DNA from: Natronomonas salsuginis
GTDB taxonomy: Archaea > Halobacteriota > Halobacteria > Halobacteriales > Haloarculaceae
Length of the DNA stretch: 64,000 bases
NCBI RefSeq assembly: GCF_005239135.1
Contig: NZ_QKNX01000002.1
Location: forward strand, 1 to 64,000
Reading direction: 5' to 3'
Within the stretch, counting starts at the first letter, position 1. Every line of letters starts with the position of its first letter. Made by a program: the position numbers and the translations under genes. Below are positions 1 through 64,000 of the stretch, one piece after another. The notes beneath the pieces are model-generated. The model was given only the letters and a program-made list of their open reading frames with translations, did not search any database and had not been told where the DNA came from.

Positions 1-858
1 ATCGGGATGGAGCTGTCGACGATGCTCGCGAAGCTCGGGACCGAGGTGACGGTTGTCGAGATGCTCGACGACATCCTGCCGGGGTACGACGAGGACGTCA
101 CGCGACTGGTTCGCAAGCGCGCCGAGGAGTTGGGCATCGAGTTCCACTTTGGGGAGGCCGCCCAGGGGTGGGAGGAGGTCGCCGCGGCCGCGCGAGTGAC
201 GACCGAGACGGAGGACGGCGAGACGAGCGAGTACACCGCCGAGCGCGTCCTCGTCGCCGTCGGCCGCCAGCCCGCTTCGGACACGTGCAACGTCGAGGCC
301 GCCGGCGTCGAGTCGACCGACCGAGGGGTCATCGAGACGGACGACGCGGCGCGGACGACCGTCGAACACATTCAGGCGGTGGGCGACGTGGCCGGGGAGC
401 CGATGTTGGCGCACACGGCGTATCGGGAGGGCCACGTTGCCGCGGAGGTGATCGCGGGGGAGCCGTCGCGGCTGGATTATCAGGCGATTCCGGCGGCCGT
501 CTTCACGGATCCGGAGATCGGGACCGTGGGATTGAGCGCCGCGGAGGCCGAGGCGGAGGGGTTCGAGCCGGTGGTCGGTGAGATGCCGTTCCGAGCGTCG
601 GGGCGGGCGCTGACGCTCGGTATCGAGGAGGGGCTCGTGCGGATCGTCGCCGACGCTGAGACGGAGTTCGTGTTGGGCGGGCAGATCGTCGGGCCGGAAG
701 CGTCGGAGTTGATCGCCGAGGTCGGACTGGCGATCGAGATGGGGGCGCGCCTCGAGGACATCGCGGCGACGATCCACACGCATCCGACGCTGTCGGAGGC
801 GGTCGGGGAGGCGGCGGCGAACGCGCGCGGTGCGGCGACCCACACGCTCAATCGGTAG
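1..858 (+). CDS. lpdA: Dihydrolipoamide dehydrogenase, 5'-truncated
   Basis: The reading frame is open from the first base, so the N-terminus lies outside the window; what remains is the NAD-binding and dimerisation part. Visible are the start of the NAD Rossmann region (GMELSTMLAKLG), the second FAD-contact motif AVGDVAGEPMLAHTAYREG, and the C-terminal HTHPTLSEA motif carrying the active-site His-Glu pair. The redox-active Cys pair would be upstream. The family is the flavoprotein E3 component of 2-oxoacid dehydrogenase and glycine cleavage complexes, oxidising dihydrolipoyl groups with NAD+. Which complex it serves cannot be told because its upstream neighbours are missing. Confidence 0.93.
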   Translation: MGMELSTMLAKLGTEVTVVEMLDDILPGYDEDVTRLVRKRAEELGIEFHFGEAAQGWEEVAAAARVTTETEDGETSEYTAERVLVAVGRQPASDTCNVEAAGVESTDRGVIETDDAARTTVEHIQAVGDVAGEPMLAHTAYREGHVAAEVIAGEPSRLDYQAIPAAVFTDPEIGTVGLSAAEAEAEGFEPVVGEMPFRASGRALTLGIEEGLVRIVADAETEFVLGGQIVGPEASELIAEVGLAIEMGARLEDIAATIHTHPTLSEAVGEAAANARGAATHTLNR

Positions 859-917
859 GCGGATCCGCTCGCTGGGTACCCCACTCCTTTTAACTGCAGG
901 CGGACTACCGGAGGCCG

Positions 918-1721
918 ATGAGAGCCCTCACGCTCGGCCCGGAAGGAACGTACTCCCACCGCGCGACGAAGTCCGTCACCGACGACATCGAGTTCGTCGA
1001 GTCGGTGACGGGCATCGTCGAGGGGGTCGCCGGCGGCGAGTACGAACGCGGCGTCGTCCCGATCGAGAACAGCATCGAGGGGTCGGTCACCGAGTCGCTC
1101 GACGCGCTGGCGGACAGAAACGTCGCGGTCGTCCGCGAGATCGTCACGCCAATCCAACACGCTCTGCTCGCGCAAGCGAGCGAGTTTCAGACGGTCGCGA
1201 GCCACCCGCAGGCGCTCGCGCAGTGCCGCGACTTCCTGCACGAGGAGTATCCGAGCGCGAAAACGGAGGCCGTCGCGTCGACGGCTCGCGGCGTCGAGCG
1301 CGCCCGAGAGGATCCCACGGTCGCGGCGATCGCCCATCCCGCGACGGCGGGCGACGACCTGCAGGTGCTCGCCCGCGACATCCAGGACAGCACTTCGAAC
1401 GCGACCCGGTTCGTCGTGCTCGCGCCCGAGACCGAACGCTCCGACGCGGGCGGCAAGAGCACCGTGATCGTCTACCCGAACACGAACTTCCCCGGGCTGC
1501 TCCTCGAGATGCTAGAACCGTTCGCAGAGCGGGATATCAACCTCTCTCGCGTCGAATCGCGCCCGAGCGGCGAGCGCCTCGGCGATTACATCTTCCACTT
1601 CGACTTCGCGGCCGGGCTCTACGAGGAGCGCGCCCAGGAGGCCGTCGACGCGCTGCGCGAGATCGCCACCGACGGGTGGGTTCGCGTCCTCGGCTCCTAC
1701 GACACCGAACACGTGCTGTGA
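918..1721 (+). CDS. pheA: Prephenate dehydratase
   Basis: This cytosolic enzyme converts prephenate to phenylpyruvate in phenylalanine synthesis. The 267-residue protein opens with LGPEGTYSH, contains VVPIENSIEGSV (residues about 46-57) and the catalytic-site strand STSNATRFVVL near residue 160, followed by an ACT regulatory domain (about 180-260) with the ESRP element of phenylalanine-binding ACT domains, so feedback inhibition by phenylalanine is expected. It has no chorismate mutase domain, as in other archaea. A TATA-like CCTTTTAACT at 890-899 lies 19-28 nt before the ATG, which supports this start and a nearly leaderless transcript. Confidence 0.95.
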   Translation: MRALTLGPEGTYSHRATKSVTDDIEFVESVTGIVEGVAGGEYERGVVPIENSIEGSVTESLDALADRNVAVVREIVTPIQHALLAQASEFQTVASHPQALAQCRDFLHEEYPSAKTEAVASTARGVERAREDPTVAAIAHPATAGDDLQVLARDIQDSTSNATRFVVLAPETERSDAGGKSTVIVYPNTNFPGLLLEMLEPFAERDINLSRVESRPSGERLGDYIFHFDFAAGLYEERAQEAVDALREIATDGWVRVLGSYDTEHVL

Positions 1722-2001
1722 TCGTGACGCGTTCCGTCAGTCTCTGTACCGCTTCGTGAGCGCCCGCTGAACGTGCGGCGCTCCCCGCGGCCAGCGCTGC
1801 ATCGGTGCGGTATCTGTTGGATAGCTTTTCACAAGGGTTTTTGAGTGATGCCGACCAATGTGGCTTCACGAGCAGTTTCCGGGCCGAACGGGAGGCGGGC
1901 CGGATAGCCGCCGCCGTCTGATTTGACAATCCTTAAATCCTCCCCGCGTATAACGAACTGTAGTATCTCGTGACAGCTTCTTTCCCCGGCCAGCCAAACA
2001 C

Positions 2002-2229
2002 ATGGTAGACGTAAGCCAACACAATCTGGTTCCGGAGCACACGGTCCTCGACCACGAAACCGTCGAGGACGTGCTCGCGGAGTACGACGTCCGTCGCACA
2101 GACTTACCGAAAATACAGCGCCGCGACGCCGCCCTGCCCGAGGATGCGGAGGTCGGCGACGTGGTGAAGATCGTTCGCGACTCGCGAACCACCGACGAAG
2201 CGGTGGTGTACCGACTGGTGGTAGAATGA
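2002..2229 (+). CDS. rpoH: DNA-directed RNA polymerase subunit H (Rpb5-like)
   Basis: First gene of the RNA polymerase operon. The 75-residue protein corresponds to the C-terminal domain of eukaryotic Rpb5, including [10 protein letters not shown] near the N-terminus and [10 protein letters not shown] in the middle, both typical of archaeal subunit H. It sits on the downstream jaw of the polymerase. The stop overlaps the start of rpoB2 by 4 nt, so translation is probably coupled. The promoter should be in the 280-nt spacer upstream, where AT-rich CCTTAAATCC (1931-1940) and GTATAACG (1948-1955) stand out; I cannot decide between them. Confidence 0.96.
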
Positions 2230-3791
2230 ACAGGCAAGACCGACGCGCGATTTCGCGGGAGTACTTCTCGCGGGAACGACTGGCGGAGCACCACTTCCGA
2301 TCGTTCAACAACTTCCTCGAACACGGCATGCAGCGGGTCGTCGACGAGAAGGAGTCGATCGAGACAGACATCGGCGACAAGGAGGGCCAAGAGCCGGTCC
2401 GCGTCGATCTCAGCAACGTCCGGGTCGTGACCCCACGGGTTCGGGAGGCCGACGGCTCCGAGGAACTGCTCTACCCGCAGGAGGCCCGCCTCCGGAACAT
2501 CACCTACTCCGCGCCGGTGTTCATGGAGATGAGCATCGTCCGCGGTGGCGAGGAGGAGGAGGAACACGTGGTCGACCAAGCGGAGACGAAGGTCGGTCGC
2601 ATGCCGATCATGGTCGGCTCGAACAAGTGCAACATCGCCGATTTCACCCGCGAGGAACTCATCGAGATCGGCGAGGACCCCGCCGACCCCGGCGGCTACT
2701 TCATCGTCAACGGCTCCGAGCGCGTGCTGATGACGAGCGAGGACCTCGCGCCGAACAAGATCCTGGCCGAGTACGACACGAAGTACGGCGACGAGATCCA
2801 GATCGCGAAGACGTTCTCCCAGCGCCGCGGCTACCGCGCGCTCGTGCTCTGTGAGCGCAACCGAAGCGGCATCCTCGAGGTGTCGTTCCCCTCGGTTTCG
2901 GGCTCGATCAACTTCGTGACGCTCGTCAGAGCGCTGGGGCTCGAATCCGACGAGGAGATCGTCCACCGCGTCTCCGACGACCCCGAGATCGTGAAGTTCA
3001 TGCTCGAGAACTTGGAGGCCGCCGAGGTCGGCTCGACCGCCGAGGCGATCGAGACGCTCGGTCAGCGCGTCGCCGCCGGGCAGGGAAAGAACTATCAGCT
3101 GAAACGTGCGAACTACGTCATCGACCGGTACCTCCTGCCGCACCTCCACGAGGAGGGCATCGAGGACGAGGAGGTCCGGATGAACAAGGCGGTCTACCTC
3201 TGCCGGATGGCCGAGGCGTGCTTCGAGCTGGCGCTCGGTCGGCGCGAATCCGACGACAAGGACCACTACGCGAACAAGCGGCTGAAGGTCTCCGGGGACC
3301 TGATGAAGGACCTGTTCCGGACGGCGCTCAACAAGCTCTCACGCGACGTGAAGTACCAGCTCGAACGGGCGAACATGCGGAACCGACAGCTCTCGGTGAG
3401 TACGGTCGTCCGCTCGGACGTGCTGACAGAGCGGCTCGAACACCCGATCGCGACCGGCAACTGGGTCGGCGGCCGCTCCGGCGTCTCCCAGCTGGTCGAT
3501 CGGACCGACTACATGGGCGTTCTGAGCCACCTTCGACGGCTTCGCTCGCCGCTCAGCCGATCGCAGCCCCACTTCGAGGCGCGGGACCTCCACGCGACCC
3601 AGTGGGGTCGCATCTGCCCCTCCGAGACGCCCGAAGGACCGAACTGCGGGCTTGTCAAGAACTTCGCACAGGCGATGGAACTGTCCCAGAACGTCACCGA
3701 CGAGCGCGAACTGAAGCGCGAACTCGCGTCGATGGGCGTCGAGGGGATTCCGGGAATCGAGACGGTCGAAGCACACACCGCGGACGACTAA
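2226..3791 (+). CDS. rpoB2: DNA-directed RNA polymerase subunit B'' (N-terminal half of Rpb2)
   Basis: This 521-residue protein is the N-terminal half of the second-largest polymerase subunit. It carries the lobe and protrusion regions, with [19 protein letters not shown] near residue 160, and the fork-region sequence [20 protein letters not shown] near residue 460. Splitting of subunit B into B'' and B' is normal in Halobacteria and many methanogens. It overlaps rpoH by 4 nt and is followed after one base by rpoB1, so the two halves are made in equal amounts from one transcript. Confidence 0.97.
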
Positions 3792-3792
3792 C

Positions 3793-5619
3793 ATGAGCCA
3801 GGGACGAGAAGCCAAAGTGTACGTAAACGGGAGCCTCATCGGCACCCATCCGGACCCGCACAGACTCGCAAACGACATCCGAGAATCGCGACGCCGCGGC
3901 GAGATCGACGAGATGGTCAACGTCTCCGTCCGCGACCGAACGGACGAAGTCATCGTCAACGCCGACGCCGGCCGTGCCCGCCGCCCGCTGCTCGTGATCG
4001 AGGACGGCGAGCCGATCATGAGCGACGAGGAACTAGAGGCCGTCAAGGAAGGCGAACTGGCCTTCGAATCGCTCGTCGACCGCGGCTACATCGAGTTCAT
4101 CGACGCCGAGGAGGAAGAGGACATCTACGTCGCCGTCGACGAGGACGACCTGACCGAGGATCACACCCACCTCGAGGTCGACCCGCAGCTGATGTTCGGG
4201 ATCGGTGCGGGGATGATCCCATACCCGGAACACAACGCGTCGCCGCGGATCACGATGGGATCGGGGATGATCAAGCAGTCGCTCGGCCTCCCGAGCGCGA
4301 ACTACCGCATCCGCCCCGACACCCGACAGCACCTGCTGCACTACCCGCAGCTGTCGATCGTCAAGACACAGACGACCGAACAGATCGGCTACGACGACCG
4401 ACCGGCCGCCCAGAACTTCGTCGTCGCGGTCATGAGCTACGAGGGGTTCAACATCGAGGACGCCCTCGTCATGAACAAAGCGAGCGTCGAACGGGCGCTC
4501 GCCCGATCGCACTTTTTCCGGACCTACGAGGGCGAGGAACGGCGCTACCCCGGCGGCCAGGAGGACCGCTTCGAGATCCCCGAAGACGACGTGCGGGGCG
4601 CCCGCGGCGAGGAGGCCTACACCCACCTCGACGAGGACGGCCTCGTCAACCCCGAGACGGACGTCGGAGAGAACGACGTGTTGCTCGGCAAGACGTCGCC
4701 GCCGCGGTTCCTCGAAGAACCGGACGACATGGGTGGCCTTTCCCCGCAGAAACGGCGCGAGACCTCCGTGACGATGCGATCCGGCGAATCCGGCGTCGTC
4801 GACACGGTCACGCTGATGGAGGGCGAGGACGGCTCGAAGCTCTCGAAGGTGAAGGTCCGCGACGAACGGGTCCCCGAACTGGGGGACAAGTTCGCGTCCC
4901 GACACGGACAGAAGGGCGTCGTCGGCCACCTCGCACCGCAGGAGGACATGCCGTTCACACAAGATGGCGTCGTTCCCGACCTCGTCGTCAACCCGCACGC
5001 GCTGCCGTCGCGGATGACGGTCGGTCACATCCTCGAGATGCTCGGCGGCAAGGTCGGATCCCTCGAGGGCCGGCGCGTCGACGGGACGCCGTTCCAAGGC
5101 GAAAACGAGGACGAACTCCGGCAGGCGCTCGTCGACCGCGGCTACAAGTCCAACGGCAAGGAGATCATGTACTCCGGCGTCACCGGCGAGAAGATCGAGG
5201 CCGAGATCTTCGTCGGCGTCATCTTCTATCAGAAGCTCTACCACATGGTCTCGAACAAACTGCACGCCCGTTCGCGCGGGCCGGTGCAGGTGTTGACGAG
5301 ACAGCCGACCGAGGGGCGCGCCCGCGAGGGCGGCCTCCGGATCGGTGAGATGGAGCGGGACGTGTTCATCGGTCACGGCGCGGCAATGACGCTCAAGGAA
5401 CGGCTCCTCGATGAGTCCGACCGCGAGGACATCTACGTCTGTGGACAGTGTGGTATGAGCGCGGTCGAGAACGTCGAACAACGACGCGTCTACTGTCCGA
5501 ACTGCGACGAGGAGACGGACGTACACGAGGTCGAGATGAGTTACGCGTTCAAGCTGCTTCTCGACGAGATGAAGGCGCTGGGTATCGCCCCGCGCATCGA
5601 ACTGGAGGACGCTGTATAA
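3793..5619 (+). CDS. rpoB1: DNA-directed RNA polymerase subunit B' (C-terminal half of Rpb2)
   Basis: This 608-residue C-terminal half of the second-largest subunit includes the hybrid-binding and wall regions, with [12 protein letters not shown], the invariant [12 protein letters not shown] and the [20 protein letters not shown] anchor sequence. A zinc-binding set CGQCGM...YCPNC lies near residues 552-576. The start follows rpoB2 after 1 nt and the stop TAA shares one base with the rpoA1 ATG, indicating tight coupling. Length and motif order are complete. Confidence 0.97.
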
Positions 5620-8600
5620 TGCACGGACAAACCCCAAAAGAGATCGGCTCGCTGAGTTTCGGGCTGATGGATCCCGAGGAGTACCGGAACATGTCGGCCA
5701 CGAAGATCATCACGGCCGACACCTACGACGACGACGGCTTCCCGATCGACATGGGACTGATGGATCCCCGACTCGGCGTCATCGACCCCGGACTGGAGTG
5801 TAAAACCTGCGGGAAACACAGCGGCTCGTGTAACGGCCACTTCGGCCACATCGAACTCGCCGCGCCCGTCGTCCACGTCGGCCACGCCAAGTTGATCCGC
5901 CGACTGCTCCGCGGCACCTGTCGAGGGTGCGGCCGCCTCACGCTCGCGGACCCCTCCGACCGGGAGTACCGCCGCGAGTTCTTCAAAGAGCGCGACGATA
6001 CCCCGCCGCGAACCTGGTTCGTCAGCCCTGAGGACGCCCGAAGGGCTCAGGAGAAAGCCGAACAGGCCGCCGAGCGGAAACGCCAGCAGTTCCTCGACCA
6101 ACTCGAGCGCACCCGCGACCTCGGCGAGGATCCCTCGCGCGTCCTGAAGGCGGCGATCCGACAGGCGCGCGACGCCGACTACTGTCCGTACTGTACGGAG
6201 GACGACGACTACCGACGGGATTACCCGACGGCCCAGTACGACATCAATCACGAGAAACCGTCGACGTATCTCGAACAGGGGCCAGTCCCCGATTCGGACG
6301 TTCGCGATCTGCTCGCCGAGGCCCTCGAGGGCGGCGAGGGTGGAACCGAGATCGAACTCGGCGAACTCGTCGAGGTCGTCAACGACGTCGTCGAGACGTG
6401 GGGTGGCGACGCGATGCTCACCGTCGCGGACATCAGCCGGCTGATGAGCGGGCAGGGGCCGGGCGACAGCGAGCGGATCGGCCGCGAGCACGTCTCCTTA
6501 CTCCAGATCATCGGCGAACAGATGTCCTCTGACGGTCCGTTTGGTGGCCGCTTCGAGAGCGCGCCCGCGCCGGACGCCTTCGTCTCTTACAGCGGCGACA
6601 AGCTGATGCCGAGCAACATCCGCGATCGCTTCGAGGCGATCCCCGACGAGGACATCGAGACGCTCGGAATCGACTCGGAGCGCTCTCGACCCGAGTGGAC
6701 GATCCTGACCGTCCTGCCGGTGCCGCCGGTGACGGCGCGCCCGTCGATCACGCTCGACAACGGTCAGCGGAGCGAGGACGACCTCACGCACAAGCTCGTG
6801 GACATCATCCGGATCAACCAGCGGTTCATGGAGAACCGCGAGGCCGGCGCGCCACAGCTCATCATCGAGGATCTCTGGGAGCTGTTGCAGTACCACGTCA
6901 CCACGTTCATGGACAACGAAATCTCGGGGACGCCGCCGGCCCGACACCGCTCGGGGCGACCGCTGAAGACGCTCAGCCAGCGGCTGAAGGGCAAAGAGGG
7001 CCGCTTCCGCGGCTCGCTGTCCGGAAAGCGTGTCAACTTCTCGGCGCGAACCGTCATCTCTCCGGACCCGACGCTCTCGTTGAACGAGGTCGGCGTCCCG
7101 GACCGGGTCGCCAGCGAGATGACCCAGACGATGATCGTCAACGACCGGAACCTCGAGGACGCTCGTCGATACGTCGCCAACGGGCCGGAGGCCCATCCCG
7201 GCGCGAACTACGTCAAACGTCCCGACGGTCGACGCCTGAAGGTCACCGAGAAGAACTGCGAGGAGCTCTCCGAGAAGGTCCAGCCCGGCTGGGAGGTCGC
7301 ACGCCACCTCATCGACGGCGACATCGTCATCTTCAACCGACAGCCGTCGCTGCACCGGATGAGTATCATGGCCCACGAAGTGGTCGTGATGCCGTACAAG
7401 ACGTTCCGGCTCAACACCGTCGTCTGTCCGCCGTACAACGCCGACTTCGACGGCGACGAGATGAACATGCACGCCCTCCAGAACGAGGAGGCCCGCGCGG
7501 AGGCGCGCGTCCTCATGCGCGTCCAAGAGCAGATCCTCAGCCCGCGCTTCGGCGAGAACATCATCGGCGCGATCCAGGACCACATCTCCGGGCTGTACCT
7601 GTTGACCCACGAGAATCCGGAGTTCAACGAGACGCAGGCGCTCGATCTGCTCCGGGCGACGAGCATCGACGGGCTGCCGGAGCCGGACTTCACGAACGAG
7701 GCCGGCGTCGAGTACTGGACCGGGCGGACGCTCTTTTCGGAGCTGCTGCCGGACGGACTCGACCTCACCTTCACCTCCTCGGCTGGCGACGACGTCGAGA
7801 TCGTCGACGGCGAACTCGTCGCGGGGACGATCGACGAGGACGCGGTCGGCGCGTTCGGCGGCGAGGTCGTCGACACGATCTGTAAGGTCTACGGCAACAC
7901 CCGCGCCCGCGTCTTCATCAACGAGGTCGCGACGCTCGCGATGCGGTCGATCATGCACTTCGGATTCTCGATCGGGATCGACGACGAGTCGATCGAACGC
8001 GAGGCCGAAGAGCAGATCGCCGAGGCGATCGACAACGCCAACGAACGCGTCCAGACGCTCATCGAAACGTACCGAAACGGCGAACTCGAATCGCTGCCAG
8101 GCCGGACGGTCGACGAGACACTGGAGATGAAGATCATGCAGACGCTCGGCAAAGCGCGTGACTCCGCCGGTGACATCGCCGACGATCACTTCACCGACGA
8201 CAATCCGGCGGTCGTGATGGCCCAGTCCGGTGCGCGTGGCTCGATGCTCAATCTCACGCAGATGGCCGGCTGCGTCGGCCAGCAGGCGGTTCGTGGCGAG
8301 CGCATCAACCGCGGCTACGAGGACCGTACCCTCAGCCACTTCAAGCCGAACGACCTCTCCTCGGACGCCCACGGGTTCGTACAGAACTCCTACCGAAACG
8401 GCCTGACGCCGAAGGAGTTCTTCTTCCACGCGATGGGCGGTCGCGAGGGGCTCGTCGACACGGCGGTTCGAACCTCGAAGTCCGGCTACCTCCAGCGGCG
8501 GCTGATCAACGCGCTCTCGGAGCTCGAAACGCAGTACGACGGCACCGTTCGGGATACCTCGGACACCATCGTCCAGTTCGAGTTCGGCGAGGACGGTACC

Positions 8601-8798
8601 TCGCCGGTCCGCGTCTCCTCCGCCGAGGAGTTCGACATCGATATCGACTCGATCGCCGACCGGATCCTCGACGAGGAGTTCGAATCACCGGCCCAACGCG
8701 AGGAGTTCCTCGGCATCCAAGAGCCGAAAACGAACATCTCCGAACACGGGGAATCGTGGCGCTCGGTTTCGGGTGCGGAGGTGGAATCGGATGACTGA
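5619..8798 (+). CDS. rpoA1: DNA-directed RNA polymerase subunit A' (N-terminal part of Rpb1)
   Basis: The largest polymerase polypeptide, 1059 residues. The N-terminal zinc clamp is visible as [20 protein letters not shown], and the catalytic Mg-binding loop as [12 protein letters not shown] near residue 610. The chosen ATG overlaps the rpoB1 stop by one base; an in-frame extension further upstream would run through the rpoB1 coding sequence and lacks the family's usual N-terminus ([17 protein letters not shown]). The C-terminal jaw and cleft are supplied by rpoA2, which overlaps by 8 nt. Confidence 0.97.
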
Positions 8799-9999
8799 GA
8801 TCACCGAGGAGATGGAGGCCGTCGTCGAGGACAGCGACCTCCCACGACGGCTGAAGGACAACGTCTACGCAGCGATCGAGGCTCGCGACGGCGTGACGGT
8901 CGAAAACGTCGAGGACATCACCTACGGCGTCGAATCGCAGTACCTCGAATCCCGCGTCGATCCGCTCGACCCCGTCGGGACCGTGTCCGCCCAGAGCATC
9001 GGTGAACCCGGTACGCAGATGACGATGAACACGTTTCACTACGCGGGCGTAGCGGAGATCGACGTGACCCAAGGGCTACCGCGGCTCATCGAGCTAGTCG
9101 ACGCGCGAAAGACCCCCGACACGCCGATGATGACGGTTCATCTCGACGGCGTCTACGCGACCGACCGGGATCGCGCCCACGAGGTCGTCTGGGAGATCGA
9201 GGCGACGAAGATCCTCGCGCTGGGTGACGTCTCGACGAACGTCGCGGACATGCTCGTCCAGATCGATCTCAACGAGGAGACGCTGGCCGAGCGATGGCCG
9301 ACGGTCAACAGCATCGACGACATCGCCGGCAGAATCGCGGGCACGATCGAGGCCGAACTCGGCGTCGAGACGGACCGACCGTCGACGACAACCGTCCAGT
9401 TCGGCCCCGAAGAGCCGTCCTACCGGCGGCTGCTGCAACTCGTCGAGGAGCTTCGCGAGATCGTGTTCAAGGGGATCGAGGAGATCAACCGAGTCGTCAT
9501 CCGCAAGGAGGATCTCGACGCCGGCGAGCAGTTCGTCCTCTACACCGAGGGCTCGAACCTGAAGAAGGTCCTCGACATCGAGGGCGTCGACGCCTCGCGG
9601 ACGACGTGTAACAACATCCACGAGATCCACAGCAACCTCGGAATCGAGGCGGCCCGCGAGGCGATCATCGAGGAGACGATGAACACGCTCGAAGAGCAGG
9701 GGCTCGACGACGTGAACATCCGCCACCTCATGCTCGTCGCGGACATCATGACGAACAACGGCGACATCGAGTCGATCGGCCGTCACGGCATCTCGGGCAA
9801 CAAGGATTCGGTGCTGGCACGCGCCGCGTTCGAGGTGACCGTCAACCACCTCATCGACGCCGCGATCCACGGCGAAGTGGACGACCTCGACGGCGTCACG
9901 GAGAACGTCATCGTCGGCAAGCCGATCAAACTCGGCACCGGCGACGTCGACCTCCGGATGGGTGCCAGACAGTCCGGTAGCCCCTCTGCGGACGACTGA
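8791..9999 (+). CDS. rpoA2: DNA-directed RNA polymerase subunit A'' (C-terminal part of Rpb1)
   Basis: Completes the Rpb1 equivalent. The 402-residue protein contains [20 protein letters not shown] (trigger-loop region, about residues 66-87), [19 protein letters not shown] after it, and the C-terminal cleft motif [21 protein letters not shown]. The start ATG at 8791 lies inside the end of rpoA1 in another frame. A separate A'' gene is the normal archaeal arrangement; no intein is present. Confidence 0.97.
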
Positions 10000-10026
10000 T
10001 CGACGCTCGGCTCACTTCATCCCGTT

Positions 10027-10452
10027 ATGATCGTTACCCTCTCTGACGAAGCCAGACAGTACATTGCCCTTTTCGACGACGAGACGGACGTGCCGGCGAT
10101 CGACTGCGTCGTCGACGATGAGTACGATCGCCTCGCCTTCGTCGTTCCCGCGGGGACGATGGGTCAGGCGATCGGCCCCGGTGGCAAGCACGTTCGCACC
10201 GTCGAATCGGCGCTCGGACGGACCGTGATCGTTGTCGAAAACGCGGATAGGGCCGCTGATTTCGTCGCGAACGCCCTCGCCCCCGCGGCGGTGTACAATG
10301 TCACGATCAGCGAGAACGACACGACGATCGCCTACGCCGAGGTCGACCACGACGACCGCGGAGTCGCGATCGGCAAGGACGGCCGCCGGATCGATCTGGC
10401 GCGACGGTTGGCGAAGCGACATTTCGATATCGACGGCATCGAGCTGACCTGA
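10027..10452 (+). CDS. nusA: NusA-like KH-domain transcription factor
   Basis: A 141-residue protein made of two KH RNA-binding domains, with GXXG-type loops GQAIGPGGKHVR (about residues 48-59) and GVAIGKDGRRIDLARRLA (about 113-130). This is the short archaeal NusA family, which lacks the N-terminal polymerase-binding and S1 domains of bacterial NusA. It follows rpoA2 after 27 nt in the usual archaeal order (rpoA2, nusA, rpsL, rpsG). The role in transcription elongation or termination is inferred from the family. Confidence 0.92.
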   Translation: MIVTLSDEARQYIALFDDETDVPAIDCVVDDEYDRLAFVVPAGTMGQAIGPGGKHVRTVESALGRTVIVVENADRAADFVANALAPAAVYNVTISENDTTIAYAEVDHDDRGVAIGKDGRRIDLARRLAKRHFDIDGIELT

Positions 10453-10526
10453 TCGGGCCGTTTGATTGCGCGAACGCGCCGCAGACGAATTTAGTACTCG
10501 ACGATCGAACCTGGCTTCGGTCACCG

Positions 10527-11119
10527 ATGATCGAGTACGACGCCCGCGAGATCGGCACCGACGAGAACGCACGAATCAGCAAGACCGCGGTCACCCTCGG
10601 CCGATCGCGTGGGTCAGCACCGTTGACGGGGACGGCACCGAGAATCTCGCGCCGTTCAGTTCGTACAACTACCTCGGATCGAGCCGGCCGGTGCTCGCGT
10701 TCAGTGCCGCGACCGAGCAGGACGGCGAACCGAAAGACACCGTCGACAACGTCCTCGAAACCGAGGAGTTCGCCGTCAACGTCGTCACGGAGCCGCTCAT
10801 CGAGACGATGGACGCGATGGCCGCGGGGCTGCCGCCCGAGGAGATCGAGTTCGCGTTCGCCGACGTCGAGCGCGCCGAGTGCCGGCAGATCGCGCCGCCG
10901 CGGGTGGCCAACGCCGCGGTCACGATGGGGTGTACGCTGTACGACACGCTCGACCCGTACGACCGGACGGTGATTCTGGGCGGCGTTCGACACTACCACG
11001 TCCCCGAGGACGTGCTGACCGACGGGAGGATCGATTCGCGAAAGCTCGCGACCGTCGGTCGGTTGGACAGTCCGTACTACACCGTCTCCGAACCGGTCGA
11101 GTTCGAGCGGCAGGTCTGA
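10527..11119 (+). pseudogene. Flavin reductase-like (FMN split-barrel) gene, frameshifted
   Basis: The start MIEYDAREIGTDENARISKT is that of haloarchaeal FMN-binding split-barrel proteins (flavin reductase/DIM6-NTAB type), but the frame shifts at the CCC run at 10594-10596. One further C would join AVT to PRPIAWVSTVDGDG and restore one continuous protein of about 197 residues that runs to 11119 (LAPFSSYNYLG, FAVNVVTEPL, VILGGVRHYHV). It is therefore either a recently broken gene or an assembly error in a C run. A TATA-like TTTAGTAC near 10490 precedes the ATG. The gene sits between nusA and rpsL, which are usually adjacent. Confidence 0.8.
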
Positions 11120-11236
11120 GTCGGCTCGGTTGTGGTATGGGGTTGATTTCATATCCTATGGATACATCAGCTGTGAGGTCCCCACGTGAACGCAACGGGG
11201 GAACGCCTTTCACGAGACGGGGAGGGGTGTTACGAA

Positions 11237-11446
11237 ATGTCGCCAACCGGTTCCGATACCGAAGGATTGGACTTTTCACTCCGTAATGCGATTCTAGCTG
11301 TGCTTCTGCTTTTCATTGTTAGGCTCGGAACAGGGTGGGCGAGAGGCATCGTGGAAGGGGACTATCTGATAGGTATAGTAGGCTTGATTCTTGCTCTTGG
11401 ACCGATCGTCTGGTTGCTGTTTGTAATCAGTGAGGCATATTTCTGA
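11237..11446 (+). CDS. Small two-helix membrane protein, unrecognised
   Basis: A 69-residue protein with a polar N-terminus (MSPTGSDTEGLDFSLR) and two hydrophobic segments at about 20-35 (AILAVLLLFIVRLG) and 45-66 (LIGIVGLILALGPIVWLLF). I recognise no family. The ATG at 11237 was preferred to an upstream in-frame ATG (11186) because the protein's polar start fits haloarchaeal style. The stretch is AT-richer than the surrounding translation genes, suggesting an insertion between the broken flavin reductase and rpsL. Confidence 0.55.
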   Translation: MSPTGSDTEGLDFSLRNAILAVLLLFIVRLGTGWARGIVEGDYLIGIVGLILALGPIVWLLFVISEAYF

Positions 11447-11561
11447 AAACTCTCTCAGATGTACTGTTGAGAGCAATTTCCGCCGCGACCGAATGGACGA
11501 AGCAAACCCGACGAAGAAAAAGATGGTGCTTAAGTAGCTCCGTAGGGAACGAACTGGTACT

Positions 11562-11990
11562 ATGGCGAACGGCAAATACGCCGCGCGCAAACTCAAGAAG
11601 GACCGCCAAAAGCACCGGTGGTCCGACTCTGACTACGCGCGCCGTGCCCGCGGACTCGGCAAGAAGTCCGACCCCCTGGAGGGTGCCCCGCAAGGTCGGG
11701 GTATCGTCCTCGAGAAGGTCGGTATCGAAGCAAAGCAGCCCAACTCGGCCATCCGAAAGTGCGTCCGGGTGCAGCTCATCAAGAACGGCAAGCAGGTCAC
11801 CGCCTTCTGCCCCGGCGACGGCGCGATCAGCTTCATCGACGAACACGACGAGGTCACGATCGCCGGCATCGGCGGCGCGAAGGGTCGTGCGATGGGCGAC
11901 CTCTCGGGCGTCAACTACAAAGTCGAGAAGGTGAACGGCGTCTCGATGATCGAACTCGTCCGCGGGAACGCGGAAAAGCCGGTGCGATAA
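11562..11990 (+). CDS. rpsL: Ribosomal protein uS12
   Basis: A 142-residue small-subunit protein at the decoding centre. It contains the family signatures [15 protein letters not shown] (about residues 55-70) and [22 protein letters not shown]-like CTTAAGT at 11528-11534 lies about 30 nt before the ATG, giving a nearly leaderless mRNA. The stop overlaps the rpsG start by one base (TAATG), so the pair is one operon. Confidence 0.97.
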
Positions 11991-12601
11991 TGAGCTCGGA
12001 AGCCCCCGAGCCGGACGCGCCGGCCTCGACCGACGACGAGCGCGTCTCCGCGAAGCTCTTCGGCGAGTACGAGATCGACGAGATCGAGTACGCCGACGAA
12101 TCGACGCGACGCTACCTCTCGGTGACGCCGATCGCGCACACGATGGGCCGTCACTCCGAAAAGCAGTTCAAGAAGTCCGAAATTTCGGTCGTCGAGCGGC
12201 TGATCAACCGGCTCATGCAGACCGAGGAGAACACGGGCAAGAAACAGCAGGCGACCCGGATCGTCCGCGACGCCTTCGAGATCGTCGAGGAGCGAACCGA
12301 CGAGAATCCCGTGCAGGTGCTCGTGACCGCCGTCGAGAACGCCGGCCCCCGCGAGGAGACCGTTCGCCTGAAGTACGGTGGCATCTCGGTCCCGAAGGCC
12401 GTCGATGTCGCCCCGCAGCGGCGCGTCGACCAGGCGCTGAAGTTCATCGCGCAGGGCACTCAAAGCGGCTCGTTCAAGACGACGACGCCGGCCGCCGAGG
12501 CGCTGGCCAACCAGCTCATCGGCGCGGCGAACTACGATCTGCAGGCCTACCCGATCGGGCAGAAAGAAGAGCAAGAGCGCGTCGCCGCCGCGGCCCGTTA
12601 A
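11990..12601 (+). CDS. rpsG: Ribosomal protein uS7
   Basis: A 203-residue protein that nucleates assembly of the 3' major domain of 16S rRNA. After an acidic haloarchaeal N-terminal extension, the conserved core has GRHSEKQFKKSEISVVERLI, NPVQVLVTAVENAGPREE and QRRVDQALKFIAQG. The start overlaps the rpsL stop. EF-2 normally follows uS7 in archaea; here it is displaced by about 2.7 kb containing a sugar dehydrogenase and a HExxH protein. Confidence 0.97.
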   Translation: MSSEAPEPDAPASTDDERVSAKLFGEYEIDEIEYADESTRRYLSVTPIAHTMGRHSEKQFKKSEISVVERLINRLMQTEENTGKKQQATRIVRDAFEIVEERTDENPVQVLVTAVENAGPREETVRLKYGGISVPKAVDVAPQRRVDQALKFIAQGTQSGSFKTTTPAAEALANQLIGAANYDLQAYPIGQKEEQERVAAAAR

Positions 12602-12709
12602 GCTCCGTTCGCTTTCTCCGCCTCTCGGACGTTCGTGCTTCGACCGCCGTACGGGCGGTCACTTCACGAAAGCAGTACGTTTTACCGATCGGCCCCGTAC
12701 CGTACTGAC

Positions 12710-14080
12710 ATGTCCTCTCCCCTTCGTTCGCGTTCGCGACTCCGGCGTCGCGAACTCCTCCTCGCGGCCGGTACGGCCGCGACCGCGTGTGCTGGCTGTA
12801 TCGGCCGCGTCGACGACGGTGCGACCACTCCGCATCCCGACCCGGAACCGGTCGAGTCGGCGTTCGACCTCTCGGTCGAACACGATATCGAGTCGTGGGA
12901 TCGCTACGACCCCGACTGGACGGCTCCCGAGACGTCGCCGCTCGATGCGACGTTCGACGTCGAACCAATCATTGAAGGGCTCGAAATCCCGTGGGATCTC
13001 GAGTTCGCGGCCGACGGGACGTGTTTCATTTCCGAGCGCGTCGGTCGGATCAGTCGCTACGAGGCCGGCGAACTCGACGCCGTCACCGAACCCGACGCGG
13101 TGATCGACCACGCGACGTCGATCGAGGCCGGCGAGGAGGGTGGATGGTGGGAGGCGGGCGGCGAGGGCGGCTTACTCGGAATCGCGCTGCATCCGAACTA
13201 TCCCGACGTGCCGGTGCTCTACGGGTTCTACACGTACGAGACGGACACCCTCAGAAACCGACTGTCGTACTTCGATCTAAGTGGCGACGACCCCGAGGAG
13301 ACCGTCGTGATCGACGCGATTCCGGGCAACGACTACCACAACGGCTCCCGGCTCGCGTTCGGGCCTCGCAACTATCTGTGGGTCACGACCGGCGACGCTG
13401 GCGAGGGAGAACTGGCCGCCGATCCGAACAGCCTCGCCGGCAAGGTGTTGCGGCTCGAACCGGACGGCACGGCACCGGACGACAACCCGGACGTCGGCGA
13501 TCCCCGCGTGTACAGTTACGGACATCGGAATCCGCAGACGATGACGTTTCTCCCGGACGGGACACCGATCGTCACCGAACACGGCCCGTCGGCGCGCGAC
13601 GAGGTAATCGCTCTGGCGGCGGGCGGCGACCACGGTTGGCCGACGGTCCGAAGCGGCGGCGGCGACGACGAGTACGGTCGCTACGAAGACCACGACGGGG
13701 TGACGCCGCCGATCGTCAACACCGGCTCGTCGGACGTTTGGGCACCTTCCGGCGGGGCGTTTTACACCGGCGACGCCCTCTCGTCGCTTCGGAACCGGCT
13801 TGTCATCGGCGGCCTCGGATCGCAGACGCTCCGTAGCGTCACTCTCTACCGAGGAGCGGCCGCCGATATCGGTGGGTCGCGATACGACGACGAGTGGCTC
13901 CACCCCGACTACGAGGCAGTGGTTCACGAACTCTTCGAGGACGAACTGGGCCGAATCCGCCACGTCGAACAGGGGCCGGACGGCGTGCTCTATGCGATCA
14001 CATCCAACCGAGACGGACGAGCCACTGATCCGTTTCCGACCTCTGGGGACGACCGACTGGTTCGGATCGTCGAGGCGTAG
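12710..14080 (+). CDS. PQQ-dependent sugar dehydrogenase-like lipoprotein (GSDH family)
   Basis: A 456-residue secreted protein. The N-terminus has a twin-arginine pattern (RLRRRELLLAAG) followed by a lipobox ending at Cys (ACAGC, residues about 21-25), so it is probably exported folded by Tat and anchored by lipid. The rest is the six-bladed propeller of the glucose/sorbosone dehydrogenase family: EIPWDLEFAADG, GLLGIALHPNYP, NDYHNGSRLAFGP and YSYGHRNPQ, the last carrying the catalytic His region. Members oxidise sugars at the outer membrane face with PQQ; archaeal substrate and cofactor are not proven. The ATG at 12710 was chosen because it gives the signal peptide directly. Confidence 0.85.
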   Translation: MSSPLRSRSRLRRRELLLAAGTAATACAGCIGRVDDGATTPHPDPEPVESAFDLSVEHDIESWDRYDPDWTAPETSPLDATFDVEPIIEGLEIPWDLEFAADGTCFISERVGRISRYEAGELDAVTEPDAVIDHATSIEAGEEGGWWEAGGEGGLLGIALHPNYPDVPVLYGFYTYETDTLRNRLSYFDLSGDDPEETVVIDAIPGNDYHNGSRLAFGPRNYLWVTTGDAGEGELAADPNSLAGKVLRLEPDGTAPDDNPDVGDPRVYSYGHRNPQTMTFLPDGTPIVTEHGPSARDEVIALAAGGDHGWPTVRSGGGDDEYGRYEDHDGVTPPIVNTGSSDVWAPSGGAFYTGDALSSLRNRLVIGGLGSQTLRSVTLYRGAAADIGGSRYDDEWLHPDYEAVVHELFEDELGRIRHVEQGPDGVLYAITSNRDGRATDPFPTSGDDRLVRIVEA

Positions 14081-14099
14081 ACACGACGCAGTTTCGATC

Positions 14100-14867
14100 T
14101 CAGTCCGCGGCTTGCTCGTTCGAGAGTGCGTAGGTGCGCGTCACGTCCACGAGCGCCTTCCGATACTCCGACTCGTCCGGGTCGTTCCCGAGCGAGCGAA
14201 AGTGGGTCTTAAACTGTGGGAACGGGATGCTCGGCGCGTCCGCGGCGGCCGCGGCCGCGAGATCGTACAGCCGGTGGTCGGCGTCGATCGCGTCGTGTCG
14301 CTCGAGCAACGCGAGCGCGAACGCGGCGTTGACCGCGGTGATCTCGGGATCCGCCGTTTCGGTCAATCGCGTCCACCCGACCGGCGCGCTTGACGGTGTT
14401 TCGACGAGCGCGCGCGCCAGCGAGGACTCCATAAAATCGACGAGCTTCGCCGTCGGGCCGATGTCGAGCGTGATGTCGTCGGCGTAGATGTCCTTCATAT
14501 GGTTGGCGATCTGATAGCAGTGCGAGAGCTTCCGTCGCTCGACGCTGCGGCCGGCCAACGCCAAAAAGAGCGCCTCCTCGGTTGGTTGTAGGTGAGAGGG
14601 GTGTCCCTCTTCGTAGCGCGCCATGTGGGCGAACTCGTGGAGCGCGAGCTCTCTGGCCATCGCGGAGGTCGCCGCCCGCCGCGAGACGATCAACTCGTGG
14701 CGATCGTCGTAGTGGCCGACCATCGTTCGCTCGTCCGGGTTGTCGCGAATCTGCACGACGACCGGCTGTTCGAGGTCGTACTCCGTTGCGAGCAGATCAC
14801 GGGCGCTGAAGAACGGTTCGACCGGGCCACCTCCCCGCACGCGAACATCCATGTCATACGATACCAT
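14100..14867 (-). CDS. Putative zinc metallopeptidase-like protein with HExxH motif
   Basis: A protein of about 255 residues with HEFAHMARYEEGHPSH, an HExxH zinc-site signature with a further His and Glu shortly after, and KLSHCYQIANHMKDIYADD downstream. I believe it belongs to a haloarchaeal domain-of-unknown-function family; proteolysis is not shown. It is predicted soluble, with no signal peptide. The start is uncertain: a GTG at 14921, ATG at 14867 and ATG at 14852 are all in frame, and the conserved-looking part (MDVRVRGGGPVEPF) begins at 14852. It is convergent with the sugar dehydrogenase. Confidence 0.7.
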   Translation of the reverse strand: MVSYDMDVRVRGGGPVEPFFSARDLLATEYDLEQPVVVQIRDNPDERTMVGHYDDRHELIVSRRAATSAMARELALHEFAHMARYEEGHPSHLQPTEEALFLALAGRSVERRKLSHCYQIANHMKDIYADDITLDIGPTAKLVDFMESSLARALVETPSSAPVGWTRLTETADPEITAVNAAFALALLERHDAIDADHRLYDLAAAAAADAPSIPFPQFKTHFRSLGNDPDESEYRKALVDVTRTYALSNEQAAD

Positions 14868-15048
14868 GCGCTGGGCGGATTTCACTGTTTCGCCGTCGGC
14901 GACCGTCGCCGGGTTCTCCACGCGTCAGTATCCTTTCGTTCGCGCCGGCTGAGCGACCGCTATTGCTCGCACGCTATCGGCGGCCGTCGGTACGGCGGTT
15001 CGAGACGCCGCTCCGTTCCTCGCGATCACGCTTCTGTGGAGCGTCGTC

Positions 15049-15342
15049 ATGTTGATGTTCTATGCGCTCTTTCTCGTCACGAAACCGACCGGCGTGACCT
15101 ACGGACCGGTGATCCATGGGTCGGTGTTCGCCCCGCCGCTGATCGGCTTCTTCGGACACGTCCTTCGCGGGGCGCTTCGCTTCGCTCGTGACGAGCCTCG
15201 GCGCGAAACCGCCGCGCCGAAACACCGCGAGACTCGCCAAGCTCGTCTCGCGAGCTTCGAAGTGGCGACAGTCGCATACGCTCCTTCCCGCCACTTCGAA
15301 ACACTACCCTTTTCACGATGCTGTCGAAAAGAGGCAGTATAA
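15049..15342 (+). CDS. Possible small membrane protein upstream of EF-2 (doubtful)
   Basis: The reading frame has a convincing hydrophobic part ([18 protein letters not shown] and a second segment [14 protein letters not shown]), but the tail after about residue 50 is a run of basic, low-complexity residues that crosses an inverted repeat and the EF-2 promoter. The frame extends upstream without a usual start codon to 14953. It may be a real small membrane protein that has lost its end, or chance. Confidence 0.3.
15256..15300. repeat. 12-bp perfect inverted repeat upstream of EF-2
   Basis: TTCGAAGTGGCG at 15256-15267 is matched by its exact reverse complement CGCCACTTCGAA at 15289-15300, with a 21-nt spacer. 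It ends 41 nt before the EF-2 ATG, just upstream of the likely TATA region (ACCCTTTTCACG, 15307-15318). It could act as a DNA-level binding site or as a terminator for read-through from upstream. Confidence 0.7.
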
Positions 15343-17531
15343 TGGGCCGACGCAAGAAGATCGTACAGGAGTGTGAACGGCTGATGGACGAACCGGAGAA
15401 CATCCGGAACATCGCCATCGCCGCACACGTCGACCACGGGAAAACGACGCTGACGGACAACCTGCTCGCCGGTGCGGGGATGATCTCCGACGACACGGCC
15501 GGACAGCAACTCGCGATGGACACTGAGGAGGACGAACAGGAACGCGGGATCACCATCGACGCGGCGAACGTCTCGATGACGCACGAGTACGAGGACACGA
15601 ACCACCTCATCAACCTCATCGACACGCCCGGCCACGTCGACTTCGGCGGCGACGTGACGCGTGCGATGCGCGCCGTCGACGGCGCGCTCGTCGTCGTGGA
15701 CGCCGTTGAGGGCGCGATGCCCCAGACGGAGACGGTGCTCCGACAGGCGCTTCGCGAGGGCGTCAAACCGGCGTTGTTCATCAACAAGGTCGACCGCCTC
15801 ATCTCGGAGCTTCAGGAAGGCCCCGAGGAGATGCAGCGACGTCTCATGGGCGTCATCGGGGACGTGAACGAACTCATCCGCGGCATGACCGATGAGATGG
15901 ACGACATCGACGACGACTGGACCGTTTCGGTCGAGGAGGGGACTGTCGGGCTCGGCTCCGCGCTGTACAAGTGGGGCGTTTCGATGCCGTCGATGCAGCG
16001 AACCGGGATGGACTTCGGCGACATCATCGACCTCGAGCAGGCCGACAAGCGCCAGGAGCTCCACGAACGGACGCCGCTGTCCGACGTTGTCCTCGACATG
16101 GTCTGTGAGCACTTCCCGAACCCGGTCGACGCTCAGCCCCGTCGTATCCCGCGCATCTGGCGTGGCGACGACGATCTAGATGTCGCCAATTCGATGCAAC
16201 TCGTCGACGAGGACGGCGAGGTCGTCCTCATGGTCACCGACATCGGGATCGACCCCCACGCGGGCGAGATCGCCGCGGGTCGCGTGTTCTCCGGCACCAT
16301 CGAGAAGGGACAGGACCTCTATATCTCCGGGACGGCCGGAACGAACCGCGTCCAGAGCGTCGGTATCTACATGGGTGGCGAGCGCGAGGAGGTCGACCGC
16401 GTCCCGGCAGGCAACATCGCCGCCGTGACCGGCCTCCGCGACGCCATCGCCGGCTCGACGGTTTCGTCGGTCGAGATGACGCCGTTCGAGTCGATCGAGC
16501 ACATCTCCGAGCCCGTCATCACGAAGTCCGTCGAGGCGAAGAGCATGGACGACCTGCCGAAGCTCATCCAGACGCTCCAGCAGGTCGCAAAGGAGGACCC
16601 GACGATCCAGATCGAGATCAACGAGGACACGGGCGAGCACCTCATCTCCGGGCAGGGCGAACTCCACCTCGAGGTCATCACCCAGCGTATCGAGCGCAAT
16701 CAGGGGATCCCGGTCAACACCGGCGAACCGATCGTCGTCTACCGCGAAGCGCCGCAGACGGCCTCCCGCGAGGTCGAGGGGCGATCGCCGAACAACCACA
16801 ACCGCTTCTACATCACTGTCGAGCCGCTCGGCGAGGACATCGTCGAGGCGATCAAACTCGGCGAGGCGACGATGGATATGCCCGAACTCGAGCGCCGCGA
16901 GGCGCTCATGGAGGAGGGCATGGACAAGGACACCGCCCAGAACGTCGAGCACATCTTCAAGAACAACGTGTTCATCGACGACACGAAGGGTATCCAACAC
17001 CTCAACGAGACGATGGAGCTCGTCCTCGAAGGACTCGAAGAGGCCCTCGAGGACGGCCCGCTCGCGGCCGAGCCCGTCGAGGGGTCGCTCATCCGACTGC
17101 ACGACGCCCGACTCCACGAGGACGCCATCCACCGCGGTCCCGCGCAGGTCATTCCCGCCGTCCGCCGCGCCGTCCACAACGCCTTGATGGACGCGGAGAT
17201 CAAACTGCTCGAACCGATCCAGCAGGTCCGCATCGACGTGCCGAACGAGCACATGGGCGCGGCCTCCGGCGAGATTCAGGGTCGACGCGGCCGCGTCGAC
17301 GACATGTACCAAGAGGGCGATCTGATGGTCGTCGAGGGGATCGCCCCCGTCGACGAGATGATCGGGTTCTCTTCGGACATCCGCAGTGCGACCGAGGGTC
17401 GCGCGTCGTGGAACACCGAGAACGCCGGCTTCCGGGTCATGGCCGACAACCTCCAACCGGAGATCATTCACGAGATCCGCGAGCGGAAGGGCATGAAGCT
17501 CGAACTGCCCGAAATGGTCGACTACTTCTAA
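15342..17531 (+). CDS. fusA: Translation elongation factor 2
   Basis: A 729-residue GTPase that drives ribosomal translocation. The G domain shows [12 protein letters not shown] (about residues 27-38), [17 protein letters not shown] and FINKVDRL. The C-terminal domain IV contains [18 protein letters not shown], whose His in IHRG is the site of diphthamide modification in archaea and eukaryotes. The chosen ATG gives the standard [15 protein letters not shown] start; an in-frame ATG at 15318 would add eight unconserved residues. Confidence 0.97.
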
Positions 17532-17697
17532 CTCGAACCGTCCGTTTTCGGCCGCCAACGCGGTCTTCTCGACACGATCGCCCAGCCACTGCCCCGTTTG
17601 CCCGCTCTCGATAGCGGAGACGCTTGCGAATCCCGGCGCTCTTATAGCCACCGCCACGTGAGTGTGTAGTAATGATCGAACGTGCAGAGGTGGACCG

Positions 17698-18222
17698 ATG
17701 AGCGAGGCTGACACGCGCTCGTACACGGTCCGTCTGGAACTCGTCGACGAACCGGGCGAACTGCTCGGCGCGCTTGAGCCGATCGCCGAAAACGGCGGCA
17801 ACCTGCTGTCGATCTTTCACGAGCGGGGGAACGTCACGCCGCGAGGCCACATCCCGGTCGAAGTCGATCTCGAGGCGACCGAAGTGCAGTTCGACGTGAT
17901 CGTCGAGGCGCTTCGCGACGCCGGTGTCAACATCATTCGCGCCGGTGCCGAGCGGTACGGCGCGGAACTGACGGTGGTCCTCGTCGGCCATCTCGTCGAG
18001 ACTGACCTCTCGGACACGCTCCAGCGGTTCCGCGACTGCGGTGGCGTCTCGGTGGCCGACTTCTCGCTGTCGGCCCCCGCCGGCACCGAGGGGCCATCCA
18101 GCGCTCGACTCCGCCTCGTCGCCAGCGAACAGCAGACCCACGCGGCGCTCTCGACCGTTCGCTCGATCGCCGAGGAGAAAGACCTCCGCGTCATCGAACC
18201 GCTGATGGAGGTGTTCGGATGA
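17698..18222 (+). CDS. ACT-domain regulatory protein next to homoserine dehydrogenase
   Basis: A 174-residue soluble protein with an N-terminal ACT domain (YTVRLELVDEPGELLGALEP, GGNLLSIFHERG) and a less conserved second half that may be another ACT-like fold. ACT domains bind amino acids and regulate enzymes. Its stop overlaps the start of the homoserine dehydrogenase gene by 4 nt, so it very probably senses an amino acid of the aspartate family (threonine, methionine or isoleucine branch) to regulate that enzyme; the ligand is an inference. Confidence 0.8.
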   Translation: MSEADTRSYTVRLELVDEPGELLGALEPIAENGGNLLSIFHERGNVTPRGHIPVEVDLEATEVQFDVIVEALRDAGVNIIRAGAERYGAELTVVLVGHLVETDLSDTLQRFRDCGGVSVADFSLSAPAGTEGPSSARLRLVASEQQTHAALSTVRSIAEEKDLRVIEPLMEVFG

Positions 18223-19166
18223 GACTCGCCGTCGTGGGCGTCGGCGCGGTCGGCGCATCGGTGGTCGAACTCGCCGGCGAGTACGGACACGAGGTCGTCG
18301 CCGTCGCGGATTCGACCGGGGGCGCAGTCGACGACTCCGGACTCTATGCGGACGCGGTGTTCGACCGGAAGCGGACCGAGGGAACCGTCGGCGACGCCGA
18401 CCCCGAGTCGGTCTTCGACGCCGACTACGACGTGCTGGTCGAAGCGACGCCGACGACGCTCGGCGACGCCGAGCCCGGCTTCTCACACGTCCGGCGGGCG
18501 CTCGCCGACGACCGCCACGTCGTCTTGGCGAACAAAGGGCCGGTCGCCGAACGGTACGACGAGCTTCGGACCCTCGAAGCCGAGTCGGCCGGGACGGTGC
18601 TGTTCGAGGCGACCGTCGGCGGCGCGATTCCGGTGTTGTCGACGATCGCCGATCTCAACGGTCAGGTCACGGCGGCCCGAGGTATCCTCAACGGGACGGC
18701 GAACTTCATCCTCAGCCGGATGGCCGCCGAGGGGCTCGGCTACGAGCACGTCCTCGCGGAGGCGCAGGATCTGGGAGTTGCCGAAGCCGATCCGACCTTC
18801 GACGTGGAGGGAACCGACGCCGCGCTGAAGTGTGTCATCCTCTCGAACGTCCTCTACGAGGACAGCTACACGCTCGCCGACGCCGAGGTCGAGGGGATCG
18901 CCGACCTCCCGGGCAGCGCGCTCGAGTTGGCCGCTGAGGACGGTCGGACGATCCGTCTCGTCGGCGAGGTGTCGCCCGATGGGGTCCGCGTCGGCCCGCG
19001 ATTAGTGGCCGAGAACGGGACGCTCGCGGTGTCGGGCACGCTGAACATCGTCCAGTTGGAGACGACCCATGCCGGTCGACTGAACATCTCGGGACGCGGT
19101 GCGGGCGGTCCGGAGACGGCGAGTGCGGTGTTGGCGGACATCGGCCGCCTCCCCGACACGGTGTGA
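18219..19166 (+). CDS. hom: Homoserine dehydrogenase
   Basis: A 315-residue NAD(P)-dependent oxidoreductase reducing aspartate semialdehyde to homoserine. It has the Rossmann motif VVGVGAVGASVVEL (about residues 5-18), NKGPVAERYDEL, the family signature GATVGGAIPVL region and LNGTANFILSRM, and the lid sequence AQDLGVAEADPTFDVEGTDA. The separate regulatory ACT domain found at the C-terminus of many bacterial enzymes is missing and is probably supplied by the preceding overlapping gene. Confidence 0.92.
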   Translation: MRLAVVGVGAVGASVVELAGEYGHEVVAVADSTGGAVDDSGLYADAVFDRKRTEGTVGDADPESVFDADYDVLVEATPTTLGDAEPGFSHVRRALADDRHVVLANKGPVAERYDELRTLEAESAGTVLFEATVGGAIPVLSTIADLNGQVTAARGILNGTANFILSRMAAEGLGYEHVLAEAQDLGVAEADPTFDVEGTDAALKCVILSNVLYEDSYTLADAEVEGIADLPGSALELAAEDGRTIRLVGEVSPDGVRVGPRLVAENGTLAVSGTLNIVQLETTHAGRLNISGRGAGGPETASAVLADIGRLPDTV

Positions 19167-19330
19167 GCGCGTCGTAACCGGGATCCGATTCGGAGTTCGA
19201 TTTCTCCGGCCTCCGTGGTATCTGCTCGCAAACCGCCCGACGCGTCCGGATTCGGCGGAATCCTTTCGAAATCGTTTTACGGGGCACCGACAAAAGAATC
19301 CGATATAGCGCATCCGCGCGTGAGACAACA

Positions 19331-20596
19331 ATGAGCGACAAACCACACCAGAACTTGGCCGTCATCGGCCACGTCGACCACGGGAAGAGCACGATGGTCG
19401 GGCGGCTTCTCTTCGAGACGGGGAGCGTACCCGAGCACGTTATCGAACAGTACCGAGAGGAAGCCGAGGAGAAGGGCAAGGGCGGATTCGAGTTCGCCTA
19501 CGTGATGGACAACCTCGCGGAGGAGCGAGAGCGCGGTGTCACGATCGACATCGCCCACCAGGAGTTCGACACCGACGAGTACTACTTCACCATCGTCGAC
19601 TGTCCGGGTCACCGCGACTTCGTCAAGAACATGATCACCGGCGCGAGCCAAGCCGACAACGCCGTGCTCGTCGTCGCCGCGGATGACGGCGTCCAGCCGC
19701 AGACCCAAGAGCACGTCTTCCTGGCGCGAACGCTCGGTATCGACGAGCTCATCATCGCGGTCAACAAGATGGACCTCGTCGACTACAGCGAGGGCGACTA
19801 CGAGTCGGTCGTCGACGAAGTCAAGAAGCTCCTCCAGCAGGTCCGCTTCAACGTCGAGGACGCGAAGTTCATCCCCACCTCCGCGTTCGAGGGTGACAAC
19901 GTCTCCGAGGAATCGGAGAACACGCCGTGGTACGACGGCCCCACCCTGCTCGACGCGCTCAACGACCTGCCGGAGCCGCAGCCGCCGACGGACGCGCCGC
20001 TGCGTCTGCCGATTCAGGACGTCTACACGATCTCCGGTATTGGGACGGTCCCGGTCGGACGTGTCGAGACAGGTATTCTCAAGACCGGCGACAACGTCTC
20101 CTTCCAGCCCTCCGACGTGAGCGGCGAAGTGAAGACGGTCGAGATGCACCACGAAGAGGTCCCGCAGGCCGAGCCCGGCGACAACGTCGGATTCAACGTC
20201 CGCGGCGTCGGTAAGGACGACATCCGCCGCGGTGATGTCTGCGGCCCCGCCGACGACCCGCCGACGGTCGCCGAGACCTTCCAGGCGCAGGTCGTCGTCA
20301 TGCAGCACCCAAGCGTGATCACCGCCGGCTACACGCCGGTCTTCCACGCTCACACAGCACAGGTCGCCTGCACCATCGAGTCGATCGACAAGAAGATCGA
20401 CCCCTCCTCCGGCGAGGTCGCCGAGGAGAACCCGGACTTCATCCAGTCCGGCGACGCCGCAGTCGTGACGGTCCGACCCCAGAAGCCGCTCAGCATCGAG
20501 TCTTCGAACGATATCCCCGAGCTGGGTAGCTTCGCCATCCGTGACATGGGCCAGACCGTCGCGGCCGGCAAGGTCCTCAGCGTCAACGAGCGATAA
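19331..20596 (+). CDS. tuf: Translation elongation factor 1-alpha
   Basis: A 421-residue GTPase carrying aminoacyl-tRNA to the ribosome. Motifs: [37 protein letters not shown]-type NKMD, and the domain II/III sequence [17 protein letters not shown]. It is followed after 3 nt by rpsJ in the standard archaeal order. AT-rich GTTTTACG (19274-19281) and GATATAGC lie in the upstream 165-nt spacer as promoter candidates. Confidence 0.97.
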
Positions 20597-20599
20597 CGC

Positions 20600-20908
20600 A
20601 TGCAGCAGGCACGCGTTCGCCTCGCGGGCACGGCTCCCGAGGACCTCGACGGCATCTGCGACGACGTTCGCGAAATCGCGGACAAGACCGGCGTCGCGCT
20701 GTCGGGTCCGGTGCCACTCCCGACGAAGACGCTGGAGATCCCTGCGCGGAAGTCTCCCGACGGTGAGGGGACGGCCACGTGGGAGCACTGGGAGATGCGC
20801 GTCCACAAGCGCCTCATCGACATCGACGCCGACGAACGCGCGCTCCGACAGCTCATGCGGATCCAAGTCCCGAACGACGTCTCGATCGAGATCGTCCTCG
20901 AGGACTGA
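20600..20908 (+). CDS. rpsJ: Ribosomal protein uS10
   Basis: A 102-residue small-subunit protein. Sequence features include [20 protein letters not shown] at the N-terminus, [19 protein letters not shown] and [22 protein letters not shown] in the middle, matching the archaeal S10 family. Its start is 3 nt after the tuf stop, so it shares the EF-1alpha transcript. Confidence 0.97.
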
Positions 20909-21079
20909 GCGACGGCGGCGGCCTCACGGAGGCCCCGCTGTCCGGAACCGCACCAACGCGACGCCTCGTCGGATCCCGTGTCCGCCGTAGCGCTCACGCG
21001 CGATCGTCCTACCGATCGCCCGATTTCGGCGACGGCAAATCAGAAGGTTCAAACGACTCTCTCGGCTATCGTCGGTTGC

Positions 21080-21151
21080 GGGCTCGTAGATCAGCGGCAG
21101 ATCGCTTCCTTCGCAAGGAAGAGGCCCCGGGTTCAAATCCCGGCGAGTCCA
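21080..21151 (+). tRNA. tRNA-Ala (anticodon CGC)
   Basis: A complete 72-nt cloverleaf. Acceptor stem GGGCTCG/CGAGTCC with discriminator A; D stem GATC/GATC; anticodon stem CTTCC/GGAAG with loop TTCGCAA, so the anticodon is CGC reading GCG; T stem CCGGG/CCCGG with loop TTCAAAT. No intron is seen and CCA is not encoded. Its 3' half is duplicated at 36082-36114, marking it as the integration site of the element to its right. Confidence 0.96.
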
Positions 21152-21152
21152 T
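21120..21152. repeat. Left attachment site (attL) within the tRNA-Ala 3' end
   Basis: The 33 bp from the base of the anticodon stem through the T arm and acceptor 3' strand to one base past the tRNA. It matches 36082-36114 at 31 of 33 positions. The two differences are paired positions of the T stem, so stem pairing is kept in both versions. Confidence 0.88.
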
Positions 21153-21617
21153 ACGCGCTACGCGCGTTCAGTAATCGCAACACGGCGTTGCTTCTTTAAA
21201 TACTTACCTCCCCCAGAAACCCGTGTGTTCGTACCGTCGTCCGGCACCGCTTGCCGGTAGTGTGTTGATGATTTTTTCTCACTACCCCGACGACGTACCG
21301 CGGTTTTCTATAATGACGGCTCCGACCAACCTTGTCGGTTGAGCCGCGCGCAAGCCTCGGCGACTACTGCTACGAACAGTCGCCTACCGGCTCACCAACT
21401 CGCGTCTCATACCGCGCGCCAGAACCCCACTCAGCACCGCGTGTTGACGATTTCTCCTCACTCACCCCGCACTGTCTGGCGATTTTGAATAATGACGGAG
21501 CAACTTGACGCACGCGAACCCGATGAGCGCCGCGCGCGCACCTTCACGAAGAATTGACCCGCGCCGATTTTTGTCTTTAAACTTACAGTTCTGCGGCTCA
21601 TAGAGGTGGGTGTTGGT
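21152..21617. repeat. Non-coding left end of the element with direct repeats and hairpins
   Basis: No gene is convincing in these 466 bases. An imperfect direct repeat of about 65 bp occurs at about 21260-21325 and 21439-21503; both copies contain GTGTTGA, a TCTCACT-like run and end in ATAATGACGG. Between them are a hairpin with outer arms CGGCTC/GAGCCG (21317-21346) and one with arms GGCGACT/AGTCGCC (21359-21384). An AT-rich segment follows at 21570-21600. Such structure near one end would suit a replication origin or a partition site, but this is inference. Confidence 0.5.
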
Positions 21618-21827
21618 ATGACTGACTCCGACCTTCCTTTCGATGTCGAACAGTTAGCCAGACTTGTTGAGGGGCATAAGAACACCACTTCTCGGACGAA
21701 GCAACGATTCATCGAACGCAACATCGTCGATGTGGCTCTCGGCAATCCCGTCTCCGAATTAAATGAGGACGAGTACGACTCCACGTCGGTTGAGGCTCGA
21801 AGAGACGTGTTAGAGCGGATTGGGTGA
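21618..21827 (+). CDS. Small acidic protein, unrecognised
   Basis: A 69-residue protein (MTDSDLPFDVEQLARLVEGH...), acidic and predicted largely helical, with no family I recognise. The ATG at 21618 was preferred to a GTG at 21606. It ends two bases before the stop codon of the convergent HTH gene. First gene of the integrative element; function unknown. Confidence 0.6.
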   Translation: MTDSDLPFDVEQLARLVEGHKNTTSRTKQRFIERNIVDVALGNPVSELNEDEYDSTSVEARRDVLERIG

Positions 21828-21829
21828 TG

Positions 21830-22060
21830 CTACGGCTCGGAGGTAATACTCCAAATCAGCGAGTTACCTGCTTCTTTCGACGTGACTTTGCCCTCATCTT
21901 CGAGTCTCCGGAGTCGGTAATCTGCATTACGACGCGTACAACCTACGAGGTCGGCTACCTCTTTGGTTGCCGCAGGCTGTTTCTCGCTGACGGCTTCGAT
22001 GAAAGCGTCATCAGAGTACGTCTGTCTTCCATCGCCGCCGGTACTTTCGTCGGCAGTCAT
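21830..22060 (-). CDS. Small winged-helix/HTH transcriptional regulator of the element
   Basis: A 76-residue DNA-binding protein. Residues about 13-70 form an HTH or winged helix: DAFIEAVSEKQPAATKEVADLVGCTRRNADYRLRRLEDEGKV, where ATKEVADLVGC is helix 2-turn and RRNADYRLRRLE the recognition helix, followed by a wing. The ATG at 22060 is preferred; the frame runs open further upstream but would translate the palindromic operators. Two palindromes 33 and 59 nt upstream and the divergent zinc-finger gene suggest autoregulation and control of the neighbour. Confidence 0.82.
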   Translation of the reverse strand: MTADESTGGDGRQTYSDDAFIEAVSEKQPAATKEVADLVGCTRRNADYRLRRLEDEGKVTSKEAGNSLIWSITSEP

Positions 22061-22092
22061 ACGAGAGGCTACGCGATGAGCCGTCTTAGAAT

Positions 22093-22134
22093 TTCCTACA
22101 TAGGAACGCTTATGCTTGTTTCCTACGTAGGAAA
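22093..22134. promoter_or_regulatory. Paired palindromic operators between divergent genes
   Basis: TTCCTACATAGGAA (22093-22106, perfect 6-bp arms) and TTTCCTACGTAGGAAA (22119-22134, perfect 16-bp palindrome) share the half-site TTCCTA. Their centres are 27 bp apart. They flank AAGCATAAGC, a candidate TATA region for the minus-strand HTH gene, so binding would occlude transcription factor B/TBP. The divergent zinc-finger operon starts about 90 bp on the other side. Confidence 0.78.
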
Positions 22135-22158
22135 TAATAGAAGGAGACCGTACCCTCG

Positions 22159-22221
22159 GGGCGTTGGAAAACGCCCGGTGCTGGAACACCGGACGGTGGC
22201 CTTCTGTGGACCCAGAAAGCC
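22159..22221 (+). promoter_or_regulatory. Structured leader with successive stem-loops before the zinc-finger gene
   Basis: Stem 1: GGGCGTT/AACGCCC around a GGAA tetraloop (22159-22176). Stem 2: CCGGTG/CACCGG with loop CTGGAA (22175-22192), sharing two bases with stem 1 and so partly competing with it. Stem 3: GGC-TTCTG/CAGAA-GCC with loop TGGACC (22198-22221), ending immediately before the ATG of a 24-codon frame. Each loop exposes GGA. The arrangement suggests an RNA-level control or protein-binding leader. Confidence 0.5.
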
Positions 22222-22296
22222 ATGCGAAGCAACAACTCTACCGCTGAAAAGCGCATCGCTATTCAGAACGCCGTCGTCTGCGAGGTGGTCGCGTGA
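22222..22296 (+). CDS. Possible 24-residue leader peptide
   Basis: An ATG directly after the third leader stem-loop opens a 24-residue frame (MRSNNSTAEKRIAIQNAVVC...). Its TGA overlaps the GTG start of the zinc-finger gene (GTGA), a typical coupling overlap. It is too short to judge by content; the overlap is the only evidence that it is translated. Confidence 0.35.
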   Translation: MRSNNSTAEKRIAIQNAVVCEVVA

Positions 22297-22877
22297 GCGA
22301 CAAACCGAGCCGGAACGAGGAGCGAGTCGTCAAGTGCCCCGTAGAAGGGTGCGACGCCGAGAAATTGGCCCGCGGGATGCACCTCCACGTCCTCCGAAGT
22401 GTCGGCGACGGGCACGGCGACTCGGGAGAGATTCCAGACGATGTCTCCTTCGACGACCTCGAAGAAGCCGGAACGCAGGAGGTTGAGGTGAACTACCCGG
22501 CAGAGCGCGAAGTCGAGAGCGTGGCTCGGCTCTGCCCGTATTGTGGCGTACCGTTCAAAGGTAAACAGGGGGTGCTGATTCATCTCGGACAGGTCGCCGG
22601 GCGGAAGAACCACCCGCCGAATGCCTCGAAGGTCCACGAGCCGGAGGACTTCCCAGTCGTTGAACTCGACGATGACGAGAACATCGTTGGTGTCGTGAGT
22701 AGTCGTGCTGCGGCCTCCCCGGATAGCGACGCCGACGAGCAAGAAGCCGATGAGCCGGAGGCGTTCGCGACGTTCTCGAAGGACGATGTGGAACGCCTCT
22801 ACGAGGCCGTCTCGAAGGCCGGGGACAAACAAGCGAAGCGTATCCTCCTGCGAGCCTACCTCCATCAGCATGAGTAG
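22293..22877 (+). CDS. C2H2-type zinc-finger protein
   Basis: A 194-residue acidic protein with two metal-binding segments: CPVEGCDAEKLARGMHLHVL (about residues 11-30) and CPYCGVPFKGKQGVLIHLGQ with a following H (about 79-105), both resembling C2H2 fingers. The C-terminal 60 residues are acidic and end in a helical segment (FSKDDVERLYEAVSKAGDKQ). GTG is the most likely start, overlapping the small upstream frame. Such fingers are common in haloarchaeal plasmids and viruses, where they probably bind DNA; the target is unknown. Confidence 0.75.
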   Translation: MSDKPSRNEERVVKCPVEGCDAEKLARGMHLHVLRSVGDGHGDSGEIPDDVSFDDLEEAGTQEVEVNYPAEREVESVARLCPYCGVPFKGKQGVLIHLGQVAGRKNHPPNASKVHEPEDFPVVELDDDENIVGVVSSRAAASPDSDADEQEADEPEAFATFSKDDVERLYEAVSKAGDKQAKRILLRAYLHQHE

Positions 22878-23040
22878 TTGAGGTATCTCAAATTCACTTA
22901 CACCCCGGTGACGAAACGGCTATATTTCCTGCTCACGTTTTGTTTAGTGAGGCGGTTTCCTCGAAATTCTCTGACCCAGACTGTGTAGAGTCCGGTCTGA
23001 CTCAAAGTTAGAGATGCGGGGATTTTCCGCCTGTTCTCTC

Positions 23041-24939
23041 ATGTCTACAGTAGACCAATCAGCCGACGGCATCGCCAATACACGTAGCCTCACGACCGAG
23101 CAGGCACGGCGTAGATTGACTAATTGTCTCCAACGTGCCCTCTCTGACGAATCTGATACGCTCATCGACGCACCCACTTCTCTCGGGAAAACGCACATCG
23201 TCGCCTCCACGCCGTGGAGTAACTATTCAGAAATCACCGGGGGCCAGCCAGTAATCCATCTTCATGGGACCAAGGAAACCCGTCGAAAAGCCGCTGAGAT
23301 GAGCCGGCACGCTGGCGTCTCGTACGTTGAACTGGAAAGCGGTCTTGATGTCTGTCCGACCGCAAACGGTACTTTCGACACGGAACTCTCCACCGTAGAC
23401 GGGAAGTCCGCGTCCAAGTGGCTCATGAACGTCGTAAACCGGGGTGGCTACGAGTTCCACGAGGCACATCGGATGCTCCGGAGCCGTCTTGGAAAACTGC
23501 CCTGTGAAAACGACGGAGGCTGTCCAAGCAGTAGGCGGTGGGACGACATCCTCGACGATGAGGGCGAGCAGAGATACGACGTAATCCACGCAACATACGA
23601 CTTCGCCTACGTTGAGCAGTTCGTCGAGGATGCAAACATCGTGTTCGACGAACAGCCCGTCTTCAACGAGGAGGTGAAAAACAAGGCAGAGTTCCTGAAA
23701 AACTCTGTAAACGAAGTCCTGTCGCAGTCAGACGACCATCTCTCGTGGGTAAATCTCGTTGATGCAGTTCTCGACCAAGACGAGGGTCTACTCGGAAACT
23801 ATCAAAAGTTCCTCGCTCATACGAGCACTGGGCACAGGCCTTCCGGGCTGGGATACATTCACAGTCGAGTTCAGGACATCGCTGGAGCAGTCGCTCGCGC
23901 GGAGAGGGTGCTGGATGGAAAGCGATACTTCGGGAGGACGGGAGACACCTTGGTCGTTCTGGGCGAGCAGGGGTCGCTCCGGCAAGTCCACCAGCCACCG
24001 AACCTCTCTGATGTGCGGTGCGTCATCGGTCTCGATGCTCACCCGTCACTCCTTCTGTGGCGTCTCAATACTGTAGACGACCTCCAGTTGGAGGCCGTCC
24101 TCACTTCGGACGAACGCACACGGTGGCGAAAAGAGCGCCGAGGTCTCCACCTCGTTCAGGTAGGGAGGCACGCTCGTCCGTACACACGCGGATGGCGTGG
24201 TAAACATCCCGCAGAGAAAGCGAGGGCTATCATCGCCGAACTCAAACGGCACTACGGCTCCACGTTCCGAACCAGCATTAGTAGCAAGGCTATCGAAGGC
24301 GACGTTCGTCGGATGCTCTCCGGTGTTGGCGTGAGAGGTCTCGAAACGATGCACTTCGGCGACTTGAAAAGCCGAAACGACTTCGAGGATGAACGTGTCG
24401 GTCTTGTGGTCGGATGTAACGACCCCGGCGATGACCGTATCCTCGACCTGCTGGCGTTCTGCGAACTCAACGCTCTCCCGAAACTCGACGAAAACGGAGA
24501 GCGTGACTACGGACGAGAGTTCGTGGGACCGAATGCCGACGCCGCCGCTGAGTTCCTCGCCTCCGTTCGAGAGAACAACCTCGCTCAAGCCGTTGGACGG
24601 TACGCTCGCAACCCGCAGGACGAAGACTTCGAGGCGATGGTCTACGTCTGGAGTTCCGCGCTCCCTGACAGTCTGACCGACAGCATCGTCTCTGGAGTCA
24701 TCAGTCGGGTGACCGACCTCAAGGACGAAATCGAGCAGTACGTTCGTCGAGAAGGAACGGTCACGAAGAAGCAGGTGGCCGAAGCAGTCGATACCGGAGA
24801 CTCGTATGCCTACGAAGTCTTGCAAGAGTTGGCGGAGCAGGGCATCGTGACGGTCTCGAAGGGAACGGGCTACTACGGGGCAGACGAATACCAATACGTC
24901 TCGGGAACACTCTCACCGAGTGTGGAACTTGGCTTCTGA
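23041..24939 (+). CDS. Helicase-like ATPase with C-terminal winged helix, probable replication protein of the element
   Basis: A 632-residue protein. Near the N-terminus is a P-loop-like IDAPTSLGKTHIVAS (about residues 42-56). A Walker B-like IVFDEQPVF occurs near residue 200, and NNLAQAVGRYARNPQDEDF near residue 520 resembles superfamily 2 helicase motif VI (QxxGRxxR). The last 80 residues form a winged-helix-like unit (VTKKQVAEAVDTGDSYAYEVLQELAEQGIVTV). This combination is usual for plasmid or viral replication proteins of Halobacteria; a primase active site is not seen. ATG 23041 was chosen over 23014. Its codons are less GC-rich than the host backbone. A defence helicase role is less likely because it is convergent with the BREX-like operon. 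Confidence 0.65.
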   Translation: MSTVDQSADGIANTRSLTTEQARRRLTNCLQRALSDESDTLIDAPTSLGKTHIVASTPWSNYSEITGGQPVIHLHGTKETRRKAAEMSRHAGVSYVELESGLDVCPTANGTFDTELSTVDGKSASKWLMNVVNRGGYEFHEAHRMLRSRLGKLPCENDGGCPSSRRWDDILDDEGEQRYDVIHATYDFAYVEQFVEDANIVFDEQPVFNEEVKNKAEFLKNSVNEVLSQSDDHLSWVNLVDAVLDQDEGLLGNYQKFLAHTSTGHRPSGLGYIHSRVQDIAGAVARAERVLDGKRYFGRTGDTLVVLGEQGSLRQVHQPPNLSDVRCVIGLDAHPSLLLWRLNTVDDLQLEAVLTSDERTRWRKERRGLHLVQVGRHARPYTRGWRGKHPAEKARAIIAELKRHYGSTFRTSISSKAIEGDVRRMLSGVGVRGLETMHFGDLKSRNDFEDERVGLVVGCNDPGDDRILDLLAFCELNALPKLDENGERDYGREFVGPNADAAAEFLASVRENNLAQAVGRYARNPQDEDFEAMVYVWSSALPDSLTDSIVSGVISRVTDLKDEIEQYVRREGTVTKKQVAEAVDTGDSYAYEVLQELAEQGIVTVSKGTGYYGADEYQYVSGTLSPSVELGF

Positions 24940-25175
24940 ATCGTTCGCTACTACGTTCAAAGACTTTGTACGTGTAAGCGAACGGTTGAGGAACGCCTAC
25001 TGTTGGACGGCCACTCGTGCTACAGTTTGCTTCTGATTACAACGCGTTCCAAACCGATGACCCGGCTGGACTGGAACCGTCTCCAGATGTAATGACCTCT
25101 ACGTGTTCTGCCACTGTCCCTGTCGCTCCGAATTCTGAGTCCGCAACACGATGGATTTCGGACGCTTATGTAACC

Positions 25176-25565
25176 TTACTTCCGAGCCACCGCGTGTCCC
25201 GCCTTAACGACGCGCGGCTCCTCCACAAACAGATTACCCACCGGGAGGTAGACGGCGTCGCCACCACGTTCGACGCGAACGCTGAACACATCGTCGTCCA
25301 CGAGGTCGCCGTCGAAGACGAACTGGACGGCCTTCGGACCGCGGAACGACCCGCTCTCACGAAGCACGTCACGGAGTTTGCGGGCGGCCTCATCGAGTTC
25401 ATCCGCGTCGGTCTCGTACAGCAGGTCTTCAAGTCGCGTCACCGTTAGACGCGGCGGGAGCGTCCCGTCGTTGGCGAGCCGGCGGAAAAACGCGAGCGCC
25501 GGCAGTTCCTCCTCGGTGTCCTCCACGCGCTCCGTCACGAGATTGTAGCCGGCGTTGAGTGACAT
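25176..25565 (-). CDS. Unrecognised 130-residue protein, last gene of the BREX-like operon
   Basis: A 129-130-residue acidic protein (MSLNAGYNLVTERVEDTEEELPALAFF...). Visible are a helical N-terminal half with LTVTRLEDLLYETDADELDEAARKL and a beta-rich C-terminal half (AVQFVFDGDLVDDDVFSVRVERGGDAVYLPVGNLF). Its ATG starts 2 bases after the methylase stop, so it is translationally coupled and belongs to the defence module. It matches none of the small BREX subunits I can recall (BrxA, BrxB, BrxF) on inspection, but remote similarity cannot be judged by eye. Confidence 0.75.
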   Translation of the reverse strand: MSLNAGYNLVTERVEDTEEELPALAFFRRLANDGTLPPRLTVTRLEDLLYETDADELDEAARKLRDVLRESGSFRGPKAVQFVFDGDLVDDDVFSVRVERGGDAVYLPVGNLFVEEPRVVKAGHAVARK

Positions 25566-25567
25566 GG

Positions 25568-28261
25568 TCAGAATTGGGAGAGGCTCATTTCCATCACGTT
25601 CTCGTAGCGGTCGTCGCCCGTCGCGTCGGCGAGGAACTCCGCGAGTTCTTGTAGGTCGTCGGTTTTCCACTCGCTGAGGAACTCAGAGGTGTTCTGGTCG
25701 GTCTTGTAGAGGTGGTAGAGGTACTGCACCTTGTCCACGTCGAGGAGTGCGTCGGAGTCCACCTCGTCGCCGTTGAGCGTCTTCTGGGAGCCGTCCCCAC
25801 TCTTGCTGAGGTTCCGCTCGATGTGGTGGACGCGCTCGTCGGCGGAGACCGGCTCCTTCTTGTCGCGCGGCCCTTTCACGAGTTTTTCGTCTTCGAGGTC
25901 GCTGACGTTCAGGTTCTTCGCCAGCAGTTGCTTGTTGAGGTCGTCGTAGCCCTCGGGACCGCGTTGAACGAACGCGGCGTACGCCTCGCTGATGGAGTCG
26001 ATGCTTGCCGGGAGGTTGACCGAACCTTCGAGGACCTGCTCGATGATGGAGTCCACCGTGTCGAGCGCCTCGTCAATGTCGGCCTGCTCACCTTCGGAGT
26101 AGACGTTCGGGTAGTGCCGGGAGTAGTAGTACATACACTTCCCGCGGAGGATGACGCCGAGGTCGGCCTTCGAGAGGTCTTCGTGACGCTCGCGTTCTTC
26201 GGCGGCCATGTCCTGCAACTCGAAGAACAGGTTCTGGCGGAGTTCAGTGAGAGTGATTTCCTCGTCGGCCTGCTCCTTGTTCGCGTAGATGAGGATGTCA
26301 TACTCCGCATTGTCGAGGTCGGCGATGTGCGGATTGTTTGGCATTTCTGACTGGACGGGGTACGCGCCGGTAACGGTGAATCCGCTCCGGATGAGGGCCT
26401 CCAGAATAACCGACCACGCCTCATTCTCGTTGTGATGGTAAGTGAAAACCATCTCGCCGTCCTGCTTCAGGACTCGGTGGCACTCTGAGAAGACGTTTGC
26501 AAGCGACTCAACGAAGAACTCCTCGCCTTTGTTCGCGTTGTTGTTGGCGACGATTTCACGGGCTTTCGGCACGAGTTCCGGTTTGAACTCCTCGTACTCC
26601 TCGTGGAGGCACTCTCGGAGCCATACGTAGAAGTAGTCGGATAGTTCCGAATACTGGACGTTGTCGTAGTACGGTGGGTCGGTGATGACGAAGTCTATAG
26701 ACTCGTCTTCCTCACCCATCCGTTCCGAGGTCTTACAGTTCAGAGCAGTAACGCGACTTTCAGTGATGTCCTCATTGTCGACATAGAATTGCTCTACGTC
26801 CCCTTTTTGACGATTTTTGACCTTCTCGAAAGGCCGTTCACAATACTCTTTTGCATCGTAGACTTTGTCAAAGAAGTTCTTTAATGAGGAAATATTCCCT
26901 GCGTCGTTCAATGGATTCGGCTCAACTGGCTGAACTTTAGGACTGAAAGCATGGCGTTCAAATACGCTAATTCCTTTGGAGTTACCAGCATGCCAGCGGC
27001 AGAGTTTTGAATTGTATTCTAAAGAAGCAGATACTGTTGTAATCAGAAATTCAGCGATGTTCTGTTCGTCGGCATTTTTCAAATTAAGCCCGCCTACTCT
27101 ACGTGCTTTGTCAAGTAACAGACCAAAGGTAAGGAGATGACGGTCGGTGAATAGTTCGTTAAACTTCTCATAGTTGTAATTCAGTAATGCACCGCTCTTG
27201 TCCCCGTCGGGAATCTTTTGTTCGGGAATAGGTAGGTTCTCACGTAACTGTCTAAATCTCTGTTCTGACTGTCCGACGCGCTTCGCATCGTCCTCGTCAA
27301 ACTCTTTAATGCGTTTGTTTCCACGGGGGTCAACATACTGAAGCGCGAATCGGTCAAACGTGGGGCGTTCATCGTGACGCTTGAGAGTTTCTTTGACATC
27401 GTGTTTGTGCCCGTTAGAACAGGTGTACTTTCCGTATCCGTAGGTGCCGTCGTTAGGGTCAAATTCTTGACCGCAGTTTAGGCAAACTTCATTACCATCT
27501 TCAGAAACAGTAATAACTCCTCCATCAGCGACTGAAACTTCCGTACCCTTGTCGAGACCTTTGCTTCGGTCTTCCAGTTCGATGATGCGGTCGTCGCAAT
27601 CTTGATTCGGACAGTAAAGTGCTCCCGGACGCGTTTTCATAGTCTTAGCCAGTTGGTAGCGGGGGAACAACTGAACTTTCTCATCACACGTCAGGCAGGG
27701 GATACGCTGTGACTGGAAGTAGTAGAGGACTTCACACTCTTTCCCTGTCTCCGGGTCGATAGTAGTGTAGTATTCTTCGAGTTCCTCACGCGTCTCCTCA
27801 AGAATCCGGTCGAACTCGCGTTCGAGAGCGTCGAGATTCACGTCGTCCATCGACTTCTTCTCGGTCCACCACGCAACCGGGTTGAGTTCATACCCGATGA
27901 CGTCCGCACCGAGCCGGTTGCTCTCGACGAGCGTCGTCCCACCTCCTGCAAAGGGGTCGAGAACGGTCACGTCGCGGTCGATGTGTTCGTCGTTCGGATT
28001 AATCTCGTCGTGGTAGGAGTCAAGATACAAGCCGTAGTGCGTTCCCGTGGTTCGCTCGGTGAGGATGTCATCTTTCGTGATGGTGTCATCCGTCATCGCT
28101 GCGAGGCTGAGACACCGGAACGTCGAGCCGGGACGACGCGCCCACCACTTGTGGAGCGAGTAGATGGGTCGGTACACGTCACGGCGGTAGGTCTCCTTCT
28201 CGGCCAGTTCGTCCATCAGGTTTAGCGGGAGTTTGTCCCACGTCTCGGTTTTGTCAGTCAT
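25568..28261 (-). CDS. DUF1156-type DNA adenine methylase (PglXI-like)
   Basis: An 897-residue protein. The N-terminus is the DUF1156 signature (YRPIYSLHKWWARRPGSTF, about residues 30-48). DPFAGGGTTLVE (about 102-113) is the SAM-binding motif I, and VITDPPYYDNVQY (about 523-535) is the catalytic DPPY motif of N6-adenine methylases. In between are Cys pairs of zinc ribbons (PCLTC, YCPNQDC, VCLNCG, TCSNGHKH). This architecture is that of PglXI, the methylase of BREX type 3. It likely marks host DNA at a short motif. It lies 9 nt after the PglZ gene with a GAGGAG ribosome site in the gap. Confidence 0.92.
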   Translation of the reverse strand: MTDKTETWDKLPLNLMDELAEKETYRRDVYRPIYSLHKWWARRPGSTFRCLSLAAMTDDTITKDDILTERTTGTHYGLYLDSYHDEINPNDEHIDRDVTVLDPFAGGGTTLVESNRLGADVIGYELNPVAWWTEKKSMDDVNLDALEREFDRILEETREELEEYYTTIDPETGKECEVLYYFQSQRIPCLTCDEKVQLFPRYQLAKTMKTRPGALYCPNQDCDDRIIELEDRSKGLDKGTEVSVADGGVITVSEDGNEVCLNCGQEFDPNDGTYGYGKYTCSNGHKHDVKETLKRHDERPTFDRFALQYVDPRGNKRIKEFDEDDAKRVGQSEQRFRQLRENLPIPEQKIPDGDKSGALLNYNYEKFNELFTDRHLLTFGLLLDKARRVGGLNLKNADEQNIAEFLITTVSASLEYNSKLCRWHAGNSKGISVFERHAFSPKVQPVEPNPLNDAGNISSLKNFFDKVYDAKEYCERPFEKVKNRQKGDVEQFYVDNEDITESRVTALNCKTSERMGEEDESIDFVITDPPYYDNVQYSELSDYFYVWLRECLHEEYEEFKPELVPKAREIVANNNANKGEEFFVESLANVFSECHRVLKQDGEMVFTYHHNENEAWSVILEALIRSGFTVTGAYPVQSEMPNNPHIADLDNAEYDILIYANKEQADEEITLTELRQNLFFELQDMAAEERERHEDLSKADLGVILRGKCMYYYSRHYPNVYSEGEQADIDEALDTVDSIIEQVLEGSVNLPASIDSISEAYAAFVQRGPEGYDDLNKQLLAKNLNVSDLEDEKLVKGPRDKKEPVSADERVHHIERNLSKSGDGSQKTLNGDEVDSDALLDVDKVQYLYHLYKTDQNTSEFLSEWKTDDLQELAEFLADATGDDRYENVMEMSLSQF

Positions 28262-28270
28262 AATCTCCTC

Positions 28271-29191
28271 TTAGGTGGTAATTCGTAGAACGGGCGTCAG
28301 GCACTCCGGCAGGCTGAATCCCCCGTGCATGATTCGCTTCGATGCCCCGCGCTTGGTCCACGTGTAGTGACCTTTGACCACGTAGTGCCCGCCGACACGC
28401 TCGATGACGCCGGACTCGCGCAGTTGGTCGAAGGCGTACCCGTCCTCGACCTCGCGGTGGCGTCCGTGGAACTTGTTCGAGAGCGCCTCCTCGTCACTGT
28501 CCGAGAGCGCGTAGGGATTCCCCCCGAGATGGTTGATGTAACCATGGTCGCTCGTCACGAGGAACTCCCCGTGAACGCTCTCGGTGACGATGTCCTCCAG
28601 CAGGCCCTTCACGTCCTCGTAGATGTCGGTTAACTCCTCGACCGAGTAGTTTCCCTTCATCGCCTCTTCAAGCCGTTGGTCGGGGTGGCGCGTCCAGACG
28701 TACTCCGGCTCGGTGCCGGGCAACTGCGGGACATCGAGGTCGCCCACGAAGCGGTAGTCGTCGCGGTTGACCGCCGACGGACTGTTGGCATCAAACCACT
28801 CGCGGCAGATGAACTCCGTCGCGGAGGGCAGGCGCTCGACAGCGGCCCAATCGAAGGACACGTTCCAGTCGTGGTCCGCCGCGAGGTCTCGTTCCAGTTG
28901 GAACCCCTCGCGGAAACTGAGCGCGTCCATGATGACGCCACAGCCGGAGTCAAGTTGCGTGATGGGATGGTCACCCATCGAAGCCTTCAGTTCGTCATAC
29001 AACTTAGGCTCTTGCTGGCCGAGGTGGTGTTCGAGCGCGCGCGTTCGGTACTCCGAGTCGTTGAGATTGCGGTCAGCGAGCGCGTCCGGCTTCGACCAGA
29101 TACGGCGGAGGCACTCGAACGTGCCATCGAGAACGGATTCGCCGCTGACGAGTTCTGCGAGTTCGTCCGCCCCATAGAGTCCGTCAGTCAC
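28271..29191 (-). CDS. Minimal PglZ-like alkaline-phosphatase-superfamily protein
   Basis: A 306-residue protein. GVIMDALSFREGF (about 85-97) matches the metal-binding first motif of PglZ, LPSATEFICREWF (121-133) the Ser/Thr nucleophile region, LVTSDHGYIN (211-220) the Asp-His metal site, and MHGGFSLPECLTPVL (288-302) the C-terminal signature. BREX PglZ proteins are usually two to three times this length, with N- and C-terminal extensions missing here, so this is nearly the bare catalytic fold. GTG start overlaps the ATPase stop by 8 nt. PglZ is essential for BREX defence and methylation, though its reaction is not settled. Confidence 0.85.
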   Translation of the reverse strand: MTDGLYGADELAELVSGESVLDGTFECLRRIWSKPDALADRNLNDSEYRTRALEHHLGQQEPKLYDELKASMGDHPITQLDSGCGVIMDALSFREGFQLERDLAADHDWNVSFDWAAVERLPSATEFICREWFDANSPSAVNRDDYRFVGDLDVPQLPGTEPEYVWTRHPDQRLEEAMKGNYSVEELTDIYEDVKGLLEDIVTESVHGEFLVTSDHGYINHLGGNPYALSDSDEEALSNKFHGRHREVEDGYAFDQLRESGVIERVGGHYVVKGHYTWTKRGASKRIMHGGFSLPECLTPVLRITT

Positions 29192-32012
29192 CCTTCTCGA
29201 CCTCCATCCAGACTCCGAACTCGGCGTCGTCCGGCACGTCGAGCCGGAGTAGTACGTCGTTGAGCAGGTCGTCCCGCGAGAGAGGTATCTCCGGTGAGAT
29301 GGTCAGCGTCTCATCGACTGTTACGTGGTCGGCAAGGCTGTCGGCGTCCAGACCGCGGCTGGCGACGCCGTCATCGTCAAGCGTTCCAGTATACGAGAGG
29401 TGGAGCGTGTGAATCTTCGAGTCGATGCCGAGTTCCCGTTCCAATCCGTCGATGAGTCCCGGCTTGTCGTCGGCGTCGAACTCGCCCATCAGCGGGAACC
29501 GCGTGGTGTTGCTCACTTCGAGGTCTTCGTCTTCGACCTCATCTTTCAGTTCCTCGAACTGCTTCACGAGGTCAGCGGTGTTGCCGCCCTCGACGGTGAC
29601 CTTCCCCTCCTTGATGTCGGAGGCGTCGAACTCGAAGCCGCACTCGCATTTTGTGCCCTCTAACTCGTTTCCGCATTGCGGACAGGTGAATACCTGACTC
29701 GCTTCCGCAGTCGTTCCGCCGGCCTCATCGGTTCCGGGACTCGCCGTAGACGAACTGCTTGTCGTCTGCGTGGTGGTGGCATCGACGGAGATAGTCGCTG
29801 GCTCGTCGTCATCGTCGTCTTCGACGGTCTGGACGTAGTCCCCGTGGACAAGGACGGTGTCGCTCCCAATGCTCCCGACGCGCTGGCCGAAGTAGGTTCC
29901 AACCTTGACGACCTCGTCCTGACATAGCGACTGAATGGCGTCCGTGAGTTCGCGCTCGTCTGTGAGGGTCGGGTACGTCGTGTTTCGGTAGAAATCGTTG
30001 AGCAGATGCTGGTACTGGATGCCTCCCCCTTCAGCGGCTTCCACGGCCTCCTCTACGTCAGAGCGGAGTTGACTGCTGTCAGGGCTGACGACCTTGATGG
30101 TGGCGTTGTAGAAGTCGGCGTTCCCGCTCACCGGGAGTCCCTGTGGGAACAGGCCACGCTCCGTCGACGTGTGAACCGTTCCGTACTTGTCACGTACGCG
30201 GTCGCGTAGGTTCTGGTAGTTCTGGTCGTGGATGTCGTCGAAGCCGTCGGGAAGAACTTCCTCCTCGCGCTGGAGTTCCTCCCCGGCGACGACCTTCCGA
30301 GCGAGTTCCCGAATCCCCGTATTCGAGTCAACGCTGGACCGCTTCTCTGGCGTCACGAGAACCAGCGTGTTGTTGAACTCCCGCTCTTGGCCCGTCGTGA
30401 GGGCCTCAAACTCCTCATCGTAACTTCGTTTCGCGGCGAGGGAGACAACCACTTTTAGCGTCTTGTTGTCGGGGATGTCCTGCTCGGTGTTGACCGGGTT
30501 GAGGATGTGGACGTTGTTGTGTCCGCCGAACAGGTCGTCCTTGACGAGCCGCTCGACGCGATGGATAGCCGTGTTTTTGTGGATGTCCTCGGCCTTCTTT
30601 TCGATGCGAGCCGCGGGGTTCTCGTCTGTGTCGAAGGCGTACTCGCCGTTAATCCGGAAGACGTGCCACGCGTGTCCGAACACGTCCTCGGTGAACGTCT
30701 GAACGATTTCGTGGGCGTTCTTGCCCTTCCGCATTGTACCCATCAGCATCTGCCGCTTGTTCGCGCCCTCTTCTCCGCCTCGTGCGAGACTGTGGAGCAA
30801 GACGATGTTGAGCAGTTCCTCAACGTGCGGCTCGAAGACTCGCTCTCCGTTGCGGTCGTCCGAGGTCGCTTCCCCGAGGCGGTGGTAGTCGTTCAGATAC
30901 TTGCTCACCAGTTCCCCGTCGATGAACCGGAACCACCCTGTGTACTCAAACACGTCAACGTCGCCGGTCAGGATGAGGTCCTCCTTGTGGTAGTTCCCAG
31001 CGAATATTTCGGTGAGGAGGTGGAGGAGACCGCGGGCGTCCTGATGGCCCTGTTGTTCGGAGAATTTGTCCATCAGGGTGTCCAACGCGACTGGGTGGAA
31101 AGGATAGTAGTCCTCGATGCGACCCTCCATCTCCTGATAGTCGGTGAGTTGAATCTGTCCGTTGTTCCGGTATACGTCGGTGTACTCCTGTGCCAACGAT
31201 GCGAGGCCGTCGGGGTCGGTTACGTCCCCAACGAGCCGGTGGAGGAGGAACCGAATCTTCTCGTCACGGCGGCGTGAGAGGTCGTGGCGAAATGGGTTCG
31301 TCCGCGGGAGAATCGCCTCCACGTCTGCCTCCTCGAACAGGAGGGAGACGTAGACCGCGAGCGGGGTGTCGTCTCGTCCCGCGGCTTCGAGGAGGTTCTG
31401 GAGGAAGCCGAGGTTGTCGTCGCGGTACTCGGCTCGTCCGCTCATCCCGAACCACCGCTCGAACTCGTCGATGAAAACTGCGGTCGGTTGGTCGTCAAGT
31501 GCGTCTCGAATCTCGTGGACTCCCGGCGGGTTTCCGGTTTGCCACGCGTCGATGTCCAGATAGTCTCCGACGGCGACGTGGAGTTTGTCGTAGTCGCTAT
31601 CGAGGTTCAGCATCTGGAGGGCAGAAGTCTGCGCGTCGTCGGGAAGGGAGGCGTCGATGTCGTTCTCGTTGAGCCATCGCTGTCCTAAGTCCGGGGAGGA
31701 CAGCAGGTGGTACAGCACGAGTTCGATGTGGCTCTTACCGCTCCCGAACTCGCCACCGATGATGTGTGCGCCTTCGGAGACGCTCGTGGAAGCATCGAAC
31801 TTCTCCGTGGTCCGTTTGATTATGGTAGTGAGCGTTTCCGTCGGGTAGGTTATGCTCAGAATCCGCTCGGCGTTCTGCTCGGGCGATTCTCGACTGTCGT
31901 AGAGGTTGTACAGGCTGACTTCGTCCAGAAGGTTGTCAGCCGTGATTTCCCCGTCTTCCGCCTGAATCTCCTCAGACGGAGTAATATAATCGGAAATTAC
32001 ACGAGAACTCAT
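29184..32012 (-). CDS. DUF499/BrxC-PglY-type ATPase
   Basis: A 942-residue AAA+-like ATPase heading the defence operon. Walker A is GGEFGSGKSH (about 86-95) and Walker B VFIDEFERWFG (about 179-189). A zinc ribbon, CPQCGNELEGTKCECGFEF, lies near 772-790, preceded by a Ser/Thr-rich linker; a beta-rich C-terminal domain follows. BrxC/PglY of BREX is assigned to this family and is often about 1200 residues, so this one is somewhat short. It probably forms a ring on DNA that couples the methylase and PglZ partner to phage sensing. Overlap with the PglZ gene indicates coupling. Confidence 0.88.
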   Translation of the reverse strand: MSSRVISDYITPSEEIQAEDGEITADNLLDEVSLYNLYDSRESPEQNAERILSITYPTETLTTIIKRTTEKFDASTSVSEGAHIIGGEFGSGKSHIELVLYHLLSSPDLGQRWLNENDIDASLPDDAQTSALQMLNLDSDYDKLHVAVGDYLDIDAWQTGNPPGVHEIRDALDDQPTAVFIDEFERWFGMSGRAEYRDDNLGFLQNLLEAAGRDDTPLAVYVSLLFEEADVEAILPRTNPFRHDLSRRRDEKIRFLLHRLVGDVTDPDGLASLAQEYTDVYRNNGQIQLTDYQEMEGRIEDYYPFHPVALDTLMDKFSEQQGHQDARGLLHLLTEIFAGNYHKEDLILTGDVDVFEYTGWFRFIDGELVSKYLNDYHRLGEATSDDRNGERVFEPHVEELLNIVLLHSLARGGEEGANKRQMLMGTMRKGKNAHEIVQTFTEDVFGHAWHVFRINGEYAFDTDENPAARIEKKAEDIHKNTAIHRVERLVKDDLFGGHNNVHILNPVNTEQDIPDNKTLKVVVSLAAKRSYDEEFEALTTGQEREFNNTLVLVTPEKRSSVDSNTGIRELARKVVAGEELQREEEVLPDGFDDIHDQNYQNLRDRVRDKYGTVHTSTERGLFPQGLPVSGNADFYNATIKVVSPDSSQLRSDVEEAVEAAEGGGIQYQHLLNDFYRNTTYPTLTDERELTDAIQSLCQDEVVKVGTYFGQRVGSIGSDTVLVHGDYVQTVEDDDDDEPATISVDATTTQTTSSSSTASPGTDEAGGTTAEASQVFTCPQCGNELEGTKCECGFEFDASDIKEGKVTVEGGNTADLVKQFEELKDEVEDEDLEVSNTTRFPLMGEFDADDKPGLIDGLERELGIDSKIHTLHLSYTGTLDDDGVASRGLDADSLADHVTVDETLTISPEIPLSRDDLLNDVLLRLDVPDDAEFGVWMEVEKGD

Positions 32013-32038
32013 CTATTCTTAGTGTAAGTGGCTGTCAA

Positions 32039-32359
32039 TTAGTCCTTGCGTTGACCGTTTACACTATCGAGAGGAGAGATGGTTGACCGCTTCAGCGTCT
32101 GTACAGGGAAGCAATTCCTGAAAAATGCAGTCAAATCTGACCACAATAGTGAGTCGAACTTACCAAATTTCGCGCGTGCCTTGCCGACTGGTGTTCCAAC
32201 CCCCGACCCCTCCCTCCAGTAGACCTCCGAGAACAGGAGAATCCACTCACAGCCATCCCCGTTTGACTGCGCTTTCTGGCGGTATGGCTCCTCTCGGCGT
32301 GAAGTCGGGGCCAAGGCGCGTGCGCATTGGCTGTCGCCGACCGGTACTCTGAACTTCAT
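32039..32359 (-). CDS. Doubtful 106-residue reading frame upstream of the ATPase gene
   Basis: Starts MKFRVPVGDSQCARALAP and ends 26 nt before the ATPase ATG on the same strand, so it could be a first operon gene. It contains WILLFSEVYWREG and DLTAFFRNCF, which look protein-like, but the product is basic and unlike the acidic proteins around it, and I recognise no family. Confidence 0.28.
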   Translation of the reverse strand: MKFRVPVGDSQCARALAPTSRREEPYRQKAQSNGDGCEWILLFSEVYWREGSGVGTPVGKARAKFGKFDSLLWSDLTAFFRNCFPVQTLKRSTISPLDSVNGQRKD

Positions 32360-32395
32360 CTTTCGAGGGGGTCGCTCTCTCTAAGGTTACCACTC

Positions 32396-32558
32396 TTAGG
32401 GTATCTACTCTCCGTGGCAACTCGCTCTTAGAACTCGTGTTTAAACTCGATGACCCCCCGGAGTACAGTACGCTCTGTTAGAACACGTTGGTTGAGAGGA
32501 TGGGTTTACACTCTCTATTAGAACACGAGAGTCCCGAGAACGAGCCTTTTAGAAGTTG
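32396..32558. repeat. Short direct repeats of the type TTAGAACACG
   Basis: TTAGAACTCG (32428-32437), TTAGAACACG (32478-32487), TTAGAACACG (32518-32527) and TTAGAAGTTG (32549-32558), with a weaker TTAGGGTATC at 32396. Most are preceded by CTCT. Spacings are 32, 50, 40 and 31 bp. They may be regulator sites or iterons of an origin; the irregular spacing argues against a strict array. Confidence 0.5.
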
Positions 32559-32587
32559 TATTGAAAGAATTGAAATTCACGGTTAAG

Positions 32588-32609
32588 CCCTCTCGAAACG
32601 TAGAGAGGG
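32588..32609 (+). promoter_or_regulatory. Hairpin directly before the 45-residue gene
   Basis: CCCTCTC (32588-32594) pairs with GAGAGGG (32603-32609) around an 8-nt loop, ending one base before the ATG at 32611. If transcribed it would cover the ribosome entry region and could reduce translation. Confidence 0.5.
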
Positions 32610-32610
32610 T

Positions 32611-32748
32611 ATGGAACTCACGCCGAGAGAGGCGGCCTTTCTGCTCGACGAGATGAGCGAGATAGAAGACGACGAAACGAGGTACCCGTCGGCTCGAACC
32701 GAAGCGAGGCGGCTCCGCAAGAGGGCAGAGGCCGCGCTCACGGAGTAA
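32611..32748 (+). CDS. Small acidic/helical protein of 45 residues
   Basis: MELTPREAAFLLDEMSEIED... is a 45-residue helical protein with an acidic N-terminal half and an Arg-rich C-terminal helix (ARTEARRLRKRAEAA). It has good haloarchaeal codon use and a clear ATG. I recognise no family; small proteins of this type are frequent in haloarchaeal viruses and plasmids. Confidence 0.5.
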   Translation: MELTPREAAFLLDEMSEIEDDETRYPSARTEARRLRKRAEAALTE

Positions 32749-32810
32749 TCAAAAACGCGCGCGTTCGGATTCTCCCGAGCAGTTACTATCGTCGGCTTGC
32801 TTCACAGCGT

Positions 32811-33071
32811 ATGTACAGAGGCAAAGAGAGGTTCGTCTCGGGAACTGCCCCGAGACCGGAGCAACCGCGGTGGCGCTCATCGGGTCGATACGACTGGAGA
32901 CACTCGGCAGGGATTGAGAACGAGAATTCAACGCAACCCAAGCCACGGAGGTTTCGGCAGGGGTTGGCTTCGAGGTCTCGAACTCGGGGAGCGACCGGGG
33001 CAGAGCAGAAAGTGAGCAACTCCGTTTGGGTGACTGTATCGAACCGGAGGGGTGGTCGGCTCTATGTCTGA
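32811..33071 (+). CDS. Basic 86-residue protein, doubtful
   Basis: MYRGKERFVSGTAPRPEQPR... is Arg-rich and lacks recognisable domains. Its stop overlaps the start of the next frame by 8 nt, which is the only support for translation. Strongly basic proteins are unusual in a haloarchaeon, though nucleic-acid-binding element proteins can be basic. Confidence 0.33.
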   Translation: MYRGKERFVSGTAPRPEQPRWRSSGRYDWRHSAGIENENSTQPKPRRFRQGLASRSRTRGATGAEQKVSNSVWVTVSNRRGGRLYV

Positions 33072-33312
33072 CCGACCTATCCGGGTCCGATTGACAAAGA
33101 CGCTCGGGCCGAACCAGCATCCAGAGTGCGGCCTGTTCACCGTACCTCCCGACGAGGCAATCACGATTACTCGGGGGATTGTTACGCAGGTCGCCCGGGA
33201 ACGGCTCGGCGACGCTGACGGAACGGCATCGGACACAGAGGTTCTCGACGAAGCGACTGCCGTCCTCAAAGAAATCGAGGGAGAGTTAGAGAGACGGTTT
33301 GATACGGAGTAG
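33064..33312 (+). CDS. Unrecognised 82-residue protein
   Basis: MSDRPIRVRLTKTLGPNQHP... has a beta-rich N-terminal half and a helical, acidic C-terminal half (DTEVLDEATAVLKEIEGELERRF). ATG at 33064 was preferred to the in-frame ATG four codons earlier at 33052 because it gives the common MSD start. It precedes the AT-rich membrane cassette by 75 nt. Function unknown. Confidence 0.55.
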   Translation: MSDRPIRVRLTKTLGPNQHPECGLFTVPPDEAITITRGIVTQVARERLGDADGTASDTEVLDEATAVLKEIEGELERRFDTE

Positions 33313-33387
33313 ATTGTCGGGGGGTCATCGAATTACACCACCTGATGTCAAATAGGCTTAAGATGGACTGTTCAATATAACTAATTG

Positions 33388-33579
33388 ATGACAGACATCG
33401 GGGAAGCCATCTCCGCCGCGCTAATTTTGGTCGTAGGAGCAGGGGTACTTGCCATTATGGCTGGTGCTGATACATCTCTTGTAACTAACTTAATGTCGAG
33501 TGGTATAACACTCATCGTCTACGTTGGTGTGTTTGGGATTTTTGCGCTGATTCTCCTGAACATCGTCCAACAAATCTGA
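33388..33579 (+). CDS. Small two-helix membrane protein, first gene of the AT-rich cassette
   Basis: A 63-residue protein (MTDIGEAISAALILVVGAGV...) with hydrophobic segments at about 8-27 and 38-58. The ATG at 33388 directly follows an in-frame TTG. CTTAAG at 33358-33363 is a TATA candidate about 25-30 nt upstream. The gene is clearly AT-richer than the host genes, with codons such as ATA and TTA. Product unknown; its layout resembles small holin- or pilin-like proteins, but there is no direct evidence. Confidence 0.62.
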   Translation: MTDIGEAISAALILVVGAGVLAIMAGADTSLVTNLMSSGITLIVYVGVFGIFALILLNIVQQI

Positions 33580-33589
33580 GGGTGGTAAG

Positions 33590-33853
33590 ATGTCTGATGA
33601 ATCTATTTGGAATCGCGTACAAGCAGAGATGCAGAAAGACGGACTTGACCTGCTTGAGCAAGTATTGGCTCTAATTACCGGAGGTGTCCTTGGGGGTAAT
33701 GCGCTTCGGATAGCAAATGCGGACTTGCCAATTTTGTATGAATTAGGTGCGTATGCCGGTTTATTCGTTCTTGGATTTATTGTACTTGGAACGACACATC
33801 TTGTTGTCTCCTACAACCGTGTACTCAGCGCAGATGTAGAAGATGATGAATAG
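33590..33853 (+). CDS. Small two-helix membrane protein, second gene of the AT-rich cassette
   Basis: An 87-residue protein: polar amphipathic N-terminus (SDESIWNRVQAEMQKDGLDLLEQ), hydrophobic segments at about 24-42 (VLALITGGVLGGNALRIA, weak) and 52-74 (LGAYAGLFVLGFIVLGTTHLVV), and an acidic tail. It starts 10 nt after the preceding gene with GGTGG just upstream of the ATG as a ribosome site. It is probably co-transcribed with its neighbour and perhaps forms a complex with it. Confidence 0.62.
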   Translation: MSDESIWNRVQAEMQKDGLDLLEQVLALITGGVLGGNALRIANADLPILYELGAYAGLFVLGFIVLGTTHLVVSYNRVLSADVEDDE

Positions 33854-33856
33854 AGA

Positions 33857-33885
33857 CCTCACCAATTCATCGTGAATTGGGGAGG
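33857..33885 (+). terminator. Hairpin between the membrane-protein pair and the coiled-coil gene
   Basis: CCTC-A-CCAATTCA / TGAATTGG-G-GAGG with a TCG loop, followed by TGATTTTA. The strong stem and T-rich flank right after a stop codon suggest termination of the two-gene transcript. TTTTATG at 33889-33895 is then the TATA box of the next gene. Confidence 0.55.
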
Positions 33886-33920
33886 TGATTTTATGTACTT
33901 GATACCAGTAACTAAATTGA

Positions 33921-34931
33921 ATGGTTGATTTCCTGCCATATGCCGCCGTTGCTGGTGGAACACTCCTCTTTTCTGGAGGGGTGCGTCGAGTGGGTGAACT
34001 TATTGCTGAGGGAGGTTGGAATCGGATTTTAGCAGACACTGTTGAAAGAGACAACAAGAAAGACAACAAGCAGGTTCTGAGTGCATTAAAATCACAACAA
34101 GGTCAACTTGAGCAGAAAGAAAAACAGATTCAGAGCCGAGAACAGGAACTATCCGAAATCCGTGGTGAAAAGCAAGAACTCAAGAAGCGTCTATCGGACT
34201 TTGAACGAATCACTCACTCTCTGAAACGAGAAAATTTAGCCAGAGAACGTCTTATAGAGCGGTATTGGCAACCTCTACATGCGGTCATCCTCTGTTTTGC
34301 GGAGCAAACACACGACGGTGAAGAGTCTGACAAGTGGCTTCGTGACTTGCTAAAGGAAAGGTACAACCTCCACAACCTAACAGGATTCACTACTATCATT
34401 CCTCCCGCAGAAGTTCCCTCAAAACTCAAAGGAAAAAACAACAGTCGCGAGAAACTGAAGGATTGGATTGAGGAAGACCTGTATGGACAGTATGCTAATG
34501 CGAAGTCAACCATCTGCTTTGCAGGCGTGATTGACTTACGAAATGTCTATTCTCGTACTGACCTCGAAAACGAAGAACGTACACCCCTTTTCAGCACTAT
34601 AGACGAGGAACTGGAATTAGAGGAGATTTTTAGTGAAGAGGATTTCTCCAAATTACTCGCTTCAGACGGAGTTAATCTTTCAAAAGCCATTGAACAAGGC
34701 GACATCCCGTTTTTGGCTTCAAAAGCAATCTCATCGGATGAGTTAGACCGGGTTCATGACCACCAAGATGAGATTGAGTCCAGTCTTGGTAACCCTAATC
34801 TGCGAACTATTGCGGAGGAGGTTGATGTTTCCAGTCTCTCCGAGGCCCTTTCACCATACGTCGAGAGTCCCGAGGATGTCGCTTCGTCGATTAAAGAGGA
34901 AGCAAAAATTTGGAAGAGGGAACTCTACTAA
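33921..34931 (+). CDS. Membrane-anchored coiled-coil protein, unrecognised
   Basis: A 336-residue protein. The first 28 residues (MVDFLPYAAVAGGTLLFSGG...) form a short hydrophobic anchor. Residues about 45-110 are a long charged coiled coil (QQGQLEQKEKQIQSREQELSE...). A mixed globular region follows, with ERLIERYWQPLHAVILCFAEQ and TTIIPPAEVPSKLKG, and an acidic helical C-terminus. No known domain is seen. Its own TATA box TTTTATG lies 26-32 nt upstream, so the transcript is nearly leaderless. Base and codon use are AT-richer than the rest of the element, suggesting a different origin. A sensor or effector role in defence is possible but is inference. Confidence 0.65.
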   Translation: MVDFLPYAAVAGGTLLFSGGVRRVGELIAEGGWNRILADTVERDNKKDNKQVLSALKSQQGQLEQKEKQIQSREQELSEIRGEKQELKKRLSDFERITHSLKRENLARERLIERYWQPLHAVILCFAEQTHDGEESDKWLRDLLKERYNLHNLTGFTTIIPPAEVPSKLKGKNNSREKLKDWIEEDLYGQYANAKSTICFAGVIDLRNVYSRTDLENEERTPLFSTIDEELELEEIFSEEDFSKLLASDGVNLSKAIEQGDIPFLASKAISSDELDRVHDHQDEIESSLGNPNLRTIAEEVDVSSLSEALSPYVESPEDVASSIKEEAKIWKRELY

Positions 34932-34937
34932 TGGTAT

Positions 34938-35942
34938 CTACACGTCCACGAGGTAGTCCTCCCGCCGTTCCATCTGCTCGTTCTTCGTCGCTTTGTCGTA
35001 GTGCTTGTCCATCACCCCACGAGACATGTCCACACGGTCAGCGGTCACGTCCTTCGGCTGGCCCGCGTTCAGCGCCTCGGTAACGTAGCCGCGCCGGAGC
35101 GCGTGCGGACTCACCGACGCAGGGCACTTGCTCGCGGTGTTGTAGGAGGTCGCCTCGCACTCCGGTAAGTCGCGACTCATCGGGCACTCCCCGGTGTAGT
35201 GGCACGGTCGAGTCGCGGTGTAGATGTTCCGCTGAATCGTCGTCGGCTCGCACCGCTTCCCGTGGCTCGACATCAACAGCGGCGTCCGTCCGTGTTCGTC
35301 CTCGCCGCCGGGGTGATTGAACCGGAAGTAGTCACGGAGGACCGCGGCGACTTTGTCGCTGATGCGAATGTCGCGCTCGCCTTTGCCCTTGTTCTTGAGC
35401 GGGGTCTCGGTCTCCGGACGGTGACGAACGCGGAGGTAGGGCCTGCTCCCGTCCTCAAAGTCGTCCGTGTCGAGCGCGTACAGGGAACTCCGGCGCATCC
35501 CGGTCTTCCAGAGGAGCAGGACGATGACGTGCCGGAGGGTCGCGTACTCGTGTTTGTCGAGGTAGTCGATGATTTGGGTCGCTTCGTCCTTCGTCAGGAC
35601 GGCGTCGGCTACCTCCTCGGCGTCATCGGGTTTGGGGATGCGGACCATCATCCGCAGGTCTTTCGGAACGGCGTTGATGTGCTCGCAGAAGCGGACGAAG
35701 TCCTTCACGCAGGTCATGTCTGTCTTGAGCGTGATTGTCTTCACCTGCTCCTGTCGCCACTCCTTGAACTGCTGGATGTCGTCGCTGGTGAGGTTGTTGA
35801 GGTTCGTGAGGTCCTCATCTTCGAGCCAGCCGACGAACTTCCGCAGGGTCGTCTCGTAGTTCGAGAGCGTGGAGTCAGTCACGTCGTTGGCCTTGTCGTT
35901 CAGGTAGCGGTTCATTGCGTCACGCGGCGGTGTGGCGTTCAT
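34938..35942 (-). CDS. Tyrosine recombinase/integrase of the element
   Basis: A 334-residue integrase. The N-terminal SAM-like core-binding domain (SNYETTLRKFVGWLEDEDL) spans about 1-100. The catalytic domain has Arg in LLWKTGMRRSSLYAL (about residue 180), HxxR in SPHALRRGYVTEAL (about 285-298) and the nucleophile Tyr in MDKHYDKATK (about 318). Cys residues between (CHYTGECPMSRDLPEC) suggest a zinc knuckle as in many haloarchaeal integrases. ATG at 35942 is preferred to longer frames that run into the attachment site. It ends 6 nt past the convergent coiled-coil gene and begins 140 nt from attR. Confidence 0.92.
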   Translation of the reverse strand: MNATPPRDAMNRYLNDKANDVTDSTLSNYETTLRKFVGWLEDEDLTNLNNLTSDDIQQFKEWRQEQVKTITLKTDMTCVKDFVRFCEHINAVPKDLRMMVRIPKPDDAEEVADAVLTKDEATQIIDYLDKHEYATLRHVIVLLLWKTGMRRSSLYALDTDDFEDGSRPYLRVRHRPETETPLKNKGKGERDIRISDKVAAVLRDYFRFNHPGGEDEHGRTPLLMSSHGKRCEPTTIQRNIYTATRPCHYTGECPMSRDLPECEATSYNTASKCPASVSPHALRRGYVTEALNAGQPKDVTADRVDMSRGVMDKHYDKATKNEQMERREDYLVDV

Positions 35943-36081
35943 GGGTTGTCGTACCTCGGTTGCTGAACGCCGTCGCGCGTGTTCGTACTCGGGAATTGGC
36001 ACCCCGCGAGTTTCTTCGTGCCCACACGGCGAAGCAAGCCGAGGCGGCCTGAGAGCCGCCGAGGGTTGCTCTGAGCCGTGT

Positions 36082-36114
36082 AGAGGCCCGGGGTTCAAAT
36101 CCCCGCGAGTCCAT
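36082..36114. repeat. Right attachment site (attR)
   Basis: A near-copy of tRNA-Ala 3' half (31 of 33 bases). The T stem here is CGGGG/CCCCG instead of CCGGG/CCCGG: two compensating changes, so this copy came from a functional but different tRNA-Ala allele. No D or anticodon arm precedes it, so it is not a tRNA gene. Confidence 0.88.
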
Positions 36115-36184
36115 TTCCTTCGTTCGCTTCGCTCACTCAGTCAATGAACTCGCCGACCTTCGCAAACCCTTCGGGTTTGCTCAG

Positions 36185-36246
36185 TCCCGGCGAGTCCGTT
36201 TTTAATCTATTCTTTCACACGGCGTGGCGAACCCCCGGCGAGTCCA
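36185..36246. repeat. Two further partial copies of the tRNA-Ala 3' end
   Basis: TCCCGGCGAGTCC at 36185-36197 and CCCGGCGAGTCCA at 36234-36246 repeat the last 12-13 bases of the tRNA gene outside attR. They carry the CCCGG version of the T stem found in the intact tRNA. They look like scars of earlier integrations or deletions at the same tRNA. Confidence 0.65.
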
Positions 36247-36563
36247 CTTATATACCTAAACCGCTGGAAAGCGGATTGGTATTTATCATCTAACTGCCAG
36301 AGATCTCATCACAATTCGTACACTATGATAACCACTAACGGCCGCAGCAATCAGTTCAAAACCAACCGCCAGCTGAGAAAATCCTCATATAGATAGTGCC
36401 CCCTGTTGAAATCATTAATCGGTGATATGTTTTTGCTGTCGTGCTGAATGTAGAGGTTCTGTGCAGCAAGGATTCGGCTGCTACGACCAACGGTATATCT
36501 GTCCGAGGCCCATACGCCTTGGTGTATGATCAACAGACGCCCCCAGAAAACATTCCTCGATAA
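36247..36563. other. AT-rich non-coding stretch beyond the element, possible gene remnant
   Basis: No convincing gene. A 60-codon minus-strand frame (36351-36533) reads MIIHQGVWASDRYTVGRSSR and further uncommon protein-like sequence, but no family is recognised; it may be a remnant of a gene carried by an earlier insertion. The bases are clearly AT-richer than the flanking host genes. Confidence 0.35.
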
Positions 36564-37073
36564 ATGAGCGGTGGCGACCAGTCTTCACCCCCGCAGAACT
36601 CGTCCGACAGCATCGAGGGTGAGTCTCCAAGATCATTCGCAGAACGATACTCACATCTCATGAGCCGATTCGTCCACGGGGTCGAGCTCGCTGCTGCAAC
36701 CGTTTTTGCCCTGCTCTTTGCGATCGGAGTCATCGACCTCGTACTCCAGATACTCGAGTCCGTGAGATCAGGCACGATCACCGATCCGCTCGTCGTCATC
36801 AGCTTCATCGACACTGGGCTCCTCTTGTTGATCATCGTTGAGGTGTACCAAACGGTACTCGCGTACGTGGAACAGAACAACACCCGAAAAATCGTCCGGC
36901 TGGTCATTTACACCGGTGTCATAGCGATGGTTAGGAAAGCCATCATCTTCCGAACGGGGGAGTATGCCACGCTTGAGGACGCCCTGTTGGCCGCTGGATC
37001 CTACGCAGTGATTATCTTTTCGCTGGTTGCGTTGCTTTTTGTCGAGCGGATCTACGGGGACGACCCCTCCTGA
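36564..37073 (+). CDS. PsiE-family membrane protein
   Basis: A 169-residue membrane protein with a polar N-terminus of about 35 residues and four hydrophobic segments (about 40-62, 80-105, 112-128 and 140-160). The pattern EVYQTVLAYVEQNN followed by VRLVIYTGVIAMVRKAIIF is that of the phosphate-starvation-inducible PsiE family (C-terminal core). Function of PsiE proteins is unknown. No phosphate-regulated site is evident upstream. Confidence 0.72.
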   Translation: MSGGDQSSPPQNSSDSIEGESPRSFAERYSHLMSRFVHGVELAAATVFALLFAIGVIDLVLQILESVRSGTITDPLVVISFIDTGLLLLIIVEVYQTVLAYVEQNNTRKIVRLVIYTGVIAMVRKAIIFRTGEYATLEDALLAAGSYAVIIFSLVALLFVERIYGDDPS

Positions 37074-37630
37074 TGTCCGACGAATAACTCCGGTGGTGAG
37101 ATGTACCCACGATAGCAGCCCCTGTCGAATATGGACCGCCGAAGGATCCGCCGTTCGCGTTCGGAGGCTCACGAACTCCACTGACTTCGCACTCAAAGCC
37201 GCGTACTACATACGCGCCCTCTATTCAGCACGCCATTCGTATCAACTGCTGAGGACTTCAACGGAGCCACGGTCTTCGCTATTGTTGTCGGCTTCCTCTT
37301 CGCGGCTCTCGCTATTGGTCGATTCTATACCGTTACAAAGCATCAATTACTCGAAAATAAAAGCAACATTTTGATGTAGTTGTTCGGTTCGCGTATCTGC
37401 TAGCAGATGTCTATTGGAAACGTTGTTGAGACAATAGGATTTCAACAGGCCACCCGAGTTTAAGCCATACGACCTGTGAGTTGCGTCCTGACCGGGATGC
37501 CGACGAGGCACCCTGACTGCCCGGCGGCGTGAGTATCCGGCCGACGCACATCTGTGACTACGGGACAGTCGCTGGTCTCTGGCTTCCGCGGTGGACACTC
37601 GAGAGGTGCCGAGATATTCTCGTGCCAGAA
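37074..37630. other. Non-coding spacer with a membrane-gene remnant
   Basis: About 550 bases without an intact gene. From 37185 to the TAG at 37377-37379 one plus frame is open without any usual start codon and reads through a clear transmembrane segment (TVFAIVVGFLFAALAIGRFY), probably the 3' end of a lost membrane protein. The remaining sequence shows nothing I can assign. Confidence 0.35.
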
Positions 37631-38530
37631 TCACCCGGCATCCCGGATGCGCGGAATCGACTGCTCTTTACCGGTCGACTCGACCATCACGTCCGACGCA
37701 CGTCGCAACCACTCCGGGACTGCCCTGACGTGTTCCGCGTGGTTCTGCGGGCGAGCGTCTGTCGCGCCGTGTAGACGTGCTGGTTCGGAGTAGTGAGTAA
37801 CCGGGCGGACATCGCCCCACGTGTCACGCGCTACCTCGAACCCCTCGCGGTAGGTGAGTCCACGATCGGTGAATCCGTGGTGGTGATAGTCGAACGTAAC
37901 CGGAGTGCCAGTCCGCGTCGCCACGCTGTCGGCGAGTTCGTCGACACTCCACAGCGACTCGGTATCGTCGTTCTCGACGGTCAGCCGGTCCCGGGCACGC
38001 GGCGGCAGGTCCTCGACGACATCACAGAACCGGTCGGCCGTCGCGTTTTTGTCCCCGTAGTGGGCACCGATGTGGACGTTGATTGCGTACCGTGGCGACC
38101 GTGGCAAGTCCATCAGGTCAAGCCACCGCCCGTGGTGGGTCACCGATTCGACGGAGCGAGCAACGGTGTCCGCGGACTCGCTCGCAAGTTTGCACCAGTG
38201 GCTTGGATGGAAGGTCAGGCGTGTCCCGGTTTCCTTTACCAAGTCGCCACAATCGCGAGCGAGCGAGCGTATCCGCTCGAAGTTCGGGAGGTCAGCGATG
38301 TCGAACTGTGAGTTCCACGGGACGAGCGTGGAGCTACAGCGGTAGAATCGGATGTCGTGGTCGAGGTTCCACTCGAGAATCACTCGCAGGTCCGCGAAGT
38401 TCTGTGCGGCCAGTTCACCGGCGTACGCGAGTCCCCGCTCCTCCCACGTCTGCTTGTGCATGTCGCGGTTACACCGTCGTGGCGGCTCTTCGTCTCGGAG
38501 GGTGTGGTTCATCGCCGCGTACCCGAGCAT
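37631..38530 (-). CDS. uvsE: UV damage endonuclease UvsE/UVDE family
   Basis: A 299-residue TIM-barrel endonuclease that nicks DNA 5' to UV photoproducts and starts alternative excision repair. It begins MLGYAAMNHTL, and carries FYRCSSTLVPWNSQF, LTFHPSHWCKLAS, INVHIGAHYGDK (metal-binding His), RLTVENDD (Glu metal ligand) and FDYHHHGF. ATG at 38530 is preferred because the family starts close to the first barrel strand; a longer frame to 38638 has no conserved residues. The gene stands alone on this strand in an accessory region. Confidence 0.9.
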   Translation of the reverse strand: MLGYAAMNHTLRDEEPPRRCNRDMHKQTWEERGLAYAGELAAQNFADLRVILEWNLDHDIRFYRCSSTLVPWNSQFDIADLPNFERIRSLARDCGDLVKETGTRLTFHPSHWCKLASESADTVARSVESVTHHGRWLDLMDLPRSPRYAINVHIGAHYGDKNATADRFCDVVEDLPPRARDRLTVENDDTESLWSVDELADSVATRTGTPVTFDYHHHGFTDRGLTYREGFEVARDTWGDVRPVTHYSEPARLHGATDARPQNHAEHVRAVPEWLRRASDVMVESTGKEQSIPRIRDAG

Positions 38531-38705
38531 ACGCTCACTTGGTCGCCGAATGCATAGATGTGTCCACTGCAGACACGGGCGGGTAATCACGCGCTTCGGG
38601 ACACACGCCTCCGAAGTGGCCGTCGGTCTGACTGCCACTGGCGGACAGGGTCACGTACTGGCATTGCGGCGGTCGGGATTTTGTCGCCGTATTTGAGGCG
38701 ACGAC

Positions 38706-38879
38706 TCACACGTCGTCGCTGGCCTCCGAATCGTCCCCGCGTCGCGCAATCACGATGCCAGCGACGAAGAGGACACCTGCGAGCGCGAGGAGGCCGATGG
38801 TGAGGACATTACCGTCCAAGAAGAACGAGCCCCCTGCGAGGAGGGCAGCCGTTATGTGAAGGATAGCTGTCTGGTTCAC
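38706..38879 (-). CDS. Small two-helix membrane protein (GTG start)
   Basis: A 57-residue protein beginning at GTG (VNQTAILHITAALLAGGSFF...), with two hydrophobic segments at about 4-20 and 26-44 and a charged, acidic tail (ARRGDDSEASDDV) typical of haloarchaeal membrane proteins. No family recognised. It lies downstream of the orphan flavoprotein on the same strand but 355 nt away. Confidence 0.55.
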   Translation of the reverse strand: MNQTAILHITAALLAGGSFFLDGNVLTIGLLALAGVLFVAGIVIARRGDDSEASDDV

Positions 38880-39234
38880 ACGTGTGTCAGGTGTTAGAGG
38901 GACTAAAGTGGCGCGGACCAGCGTGCTTCTGTGGCCCTCCGAGGAGAGGAGCGCGCTGTCCGGTATCGCTTCGGGCCGTGTTTGTCGTCACAGTGAACGC
39001 CGGGTGGCCGGCGTACACCTCGGCGGTTACAGCCGTCGGCGTGACATCGGCCTGTGCTAGTTAGGACACGTTGTCTCGAAGAAAGGGCCAGAACTGACAG
39101 ACGATGGGGGTACATTCGGCCTCGGCGTCGAAACGTACGTACTCAGCATAGGGACGAGCCGGGTATTTGCTGTCCGCTCGCAGCTACGCTGGAACGCGAG
39201 GACGGCAACTGCACCGGTCGTAGTCGACTCGTCG
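38880..39234. other. Spacer with no recognisable feature
   Basis: I see no supported gene, repeat or RNA structure in these 355 bases. Small open frames exist on both strands but none has acidic haloarchaeal composition or a supporting start. Confidence 0.5.
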
Positions 39235-41004
39235 TTACTCCAGTTGGTGGTAGTCGAGTTCGTGGCCTTCGTCCAGTGCGTCCTGCACGGCTTCACTGGG
39301 GCTGTCGACGGAGCCTTTGCTGATAGTCATCCGGCCGAGGTCGGCCTGCTCGTACCGGATGTTACGACGCCACGTCTCGTCAGTATCTGGGTGGTCCGTC
39401 CGGTAGTGGGCACCGCGTGACTCGGTTCGCTCACGTGCCCCTTGGAGGATCGTCTCGGCAGTCGTCAGCATGAAGCCGATGTCGATGGCGTACTCGAAGG
39501 ACCGGCTGGTAAGCGGTCCGACATCTAAGTTGTCAGCCTTCTCGCGGACACGCTGGAGCGCGTCGAGTCCGGCGGTGAGTGACTCCTCGTTACGGAGTAG
39601 ACCCGCGTGCTCCCACATAATGTCCTGCAGTTCCTTGAAGACGGTGTCCACGTCGTGCGTCCCGTTGCTCCCGGCCAGTTCGGCGAGTCCAGCGATGTGT
39701 GGCTCTGTGACGCGCTCGGTCAGATCGTCCGGAATCGTGCCGGCTCCATCGACTCGGTCGGCGATACGTTCGCCGGCGACGACACCGTACGCGATGGTTT
39801 CGGCCAACGAGTTGCCACCGAGTCGGTTCGCGCCGTGGACACCGGCCATCGTCTCGCCGATGGCGAACAGTCCGTCGACATCGGTTTCGCCGTGGTCGTC
39901 GACGACGACGCCGCCCATTCCGTAGTGAGAAGTCGGAGCCACCTCAACCGGGTCCGTCGACATGTCGACCCCGAGGTCTTGGAACCGCTCGTACATCCGC
40001 GGTAGCCGCTCTTTGATGAACTCGTCGTCGCGGTGAGAGATATCGAGATAGACGCCACCGTTCTCAGTGCCCCGGCCCTCGGCGATTTCCTGTGCGATAG
40101 CACGGGCCACCACGTCACGGGCATCGAGTTCCATCTGGTCGGGCGAGTACCGCTCCATGAACCGTTCGCCGTCGGCGTTGAACAGTCGGCCACCTTCACC
40201 ACGGACGGCTTCCGTAACGAGCCGCCCGCTCCACGGCTCCCACCCGGAGTCGGACTCGTCGACTGCCATTCCAGTGGGGTGGAACTGGACAAACTCCATA
40301 TCCATCAGTGACGCACCAGCGTCGCACGCCAGTGCTGCCCCGTCGCCGTTGTTCTCGTCGTCGCGCGAGGTATGTCGGTTGTAGACGGCCGCGTGCCCGC
40401 CTGCAGCGAGTACAATTGTTCCGGTGTTGAACAGAACGTACTCGCCGCTGTCCATATCGAAGCCGACAGCACCGTACACTTGCTCGCCGTCCGAGACGAG
40501 CTTCGTTATCATCACGTTCTCTCGGTATGGGACATCAAGCGACTGTGCACGGTCGACAAGCGTGTTCAGTAGGGACTCTCCGGTGTGGTCGCCGGCGAAG
40601 GCGGTTCGGCGGTACGATTGCGCACCGAAGAACCGCTGGTCTATTTCGCCGTCGTCGGTCCGGGAGTAGTCCATCCCCCACTCGTCGAGTTCACGGAGTC
40701 GCGCCGGCATCTGCTTGGCGACCGTCTCGACCTTGCCGGGGTCGTTGACGAAATGTCCCTCGTTGAGCGTGTCCGCGGCGTGGATCGTCCAGTCGTCTTC
40801 GGGGTCGTGAGTGCCGAGGGCACCGTTGATACCGCCGCGGGCCCACGTCGTGTGTGCATCGCCGTGATTCCGCTTACCCAGCACGAGGACGTCTTCGACG
40901 CCACGTTCGGCCAGTTCGATGGCCGTTCGGGCACCAGCGGCACCTGCACCAACTACGAGCACCGAGACGTCGACTTCGACGTACTCGGGAACGCTTGTCT
41001 CCAT
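39235..41004 (-). CDS. Orphan fumarate reductase/succinate dehydrogenase-type flavoprotein
   Basis: A 589-residue FAD protein. SVLVVGAGAAGARTAIELAE is the FAD Rossmann fold, HTTWARGGINGALG the covalent-flavin/FAD region, MEFVQFHPTG and VRGEGGRLFNADGERF the active-site strands, TSHYGMGGV the substrate His region, and GVHGANRLGGNSLAE the FAD-binding end. The last 100 residues are the usual helical C-terminal domain. SHYGMGGV favours SdhA/FrdA over L-aspartate oxidase. No iron-sulfur or membrane subunit genes are adjacent. TATA box ATTATAAAT on this strand (about 41027-41036) is about 25 nt before the ATG at 41004, so I prefer that start to a GTG at 41025. Confidence 0.85.
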   Translation of the reverse strand: METSVPEYVEVDVSVLVVGAGAAGARTAIELAERGVEDVLVLGKRNHGDAHTTWARGGINGALGTHDPEDDWTIHAADTLNEGHFVNDPGKVETVAKQMPARLRELDEWGMDYSRTDDGEIDQRFFGAQSYRRTAFAGDHTGESLLNTLVDRAQSLDVPYRENVMITKLVSDGEQVYGAVGFDMDSGEYVLFNTGTIVLAAGGHAAVYNRHTSRDDENNGDGAALACDAGASLMDMEFVQFHPTGMAVDESDSGWEPWSGRLVTEAVRGEGGRLFNADGERFMERYSPDQMELDARDVVARAIAQEIAEGRGTENGGVYLDISHRDDEFIKERLPRMYERFQDLGVDMSTDPVEVAPTSHYGMGGVVVDDHGETDVDGLFAIGETMAGVHGANRLGGNSLAETIAYGVVAGERIADRVDGAGTIPDDLTERVTEPHIAGLAELAGSNGTHDVDTVFKELQDIMWEHAGLLRNEESLTAGLDALQRVREKADNLDVGPLTSRSFEYAIDIGFMLTTAETILQGARERTESRGAHYRTDHPDTDETWRRNIRYEQADLGRMTISKGSVDSPSEAVQDALDEGHELDYHQLE

Positions 41005-42055
41005 CGCATTGTCGGAAAAGCTCACAATTTATAATGTAGTTCAAGCCTCATGAACCCTTCGCGTGTGCCCCCACACGCGTCAATCGCAGGAAACCGCTCT
41101 ACAGACTATCCACTCCCTTCGGCATTGGTACTCGGGTGCTGTCACTCCGGGTGACGCGAACCAGCGGCATCAACGAGCGGAAGGGTATCGCGAGCGGGAA
41201 CGCGACCCGCAACGGGGTTTATGTCTGTCTACTGGCCGAGAACGGTATAGAGGGTCCGACAGACCTCTCCGAGAGCCAGAAGGGCTGGAAGCAAATCATC
41301 GGCGGTGAGTTCGACCTGGACATCAGTCCCGAGTGCTCGCAGTACGGCGATTCTCAGAGTGAACATTTCAACGCGCTATCAAGAGATGCGACTCAACGGA
41401 AAGTGTACGGTCGTCGCACACTTCGAGCAAACGGGCTGGACGATCACTACCGACGAGATTGTCGGTTAGTCCCGTCGAACTAACGACGGGACTGTCGAGG
41501 TGCTCCCGGCATGACTCGCTCCTTTGACTTCCAATCCGCTCGCGACGACGGTGGCGACTCCTGGACCGCGCTGATACGTCTAGGGGTCGAAATTCGGTCG
41601 GATGGCGTTCGCGTCTTCTCTGGTCGAAAGCCGCCGTTTCTCTAGACGCGCCGAGACGAACTGAAGAAGCGTTTCGACTCGACCCATTAGGGCGCTCCAC
41701 ACGGTCCCGTCGTCAGCGTCGTGCGTCACCACCGTCCATCGACGGCAATCGGACACGCCACCGGTACGCCGGTACGATATACCTACCAGTTTAGTACGAC
41801 GACGTTAATGACCACACAACTCGATGACGGACATTCACTTTCCACGGGAAACGAAGGGCTGCTACTACCAGCGCCCCGGGAACTGCTGTGCCGTCTGTTA
41901 TCTCCGTCTCACTCGGTCGCTTCTCACGCCGAGTTGAAGCCAACGCGACGACACACCGCGGCCGTCGACTCGCGAAGGGGCCTGTCTCTCCATTCCTCGC
42001 CACGACTTCGCACCGTTTTATATGTCGCGGGTGATTGTACCGACCGAACCAACGC
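41005..42055. other. Decayed spacer of about 1 kb
   Basis: Contains the MmgE/PrpD-like remnant noted separately, a 44-codon frame from 41511 (MTRSFDFQSARDDGG...) of unknown nature, and the promoter of the FAH-family gene (TTTTATATG, 42016-42024, about 32-40 nt before its ATG). Otherwise I see no intact gene. Confidence 0.5.
41130..41345 (+). pseudogene. Probable MmgE/PrpD-family gene fragment
   Basis: The frame reads ERKGIASGNATRNGVYVCLL and AENGIEGPTDLSESQKGW, close to the MmgE/PrpD signature in which K-x-x-x-G-x-A-x-R-N-G is followed by a Leu-Ala-x-x-G-x-x-G-P segment. Nothing like the remaining several hundred residues of the family is present on either side, so this would be a remnant of a 2-methylcitrate dehydratase-like gene. 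Confidence 0.42.
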
Positions 42056-42943
42056 ATGAAACTGGGCCAATTCGAACTACCTGACCACACAGCGGCGAGA
42101 GCGGGAGCGATCACCGAGGACGGTGTCGTCGATCTGGCCGACGCCGGCGAGCAAGCTGGCGTGGCGCTCCCGAGCGAGACGTGCGAGCTCTTCGACGTCT
42201 GGAACTGGCGCGAGAAAGTCGAACTTGCCGTCAAGTACGCAACGGAAACCGGCGAGGCGATCCACGCTCGCGAGGACGTCACTGCGACCGCGCCGATCAC
42301 GGATCCGCAGAAGGTCATCGCCATCGGCCTGAACTACATGGATCACGCCGACGAGGGTAACATGGATCTCCCCGGTTCGCCGCTGATCTTCTCGAAGTTT
42401 CCACAGGCGATCGTCGGCCCGAACGACGCGGTCGAGTGGGATCCGGAGCTAACCGCGGAGGTCGACTACGAGGCCGAACTGGTGGCGGTCATCGGCGATC
42501 GCGCCCGCAACGTCGATGTCGACGAGGCGCTGGAGTACGTCGCCGGCTACACCGTCGGCAACGATGTCTCCGCGCGCGATCTGCAGATGTCGGACGAGCA
42601 GTGGGTTCGCGGCAAGAGCCTCGACACGTTCGCCCCGCTTGGCCCGCACATCGTCACACCCGAGGAGCTCGACGACGTCGAGTCGCTCGACATCTGGACG
42701 GAGGTCAACGGCGAGCGCCTGCAGGACGCGAACACCGAGCAGCTGATCTTCTCGATCGCCGAACTCGTCTCCTTTTGTAGCGAGGCGTTCACGCTCGAAC
42801 CCGGTGACGTAATCTTCACCGGAACCCCCGACGGTGTCGGCTACTTCCGTGATCCGCGCATCACGCTGGACGACGGGGACACGATGACAGTCGCCGTCGA
42901 GGGGATCGGCGAACTCACGAACGAGTGTCGCCACACCGAGTAG
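42056..42943 (+). CDS. Fumarylacetoacetate hydrolase (FAH) family protein
   Basis: A 295-residue protein with the metal-dependent FAH fold. KVIAIGLNYMDHADE (about 90-104), the metal-ligand segment VDYEAELVAVIGDRA (Glu-x-Glu), VAGYTVGNDVSARDLQ, RGKSLDTFAPLGP and DVIFTGTPDGVGYFRDP are all present. Family members hydrolyse, decarboxylate or isomerise acylpyruvates and 2-oxo acids in aromatic catabolism; the exact substrate is not evident. ATG at 42056 follows a TATA box (TTTTATATG) in leaderless style and gives the family start MKLGQFE. Confidence 0.88.
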   Translation: MKLGQFELPDHTAARAGAITEDGVVDLADAGEQAGVALPSETCELFDVWNWREKVELAVKYATETGEAIHAREDVTATAPITDPQKVIAIGLNYMDHADEGNMDLPGSPLIFSKFPQAIVGPNDAVEWDPELTAEVDYEAELVAVIGDRARNVDVDEALEYVAGYTVGNDVSARDLQMSDEQWVRGKSLDTFAPLGPHIVTPEELDDVESLDIWTEVNGERLQDANTEQLIFSIAELVSFCSEAFTLEPGDVIFTGTPDGVGYFRDPRITLDDGDTMTVAVEGIGELTNECRHTE

Positions 42944-42964
42944 CGACGGGCGAGTCCGGCCGGT

Positions 42965-43573
42965 TCACTCCGGGTACTTCGGCTGACGCTTCTTCGCGCG
43001 CCCGAGCGCCGTCTCGACGACGTCCCGGACGTCGCCGTGGAACTCATCGCCGTGACCGGTGTACATGTGTTCGATGTCGTCGCCCATGACCTCCAACAGC
43101 GCTTTGATGCTCTCGATGAGTCGCTCTCTGGACTGGCCGGGCATGTCCGTTCGCCCGAAGCTCCCGTAGTCAAACGCGCCGTCGTCGTGGACGACGACGT
43201 CGCCGCTGAACAGCGTCGTCTCGGAGACGAACGCGACGTGGTCGTCGGCGTGGCCGGGCGTGTAGACGACGTCGAACGGCTCGTCGCCGATGAACACCTG
43301 ATCGTCGTCGTCGAGTTCGCCCTCGCGTCGCGGGTGGTCGGCGTAGGCGTACAGCGGCGCGTCGAACGCGTCGAGCACGGCGTCGAGTTCGGCGATGTGG
43401 TCGCTGTGTTGGTGCGTCAACATGATCGCATCGAGCGCGTCGGTGTGCGATTTGACGGCGTCGACGACGCCGCTCCACGCCCCCGCGTCGACGAGTACCG
43501 TCCGCTCGCCCTCGACGAGGTAGGCGTTGCAGGTGAATACGTCCGCGTCCGCCGTGACGTTATATACGTCCAT
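42965..43573 (-). CDS. MBL-fold metallo-hydrolase
   Basis: A 202-residue metallo-beta-lactamase-fold protein. LTHQHSDHIAELD is the HxHxDH-type zinc motif (with Gln in the first spacer), VVYTPGHADDHVAF the third, FSGDVVVHD the bridging Asp, and MYTGHGD the last His. This is the glyoxalase II-like branch that hydrolyses thioesters or similar bonds; the substrate is unknown. ATG at 43573 starts MDVYNVTADADVFTCN, right at the first strand. Confidence 0.88.
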   Translation of the reverse strand: MDVYNVTADADVFTCNAYLVEGERTVLVDAGAWSGVVDAVKSHTDALDAIMLTHQHSDHIAELDAVLDAFDAPLYAYADHPRREGELDDDDQVFIGDEPFDVVYTPGHADDHVAFVSETTLFSGDVVVHDDGAFDYGSFGRTDMPGQSRERLIESIKALLEVMGDDIEHMYTGHGDEFHGDVRDVVETALGRAKKRQPKYPE

Positions 43574-43684
43574 ACGAGTCGCTCGGCTTCCGACGTATTC
43601 ATACCCACGGACGGGGCGGCCACGTCCCACCGTGCCGTCGACGACGCCCCACCATTTACAATCCCGACGGTGGTATACACACGC

Positions 43685-43861
43685 ATGGGGTTCGGTAGCT
43701 ACGACGAGTCCGAACAGGGAAATCACGACATCGACACCGACGATCTGGACGAGGACGGGCCGAAGATGGCGGCGGCCCACGACGGTGAACTCAACTTCGA
43801 GTACGACGACGCCTCCAGTGAAGATCTGCTCGAGGCCTACGAGGAGTTCAAAAGCCGGTGA
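43685..43861 (+). CDS. Small acidic haloarchaeal protein (DUF5786-like)
   Basis: A 58-residue very acidic protein, MGFGSYDESEQGNHDIDTDD..., ending LLEAYEEFKSR. Short proteins with the MGFGSYDESEQ start are conserved in Halobacteria (I recall the DUF5786 family) and have no known function. Its stop overlaps the GTG start of the DUF99 gene by 4 nt. GTATAC at about 43673 is a TATA candidate, too close to the ATG to be certain. Confidence 0.8.
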   Translation: MGFGSYDESEQGNHDIDTDDLDEDGPKMAAAHDGELNFEYDDASSEDLLEAYEEFKSR

Positions 43862-44439
43862 ACGCCGGCCGCCGAGCGCTCGGGATCGCCGAATCGTACC
43901 GGGGAATCGACGACGGAGCGACGAGTACGCTCGGCGGTGCCGTCGTCCGCGCGAACCGCGCCGTCGACGATTTCGCGCTCACGACGTGTCTCGTCGGGGG
44001 GCGCGACGCGACCGACGCCGTCGCCGATCTGTGGAACCGACTCGACCGCCCCGACGTCCGATACGTCTTCGTCGCGGGCGTCGCCCCGGCGTGGTACAAT
44101 CTTCTCGACCTCGACGCGCTGGCGGCCGCGACCGACCGCCCCGTGCTGGCGATCTCCTTCGAAGCGAGCGACGGCCTCGAATCGGGCATCGAGGACGCCT
44201 TCGACGGCGACGAGCGCGCGGCGCGTCTCGACGCCTACCGCTCGCTCCCGGACCGCTTTCGGCTCCGCGTCGACGACGCGCCACTGTTCGTCAGGAGCGT
44301 CGGCCTCGACGAGCCGGACGCGGCTGCCGTCGTCGAGGCGTACACCCACGAGCGCCGGCCGGAGCCGCTTCGGGTCGCGCGAGCGCTCGCCCGACGGGTC
44401 GACGCCGCCCGTCGCGACGGTCGACTCGCCTCCGAGTGA
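43858..44439 (+). CDS. DUF99 family protein (endonuclease V-like fold)
   Basis: A 193-residue protein beginning at GTG with MNAGRRALGIAESYRG. The family is conserved in archaea and is structurally related to endonuclease V, though the nuclease function is unproven. Recognisable are the early LGIAES strand, DFALTTCLVGGRDATDAV, YVFVAGVAPAWYNLLDL and RPVLAISFEASDGLE. Coupled by overlap to the small acidic gene upstream; a uracil-DNA glycosylase gene follows on the same strand, consistent with a nucleic-acid repair neighbourhood. Confidence 0.75.
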   Translation: MNAGRRALGIAESYRGIDDGATSTLGGAVVRANRAVDDFALTTCLVGGRDATDAVADLWNRLDRPDVRYVFVAGVAPAWYNLLDLDALAAATDRPVLAISFEASDGLESGIEDAFDGDERAARLDAYRSLPDRFRLRVDDAPLFVRSVGLDEPDAAAVVEAYTHERRPEPLRVARALARRVDAARRDGRLASE

Positions 44440-44507
44440 TCCATGTCGAGAGCGCTCCGGCCGGACGATCCGAGGGGGTTAACTCCCATCCCGTCGATCG
44501 GGCGGAC

Positions 44508-45095
44508 GTGACCGACGTGACTGATGAGATCGACGTGACCGACTGCACCCGGTGTCCGGCGCTGTGCGACTCGCGGAGCCGCATCGTCAACGGCGTCGGG
44601 CCGACGGACGCGTCGCTGTTGTTCGTCGGTGAGGCCCCTGGCCGACAGGAGGACGAGACGGGCGAGCCGTTCGTCGGCCGCTCCGGCGACGTGCTCGACG
44701 AGGCGCTCCGCGACCGCGGACTCGCCCGCCGCGACGTCCGGATCACGAACTGCGTCCGGTGTCGCCCCCCGGACAACCGCGATCCGCGCGCCGAGGAACT
44801 GGCGAACTGTCGGCCATATCTCGACCACGAGATCGACGCGATCGACCCCGAGGTGATCGTGGCGCTCGGGAAGGTCCCCTCCGAGCACCTCCTCGGCCGA
44901 TCGGTCGCGGTGACCGCCGAGGCGGGGTCGCTCCACGACGTGTCGATCGCCGGGACGCCGCGGCGCACCCTCGTCTGCGTCCATCCCGCCGCGACGCTGT
45001 ACGATCCGGGTCAGCGCGAGACGTTCACCGCGGCGCTCGACGCGGCGGTCGAGTTCGTCGACGGCGGCGACCAATCGCGGCTTGGCGACTTCTGA
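44508..45095 (+). CDS. Family 4 uracil-DNA glycosylase
   Basis: A 195-residue protein with an iron-sulfur cluster that removes uracil from deaminated DNA. CTRCPALCDSR (about 12-22) and CVRCRPPDNRDP (about 85-96) supply the cluster cysteines; FVGEAPGRQEDETGEPFVGR is motif A of the family, with the catalytic acid region, and CVHPAATLYDP is motif B. GTG at 44508 is the best start (VTDVTDEIDVTDCTRC); the ATG at 44443 is out of frame. Family 4 enzymes are typical of archaea and thermophiles. Confidence 0.9.
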   Translation: MTDVTDEIDVTDCTRCPALCDSRSRIVNGVGPTDASLLFVGEAPGRQEDETGEPFVGRSGDVLDEALRDRGLARRDVRITNCVRCRPPDNRDPRAEELANCRPYLDHEIDAIDPEVIVALGKVPSEHLLGRSVAVTAEAGSLHDVSIAGTPRRTLVCVHPAATLYDPGQRETFTAALDAAVEFVDGGDQSRLGDF

Positions 45096-45198
45096 CTCCG
45101 ATCTCGCGGCTCTGTCGGTTCTTGGGGTGCCTGGAGACCAACAGCATCGAGGCAGGCTCAAGACAATCACGTTTTGTACACTGCAACCAAGAATACGT

Positions 45199-46344
45199 AT
45201 GCTTGATTCACTTGCCCAACATGAGCGGGCGCTCAGCGGGCCAATTCCAGAGTACAGTGAAGAGGAGCTGCGTGAGCGGGCCCGCTCGTTCATCTCACAG
45301 TGTTATGAGGAGCTTGAGAGAGAGTGGGTCATCGACTTCCGGCTTGCCGAGATAGACCGTGAAATCTCGCAAAAAGGGACGTATACCCACACCGAAGAAG
45401 AACTGACTCATGGGGCGCGGATAGCGTGGCGCAACAGCAATCGGTGTATTGGACGGTTGTTCTGGCAGTCGCTGGAGGTTATCGACGAACGAGACCTCAA
45501 TACCCCTGAAGAGGTTCACCAAGCGTGCTGTCAGCACATCGAACACGCCAGGAACGGTGGCACGATCCGTCCGACGATTACCATCTTCCAGCCTGACACA
45601 CCATGCACTGATCGAGTCCGAATCTGGAACTATCAGCTACTTCGGTACGCCGGGTACGAAACTGACGACGGGATCGTCGGTGACCCAGCCGAGGTCGAGT
45701 TTACTCGCTACTGCCAATCGAAGGAGTGGGAAGGCAACGGCGGGCCGTTTGACCCCCTCCCACACGTGATCCAAGTCGGTAACGACGAGCCAGAACTGTT
45801 CGACGTCCCACCGGATCTGTTCGAAGAGGTGGAGATTACTCACCCGGACTACGACTGGTTTGCCGATCTTGGCCTTCGCTGGTACGACGTGCCGATTGTC
45901 TCAAACATGCGGCTCGAAATCGGTGGAATCAGTTACACCGCTGCACCGTTCAATGGGTGGTACATGAGTACCGAAATTGGCGCACGGAACTTCGCTGACG
46001 AGGACAGATACGACATGCTGGCGGCAATCGGCGACCAACTCGGGTACGACACCTCAGAAAATCGCTCGCTCTGGAAAGACGAAGCACTGGTTGAACTCAA
46101 TCGGGCGGTGATACACTCTTTCGACGCCGCGGGCGTGAAAACCGTCGATCATCACACTGCGAGCGAGCAGTTTGGCCAGTTCGAACGAAACGAAGAACGT
46201 GCTGGGCGAGATGTGACTGGTGACCGTAGCTGGCTGCTCCCCCCGATGAGCTCTGCGACGACACACGTGTTCGACCAAACCTACGAGACGACAGTGAACA
46301 CGCCGAACTTCTTTTATATGCCCGAGGAACTCACAAAGGAGTAG
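45199..46344 (+). CDS. nos: Nitric oxide synthase oxygenase domain protein
   Basis: A 381-residue stand-alone NOS oxygenase, similar in length to Bacillus NOS. ARIAWRNSNRCIGRLFWQ (about 74-90) carries the proximal haem Cys (Cys83); the substrate-binding segment reads PFNGWYMSTEIGARNFADED (about 250-269), with the Glu that binds the arginine guanidinium; the pterin/dimer end is SWLLPPMSSATTHVFDQ. It oxidises L-arginine to NO and citrulline using electrons from an unlinked reductase. No flavoprotein reductase is fused or adjacent. TATA-like GTTTTGTACA (45171-45180) ends 18 nt before the ATG, indicating a leaderless start. Confidence 0.95.
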   Translation: MLDSLAQHERALSGPIPEYSEEELRERARSFISQCYEELEREWVIDFRLAEIDREISQKGTYTHTEEELTHGARIAWRNSNRCIGRLFWQSLEVIDERDLNTPEEVHQACCQHIEHARNGGTIRPTITIFQPDTPCTDRVRIWNYQLLRYAGYETDDGIVGDPAEVEFTRYCQSKEWEGNGGPFDPLPHVIQVGNDEPELFDVPPDLFEEVEITHPDYDWFADLGLRWYDVPIVSNMRLEIGGISYTAAPFNGWYMSTEIGARNFADEDRYDMLAAIGDQLGYDTSENRSLWKDEALVELNRAVIHSFDAAGVKTVDHHTASEQFGQFERNEERAGRDVTGDRSWLLPPMSSATTHVFDQTYETTVNTPNFFYMPEELTKE

Positions 46345-46776
46345 CGATTTGTGTACGCGATCTATCTACGGGACGGAGAACTGAGTCACAGCTGAATGCT
46401 CTCTATCAGCAATCTACGGCGCAACCGACAGGGTCATCCATCCGTAACGGTGCAAAAGTGACATCCCCCTCGCCGTAAACAGTAGTTGCCGAACCTCGCT
46501 GAGTAACTATGGTCACTAGAGGAGTGCGAACCGTCGCAATCCCGGAGGAAATTCTCTGTGGCTACCTCGAAGGAAATCTGATTCGGCAACTACGGTAAAC
46601 GGCGGGATTCTCTCCTTGAAAAAGATGGCCCGTTCAACGAATCGAAGAAGCCGTGACTTTGGGAGAGCATCCATCTTTTCTCCAGCTACTCACCTGTCGT
46701 GTTTGTCAGCAGGGGTTTCAACAAGGCCGATCTCGCGGATGGAAACCCACTTTGCCCGCCGCCGCGGAGTGGGCGT
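46345..46776. other. Spacer between NOS and hisH
   Basis: Non-coding apart from the inverted-repeat segment at 46471-46604. A 30-codon frame inside that segment (from 46509) reads MVTRGVRTVAIPEEILCGYL and is not recognised. No promoter for hisH can be pinned down. Confidence 0.45.
46471..46604. mobile_element. MITE-like segment with 23-bp imperfect terminal inverted repeats
   Basis: 46471-46493 and the reverse complement of 46582-46604 agree at 19 of 23 positions, including an outer CGCCGT and an inner 12-base block GTAGTTGCCGAA. The enclosed 134-bp segment has no room for a transposase. Such short inverted-repeat elements occur in Halobacteria as non-autonomous relatives of insertion sequences. 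I could not identify a target duplication. Confidence 0.5.
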
Positions 46777-47421
46777 ATGAGCATCACCCAGCGAACCGCG
46801 GAGGTCGTCCTCGTCGATTACGGGCTCGGCAACCTCCGGAGCGTCACCCGCGGGCTGGAGCGCGCCGGCGCCGACGTGACGCTTTCGGACGATCCGGCCG
46901 ACTTCGACGCCGCCGACGGCATCGTGTTACCGGGCGTCGGCGCGTTCAGCGAGGGCATGGAGAACGCCGGGCCGTTCCGCGACGCGCTCGTCGACGCGGC
47001 CGAGGCGGGACGCCCGCTGTTCGGCATCTGTCTCGGTATGCAGATGCTTCTCACCTCGAGTGAGGAGTCGGAGACGGTCGGGCAGGGCGATGTCACGGGC
47101 CTCGATCTCGTTCCGGGGACGAACCTCCGATTCGACCAGGGGCAGAAAGTGCCCCACATGGGGTGGAACGAACTGGCTGTCTCGCGCGAGCACCCGATCG
47201 CCGAGGGAATCGATGGCGAGTACGCCTACTTCGTCCATTCGTATTACGCCGATCCGGACGACGAGAACGCCATCGTCGCGACGACCGACTACGGCGTCGA
47301 GTTCCCCGCGATCATCGCGAACGAGGCCGGGAACGTCTTTGGTACGCAGTTCCACCCCGAGAAATCCGGCGAGACGGGGCTTCGGATCCTGCGGAACTTC
47401 GTGCAGTACTGTCTGGAGTGA
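46777..47421 (+). CDS. hisH: Imidazole glycerol phosphate synthase, glutaminase subunit
   Basis: A 214-residue class I glutamine amidotransferase that supplies ammonia to HisF in histidine synthesis. VVLVDYGLGNLRSV and LPGVGAFSEGMEN are family signatures; GICLGMQMLL (about 83-92) holds the nucleophile Cys85, and GTQFHPEKSGE the catalytic His and Glu. ATG at 46777 gives the standard length; the longer frame from 46699 lacks conservation. It stands alone, as scattered his genes usually do in Halobacteria. Confidence 0.93.
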   Translation: MSITQRTAEVVLVDYGLGNLRSVTRGLERAGADVTLSDDPADFDAADGIVLPGVGAFSEGMENAGPFRDALVDAAEAGRPLFGICLGMQMLLTSSEESETVGQGDVTGLDLVPGTNLRFDQGQKVPHMGWNELAVSREHPIAEGIDGEYAYFVHSYYADPDDENAIVATTDYGVEFPAIIANEAGNVFGTQFHPEKSGETGLRILRNFVQYCLE

Positions 47422-47492
47422 CCCTCGGCGGTCACGAGCCCCCGACTGGTCTTTTCCCCACGCCGACCACATTTGTCTCCGAGTACTACATC

Positions 47493-47640
47493 AGCGGCCG
47501 TCCGGCCGCTGTATATAGCTCTATATTTCGGTACAGTACTCTTTTACTCGTGATGACTGACCCGTACCGCTCAGTATTGCTCCCCGGTCAGCCGTACCTC
47601 CTCGTGGGGGAATATATCAATATTACTATAGCTTAATATC
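47493..47640. promoter_or_regulatory. Palindrome-rich, AT-rich control region of the phosphonate-type operon
   Basis: AGCGGCCG-TC-CGGCCGCT (47493-47510) is a perfect 8-bp-arm palindrome, possibly the terminator of hisH. It is followed by ATATAG-CT-CTATAT (47513-47526). The AT-rich run from 47610, with TATCAATATTACTATAG and then CTTAATATC (47632-47640), ends about 23 nt before the phnD ATG, fitting a TATA box plus an upstream regulator site. Regulation by phosphate is a guess from the gene content. Confidence 0.5.
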
Positions 47641-47662
47641 GGACGGTGGCTGTCGTCTGGTG

Positions 47663-48817
47663 ATGGGATCCAATACCCCACGACGACGACGGTTCCTGAA
47701 AGGCACGGCAGCGACGGTGACCTTCGGTCTTGCTGGCTGCATCGGATCGCAGTCCGCCGACACCAGCGGCAACGGGGGCAGTAGCGAGGATCCGTTGCTC
47801 GCCGACGATAGCGAGTTCGAGTTCTCCGATCCGAACTGGGCCGAGAACAACTACCTCTCCTCTGCGCTGATCGACGCTGGGTACGAACGGGGCCAGCGTG
47901 CCGATCTCGAACGCATGGGCAGCCGCGAGGTCGACGAGGTCCCACACGGCGACCCGGTCCGTGAAGCGCCGAGCGACGAGAGCGAGTACCTCGACCCCGA
48001 CACACTCGTCTTCACCGAGAGCCCCAGCGAGGACGTGGAGGGTCGCTACGAGGAGGATTTCGAGGCCGTCTTCGATCGCATCCGCGAAGAGACAGGCAAG
48101 GAAGTCGAGTACAGCCGCGTCGACAGCTATGCAGCTTCCGTCGAGGCGATGCGCTCGGAACGTGCCCACATCGCCAACTTTTCGACCGGCGCAACGGCGT
48201 TCGCGGTCAACCTCGCCGGTGCAGTCCCGTTCGCCGTCGGCCTCGCCAGCGACGGGGCGTTCGGATATCGGCTGTTCGCGACGACGCGGGCCGAGGCCCA
48301 CGACATCCAGAGCGTCGACGACTTCGCCCGTGAGAATGTGACCATCGCCCACGCCGAAGAGTCCTCAAACTCCGGGCACCAGGCCCCCTCGGCGCTGTTC
48401 GACCAGAAGTTCGACGTAACGCCCGGAGAGGACTACGAGGTAAACTTCTCGGGTGGCCACTCCAACACCGCCCGCGGGATCGCCGCCGGCGACTACGACG
48501 CCGGCCCCATCTGTTCGACCTGTCTGAAAGACACCGTCGAAGGTGACAGCAGCCTCGATTTCGACGATTTCAAAGTCGTTTGGGCCTCCAATCCGTTCCC
48601 GAACGGCCCGATCACCTACCGGTACAACCTCCATCCCGATATCGTCGAGGGGATCAAAGCGGCTTGGCTCGACAGCGACTTCTCGGGCACGGACTACGCC
48701 GCACGGACCGACTACACCGAATTCCTCCCGATCGAGTACCGCCGACACTGGTACGATATCGTGACGATTCAGGGATACAACGACGTCCAGTACGAACAAG
48801 GCGCACTGAGTGAGTAA
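47663..48817 (+). CDS. phnD: Phosphonate/phosphite-type ABC transporter substrate-binding lipoprotein
   Basis: A 384-residue periplasmic-type binding protein. Residues 6-12 are RRRRFLK, a twin-arginine motif, followed by a hydrophobic stretch and the lipobox LAGC (Cys about residue 25), so it is exported by Tat and lipid-anchored. The body is a PhnD-like fold: [12 protein letters not shown] at strand 1, [17 protein letters not shown]-type loop, [20 protein letters not shown] and the ligand loop, and [12 protein letters not shown]. Family ligands are phosphonates, phosphite or other phosphorus esters. First gene of a six-gene operon. ATG at 47663 directly follows an in-frame GTG. Confidence 0.9.
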
Positions 48818-49650
48818 TGCTGATCGTCTCCGAACTACAGAAGACCTATCCGACCGGCGACGAGGCCCTGAAGGGCGTCGATCTCTCGGTCGAGGGCAGC
48901 GAGACCGTGGCGATGATCGGTCCGAGCGGCGCCGGCAAGAGCACCTTCATCCGGTGTATCAACCGGCTCACCGAACCGACCGCCGGCACCGTCGAACTCG
49001 ACGGGGAGGATCTGACCGGTCTCGATGACGAGGCACTTCGCGCGGCACGCCGCGACATCGGCATGATATTTCAGGAGTACAACCTCGTCGAGCGGCTCAC
49101 CGTGATGGAGAACGTGCTAACCGGTCGGCTCGGCTACGTCTCGGCGTGGGCGGCCTTCCGCCGGAACTTCCCGCCGGACGCGATCGAACGGGCCTACGAG
49201 ATTCTCGATCGGGTCGGCCTCGGTGAGATGGCCGACAAACGCGTCGACGAGCTCTCGGGCGGGCAACGACAGCGGGTCGGCATCGCACGAGCGGTGATTC
49301 AAGACCCGAAGATCCTGCTCGTTGACGAGCCGACATCCAGCCTCGATCCGGAGACCTCCGAGACAGTGATGAAACTACTGACCGAAATCGCCGCCGAGCG
49401 CGAGGTTCCCGTCCTCATCAACATCCACGAGGTGGACTTGGCGATCGAACACGCCGACCGGATCGTCGGCCTTCACGACGGTGAACTCGTCTTCGAGGGA
49501 ACGCCGGGCGACCTCGACGAACACGGGCTCGACACCGTGTACCGTGGCGCGGATCCGAGGGGCACGGATTCGCACGACGTAGGCGATGCCGAGCGGGCCG
49601 ACGACCGTCTCGTGCTCAATAAAACCGAACCGGCGAACGGGGGGCTCTGA
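48817..49650 (+). CDS. phnC: Phosphonate-type ABC transporter ATP-binding protein
   Basis: A 277-residue ABC ATPase with Walker [15 protein letters not shown] (about 36-49), Q-loop [13 protein letters not shown], signature [14 protein letters not shown], Walker [13 protein letters not shown] and switch His in INIHEVDLA. It matches the PhnC subfamily through the [19 protein letters not shown] segment. The start overlaps the phnD stop by one base. The C-terminal tail of about 40 residues after VYRG is long and unconserved. Confidence 0.93.
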
Positions 49651-49651
49651 G

Positions 49652-50452
49652 GTGGCGGCCGGCGAAGCGACGTGGGACCGTCCGAGCGTCTTCCCGCGCC
49701 GGGAAATAAAGTGGCTCACCTACCTCGCCGTCGTCGCGTTCTTTCTCTGGTCGGCGTGGGGGCTCGGTGCCGCGCCCGGACGCATTCTCGACGGGATCGG
49801 GAACGCCGTCACGCTGGCCGGCGATTTCGTCCCACCGGAAGCGACGCCACGACAACGAACCAGGATTGTCGAGAAGATGCTCGAAAGCGTGGCGATCGCG
49901 ATGGTGTCGACGCTGACCGGCATCCTGGTGAGTGTGCCGATCGCGTTCATGGCAGCCGAGAACATCTCCCCGCGACCGTTGTACGCCCTCAACCGCGGAC
50001 TGATCTCCATCTCGCGGGCGTTCAACGCGATCATCGTCGCCATTATCGCCGTCAAAGCCGTCGGCTTCGGCCCGCTGGCTGGTATCGTCACGATTACGTT
50101 CAAAACCGTCGGCTTCTTTTCGAAGCTGTTGGCCGAAGACATCGAAGACATCGATATGGGGAGCGTCGAGGCGGTCCGGGCGGCCGGTAGCTCGCCGGTC
50201 CAGACGTTACTGTACGGCGTCGTTCCGCAGATCGTCCCGCGGTTCGCTGGTCTGTCGATCTATCGATGGGACATCAACATCCGCACCTCGACGATCATCG
50301 GCATCGTCGGCGCGGGCGGGATCGGATCGGTGCTTCTCACCGCGTTCAACCGCTACGACTACGGCTACGTCTCGGCGATCCTGCTCGCGATCATCGCGGT
50401 CGTGCTGGTCGCCGAGGGCGTGAGCGCCGTCGTCAGACGGAGGTACCAGTGA
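49652..50452 (+). CDS. phnE: Phosphonate-type ABC transporter permease 1
   Basis: A 266-residue inner-membrane permease with about six hydrophobic segments. The EAA loop that contacts the ATPase is EDIDMGSVEAVRAAGSSPVQ (about 165-185), followed by TLLYGVVPQIVPRF as in PhnE. It starts with GTG one base after the phnC stop; an ATG inside phnC (49586) would add unconserved residues. It probably forms a heterodimer with the next gene product. Confidence 0.88.
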   Translation: MAAGEATWDRPSVFPRREIKWLTYLAVVAFFLWSAWGLGAAPGRILDGIGNAVTLAGDFVPPEATPRQRTRIVEKMLESVAIAMVSTLTGILVSVPIAFMAAENISPRPLYALNRGLISISRAFNAIIVAIIAVKAVGFGPLAGIVTITFKTVGFFSKLLAEDIEDIDMGSVEAVRAAGSSPVQTLLYGVVPQIVPRFAGLSIYRWDINIRTSTIIGIVGAGGIGSVLLTAFNRYDYGYVSAILLAIIAVVLVAEGVSAVVRRRYQ

Positions 50453-51246
50453 TGTCGACTGAGACGCCGACATGGGAACGCTTCGATCGCCGTCGTCGAC
50501 TCGGTCGGTTCTTCGCTCTCCTCGCAACCGCGGTGACGGTCCTCGTCTCGTGGCGGTTTCTCTCCATCGAATTCGTCGCCCTCGATACCGTCCCGCGGGA
50601 GGTCGCGGACCTCCTCACTCGGATGTATCCGCCCGACGTGGCGTACACTCCGGAGATCGTCGGCCCGCTGATCGAGACGGTTCACATCGCCGCGCTCGGC
50701 ACCATCGGCGCGGTCGCGCTCGCGATCCCGGTCGCGCTGTTGGCCGCCGAGAACACGACGCCGAACGCCCTCACGTACTGGCTCGGCAAGGTGCTCGTGA
50801 CGGTGAGCCGCTCGGTGAACACCATCATCTGGGCACTGATCTTCGTCGTCATGTTCGGGGCCGGGGCGCTCCCCGGCGCGATCGCGATCGCCTTCCGGTC
50901 GGTCGGCTTTCTCGGCAAACTGCTCGGCGAGGAGATCGAGGAGATCGACTTCGGTCAGGTCGAGGCGGTGCGGGCCGCGGGCGCGTCACCGGTCCAGATG
51001 CTGCTCTATGGGATCCTCCCGCAGGTCAAACCCGCGCTTGTCGGGCTTACCGTCTACCGGTGGGAGATCAACATCAGGGACTCGACCGTCCTCGGGTTCG
51101 TCGGCGCGGGTGGCATCGGCGTCGAACTCTTCCGAGCGATCGACGCCTTCGCGTGGCGTTCCGTCTCGATGATATTGATCGCGATCCTCGGCATCGTCGT
51201 CCTCAGTGAACTCATCTCGAAACAGACCAGAGGGATGGTGCGCTGA
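50452..51246 (+). CDS. phnE: Phosphonate-type ABC transporter permease 2
   Basis: A 264-residue second permease, homologous to the first, with EEIDFGQVEAVRAAGASPVQ as its EAA loop and LLYGILPQVKPALVGLTVYRWEIN matching the PhnE signature. The ATG overlaps the stop of the first permease. Two PhnE genes in tandem are usual for phosphonate or phosphite transporters. N-terminal residues 1-20 are polar (STETPTWERFDRRRR) and cytoplasmic. Confidence 0.9.
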   Translation: MSTETPTWERFDRRRRLGRFFALLATAVTVLVSWRFLSIEFVALDTVPREVADLLTRMYPPDVAYTPEIVGPLIETVHIAALGTIGAVALAIPVALLAAENTTPNALTYWLGKVLVTVSRSVNTIIWALIFVVMFGAGALPGAIAIAFRSVGFLGKLLGEEIEEIDFGQVEAVRAAGASPVQMLLYGILPQVKPALVGLTVYRWEINIRDSTVLGFVGAGGIGVELFRAIDAFAWRSVSMILIAILGIVVLSELISKQTRGMVR

Positions 51247-51247
51247 G

Positions 51248-51982
51248 ATGGCTCACCGACACGCCAATACGGCTCCGGCGTCACGACCGGATGTGGACGA
51301 CATGGGCCGACGACTGCTGTTGTTCGATATGGATGGCGTAGTGCTCGAAGGTCACGGTACCGATCCGGCGGTACACGATCACGCTCTCGAAGATGCCATC
51401 GCGGAAGCCGACCTCGCAGTCGACAGCGAGACCCGATCGTTACTGGCCGGCTACGAGTACGACACCGACTTCGTTCGCGGCTGCAAGCGCCTCGGAATCG
51501 ACCCCGTCGAGTTCTACCGCCGCCGGGAACGACACAGCGCGAGCCGCGCGATCGAGCGACTGAAATCCGGCCACCGTACACCGTACCCGGACAGCGACGC
51601 CCTCGACGAGCTGGCCGACGACTGCAATCTCGGCCTCGTGAGCAACAACTACAACGCCGTCACCACGTTCGTCGTCGATCACTACGGACTCGACGCCTTC
51701 GATTACGTCTGTGGCCGTGAACCGGGCGTAAGTGGATTCTACCGCCGAAAACCGGATCCACACTACCTTCTGACCGGTCGCGACGCCCTCGGCGGCGTCG
51801 GGGGTATCTACGTCGGCGATCGGGCGACCGATGTACTCGCAGCGACGCGTGCAGGGCTGGACGCCGTCTTCGTCAGACGTGCGCATAACAGCCACGTATC
51901 GCTCCCGCACGAACCGGTGGCTGAGATCGAGTCGCTGACCGAACTGCCAACGCTGCTCCGCGAGTCGCTCGACGGTTTATGA
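51248..51982 (+). CDS. HAD-superfamily phosphatase in the phosphonate-type operon
   Basis: A 244-residue HAD hydrolase. Motif I is LLLFDMDGVVLEG (nucleophile and acid Asp at about 27 and 29), motif II LGLVSNNYNAV, motif III Lys in YRRKPDPHYLL and motif IV YVGDRATDVLAATRAGLD. The helical cap between about 45 and 125 is of subfamily IA. It does not show the FDWAGT-type motif of phosphonoacetaldehyde hydrolase, so a phosphomonoesterase acting on the imported compound is more likely. Starts 1 nt after the permease; ATG at 51302 (MGRRLLLF) is an alternative start. Confidence 0.82.
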   Translation: MAHRHANTAPASRPDVDDMGRRLLLFDMDGVVLEGHGTDPAVHDHALEDAIAEADLAVDSETRSLLAGYEYDTDFVRGCKRLGIDPVEFYRRRERHSASRAIERLKSGHRTPYPDSDALDELADDCNLGLVSNNYNAVTTFVVDHYGLDAFDYVCGREPGVSGFYRRKPDPHYLLTGRDALGGVGGIYVGDRATDVLAATRAGLDAVFVRRAHNSHVSLPHEPVAEIESLTELPTLLRESLDGL

Positions 51983-53193
51983 ACGATCCGACCGTGCTCG
52001 TCGTCGGCGGCGGTGTGACCGGCGCCGGCACCGCCCGAGACCTCGCCCTTCGAGGCGTCGACGTCACGCTGGTCGACCGCGCTGGACTCGGAAGCGGGAC
52101 CTCCGGTCGATCGCACGGTCTGCTCCACAGCGGGGCTCGCTATGCCGAATCGGACTTTGAAGGCGCGAGGGAGTGTCTCGAGGAGAACCGCATCCTCAGA
52201 GAGATCGCCGGCGCGTGTATTCGAGAGACGGGCGGCCTCTTCGTTCAACTCGCCGCCGACGACCCCGACTACTTCGACATCAAACGCGACCGGTGTGCGT
52301 CGATCGGAATCCCGACGCGGGTTCTCGATGGCGACGAGGCCGGAGCGATCGTTCCAGAGCTCTCCGACGACGTCGCCCGCGCGATGGAGGTGCCTGATGC
52401 CGTCGTGTATCCCTCGCGATTGGTCGCTGCTAACGCGGCCGACGCCCGCGATCACGGCGCGACGATCGCCGTCGGTGCGCCGGTCGGAGGGATGACTGTA
52501 ACGGACGGGCGGATCACGAGCGTCGAACTCGGCGGTGAGCGGATCGAACCGGACTACGTCATCAACGCGGCTGGCGCGTGGGCCGACCGGATCGCCACGA
52601 TGGTCGGCCTCGATATCGAGATGCGACTGACGCGTGGGGTGATGATCTCGATCGAATACGACGACCTCGGGCCGGTGTTGAACCGATGTCGGCCCCCGAA
52701 CGACGGGGATATCATCGTGCCGCACGGGTCGGCGGTCGTCCTCGGAACGACCAGCGTTCCGGTGGCGGATCCCGACGACCATCCGATCGAGGACTGGGAG
52801 ATCGAGCGAACCCGCAGAGAGTGCGGTGCCATGCTCCCGTCGATCGTCGACGCTCCGGACGGCCGCACGTGGTGGGGCGTCCGTCCGCTGTACGCACCCG
52901 ATGAAGACGGGTGCAACGGGCGTGGGATTTCCCGCGGATTCTTCAGATTGGACCACGCCGAGGACGACGTCGAGAACTTCGCCAGCATCGTCGGCGGCAA
53001 GCTCACGACCTACCGGAAGATGGCCCAAGAGACCGCCGATCTCGCCTGTGAGCGTCTGGGCATCGATGCTGAGTGCACGACCGCCGAGCGCCGCTTACCC
53101 GGTTCGGACGACCCCGCTCAACTCGACGCCTTCGTCTCTGAGTTCGACGGACAGGGGCCCACTGACGCCGACGTGGTCGGTTCCGAACGCTGA
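51979..53193 (+). CDS. FAD-dependent glycerol-3-phosphate dehydrogenase-like protein (GlpA/GlpD type)
   Basis: A 404-residue flavoprotein. VLVVGGGVTGAGTARDLALRG (about 5-25) is the FAD motif, and SGTSGRSHGLLHSGARYAE the characteristic GlpA/GlpD segment after it. Others are NAAGAWADRIATMVGLDIEM, VLGTTSVPV, WWGVRPLYAPDE and VGGKLTTYRKMAQETADLAC. The C-terminal Cys-rich domain of full GlpA is missing. It overlaps the HAD gene by 4 nt. Together the operon would import a phosphorus compound, dephosphorylate it and oxidise a glycerol-phosphate-like product, but the substrate is inference. Confidence 0.85.
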   Translation: MNDPTVLVVGGGVTGAGTARDLALRGVDVTLVDRAGLGSGTSGRSHGLLHSGARYAESDFEGARECLEENRILREIAGACIRETGGLFVQLAADDPDYFDIKRDRCASIGIPTRVLDGDEAGAIVPELSDDVARAMEVPDAVVYPSRLVAANAADARDHGATIAVGAPVGGMTVTDGRITSVELGGERIEPDYVINAAGAWADRIATMVGLDIEMRLTRGVMISIEYDDLGPVLNRCRPPNDGDIIVPHGSAVVLGTTSVPVADPDDHPIEDWEIERTRRECGAMLPSIVDAPDGRTWWGVRPLYAPDEDGCNGRGISRGFFRLDHAEDDVENFASIVGGKLTTYRKMAQETADLACERLGIDAECTTAERRLPGSDDPAQLDAFVSEFDGQGPTDADVVGSER

Positions 53194-53289
53194 TGACGAA
53201 CCGAGTGGAGGCCCCTGACGATGGAGATATCTCTCTCTGCCGACGGGTGTGTTACGGGCGCTCATCGAAACGTGGGTTCGGCCCCGCCC

Positions 53290-53742
53290 TCAGTACTCGA
53301 GATCGAACTGCTGGTTCTCGGCGACCGTGTTGAGCACGACGCTGGTGTTCGACTCCTTGATGTCGGGGTCGATGAGGAGCTCTTTGATCTGCTCGTTCAT
53401 GTGGTCGGTGTCGGTGAACTTGCCGATCGCGATGATGTCGTGGTCACCGGTGACCTCGTACACAGACACCATGTGTTTGTGCCCCTGCAGTCGGTCGGTG
53501 ATGTCGGGTAGCGCGCTTCCCTCGACTTTCATCTGGATGATCGCCGTCACGTCGTAGCCCAACTCGCCGTAGTCGACGATCGGGGCGTACCCGCGGATGA
53601 TCCCCTGCTCTTCGAGGTCGGAGATGTGGTTCGACACCGTCGTCACCGAGATGTCGAGGTCTTCGCCGAGCGAACGGAGCGAGGCGCGGCCGTCTTCCAG
53701 GAGTGCGTTTACCAACTTCCGGTCGAGATTTTCGTACGTCAT
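53290..53742 (-). CDS. lrp: Lrp/AsnC-family transcriptional regulator
   Basis: A 150-residue regulator with an N-terminal HTH ([44 protein letters not shown], about 5-50) and a C-terminal RAM/ligand domain ([33 protein letters not shown]). It is divergent from glnA with a 127-bp shared control region. This lrp-glnA pairing is a conserved haloarchaeal arrangement, so it probably regulates glutamine synthetase and amino-acid genes in response to an amino acid. Confidence 0.9.
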
Positions 53743-53869
53743 TACACGCCGCTACTGGTTGCAGGGATTAGAAGTTTACGAATATTCAGTTCTTTAGCGT
53801 AGTCCGAGAGATTTGCGCAGATCAGCAACGTTTTAGTACGGGGACGCGTCGAGTCCGCCGACGAGAAAC
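53743..53869. promoter_or_regulatory. Shared lrp/glnA control region
   Basis: An AT-rich stretch at 53769-53800 includes the palindrome GAATATTC (53780-53787), a candidate Lrp site. ACGTTTTAGTAC (53829-53840) is a good TATA box for glnA about 30-40 nt before its ATG. The region serves two divergent genes. Confidence 0.6.
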
Positions 53870-55243
53870 ATGACGAACCAAAACGTAACCGCCGATGGCG
53901 GCCTCACCTCCGAAGCCCAGGCCGTTCTCGACGAGATCGAAGCGCAGAACGTCGGATTCCTCCGACTGCAGTTTACGGATATTCTCGGGACGGTCAAGAA
54001 CGTGGCCGTGCCAGCGGACCAGGCCGAGAAGGCCTTCGTCGACGGTATCTACTTCGACGGCTCCTCGATCGAGGGGTTCGTCCGGATTCAGGAGTCCGAC
54101 ATGCGGCTCATCCCGGACGCGAGCACCTTCGCCGTGCTGCCGTGGAGAAAACGCGAGGACGGCGCGTCGGCTCGAATGATCTGCGACGTCTACGACACGT
54201 CCACGGGCGAGCCCTTCGAGGGCGACCCGCGCTACGTGCTCAAACAGGCAATCAAACGCGCCGACGAGATGGGGTATATGGTCAACGCCGCCCCCGAGCC
54301 GGAGTTCTTCCTGTTCGAGGAGGACGAAGACGGCCGCGCGACGACGAACACCAACGATGCCGGCGGCTACTTCGACCTCGCGCCGAAGGATCTCGCGAGC
54401 GACGTCCGACGCGACATCATCTACGGCCTCGAGGATATGGACTTCGAGATCGAGGCCTCACACCACGAGGTCGCCCAGGGCCAACACGAGATCAACTTCG
54501 AGTACGACGACGCCCTGACGACCGCCGACAACGTCGGGACGTTCCGCACGGTCGTGCGGGCCATCGCCGCCCAACACGACCTCCACGCGACGTTCATGCC
54601 CAAGCCGATCCCGAAGATCAATGGGTCGGGGATGCACACCCACATCTCGCTTTTCACCGAGGGCGGCGAGAACGCCTTCCACGACGACGACGACGAGTTC
54701 AATCTCTCTGAGACGGCCAAGCAGTTCACCGCCGGCATCCTCGAGCACGCCGAGGCGCTCGCGGCCGTGACGAACCCGACCGTGAACAGCTACAAGCGGC
54801 TCGTCCCCGGCTACGAAGCGCCCGTCTACGTCGCGTGGTCCGATCGGAACCGCTCGGCGCTCATCCGCAAGCCGGCCGCCCGCGTCCCCGCGGCGAGCCG
54901 AATCGAGGCTCGGTTCCCCGATCCCTCGTGTAACCCGTACCTCGCGTTGGCGGTGCTCATCCACGCCGGTCTCGACGGCATCGAACGGGGACTAGAATGT
55001 CCCGAACCCGTCCGCGAGAACATCTACGAGTTCGACGAGGCGAAACGCGAGGAGTACGGCATCACGACGCTCCCGTCGAACCTCGGCGAGGCCATCGACG
55101 CGCTGGAGGAGGATGACCTCGTCAAGGGCGCCCTCGGTGACCACGTCGCCGAGAAGTTCATCCAGGCCAAGAGCCAAGAGTTCAGCGAGTACCTCGTCGA
55201 CGTCTCCGAGTGGGAACTCGACCGCTATCTCGAGACGTTCTAA
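53870..55243 (+). CDS. glnA: Glutamine synthetase type I
   Basis: A 457-residue enzyme forming glutamine from glutamate, ammonia and [19 protein letters not shown] (about 64-79) is the N-terminal substrate/latch motif, EPEFFLFE holds metal-binding Glu, [13 protein letters not shown] the second metal set, [15 protein letters not shown] the ammonia/ATP site, and [19 protein letters not shown] the glutamate flap. NRSALIRKP is typical of the GSI-alpha subclass without adenylylation. Followed by a T-run that probably ends the transcript. Confidence 0.96.
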
Positions 55244-55267
55244 CTGCGATCCACGCACTTTTTTCGC
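55244..55267 (+). terminator. T-run terminator after glnA
   Basis: Right after the stop codon the sequence reads GCACTTTTTTCGCG with six T at 55260-55265. Short T-runs directly after a gene are the normal archaeal termination signal; no strong hairpin is needed or seen. Confidence 0.55.
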
Positions 55268-55294
55268 GCGCTCGCTCGATAGCGACTTCTCCGA

Positions 55295-55738
55295 GTGGCG
55301 ACGCTCTCGGGATCACGCAGTTCAAGACGCTCGCCGGCCAACCGGCGGTATGTCACCTGGCTCGCCTACTACGCGGGCGGGTTCTACCCCGCGACGACGG
55401 CGAACCTGCTGTTGTCCGCCTACCTCCTCGCGTACGTGCCGGCCCGCCTCGCGTACGCGGTCGAACGGGTCCCGTACCTCGCGCTCCTGGTCGTGGCGAC
55501 GCTGCCGGTGATCTCGGCGCTCGCCGTCGCCTTCTCGGGGGTTACGGACCTCTCGCTGTTCGTCGCCACTGCTGCCACGTGGCTGTGGACCGGGACGGCC
55601 GACCGTCCCCAGCGGGCGTCCCGGCCGACTGAGCCGAGAACCGCACCGCCTTCGACCGCTCGACCGCCGACGACCATTTATATACTCGGGCGAAACGTCG
55701 CGTATGGATCGCCTGCGGATCGGCGTCGCCCTTTATAA
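55295..55738 (+). CDS. Predicted membrane protein, end uncertain
   Basis: From GTG at 55295 the frame encodes YYAGGFYPATTANLLLSAYL, then two or three hydrophobic segments up to about residue 100 (ALLVVATLPVISALAVAF, SLFVATAATWLW). After that the sequence becomes a Pro/Arg/Thr-rich tail that crosses the TATA box and start of the DUF309 gene (55704), overlapping it by 35 nt. The hydrophobic core is convincing; the tail suggests a lost stop or a small frameshift. No family recognised. Confidence 0.55.
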   Translation: MATLSGSRSSRRSPANRRYVTWLAYYAGGFYPATTANLLLSAYLLAYVPARLAYAVERVPYLALLVVATLPVISALAVAFSGVTDLSLFVATAATWLWTGTADRPQRASRPTEPRTAPPSTARPPTTIYILGRNVAYGSPADRRRPL

Positions 55739-56288
55739 CAGTGGCCGCTACCTCGCCGCGCACGAACCGCTCGAAGCCCTGTGGCTCGGTTCGCCGGCAG
55801 GGCAGCGAGACGACTGTATCCAGGGCGTCCTCCAGGCGAGCGTCGCAGTTTATAAATCGCAGGAGGGGAACGATTCAGGGGCCGCCGGGCTCGCGAAAAG
55901 CGCGATCGGGTACTTAAACGTCTGCGAGGAGATCGCCGTCGACGACCTCCTCGCGTGGCTCGGCCGACTCGCCGCCGATCCCGGTCTCGGCCGCCGCGAG
56001 CGCCCGCCAGAACTCCGGGTCGAATGCGAGGCGATCGACCTCGACGACCTCCCGCCAGAGGACGCGATCGCGGCGGTCGAGGCGGTCGCCGAGACGGAGG
56101 GCGACGAGCTGCTCGAAACGGCCGCAGCGTACGCCGATGCGGATGTACGAGACGGAAAAGAGACGAGCCCCTTCGTCGCGCTGGCGGTGGCGTATATAAA
56201 CACTCCCCGACCGATCGTCCGACAGCGCCTGCGGGAACACGTCGATCGCCGACGGACGCGCGAATCCGACGTCGAGGGGCTTTTTTGA
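55704..56288 (+). CDS. DUF309 family protein
   Basis: A 194-residue protein. The N-terminal helices LRIGVALYNSGRYLAAHEPLEALWL and RDDCIQGVLQASVAVYKSQEGN carry the DUF309 signature (G-x-Y-x-x-A-H-E and a helical metal-site-like region). The family is widespread in archaea and bacteria, with unknown function. CATTTATATACT at 55675-55686 is a clear TATA box about 20 nt before the ATG, giving a leaderless mRNA. Confidence 0.85.
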   Translation: MDRLRIGVALYNSGRYLAAHEPLEALWLGSPAGQRDDCIQGVLQASVAVYKSQEGNDSGAAGLAKSAIGYLNVCEEIAVDDLLAWLGRLAADPGLGRRERPPELRVECEAIDLDDLPPEDAIAAVEAVAETEGDELLETAAAYADADVRDGKETSPFVALAVAYINTPRPIVRQRLREHVDRRRTRESDVEGLF

Positions 56289-56310
56289 TCCGTTCTCGCT
56301 GGAATAACCG

Positions 56311-57069
56311 CTACCCGGCCCGTTCGCCGGCCTTCCACTCCGCGGAGTTGTCCTGGGGGTCGTAGCCCAGCACCTCCTTGGCGCGCTCTAAGGAGTAGTA
56401 CTTGCGGTCGTTGTCGGAGATGCCGTAGACGATCTCGTAGTCGTACTCCGCTTGCAGGGCGCAGTCGTGGATGTGCGCGCAGTCGCGGTAGGAGAGCCAC
56501 ATCGCCTGCCCGCGTTCGTAGTCGACCGGCGGGTGCCCGCGCGTGAGGTTGCCGATCCGGATGTTGCAGACGTCGATCCCGTACTCGTCGTGGTAGTAAC
56601 GACCGATGATCTCGCCGGTCGCCTTCGAGATGCCGTAGTGGTTGCCGGGGCGGGGCAGTTCCGTGCCGTCGAGCATGAAATCGTCGTGGGTCCGGTAGAG
56701 GTCGGGTTTCCGCTCGGTTTCGAAGTGGCCGACGGCGTGGTTCGAGGAGGCGAAGACGAACTTCTCGACGCCCGCCTCGACGGCGGCCTCGTAGAGGACC
56801 TTCGTCCCGTGAATGTTGTTCTCGAGGACCGAGTCCCACGGGGCGTCGCGTCGAGGATCGCCGGCCAGGTGGACCACTGCACCCACGTCCTCGCAGGCCT
56901 CGGCGACGAGCTCCTCGTCGCTCACGTCGCCGACGAGGTAGGGGTGGTCCGGCTCGAACGGCGGCGGGTTGTGAAACAGGTAGCGCCAGTCATACTCGTC
57001 GGCCAACCCCTCGCGGATCGCCGTCCCGACCGATCCCTTGGCCCCGGTGAGCAGTACGGTCTCGTCCAT
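56311..57069 (-). CDS. azf: NAD-dependent glucose-6-phosphate dehydrogenase Azf-like (SDR fold)
   Basis: A 252-residue extended short-chain dehydrogenase: VLLTGAKGSVGTAIREGL (NAD motif), VVHLAGDPRRDAPWDSVLENN, ASSNHAVGHFETER and the catalytic YGISKATGEIIGRYY (Tyr-x-x-x-Lys). The sequence around GQAMWLSYRDCAHIHDCALQ and GISDNDRKYYSLERAKEVLGYDPQDN closely resembles, from memory, the Haloferax Azf enzyme that replaces classical glucose-6-phosphate dehydrogenase in the haloarchaeal oxidative pentose phosphate route. A close paralogue with a different sugar substrate cannot be excluded. Confidence 0.75.
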   Translation of the reverse strand: MDETVLLTGAKGSVGTAIREGLADEYDWRYLFHNPPPFEPDHPYLVGDVSDEELVAEACEDVGAVVHLAGDPRRDAPWDSVLENNIHGTKVLYEAAVEAGVEKFVFASSNHAVGHFETERKPDLYRTHDDFMLDGTELPRPGNHYGISKATGEIIGRYYHDEYGIDVCNIRIGNLTRGHPPVDYERGQAMWLSYRDCAHIHDCALQAEYDYEIVYGISDNDRKYYSLERAKEVLGYDPQDNSAEWKAGERAG

Positions 57070-57203
57070 TTGGCTACGAAGAGGCGGCAGCCGGGTAAGA
57101 AACGTGCGGTTCCGGCCGGTGGGCCGTTCGGACGCGGCCGCCGCCGATGTCCGGCGTCGACTCGCGGGAAACCTTCTTTGCCGTCGTGTGCGACGTGTGG
57201 GGT

Positions 57204-58358
57204 ATGTTCAAGGGGTTTCGCGTCGGCTCGATCGCTGGGATTCCGATCAGACTCGATGTCACGCTCCTCTTGATCCTCCCGGTGTTGGCGTACCTCATCG
57301 GCAACGCGATGGCCGAGGTTGTCGACGCGCTCAACGCCGGCCTCGAGGCGGGGCTCGACGCCGCGGTGTTGACCGAGGGGCTGGTGCCGTGGGGACTCGG
57401 CCTCGCCGCCGCGATTGGTCTGTTCGTCTGCGTACTCTTACACGAGTTGGGCCACGCCGCCGTCGCTCGGCGCTACGGCTACGAGATCGAGTCGATCACG
57501 CTGTGGCTGCTCGGCGGCATCGCGAGGACCGAAGAACAGCCCCGCCGCTGGAACCACGAGCTGTGGATCGCGCTGGCCGGCCCGGTCGTCAGCGTCGCCC
57601 TCGGTGTCGGGTGTTTCTTCGCCTTCGAGGCGGTCCTGTCCGACCCCGTCCGGTTCGTGTTGGGGTATCTCGCGGTCTTGAACGTCGTGCTCGCGGGCTT
57701 CAACATGATCCCGGCGTTTCCGCTCGACGGCGGCCGGGTGCTCAGAGCGCTGCTCGGACGGACGCGGACCCACGCGGCGGCGACCGAACGCGCCGTCGGG
57801 ATCGGGAAGTTCTTAGCGATCGTGCTGGGACTGTTCGGCGTCCTCGCGTTCAACCCCTTTCTCGTCGCCGTCGCATTCTTCGTCTACATCGCGGCGGCCG
57901 CCGAGGGTCGACAGACGGCGATCGAGGCGACGTTCGAGGGCGTCCGGGTGCGCGACGTGATGACGCCAGTCGCACAGATCCGAACCGTCGAGCCGACGCA
58001 CTCGCTCGCCGACGTGCTCGATCGGATGTTCAGCGAGCGCCACACCGGGTATCCGGTGTTGGACGATGGGGTACTCGTCGGGATCGTGACGCTCGACGAC
58101 ATCCGCGACGTCGATCCAGACTCGCGGGCGATGGTGACCGTTGGCGAGACGATGAGCGCCAAGCTGGAGACGGTCGCGCCCGACGCCGAGGCGATGGATG
58201 CGATGCGACGGATCGGGTCGAGCGACGTCGGCCGACTGCCGGTCGTCGACGACGACGGCGCGCTCGTCGGGCTCGTGACCCGCTCGGATCTCGTCACGGC
58301 GATGAACGTCATCCGCGAACGTCGGTCGGCCGGTGCGGCAGACGCCGCCGCGAAGTAG
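57204..58358 (+). CDS. Site-2 protease (M50) with C-terminal CBS domains
   Basis: A 384-residue polytopic membrane protein. HELGH at about 80-84 is the zinc motif within a transmembrane segment, and the third ligand lies in NMIPAFPLDGGRVLRALLG. About six hydrophobic segments are visible. Residues about 250-370 form a CBS pair (RDVMTPVAQIRTVEPTHSLAD, GYPVLDDGVLVGIVTLDD, GRLPVVDDDGALVGLVTRSD) that should bind an adenine nucleotide and gate intramembrane cleavage. Substrate unknown. ATG at 57204 gives MFKGFRVGSIAGIPIRLD, the family start. Confidence 0.9.
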   Translation: MFKGFRVGSIAGIPIRLDVTLLLILPVLAYLIGNAMAEVVDALNAGLEAGLDAAVLTEGLVPWGLGLAAAIGLFVCVLLHELGHAAVARRYGYEIESITLWLLGGIARTEEQPRRWNHELWIALAGPVVSVALGVGCFFAFEAVLSDPVRFVLGYLAVLNVVLAGFNMIPAFPLDGGRVLRALLGRTRTHAAATERAVGIGKFLAIVLGLFGVLAFNPFLVAVAFFVYIAAAAEGRQTAIEATFEGVRVRDVMTPVAQIRTVEPTHSLADVLDRMFSERHTGYPVLDDGVLVGIVTLDDIRDVDPDSRAMVTVGETMSAKLETVAPDAEAMDAMRRIGSSDVGRLPVVDDDGALVGLVTRSDLVTAMNVIRERRSAGAADAAAK

Positions 58359-58403
58359 GGCGGACGGTCCTCCGCCGCCGCCATCGCTGCCGCTGCGGAG
58401 CCC

Positions 58404-59015
58404 TCACCGCCAGTGTTTGAAGATGAGCCGCTTGATGTCGTCTTTCGTCCGGACTCCGGTCGTCGAGCCGTCCGGCAGATCGACTTCGTAGGGCTCTTCG
58501 CCGCCGGACTCTCGCCAGCGGTCGTCGTGGGCGTCGAGCAGGCTCATCGCCTGCTGGAGCGTGTCCTCTGGCGATTCGGTCCCGTCGCGCTCCTCGCCGG
58601 CATTCCCGTCACCGGCGTCGGCTCCATCCGCCGACTTGCCCGCTCGGTCCTCCACGGTGGCCGCCGCCGCGGCGATGTCGATCGCCTGCTCGCGACCGAT
58701 CCCCTCGACATCGGCGAGCGCTTCCGGATCGGCGTCTCGAACCGCCTCGATGGATCTGAACCCGGCTGCCGCGAGCGATGTCGCGGTCACCTCGCCGACG
58801 CCGTCGATCCCCGTCAACGTCTCGACCGTCGCGTCCGCCGGCTTCGCGTCACCCTCGGCCGCATCGGCGTCCGGCGGCGTATACGTGTCCAGCAGGTACT
58901 CTAGCGCGTCCGCGGGTCGAACGGTTCCGTACTCGCCGACGTAGACGGCTTCGAGCTCCGCAGCGATATCGTCGAGCCGTTCGAGTTGCGCGTCGGAGAC
59001 AGAGAGCTCGGGCAT
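58404..59015 (-). CDS. Helix-hairpin-helix protein
   Basis: A 203-residue acidic protein. Residues about 60-115 hold two HhH motifs (LTGIDGVGEVTATSLAAAGF and DVEGIGREQAIDIAAAAATV), which bind DNA backbone non-specifically. An N-terminal segment (LERLDDIAAELEAVYVGEYG) and a C-terminal unit with EVDLPDGSTTGVRTKDDIKRLIFKHWR flank an acidic linker. ATG at 59015 is preferred (MPELSVSDAQ). A DNA repair or chromatin role is possible, with no specific family recognised. Confidence 0.75.
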   Translation of the reverse strand: MPELSVSDAQLERLDDIAAELEAVYVGEYGTVRPADALEYLLDTYTPPDADAAEGDAKPADATVETLTGIDGVGEVTATSLAAAGFRSIEAVRDADPEALADVEGIGREQAIDIAAAAATVEDRAGKSADGADAGDGNAGEERDGTESPEDTLQQAMSLLDAHDDRWRESGGEEPYEVDLPDGSTTGVRTKDDIKRLIFKHWR

Positions 59016-59106
59016 ACCCCAGATGGGCGCGCCCGCCGTCAATAAGCTATCGGGCGGCTCGATCGGTGATGCGTCGATTTATCCGAAGGGCCGCCCTGAC
59101 GGGCGT

Positions 59107-59379
59107 ATGGACGAACGGGACTCGGCGTCCGCGAACCGATCGGATGCACGGATCGACGCCGCCGCGTCCGACGACCCCAGGCCGGGCCTCATCAGCGTCC
59201 GCAGCGGTCTGATCGGGCTGGGGCTCATCTGGCTCACCGCAGTGTCGGCCATCGCCGCGGTCGGCGCTGCCGCGTACGGCGTGACGACGTCAGCCGTCTA
59301 TCTGCTCGTGGCAGTCGTCGCCGCCGCCGTCGCGGTCGCCGCCGGTGCCGCCTCGCTCGCTCAGTTCGGCTACCGGTGA
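59107..59379 (+). CDS. Small two-helix membrane protein (haloarchaeal)
   Basis: A 90-residue protein with an acidic N-terminal third and two Ala/Val-rich hydrophobic segments (about 33-57 and 63-84). ATG at 59107 is preferred to an upstream in-frame ATG (59023) that would translate the divergent gene's promoter. Small proteins of this design (DUF-type) are frequent in Halobacteria; function unknown. Confidence 0.6.
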   Translation: MDERDSASANRSDARIDAAASDDPRPGLISVRSGLIGLGLIWLTAVSAIAAVGAAAYGVTTSAVYLLVAVVAAAVAVAAGAASLAQFGYR

Positions 59380-59434
59380 TGAAATTCAGGTAGTAATAAC
59401 TAAATTTTTATTGTACTAGTGGGTGGGTGCGTCC

Positions 59435-60568
59435 ATGCAACGCTGGCTCCTCGTGCTTCTCGCCGGACTCCTCGTGTGCGCGTCGGTCGCCCCCGTCAGC
59501 GGGGTTCCAACCGCGAACGAGCCGTTCTCACCCGGGCAATCGCTCACCGCGGATCAGTGTACCTTCCCCTTCGAAACGACCGACGGGACCGGAACCACGG
59601 TGAACCTCTCGGAGGAACCCGAGCGCGTCGTCACGCTAAACCCGAGCACAGCCCAGACCATGTGGGAGATCGGGGCCGAGGAGAAGGTCGTCGGACTCAC
59701 GAAACACGCGATGAACCTCGATGGAGCCGAGAAACGGACGAACATCTCGACCGACGGACAGACGATCAACCCCGAAGCGGTCGTGGCACTCGAACCGGAT
59801 CTCGTGCTCGCGCCGAGTTCACAGATGGTCACAGAGGAGTTGGTCGAGGTCCTCCGCAACGCCGGTCTCACGGTTTACTACTACCCCTCCGCAGAGTCGA
59901 TCGACGACGTGCGGGAGCGGACCCGCCTCACCGGCCAACTTGTCGGCGAGTGTGAGGGCGCGGCCGAGACCGTCGCGTGGATGGACGAAGAACTGGCCGT
60001 CGTCGAGGCGGCGGTCGACGGTCACGAGCGCCCCGACGTCCTCTACACGTTCTTCGGGTACACCGCCGGCTCGGACACCTTCATCCACGAGATCATCGAG
60101 GCCAGCGGCGGGACCAACGTCGCGGCCGAACTCGGCATCGCCGAGTATGAACCGGTCAACGAGGAGATGGTCATCGAGGAGAACCCCGACTGGATCGTCC
60201 TCAACACGAACTCGCCGGACCTCCCCGACAGTCCCGCGTACGACGAAACGACCGCCGTTCGGGAGAATCAGACGGTCGTGATCGATATCAACCACCTGAA
60301 CCGTCCCGCCCCGAGAATCGTCTACGCCATCACCGAACTCGCTCAAACGTTCCACCCGGAGGCGTACGCCGACGCGCGCGCGTCGACCGAGGCGACGGAG
60401 ACGCCGGCGGAAACGACCGACACGTCCACCGAAACGGCGACGCCGGCGGCCCCCGACGCCCCCGACGATCTGCCCGGATTCGGTGCGCTCGCCGCGCTCG
60501 CCGCGCTCATCGGTGGACTCCTCGCAGCGAAACGACGGAGTGAGCGCTCCGAGGAACCGAAGCCCTGA
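59435..60568 (+). CDS. btuF: BtuF-like corrinoid/metal-chelate binding protein with PGF-type sorting signal
   Basis: A 377-residue surface protein: Sec signal peptide (LVLLAGLLVCASVAPVSG, about 5-23), a periplasmic-binding fold of the BtuF/FhuD class (RVVTLNPSTAQTMWEIGAEEKVVGLT, VVALEPDLVLAPSS, GGTNVAAELGIAEYEPVNEE), a Thr/Glu-rich linker (about 315-345) and a C-terminal DLPGFGALAALAALIGG helix with a basic tail, the PGF-type signal recognised by archaeosortase, which replaces the helix by a lipid anchor. It probably captures cobalamin or an iron chelate. An AT-rich promoter (AACTAAATTTTTATTG, 59397-59412) precedes the ATG at 59435. No permease or ATPase gene is adjacent. Confidence 0.85.
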   Translation: MQRWLLVLLAGLLVCASVAPVSGVPTANEPFSPGQSLTADQCTFPFETTDGTGTTVNLSEEPERVVTLNPSTAQTMWEIGAEEKVVGLTKHAMNLDGAEKRTNISTDGQTINPEAVVALEPDLVLAPSSQMVTEELVEVLRNAGLTVYYYPSAESIDDVRERTRLTGQLVGECEGAAETVAWMDEELAVVEAAVDGHERPDVLYTFFGYTAGSDTFIHEIIEASGGTNVAAELGIAEYEPVNEEMVIEENPDWIVLNTNSPDLPDSPAYDETTAVRENQTVVIDINHLNRPAPRIVYAITELAQTFHPEAYADARASTEATETPAETTDTSTETATPAAPDAPDDLPGFGALAALAALIGGLLAAKRRSERSEEPKP

Positions 60569-60705
60569 ACGTCATCTCCACGTCGCCGTCCTCGACCGAG
60601 ATCCTGTACGCGCTCCGCGTCGGACCCGTCGCGGTCGAACGGCTTGCTTCGCTGTGTCACCTCGAAACGGGCGGTTCGGCACCGTCCGAGGTCGTCACGC
60701 CCTGA
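60568..60705 (+). pseudogene. Fragment of a second corrinoid-binding-protein-like gene
   Basis: Directly after the BtuF-like gene a 46-codon frame without a usual start reads NVISTSPSSTEILYALRVGP, which resembles the first strand of cytosolic-type BtuF proteins (V-x-S-x-x-P-S-x-T-E-I-L-Y-A-L-G). It ends in unrelated sequence. It is probably the remnant of a tandem homologue deleted down to its 5' end. Confidence 0.45.
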
Positions 60706-60732
60706 TCGGCGTTGTGTTCTCCCCGTTTGCGT

Positions 60733-61167
60733 TCACACGTCGTCGTCGCTGACGCGGACGGTGAGTACCGGGATCTCCGCGCCCCGAACCACGCGCTCCG
60801 TGACGCTCCCGAGCAGATACCGATCCAGCCCGCTCCGACCGTGCGTTCCCATCACGATGAGGTCGGCGTCCTCGTCGTCGGCGTACGCCAGTATCGATCG
60901 GTGCGGCGTGCCGTCCTCGATCGCCGTCTCGATCTCGACGCCGGCGTCGTCGGCGCGCTCTCGGATCTCCTCCATGGCGTCCTCGCCGATCTGTCTGAGC
61001 TTCGCTTCGATCTCGCCGTCCATCATCTCCGGCGCGTAGGGGATGTCCTCAACGACGAAGAGCACGTGCAGCGTCGCGCCGGTCTCGGCCGCGAGTCCGA
61101 TCGCCTGTTCGACCGCCGGCGTGTTCCCCTGGCTTCCGTCCGTCGGGAGCAAGATTCGCTCGTACAT
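60733..61167 (-). CDS. Universal stress protein UspA family
   Basis: A 144-residue single-domain UspA protein: YERILLPTDGSQGNTPAVEQAIGLA at the N-terminus and the ATP-binding signature VMGTHGRSGLDRYLLGSVTERVV (G-2x-G-9x-G-S). ATP-binding members act in stress signalling. It is one of three UspA-type genes within 3 kb and is transcribed leftward from a promoter with TATATAAATG on its strand at about 61186-61195. Confidence 0.93.
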   Translation of the reverse strand: MYERILLPTDGSQGNTPAVEQAIGLAAETGATLHVLFVVEDIPYAPEMMDGEIEAKLRQIGEDAMEEIRERADDAGVEIETAIEDGTPHRSILAYADDEDADLIVMGTHGRSGLDRYLLGSVTERVVRGAEIPVLTVRVSDDDV

Positions 61168-61248
61168 ATCCGCGCTATCGGCACGGATATATAAATGCGT
61201 ACCCCCGCGTCGCAGCGCGTGGGATCGGGCGGCGCTCTCGCGACCGGC

Positions 61249-61512
61249 TCACGCGTCGCCCTCCGACTGGTACGGCTCCCCGATCGCCTCGCGCGGCAAC
61301 ACGTTGTGTAACCCCGTTTCGAGGTCGTCGACGGCGTCGAACGTCTCGCTGTCGATCTCGGCGATCAGGTCGCCGAGGTTCTCCTCGCCGTCGGCCAACA
61401 ACAGCGTGACGTCCGAGAACGCGGCGACGGCGCTCGCACGGTCGATCTGACCTCGCTGGCCATGCCATCGGAGTACGAGCCCGTGCGTCTTTATGATATC
61501 TCCGGTTCCCAC
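61249..61512 (-). CDS. Unrecognised 87-residue protein
   Basis: A small acidic protein starting at GTG (GTGDIIKTHGLVLRWHGQRG...), with FSDVTLLLADGEENLGDLIAEID and FDAVDDLETGLHNVLPREAI. No family recognised; composition and codon use are normal for the host. It precedes a UspA gene and follows MsrA on the same strand, so it may belong to the stress group. Confidence 0.6.
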   Translation of the reverse strand: MGTGDIIKTHGLVLRWHGQRGQIDRASAVAAFSDVTLLLADGEENLGDLIAEIDSETFDAVDDLETGLHNVLPREAIGEPYQSEGDA

Positions 61513-61543
61513 CGTCTCGAAACCGAGCTCCCGCGAGCGGCCC

Positions 61544-62068
61544 TCACGCGAGCAGCTCGGCGTGCTTCTCGCGGAGCTTCGAGAGCTTCGGGTTGATGTT
61601 GACCGTGCAGTACGTGTCGTTCGGGTGTTTCTCGAAGTAGTCCTGGTGGTACTCCTCGGCGGGATAGAACGTTTCCAGCGGCGCGACCTCGGTGACGATC
61701 TCGTCGTCGTACAGCGGTTCCAACTCGTCGATCACCGCCTCGACGGTCTCCCGCTGCGCGTCGTCGTGGTAGTAGACGGCCGACCGGTACTGGCTGCCGA
61801 CGTCCGGGCCCTGCCGGTTCAGCGTCGTCGGGTCGTGGATCGTAAAGAACACTTCGAGCAGGTCCCGGTAGCCGATCGCGTCGGGATCGAACTCGACCTG
61901 GACGACCTCCGCGTGGCCGGTTTCGCCCCGGCAGACGGCCTCGTAGCTGGGATCGTCGACGTGGCCACCGGCGTAGCCGGAGGTGACGCGATCGACGCCG
62001 CGAAGCTCTTTCAGCGCCGCTTCGATGCACCAAAAGCAGCCGCCGGCGAGGGTTGCGGTTTCGGACAT
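61544..62068 (-). CDS. msrA: Peptide methionine sulfoxide reductase A
   Basis: A 174-residue enzyme reducing methionine-S-sulfoxide. LAGGCFWCIEAAL has the catalytic Cys (about residue 11); GYAGGHVDDPSYEAVCRGETGHAEVVQVEFDPD, FFTIHDPTTLNRQGPDVGSQYRSAVYY and FYPAEEYHQDYFEKHP are complete family motifs. ATG at 62068 gives MSETATLAGG; the longer frame to 62119 is unconserved. It lies between stress-protein genes, consistent with oxidative repair. Confidence 0.95.
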   Translation of the reverse strand: MSETATLAGGCFWCIEAALKELRGVDRVTSGYAGGHVDDPSYEAVCRGETGHAEVVQVEFDPDAIGYRDLLEVFFTIHDPTTLNRQGPDVGSQYRSAVYYHDDAQRETVEAVIDELEPLYDDEIVTEVAPLETFYPAEEYHQDYFEKHPNDTYCTVNINPKLSKLREKHAELLA

Positions 62069-62119
62069 ACCGTCGTTTGGGGCTCGACGGGCTTGAATCG
62101 TCTCCCTGCAGTTTCCCAA

Positions 62120-62986
62120 CTATCGACGACCGAACAGCCGCTCCCGAAGCGATCGATCGCTCGGCCGCTCGGCCACGAGCACCGAGGTGTCGAGCTCGTT
62201 GAGTACCGACAGAGTGAGCGAGCCGCCGACCACCCGTGAGAGGAGCCCCCGCTCGGTCGCCCCGATCACGACGAGGGTGTGCTCCGCGGCAGCGCGTTCG
62301 ATGGCGGCCTCGACGTCGCCAGTCTCGACGACAACCTCGGCGTCGCCGAGTCCCCGCTCGGCCGTCCAGGTAGTGATGAACCGCCGTCCGGCGTCGGTTT
62401 CGCCCTCGTCGGCAACGTACAGGATCGACACCGTCGAACCGAGCGCGTCGCGGAGCGCCCGCGCCACCGCCGCCGAGAGATCCGACGAGTAGCCGCCCGC
62501 GGTCGGCAACAGGACTCGGGAGGGGTCGAACTCCCGCTCGTTCAACACGAGAAAGTCACACGGCAGCTCGTACGCCAGTTCGTCGAGCGGGGATTCGGCT
62601 CGCCCGCCGGCGAGCCGAGCACCGCCGTACCCCATGACGACCGCGTCGGCGTCGGTCCGCCGGGCGAGATCGAACACCTCTGCGACCGCCCGGTGAGAGA
62701 AGACGGTCCTCGTTTCGACCGCGACGCCCATCCCCGCCGAGTCGGCTGTCGCCGCCTCGAGCAACCGCTCGGAGTCGGCCCGGAGCCGATCGTCCTCGGC
62801 GGCGGCAGACAACGCCGTCTGATCGGGCACCCGGACGACGTGCGCCGCCAGCACCCGCCCCCCTCGCTGCTTCGCGAGCGCGCCCGCGACGGTGACGAGC
62901 GCGGACTCGGTCCGCGGGTTAGCGAGGGCGGCGAGAACGGTCGGTCCGCCGGTCGACTCACCCTCCCGATCGCCCGTCTCGATCAT
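62120..62986 (-). CDS. UspA-family protein with two stress-protein domains
   Basis: A 288-residue protein of two UspA-like halves. The first (VLAALANPRTESALVTVAGALA, VVMGYGGARL...) lacks a full ATP signature; the second (RVLLPTAGGYSSDLSAAVARAL, VVIGATERGLLSRVVGGSLTLSVL) has a G-rich end resembling G-2x-G-9x-G-S imperfectly. It starts a few bases after the downstream-facing UspA gene at 62993 on the same strand, so the two form an operon. It may regulate the adjacent permease, as fused UspA domains do in other haloarchaeal APC proteins. Confidence 0.82.
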   Translation of the reverse strand: MIETGDREGESTGGPTVLAALANPRTESALVTVAGALAKQRGGRVLAAHVVRVPDQTALSAAAEDDRLRADSERLLEAATADSAGMGVAVETRTVFSHRAVAEVFDLARRTDADAVVMGYGGARLAGGRAESPLDELAYELPCDFLVLNEREFDPSRVLLPTAGGYSSDLSAAVARALRDALGSTVSILYVADEGETDAGRRFITTWTAERGLGDAEVVVETGDVEAAIERAAAEHTLVVIGATERGLLSRVVGGSLTLSVLNELDTSVLVAERPSDRSLRERLFGRR

Positions 62987-62992
62987 ACACTG

Positions 62993-63409
62993 TCACCGAC
63001 TCGGCAGCGCGACGACGGGCATCGTCCCCTCGGTGACGAGCCGCATCGAGGTGTCGCCGGAGAGCAGTCGGACGAGCCTGCCACCCTCCCGCGCGACGAA
63101 GACGAGCGCCGTCGCCTCGGCGCCCTCGGCGGTCTCGAACAGCGTCTCGACGACGTCCGTTCCGTAGGCCGTCTTCGTCTCCACGTCCGCGTTCTCGCCC
63201 AGCGTCTCCTCGACGATCCCGAGGATCTCCGCGGCGTCCTCCTCGCGCTTCGCCAGCGGTGCCTTGTCGATCCCCCCGCCCCCCTTCTCGATGACGTGTA
63301 CGGCGAGGACGCTCGACACCTCGTCGAGATGTGGTTCGAGCGCCGCACACGTCTGTTCGGCGTCGGCCTCCGTCGCGACGGGCATCACGATACGGGTCAG
63401 CAATGACAT
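62993..63409 (-). CDS. UspA-family stress protein
   Basis: A 138-residue UspA-type protein: RIVMPVATEADAEQTCAALEPH at the start and VFVAREGGRLVRLLSGDTSMRLV at the ATP-loop position, where the usual Gly-2x-Gly is altered to REGGRLVRLLSGD, so ATP binding is doubtful. First gene of a leftward operon with the two-domain UspA gene, 6 nt apart, and divergent from the APC permease. Confidence 0.85.
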   Translation of the reverse strand: MSLLTRIVMPVATEADAEQTCAALEPHLDEVSSVLAVHVIEKGGGGIDKAPLAKREEDAAEILGIVEETLGENADVETKTAYGTDVVETLFETAEGAEATALVFVAREGGRLVRLLSGDTSMRLVTEGTMPVVALPSR

Positions 63410-63626
63410 ACTAGATCTCGACGGCGGCGTTTCTTAAGTGGTGTGGCGTCGCGGGGGGTCGTCCACCCGACCGCTCGCATCGCCCGTTCATCACGATAAT
63501 ACGTCCGGGTTCGGTCGAAACGGTCGGATATAAACCGTCCGAGGCCGTTCCCCCGGTAATGACATCCTCCCGACGCGACGACTCAGAGCGTTCGTTGCGA
63601 AATTGTTGGCTCACTGGCACACGCCT

Positions 63627-64000
63627 ATGAGCGACGAGGAACTCGCGAAGGACCTTGGGCCGCTCGCCGCGCTCACGATCGGCGTGGGGACGATGATCGG
63701 CGCGGGCATCTTCGTGCTTCCCGGGACCGCGGTGCTTCGCGCCGGTCCGCTCGCCGCGCTCACCTTCGTTCTCGGCGGTATGATCGCCATCTTCACCGCT
63801 CTCTCGGCGTCGGAACTCGGCACCGCGATGCCGAAATCAGGCGGCGCGTACTTCTACATCAACAAGGCACTCGGCCCGCTGTTCGGCTCGATAAGCGGCT
63901 GGGCAAACTGGTTGGGACTGGCGTTCGCCTCCGCGTTCTACATGTACGGGCTCGGCGAGTACGTCAACACGCTCGTCGGCGCGTCCGCGCTGTCGGTCGG
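63627..64000 (+). CDS. APC-superfamily amino acid permease, 3'-truncated
   Basis: The frame is still open at the end of the window. The first 125 residues hold the family start LGPLAALTIGVGTMIGAGIF (TM1 with the G-x-G-x-x-I-G-x-G-I-F substrate motif), TM2 with FVLGGMIAIFTALSASELG, the PKSGGAYFYINKALGP loop and TM3. It imports amino acids or similar cations by coupled transport. It is divergent from two UspA genes; in Halobacteria related permeases often have C-terminal UspA domains, which here cannot be seen. Confidence 0.93.
   Translation, partial: MSDEELAKDLGPLAALTIGVGTMIGAGIFVLPGTAVLRAGPLAALTFVLGGMIAIFTALSASELGTAMPKSGGAYFYINKALGPLFGSISGWANWLGLAFASAFYMYGLGEYVNTLVGASALSV

What the first reader, a model, noticed from the sequence alone, without database searches (positions are those of the whole stretch)
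25176..32012. Compact four-gene BREX-like defence operon with an unusual gene set
One leftward operon with overlapping or nearly touching genes encodes a DUF499/BrxC-PglY ATPase, a PglZ-like protein, a DUF1156 (PglXI-type) methylase and an unknown 130-residue protein. PglXI-type methylases belong to BREX type 3, whose usual set also has BrxF, BrxHII helicase and BrxA; none of these, nor BrxB or a Lon-like protease, is adjacent. The gene order (ATPase, PglZ, methylase, small) also differs from type 3. It may be a minimal BREX-like system in its own right, or part of a modification-linked module such as haloarchaeal Pbe, whose composition I do not recall with certainty.
Basis: partly seen in the sequence, partly recalled or inferred. 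Interest (0 to 1): 0.86.

Follow-up and report, generated by a model that had tools for sequence, protein, structure and literature searches.

The report
Helicase-free BREX-like haloarchaeal defence cassette
This is a compact four-gene antiviral cassette of salt-loving archaea, a relative of the recently named "Type-3 BREX-related" systems that consistently does without the helicase those systems carry, so it may be one of the smallest machines able to tell self from foreign DNA by methylation.

Summary
The operon is real: on the minus strand, a DUF499-type ATPase, a stand-alone 306-aa PglZ with its metal site intact, a DUF1156 N6-adenine methylase with two zinc fingers, and a 129-aa protein. 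The same four genes, in the same order, occur at all 26 haloarchaeal loci recovered here (two clades, down to ~25-35% identity) and at two loci in other Halobacteriota. No complete helicase gene of the HmaA/BrxHII kind was found next to any cassette; four hosts (95-99% complete genomes) have no HmaA-like match anywhere. The host has no BrxA, BrxB or DndC. The cassette sits in a ~15-kb integrative element in tRNA-Ala. The kind is already named in part: Rakesh & Krishnan 2026 describe "Type-3 BREX-Related" systems (DUF499 ATPase, methylase, Snf2 helicase, stand-alone PglZ, iSTAND). Four bacterial plasmid copies show the same order plus the helicase gene at the end. The window's system is therefore a helicase-less variant. 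The 129-aa protein sits where the bacterial iSTAND-sized gene sits, but homology could not be shown. Relatives of it also occur in haloarchaeal DUF499 loci that have a helicase and no PglZ, including one in this genome. Verdict: new variant of a known kind; the Pbe and canonical BREX-3 readings are rejected.

The parts
29184..32012 (-). DUF499/HmaC-type AAA+ (STAND/ORC-like) ATPase, 942 aa, first gene of the operon; Walker A GGEFGSGKSH and Walker B-like FIDEFERW intact; C-terminal zinc ribbon CPQCGNELEGTKCECGF
   Evidence: motif residues invariant in 22 homologues
28271..29191 (-). stand-alone PglZ phosphodiesterase/nuclease domain, 306 aa, no N- or C-terminal extension; proposed effector
   Evidence: D89, T125, D171, D215, H216, H289 invariant in 24 homologues, E175 nearly so
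25568..28261 (-). DUF1156 / HmaB-type DNA N6-adenine methylase, 897 aa; SAM motif DPFAGGGT and catalytic DPPY with a two-zinc-finger recognition insert between them
   Evidence: C189 C192 C222 and C260 C263 C281 invariant
25176..25565 (-). 129-aa conserved small protein, fourth core gene; no named family; ATG two bases after the methylase stop
   Evidence: 24 homologues aligned; AlphaFold2 pLDDT 88.5; phrog_32705, 1e-5
21080..21151 (+). tRNA-Ala (CGC); its last 22 bases (21130-21151) are one att copy of the integrative element
36092..36113 (+). second att copy (22 bp, 1 mismatch to the tRNA-Ala 3' end; 0 expected by chance)
34938..36098 (-). tyrosine integrase of the element, next to the distal att
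21152..36113 (.). ~15-kb integrative element of lower GC (0.51-0.61 against 0.64-0.68 in most of the rest of the window) carrying the cassette

Best explanation
The operon is a helicase-less, four-gene variant of the DUF499-centred Type-3 BREX-Related (BR) defence systems, carried as cargo of an integrative element. Proposed mechanism: (1) the DUF1156 methylase, using its zinc-finger recognition insert, marks adenines in a specific motif of the host genome (fold and motifs shown; activity inferred). (2) The DUF499 ATPase, with the methylase and the small protein, forms a scanning/scaffold complex that engages unmarked incoming DNA (inferred from BrxC and BREX complexes). (3) The complex licenses the stand-alone PglZ, a metal-dependent phosphodiesterase, to nick the foreign DNA or block its replication (active site shown; nicking inferred from Type I BREX PglZ). 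(4) The 129-aa protein is a partner or adaptor that couples the complex, filling the place of the BrxB/iSTAND-type protein (position shown; homology not shown). No dedicated Snf2 translocase is encoded with the cassette, so any translocation would have to come from the DUF499 ATPase or from a host helicase.
For: Same four genes, same order, in 26 of 26 haloarchaeal loci (window + L029-L053), plus L098 and L099 outside haloarchaea and several named isolates and plasmids. Best-scoring helicase HMM hit near the cassettes is a ~450-aa fragment ~4 kb away in one locus (with positive controls at 0 to 1e-245). Hosts G284, G266, G326 and G108 have no HmaA-type match genome-wide. BrxA and BrxB absent from the host genome and from 18 of 26 hosts. 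PglZ metal-site residues invariant; match to BREX PglZ and PorX. Bacterial Type-3 BR loci have the identical order plus SNF2. Methylase tree: window, Type-3 BR, archaeal PglZ loci and form-B loci split from Type-1 BR at 100/100. PglZ cleaves DNA and contributes to BREX defence (PMC12205998). Patchy distribution (cassette in 26 of 392 genomes searched), carriage on plasmids and an integrative element, and PglZ up to 93% identical in Halorubrum and 91% in Halobellus fit a mobile defence system.
Against: No experiment shows defence or methylation by any four-gene cassette. ATPase and PglZ assignments rest on weak database scores, supported by fold and synteny. The PglZ model has modest confidence (pLDDT 66). 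The small protein could not be linked to iSTAND by profile comparison (26 of 150 decoys score as high) nor by fold (no hit under 0.001). Deep branches of the ATPase tree are unresolved, so a single helicase loss against primitive absence cannot be told apart. Many hosts do have SF2 helicases elsewhere, so use of a host helicase is not excluded.
Confidence: 0.68

Rival explanations
1. The cassette is an ordinary Type-3 BR system that borrows a helicase encoded elsewhere, for example the 599-aa SNF2 protein of the second DUF499 locus in this genome (contig C1).
For: The host has such a helicase at C1:456-457 kb beside two HmaB-like methylases and a DUF499 ATPase. Many other hosts have HmaA-like proteins.
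Against: Hosts G284, G266, G326 and G108 have no HmaA-type match at all. The helicase in this genome belongs to another complete locus (L120). The cassette never carries a complete one.
Confidence: 0.15
2. PglZ acts as a nucleotide or cyclic-oligonucleotide phosphodiesterase (signal or NTP-pool enzyme) rather than as a DNA nickase, so the system blocks viruses by altering nucleotide pools or signalling.
For: Closest folds are PorX and then ENPP-type enzymes; PorX-type PglZ cleaves cyclic and linear oligonucleotides, and BREX PglZ also cleaves cyclic oligonucleotides (PMC12205998; PMC12839542).
Against: BREX PglZ also nicks and linearises dsDNA, and its nuclease activity contributes to defence. 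No nucleotide cyclase-like gene recurs beside the cassette: no fifth gene is conserved there at all.
Confidence: 0.2
3. It is a decayed BREX-3 or Type-3 BR locus that lost genes and no longer works as defence.
For: Gene set is reduced relative to BREX-3 and to bacterial Type-3 BR.
Against: The same reduced set is conserved across two divergent haloarchaeal clades and other archaea, with all catalytic residues and open frames intact.
Confidence: 0.04
4. The cassette is an epigenetic or maintenance module of the mobile element (modification plus post-segregational killing) rather than antiviral defence.
For: Carried on plasmids and on an integrative element.
Against: Its relatives are defence systems (HmaA phage defence as cited in PMC12839542); neighbours in other hosts include defence-associated genes; some copies are chromosomal.
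Confidence: 0.12

Closest known systems
Type-3 BREX-Related (BR) system (Rakesh & Krishnan, NAR 2026, PMC12839542); bacterial plasmid examples L110 Aminobacter, L111 Klebsiella, L112 Ca. Tenderia, L115 Ensifer
   Same: DUF499 ATPase, stand-alone PglZ with conserved metal site, DUF1156 N6-methylase (two zinc fingers, reported there for a subset), a small gene after the methylase; same order ATPase-PglZ-methylase-small
   Different: No Snf2 (BrxHII/HmaA-like) helicase gene at the end of the operon; small protein 129-132 aa instead of 165-173 aa and not detectably homologous; ATPase only ~22-25% identical in local matches
HMA / Type-1 BR system (HmaA helicase, HmaB methylase, HmaC ATPase)
   Same: HmaB- and HmaC-like proteins
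   Different: HMA has a helicase, often with a nuclease fused, and no PglZ; here PglZ is present and no helicase
Haloarchaeal DUF499 loci with a helicase (here 'form B': L120 in this genome and L121 Halorientalis with two or three methylases; L122 Haloglomus with one)
   Same: DUF499 ATPase, DUF1156 methylase and a homologous ~130-aa small protein (5e-9 to 6e-13)
   Different: Carry a ~600-aa SNF2 helicase and a ~390-aa protein nearby, and no detectable PglZ
BREX type 3
   Same: Logic of ATPase + DUF1156-like methylase + PglZ
   Different: No BrxA or BrxHII (BrxF not scored); ATPase is DUF499 rather than BrxC/DUF6079; PglZ lacks the long extensions
Pbe (DndCDEA-PbeABCD)
   Same: Haloarchaeal, modification-based antiviral system
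   Different: Different proteins and modification (phosphorothioate); no DndC in this genome

Membership tests
Type-3 BR | DUF499-type ATPase | tested here: met
   HmaC 1e-15, DUF499 sub-cut-off 7e-5; homologues annotated DUF499 in GenBank
Type-3 BR | DUF1156-type N6-methylase | tested here: met
   HmaB 5e-44, DUF1156 26.3 bits over cut-off; tree groups it with Type-3 BR against Type-1 BR
Type-3 BR | stand-alone PglZ with intact metal-binding residues | tested here: met
Type-3 BR | Snf2 helicase of BrxHII architecture in the locus | tested here: not met
   not in the window or in 25 related loci apart from a ~450-aa fragment ~4 kb away in one; no HmaA-type match genome-wide in four hosts
Type-3 BR | iSTAND gene (82% of taxa) | tested here: inconclusive
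   small gene in the corresponding position; profile comparison not above decoys; Foldseek hits are often P-loop folds but none significant
Type-3 BR | gene order ATPase-PglZ-methylase-small | tested here: met
   identical to L110, L112, L115 up to the helicase; L111 has two genes inserted
HMA (Type-1 BR) | HmaA helicase | tested here: not met
BREX type 3 | BrxA and BrxHII (with BrxF) | tested here: not met
   BrxA and BrxB Pfam models absent from the host genome; no BrxHII-like helicase in the operon or within the stretches scanned; BrxF was not scored on its own
Pbe | Dnd modification genes with PbeABCD | tested here: not met
   no DndC in the host genome; PbeC only a weak (1e-3) match to a separate coiled-coil gene at 33921-34931
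any BREX/BR system | methylation of host DNA and virus resistance | not testable with these tools
   needs long-read methylation calls and infection assays

The most novel reading that the evidence does not exclude
The four-gene set is a distinct archaeal BREX-related type that needs no helicase/translocase gene, with the ~130-aa protein as an undescribed core subunit shared between PglZ-bearing and helicase-bearing DUF499 systems; it would be the smallest known BREX-like machine able to discriminate self and restrict.
Probability: 0.3. Interest if true: 0.66.

Novelty: new variant of a known kind. Interest (0 to 1): 0.47.

Why it matters
BREX and BR systems have three to eight genes, and which parts sense, move along DNA and cut is still unsettled. 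A naturally helicase-free set of four proteins with a bare 306-aa PglZ is a good minimal model for asking whether PglZ is the effector and whether translocation by a dedicated helicase is needed. The HMA system is defined with a helicase and the BREX types with other genes, so such loci are probably under-annotated (inference). Copies in Halorubrum lacusprofundi ATCC 49239, Haloarcula japonica and a Halobacterium salinarum plasmid make the question testable in culturable organisms.

Tried and rejected
Pbe: rejected on composition and absence of DndC. BREX-3: rejected (no BrxA/BrxB; methylase nearer HmaB; DUF499 ATPase). The adjacent 641-aa + strand gene (23014-24939, DinG-like with a winged helix) as the missing helicase: rejected; it is convergent, matches a viral family (phrog_27506) and has no counterpart in the other loci. 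Small protein = bacterial iSTAND: tested by hhalign with several alignment sets and 150 column-shuffled decoys, not supported. Small protein fold: P-loop proteins (RecA, Rad51 paralogues, AAA+) are frequent in the PDB list but at E >= 0.15, so not claimed. Viral carriage of the cassette: PglZ, methylase and small protein searched in 50,697 phage records; only distant Sulfolobus virus methylases matched. RadC next to the ATPase in two related archaeal genomes and a HerA-like gene after L098: not conserved, so not counted as parts. The PMC12839542 supplement, which lists its 134 archaeal Type-3 BR taxa, could not be read, so some of these loci may already be listed there.

Full report
What is there. 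The four ORFs of the finding exist on the minus strand at 25176-32012 and are packed as an operon. The first encodes an AAA+ ATPase whose best match is HmaC of the HMA system (1e-15) with a sub-threshold DUF499 match. The second encodes a 306-aa protein that Pfam's PglZ model misses, but which matches PADLOC and NCBIfam PglZ models weakly, the solved BREX PglZ 9nv3 at 4e-7 and, by predicted fold, PorX and BREX PglZ at 2e-6 to 9e-6 (model pLDDT 66). Its residues D89, T125, D171, D215, H216 and H289 are invariant in 24 homologues. The profile alignment pairs T125 with the threonine of the LPSxT motif and H289 with the HGG histidine of BREX PglZ. The double mutant T538A/H741A of Escherichia fergusonii PglZ no longer binds metal (PMC12205998); equating those residues with T125/H289 is my inference from the motifs. 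The third encodes a DUF1156 methylase with motifs DPFAGGGT and DPPY and two zinc-finger cysteine clusters in the insert between them. The fourth encodes a 129-aa protein without a named family.

It recurs as a unit. A search of 392 genomes of the order with the 306-aa PglZ found 26 genomes, the window's included, with a stand-alone relative. In all of them the neighbourhood holds ATPase, PglZ, methylase and a 128-132-aa small gene in that order (L042's small gene was recovered by hand; L046 has one extra ORF between PglZ and methylase). Two clades are evident: 14 loci at about 45-85% identity and 12 at about 24-35%. No fifth gene is conserved beside them in general. Two loci outside the haloarchaea (L098, L099) carry the same four genes, with the small protein recognised at 1e-4 and 4e-15; two more (L096, L097) lie at contig ends and are partial. 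Named carriers include Haloarcula japonica, Halorussus marinus, Halobiforma haloterrestris, Haloferax larsenii, Halorubrum lacusprofundi plasmid pHLAC01 and a Halobacterium salinarum plasmid.

What is missing. An HMM built from nine BR-type Snf2 helicases recovers its controls at 0 to 1e-245. Near the cassettes its strongest hit is a ~450-aa fragment ~4 kb away in Haloarcula japonica; the remaining hits are weak. Genome-wide, four hosts (G284, G266, G326, G108; 95-99% complete) have no match to the HmaA model. BrxA and BrxB are absent from the window's genome and from 18 of 26 hosts; where present, they occur together and away from the cassette. DndC is absent from the host and found in 2 of 26.

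What it is. Rakesh and Krishnan (PMC12839542) united DUF499-centred systems as BREX-Related (BR) types. Type-3 BR has the DUF499 ATPase, DUF1156 methylase, a nuclease-free Snf2 helicase, a stand-alone active PglZ and usually an iSTAND; a subset of its methylases has two zinc fingers. Bacterial plasmid loci retrieved here show the order ATPase-PglZ-methylase-165/173 aa-SNF2 (Aminobacter, Tenderia, Ensifer; Klebsiella has a Sir2 and an ATP-binding gene inserted). The window's operon is that order with the last gene absent. In a methylase tree the window, the bacterial Type-3 BR loci and the other archaeal loci separate from Type-1 BR at 100/100, while relations inside that group are poorly resolved. 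Because a stated core component (the helicase) was tested and not met, I do not file it as a canonical Type-3 BR; it is a helicase-less variant of that lineage.

The small protein. AlphaFold2 gives a confident model (pLDDT 88.5, pTM 0.84). Foldseek lists many P-loop proteins but none is significant, and profile comparison with the bacterial 165-aa proteins does not beat shuffled decoys (26 of 150 reach it). The position is that of the iSTAND-sized gene; homology is not shown. Relatives also occur after the methylase, or near it, in haloarchaeal DUF499 loci that have a SNF2 helicase and no PglZ: L120 in this same genome (5e-9), L121 (6e-13), L122 (2e-10). It is therefore a recurrent subunit of archaeal DUF499 systems, independent of whether PglZ or a helicase is present.

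Where it sits. The last 22 bases of tRNA-Ala (21130-21151) are repeated with one mismatch at 36092-36113, where none is expected by chance, next to a tyrosine integrase (34938-36098). The ~15 kb between has lower GC. The cassette is cargo of this element. PglZ identities of 91-93% in Halobellus and Halorubrum point to recent transfer.

Mechanism. Most likely, methylation marks self DNA, the ATPase-methylase-small protein complex engages unmarked DNA, and PglZ nicks it. Protein identities, catalytic motifs, conservation and absence of the helicase are shown here; activities and coupling are inferred from BREX. The main uncertainty is whether PglZ acts on DNA or on nucleotides, and whether a host helicase helps.

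Noticed in passing
L120 (G000:C1:453000-472999): The same genome carries a second DUF499 locus: methylase 884 aa, ATPase 1076 aa, methylase 874 aa, 135-aa homologue of the window's small protein, plus a 599-aa SNF2 helicase and a 393-aa protein with a weak match to PbeC. No PglZ detected.
   Followed up: partly
21130-36113: Integrative element in tRNA-Ala with a 22-bp att repeat and a tyrosine integrase; it also carries a 194-aa virus-like gene (22293-22877, phrog_14797, 6e-55) and a DinG-like 641-aa gene (23014-24939).
   Followed up: partly
L123 7311-7928, L126 7465-7971, L127 3483-4100: Type-1 BR-like loci (Haloferax gibbonsii, Nostoc, Haloarcula marismortui) have an unnamed 168-205-aa gene between ATPase and methylase, the position of PglZ in the window's cassette.
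   Followed up: no
L111 6110-8987: The Type-3 BR locus on a Klebsiella plasmid (28 Klebsiella plasmid records match its PglZ) has a SIR2 gene and an ATP-binding gene inserted between PglZ and methylase.
   Followed up: no
L097 5359-6069, L099 231-923: A RadC (JAB-domain) gene lies directly upstream of the ATPase in two related non-haloarchaeal genomes.
   Followed up: no
L113 10198-11052: In Halorubrum lacusprofundi a second adenine methylase (284 aa) follows the clade-2 cassette; ORFs of the same length follow it in L045, L049 and L053, with further shared genes on the other strand.
   Followed up: no
37631-38638: UvdE-type UV-damage endonuclease gene just outside the element.
   Followed up: no
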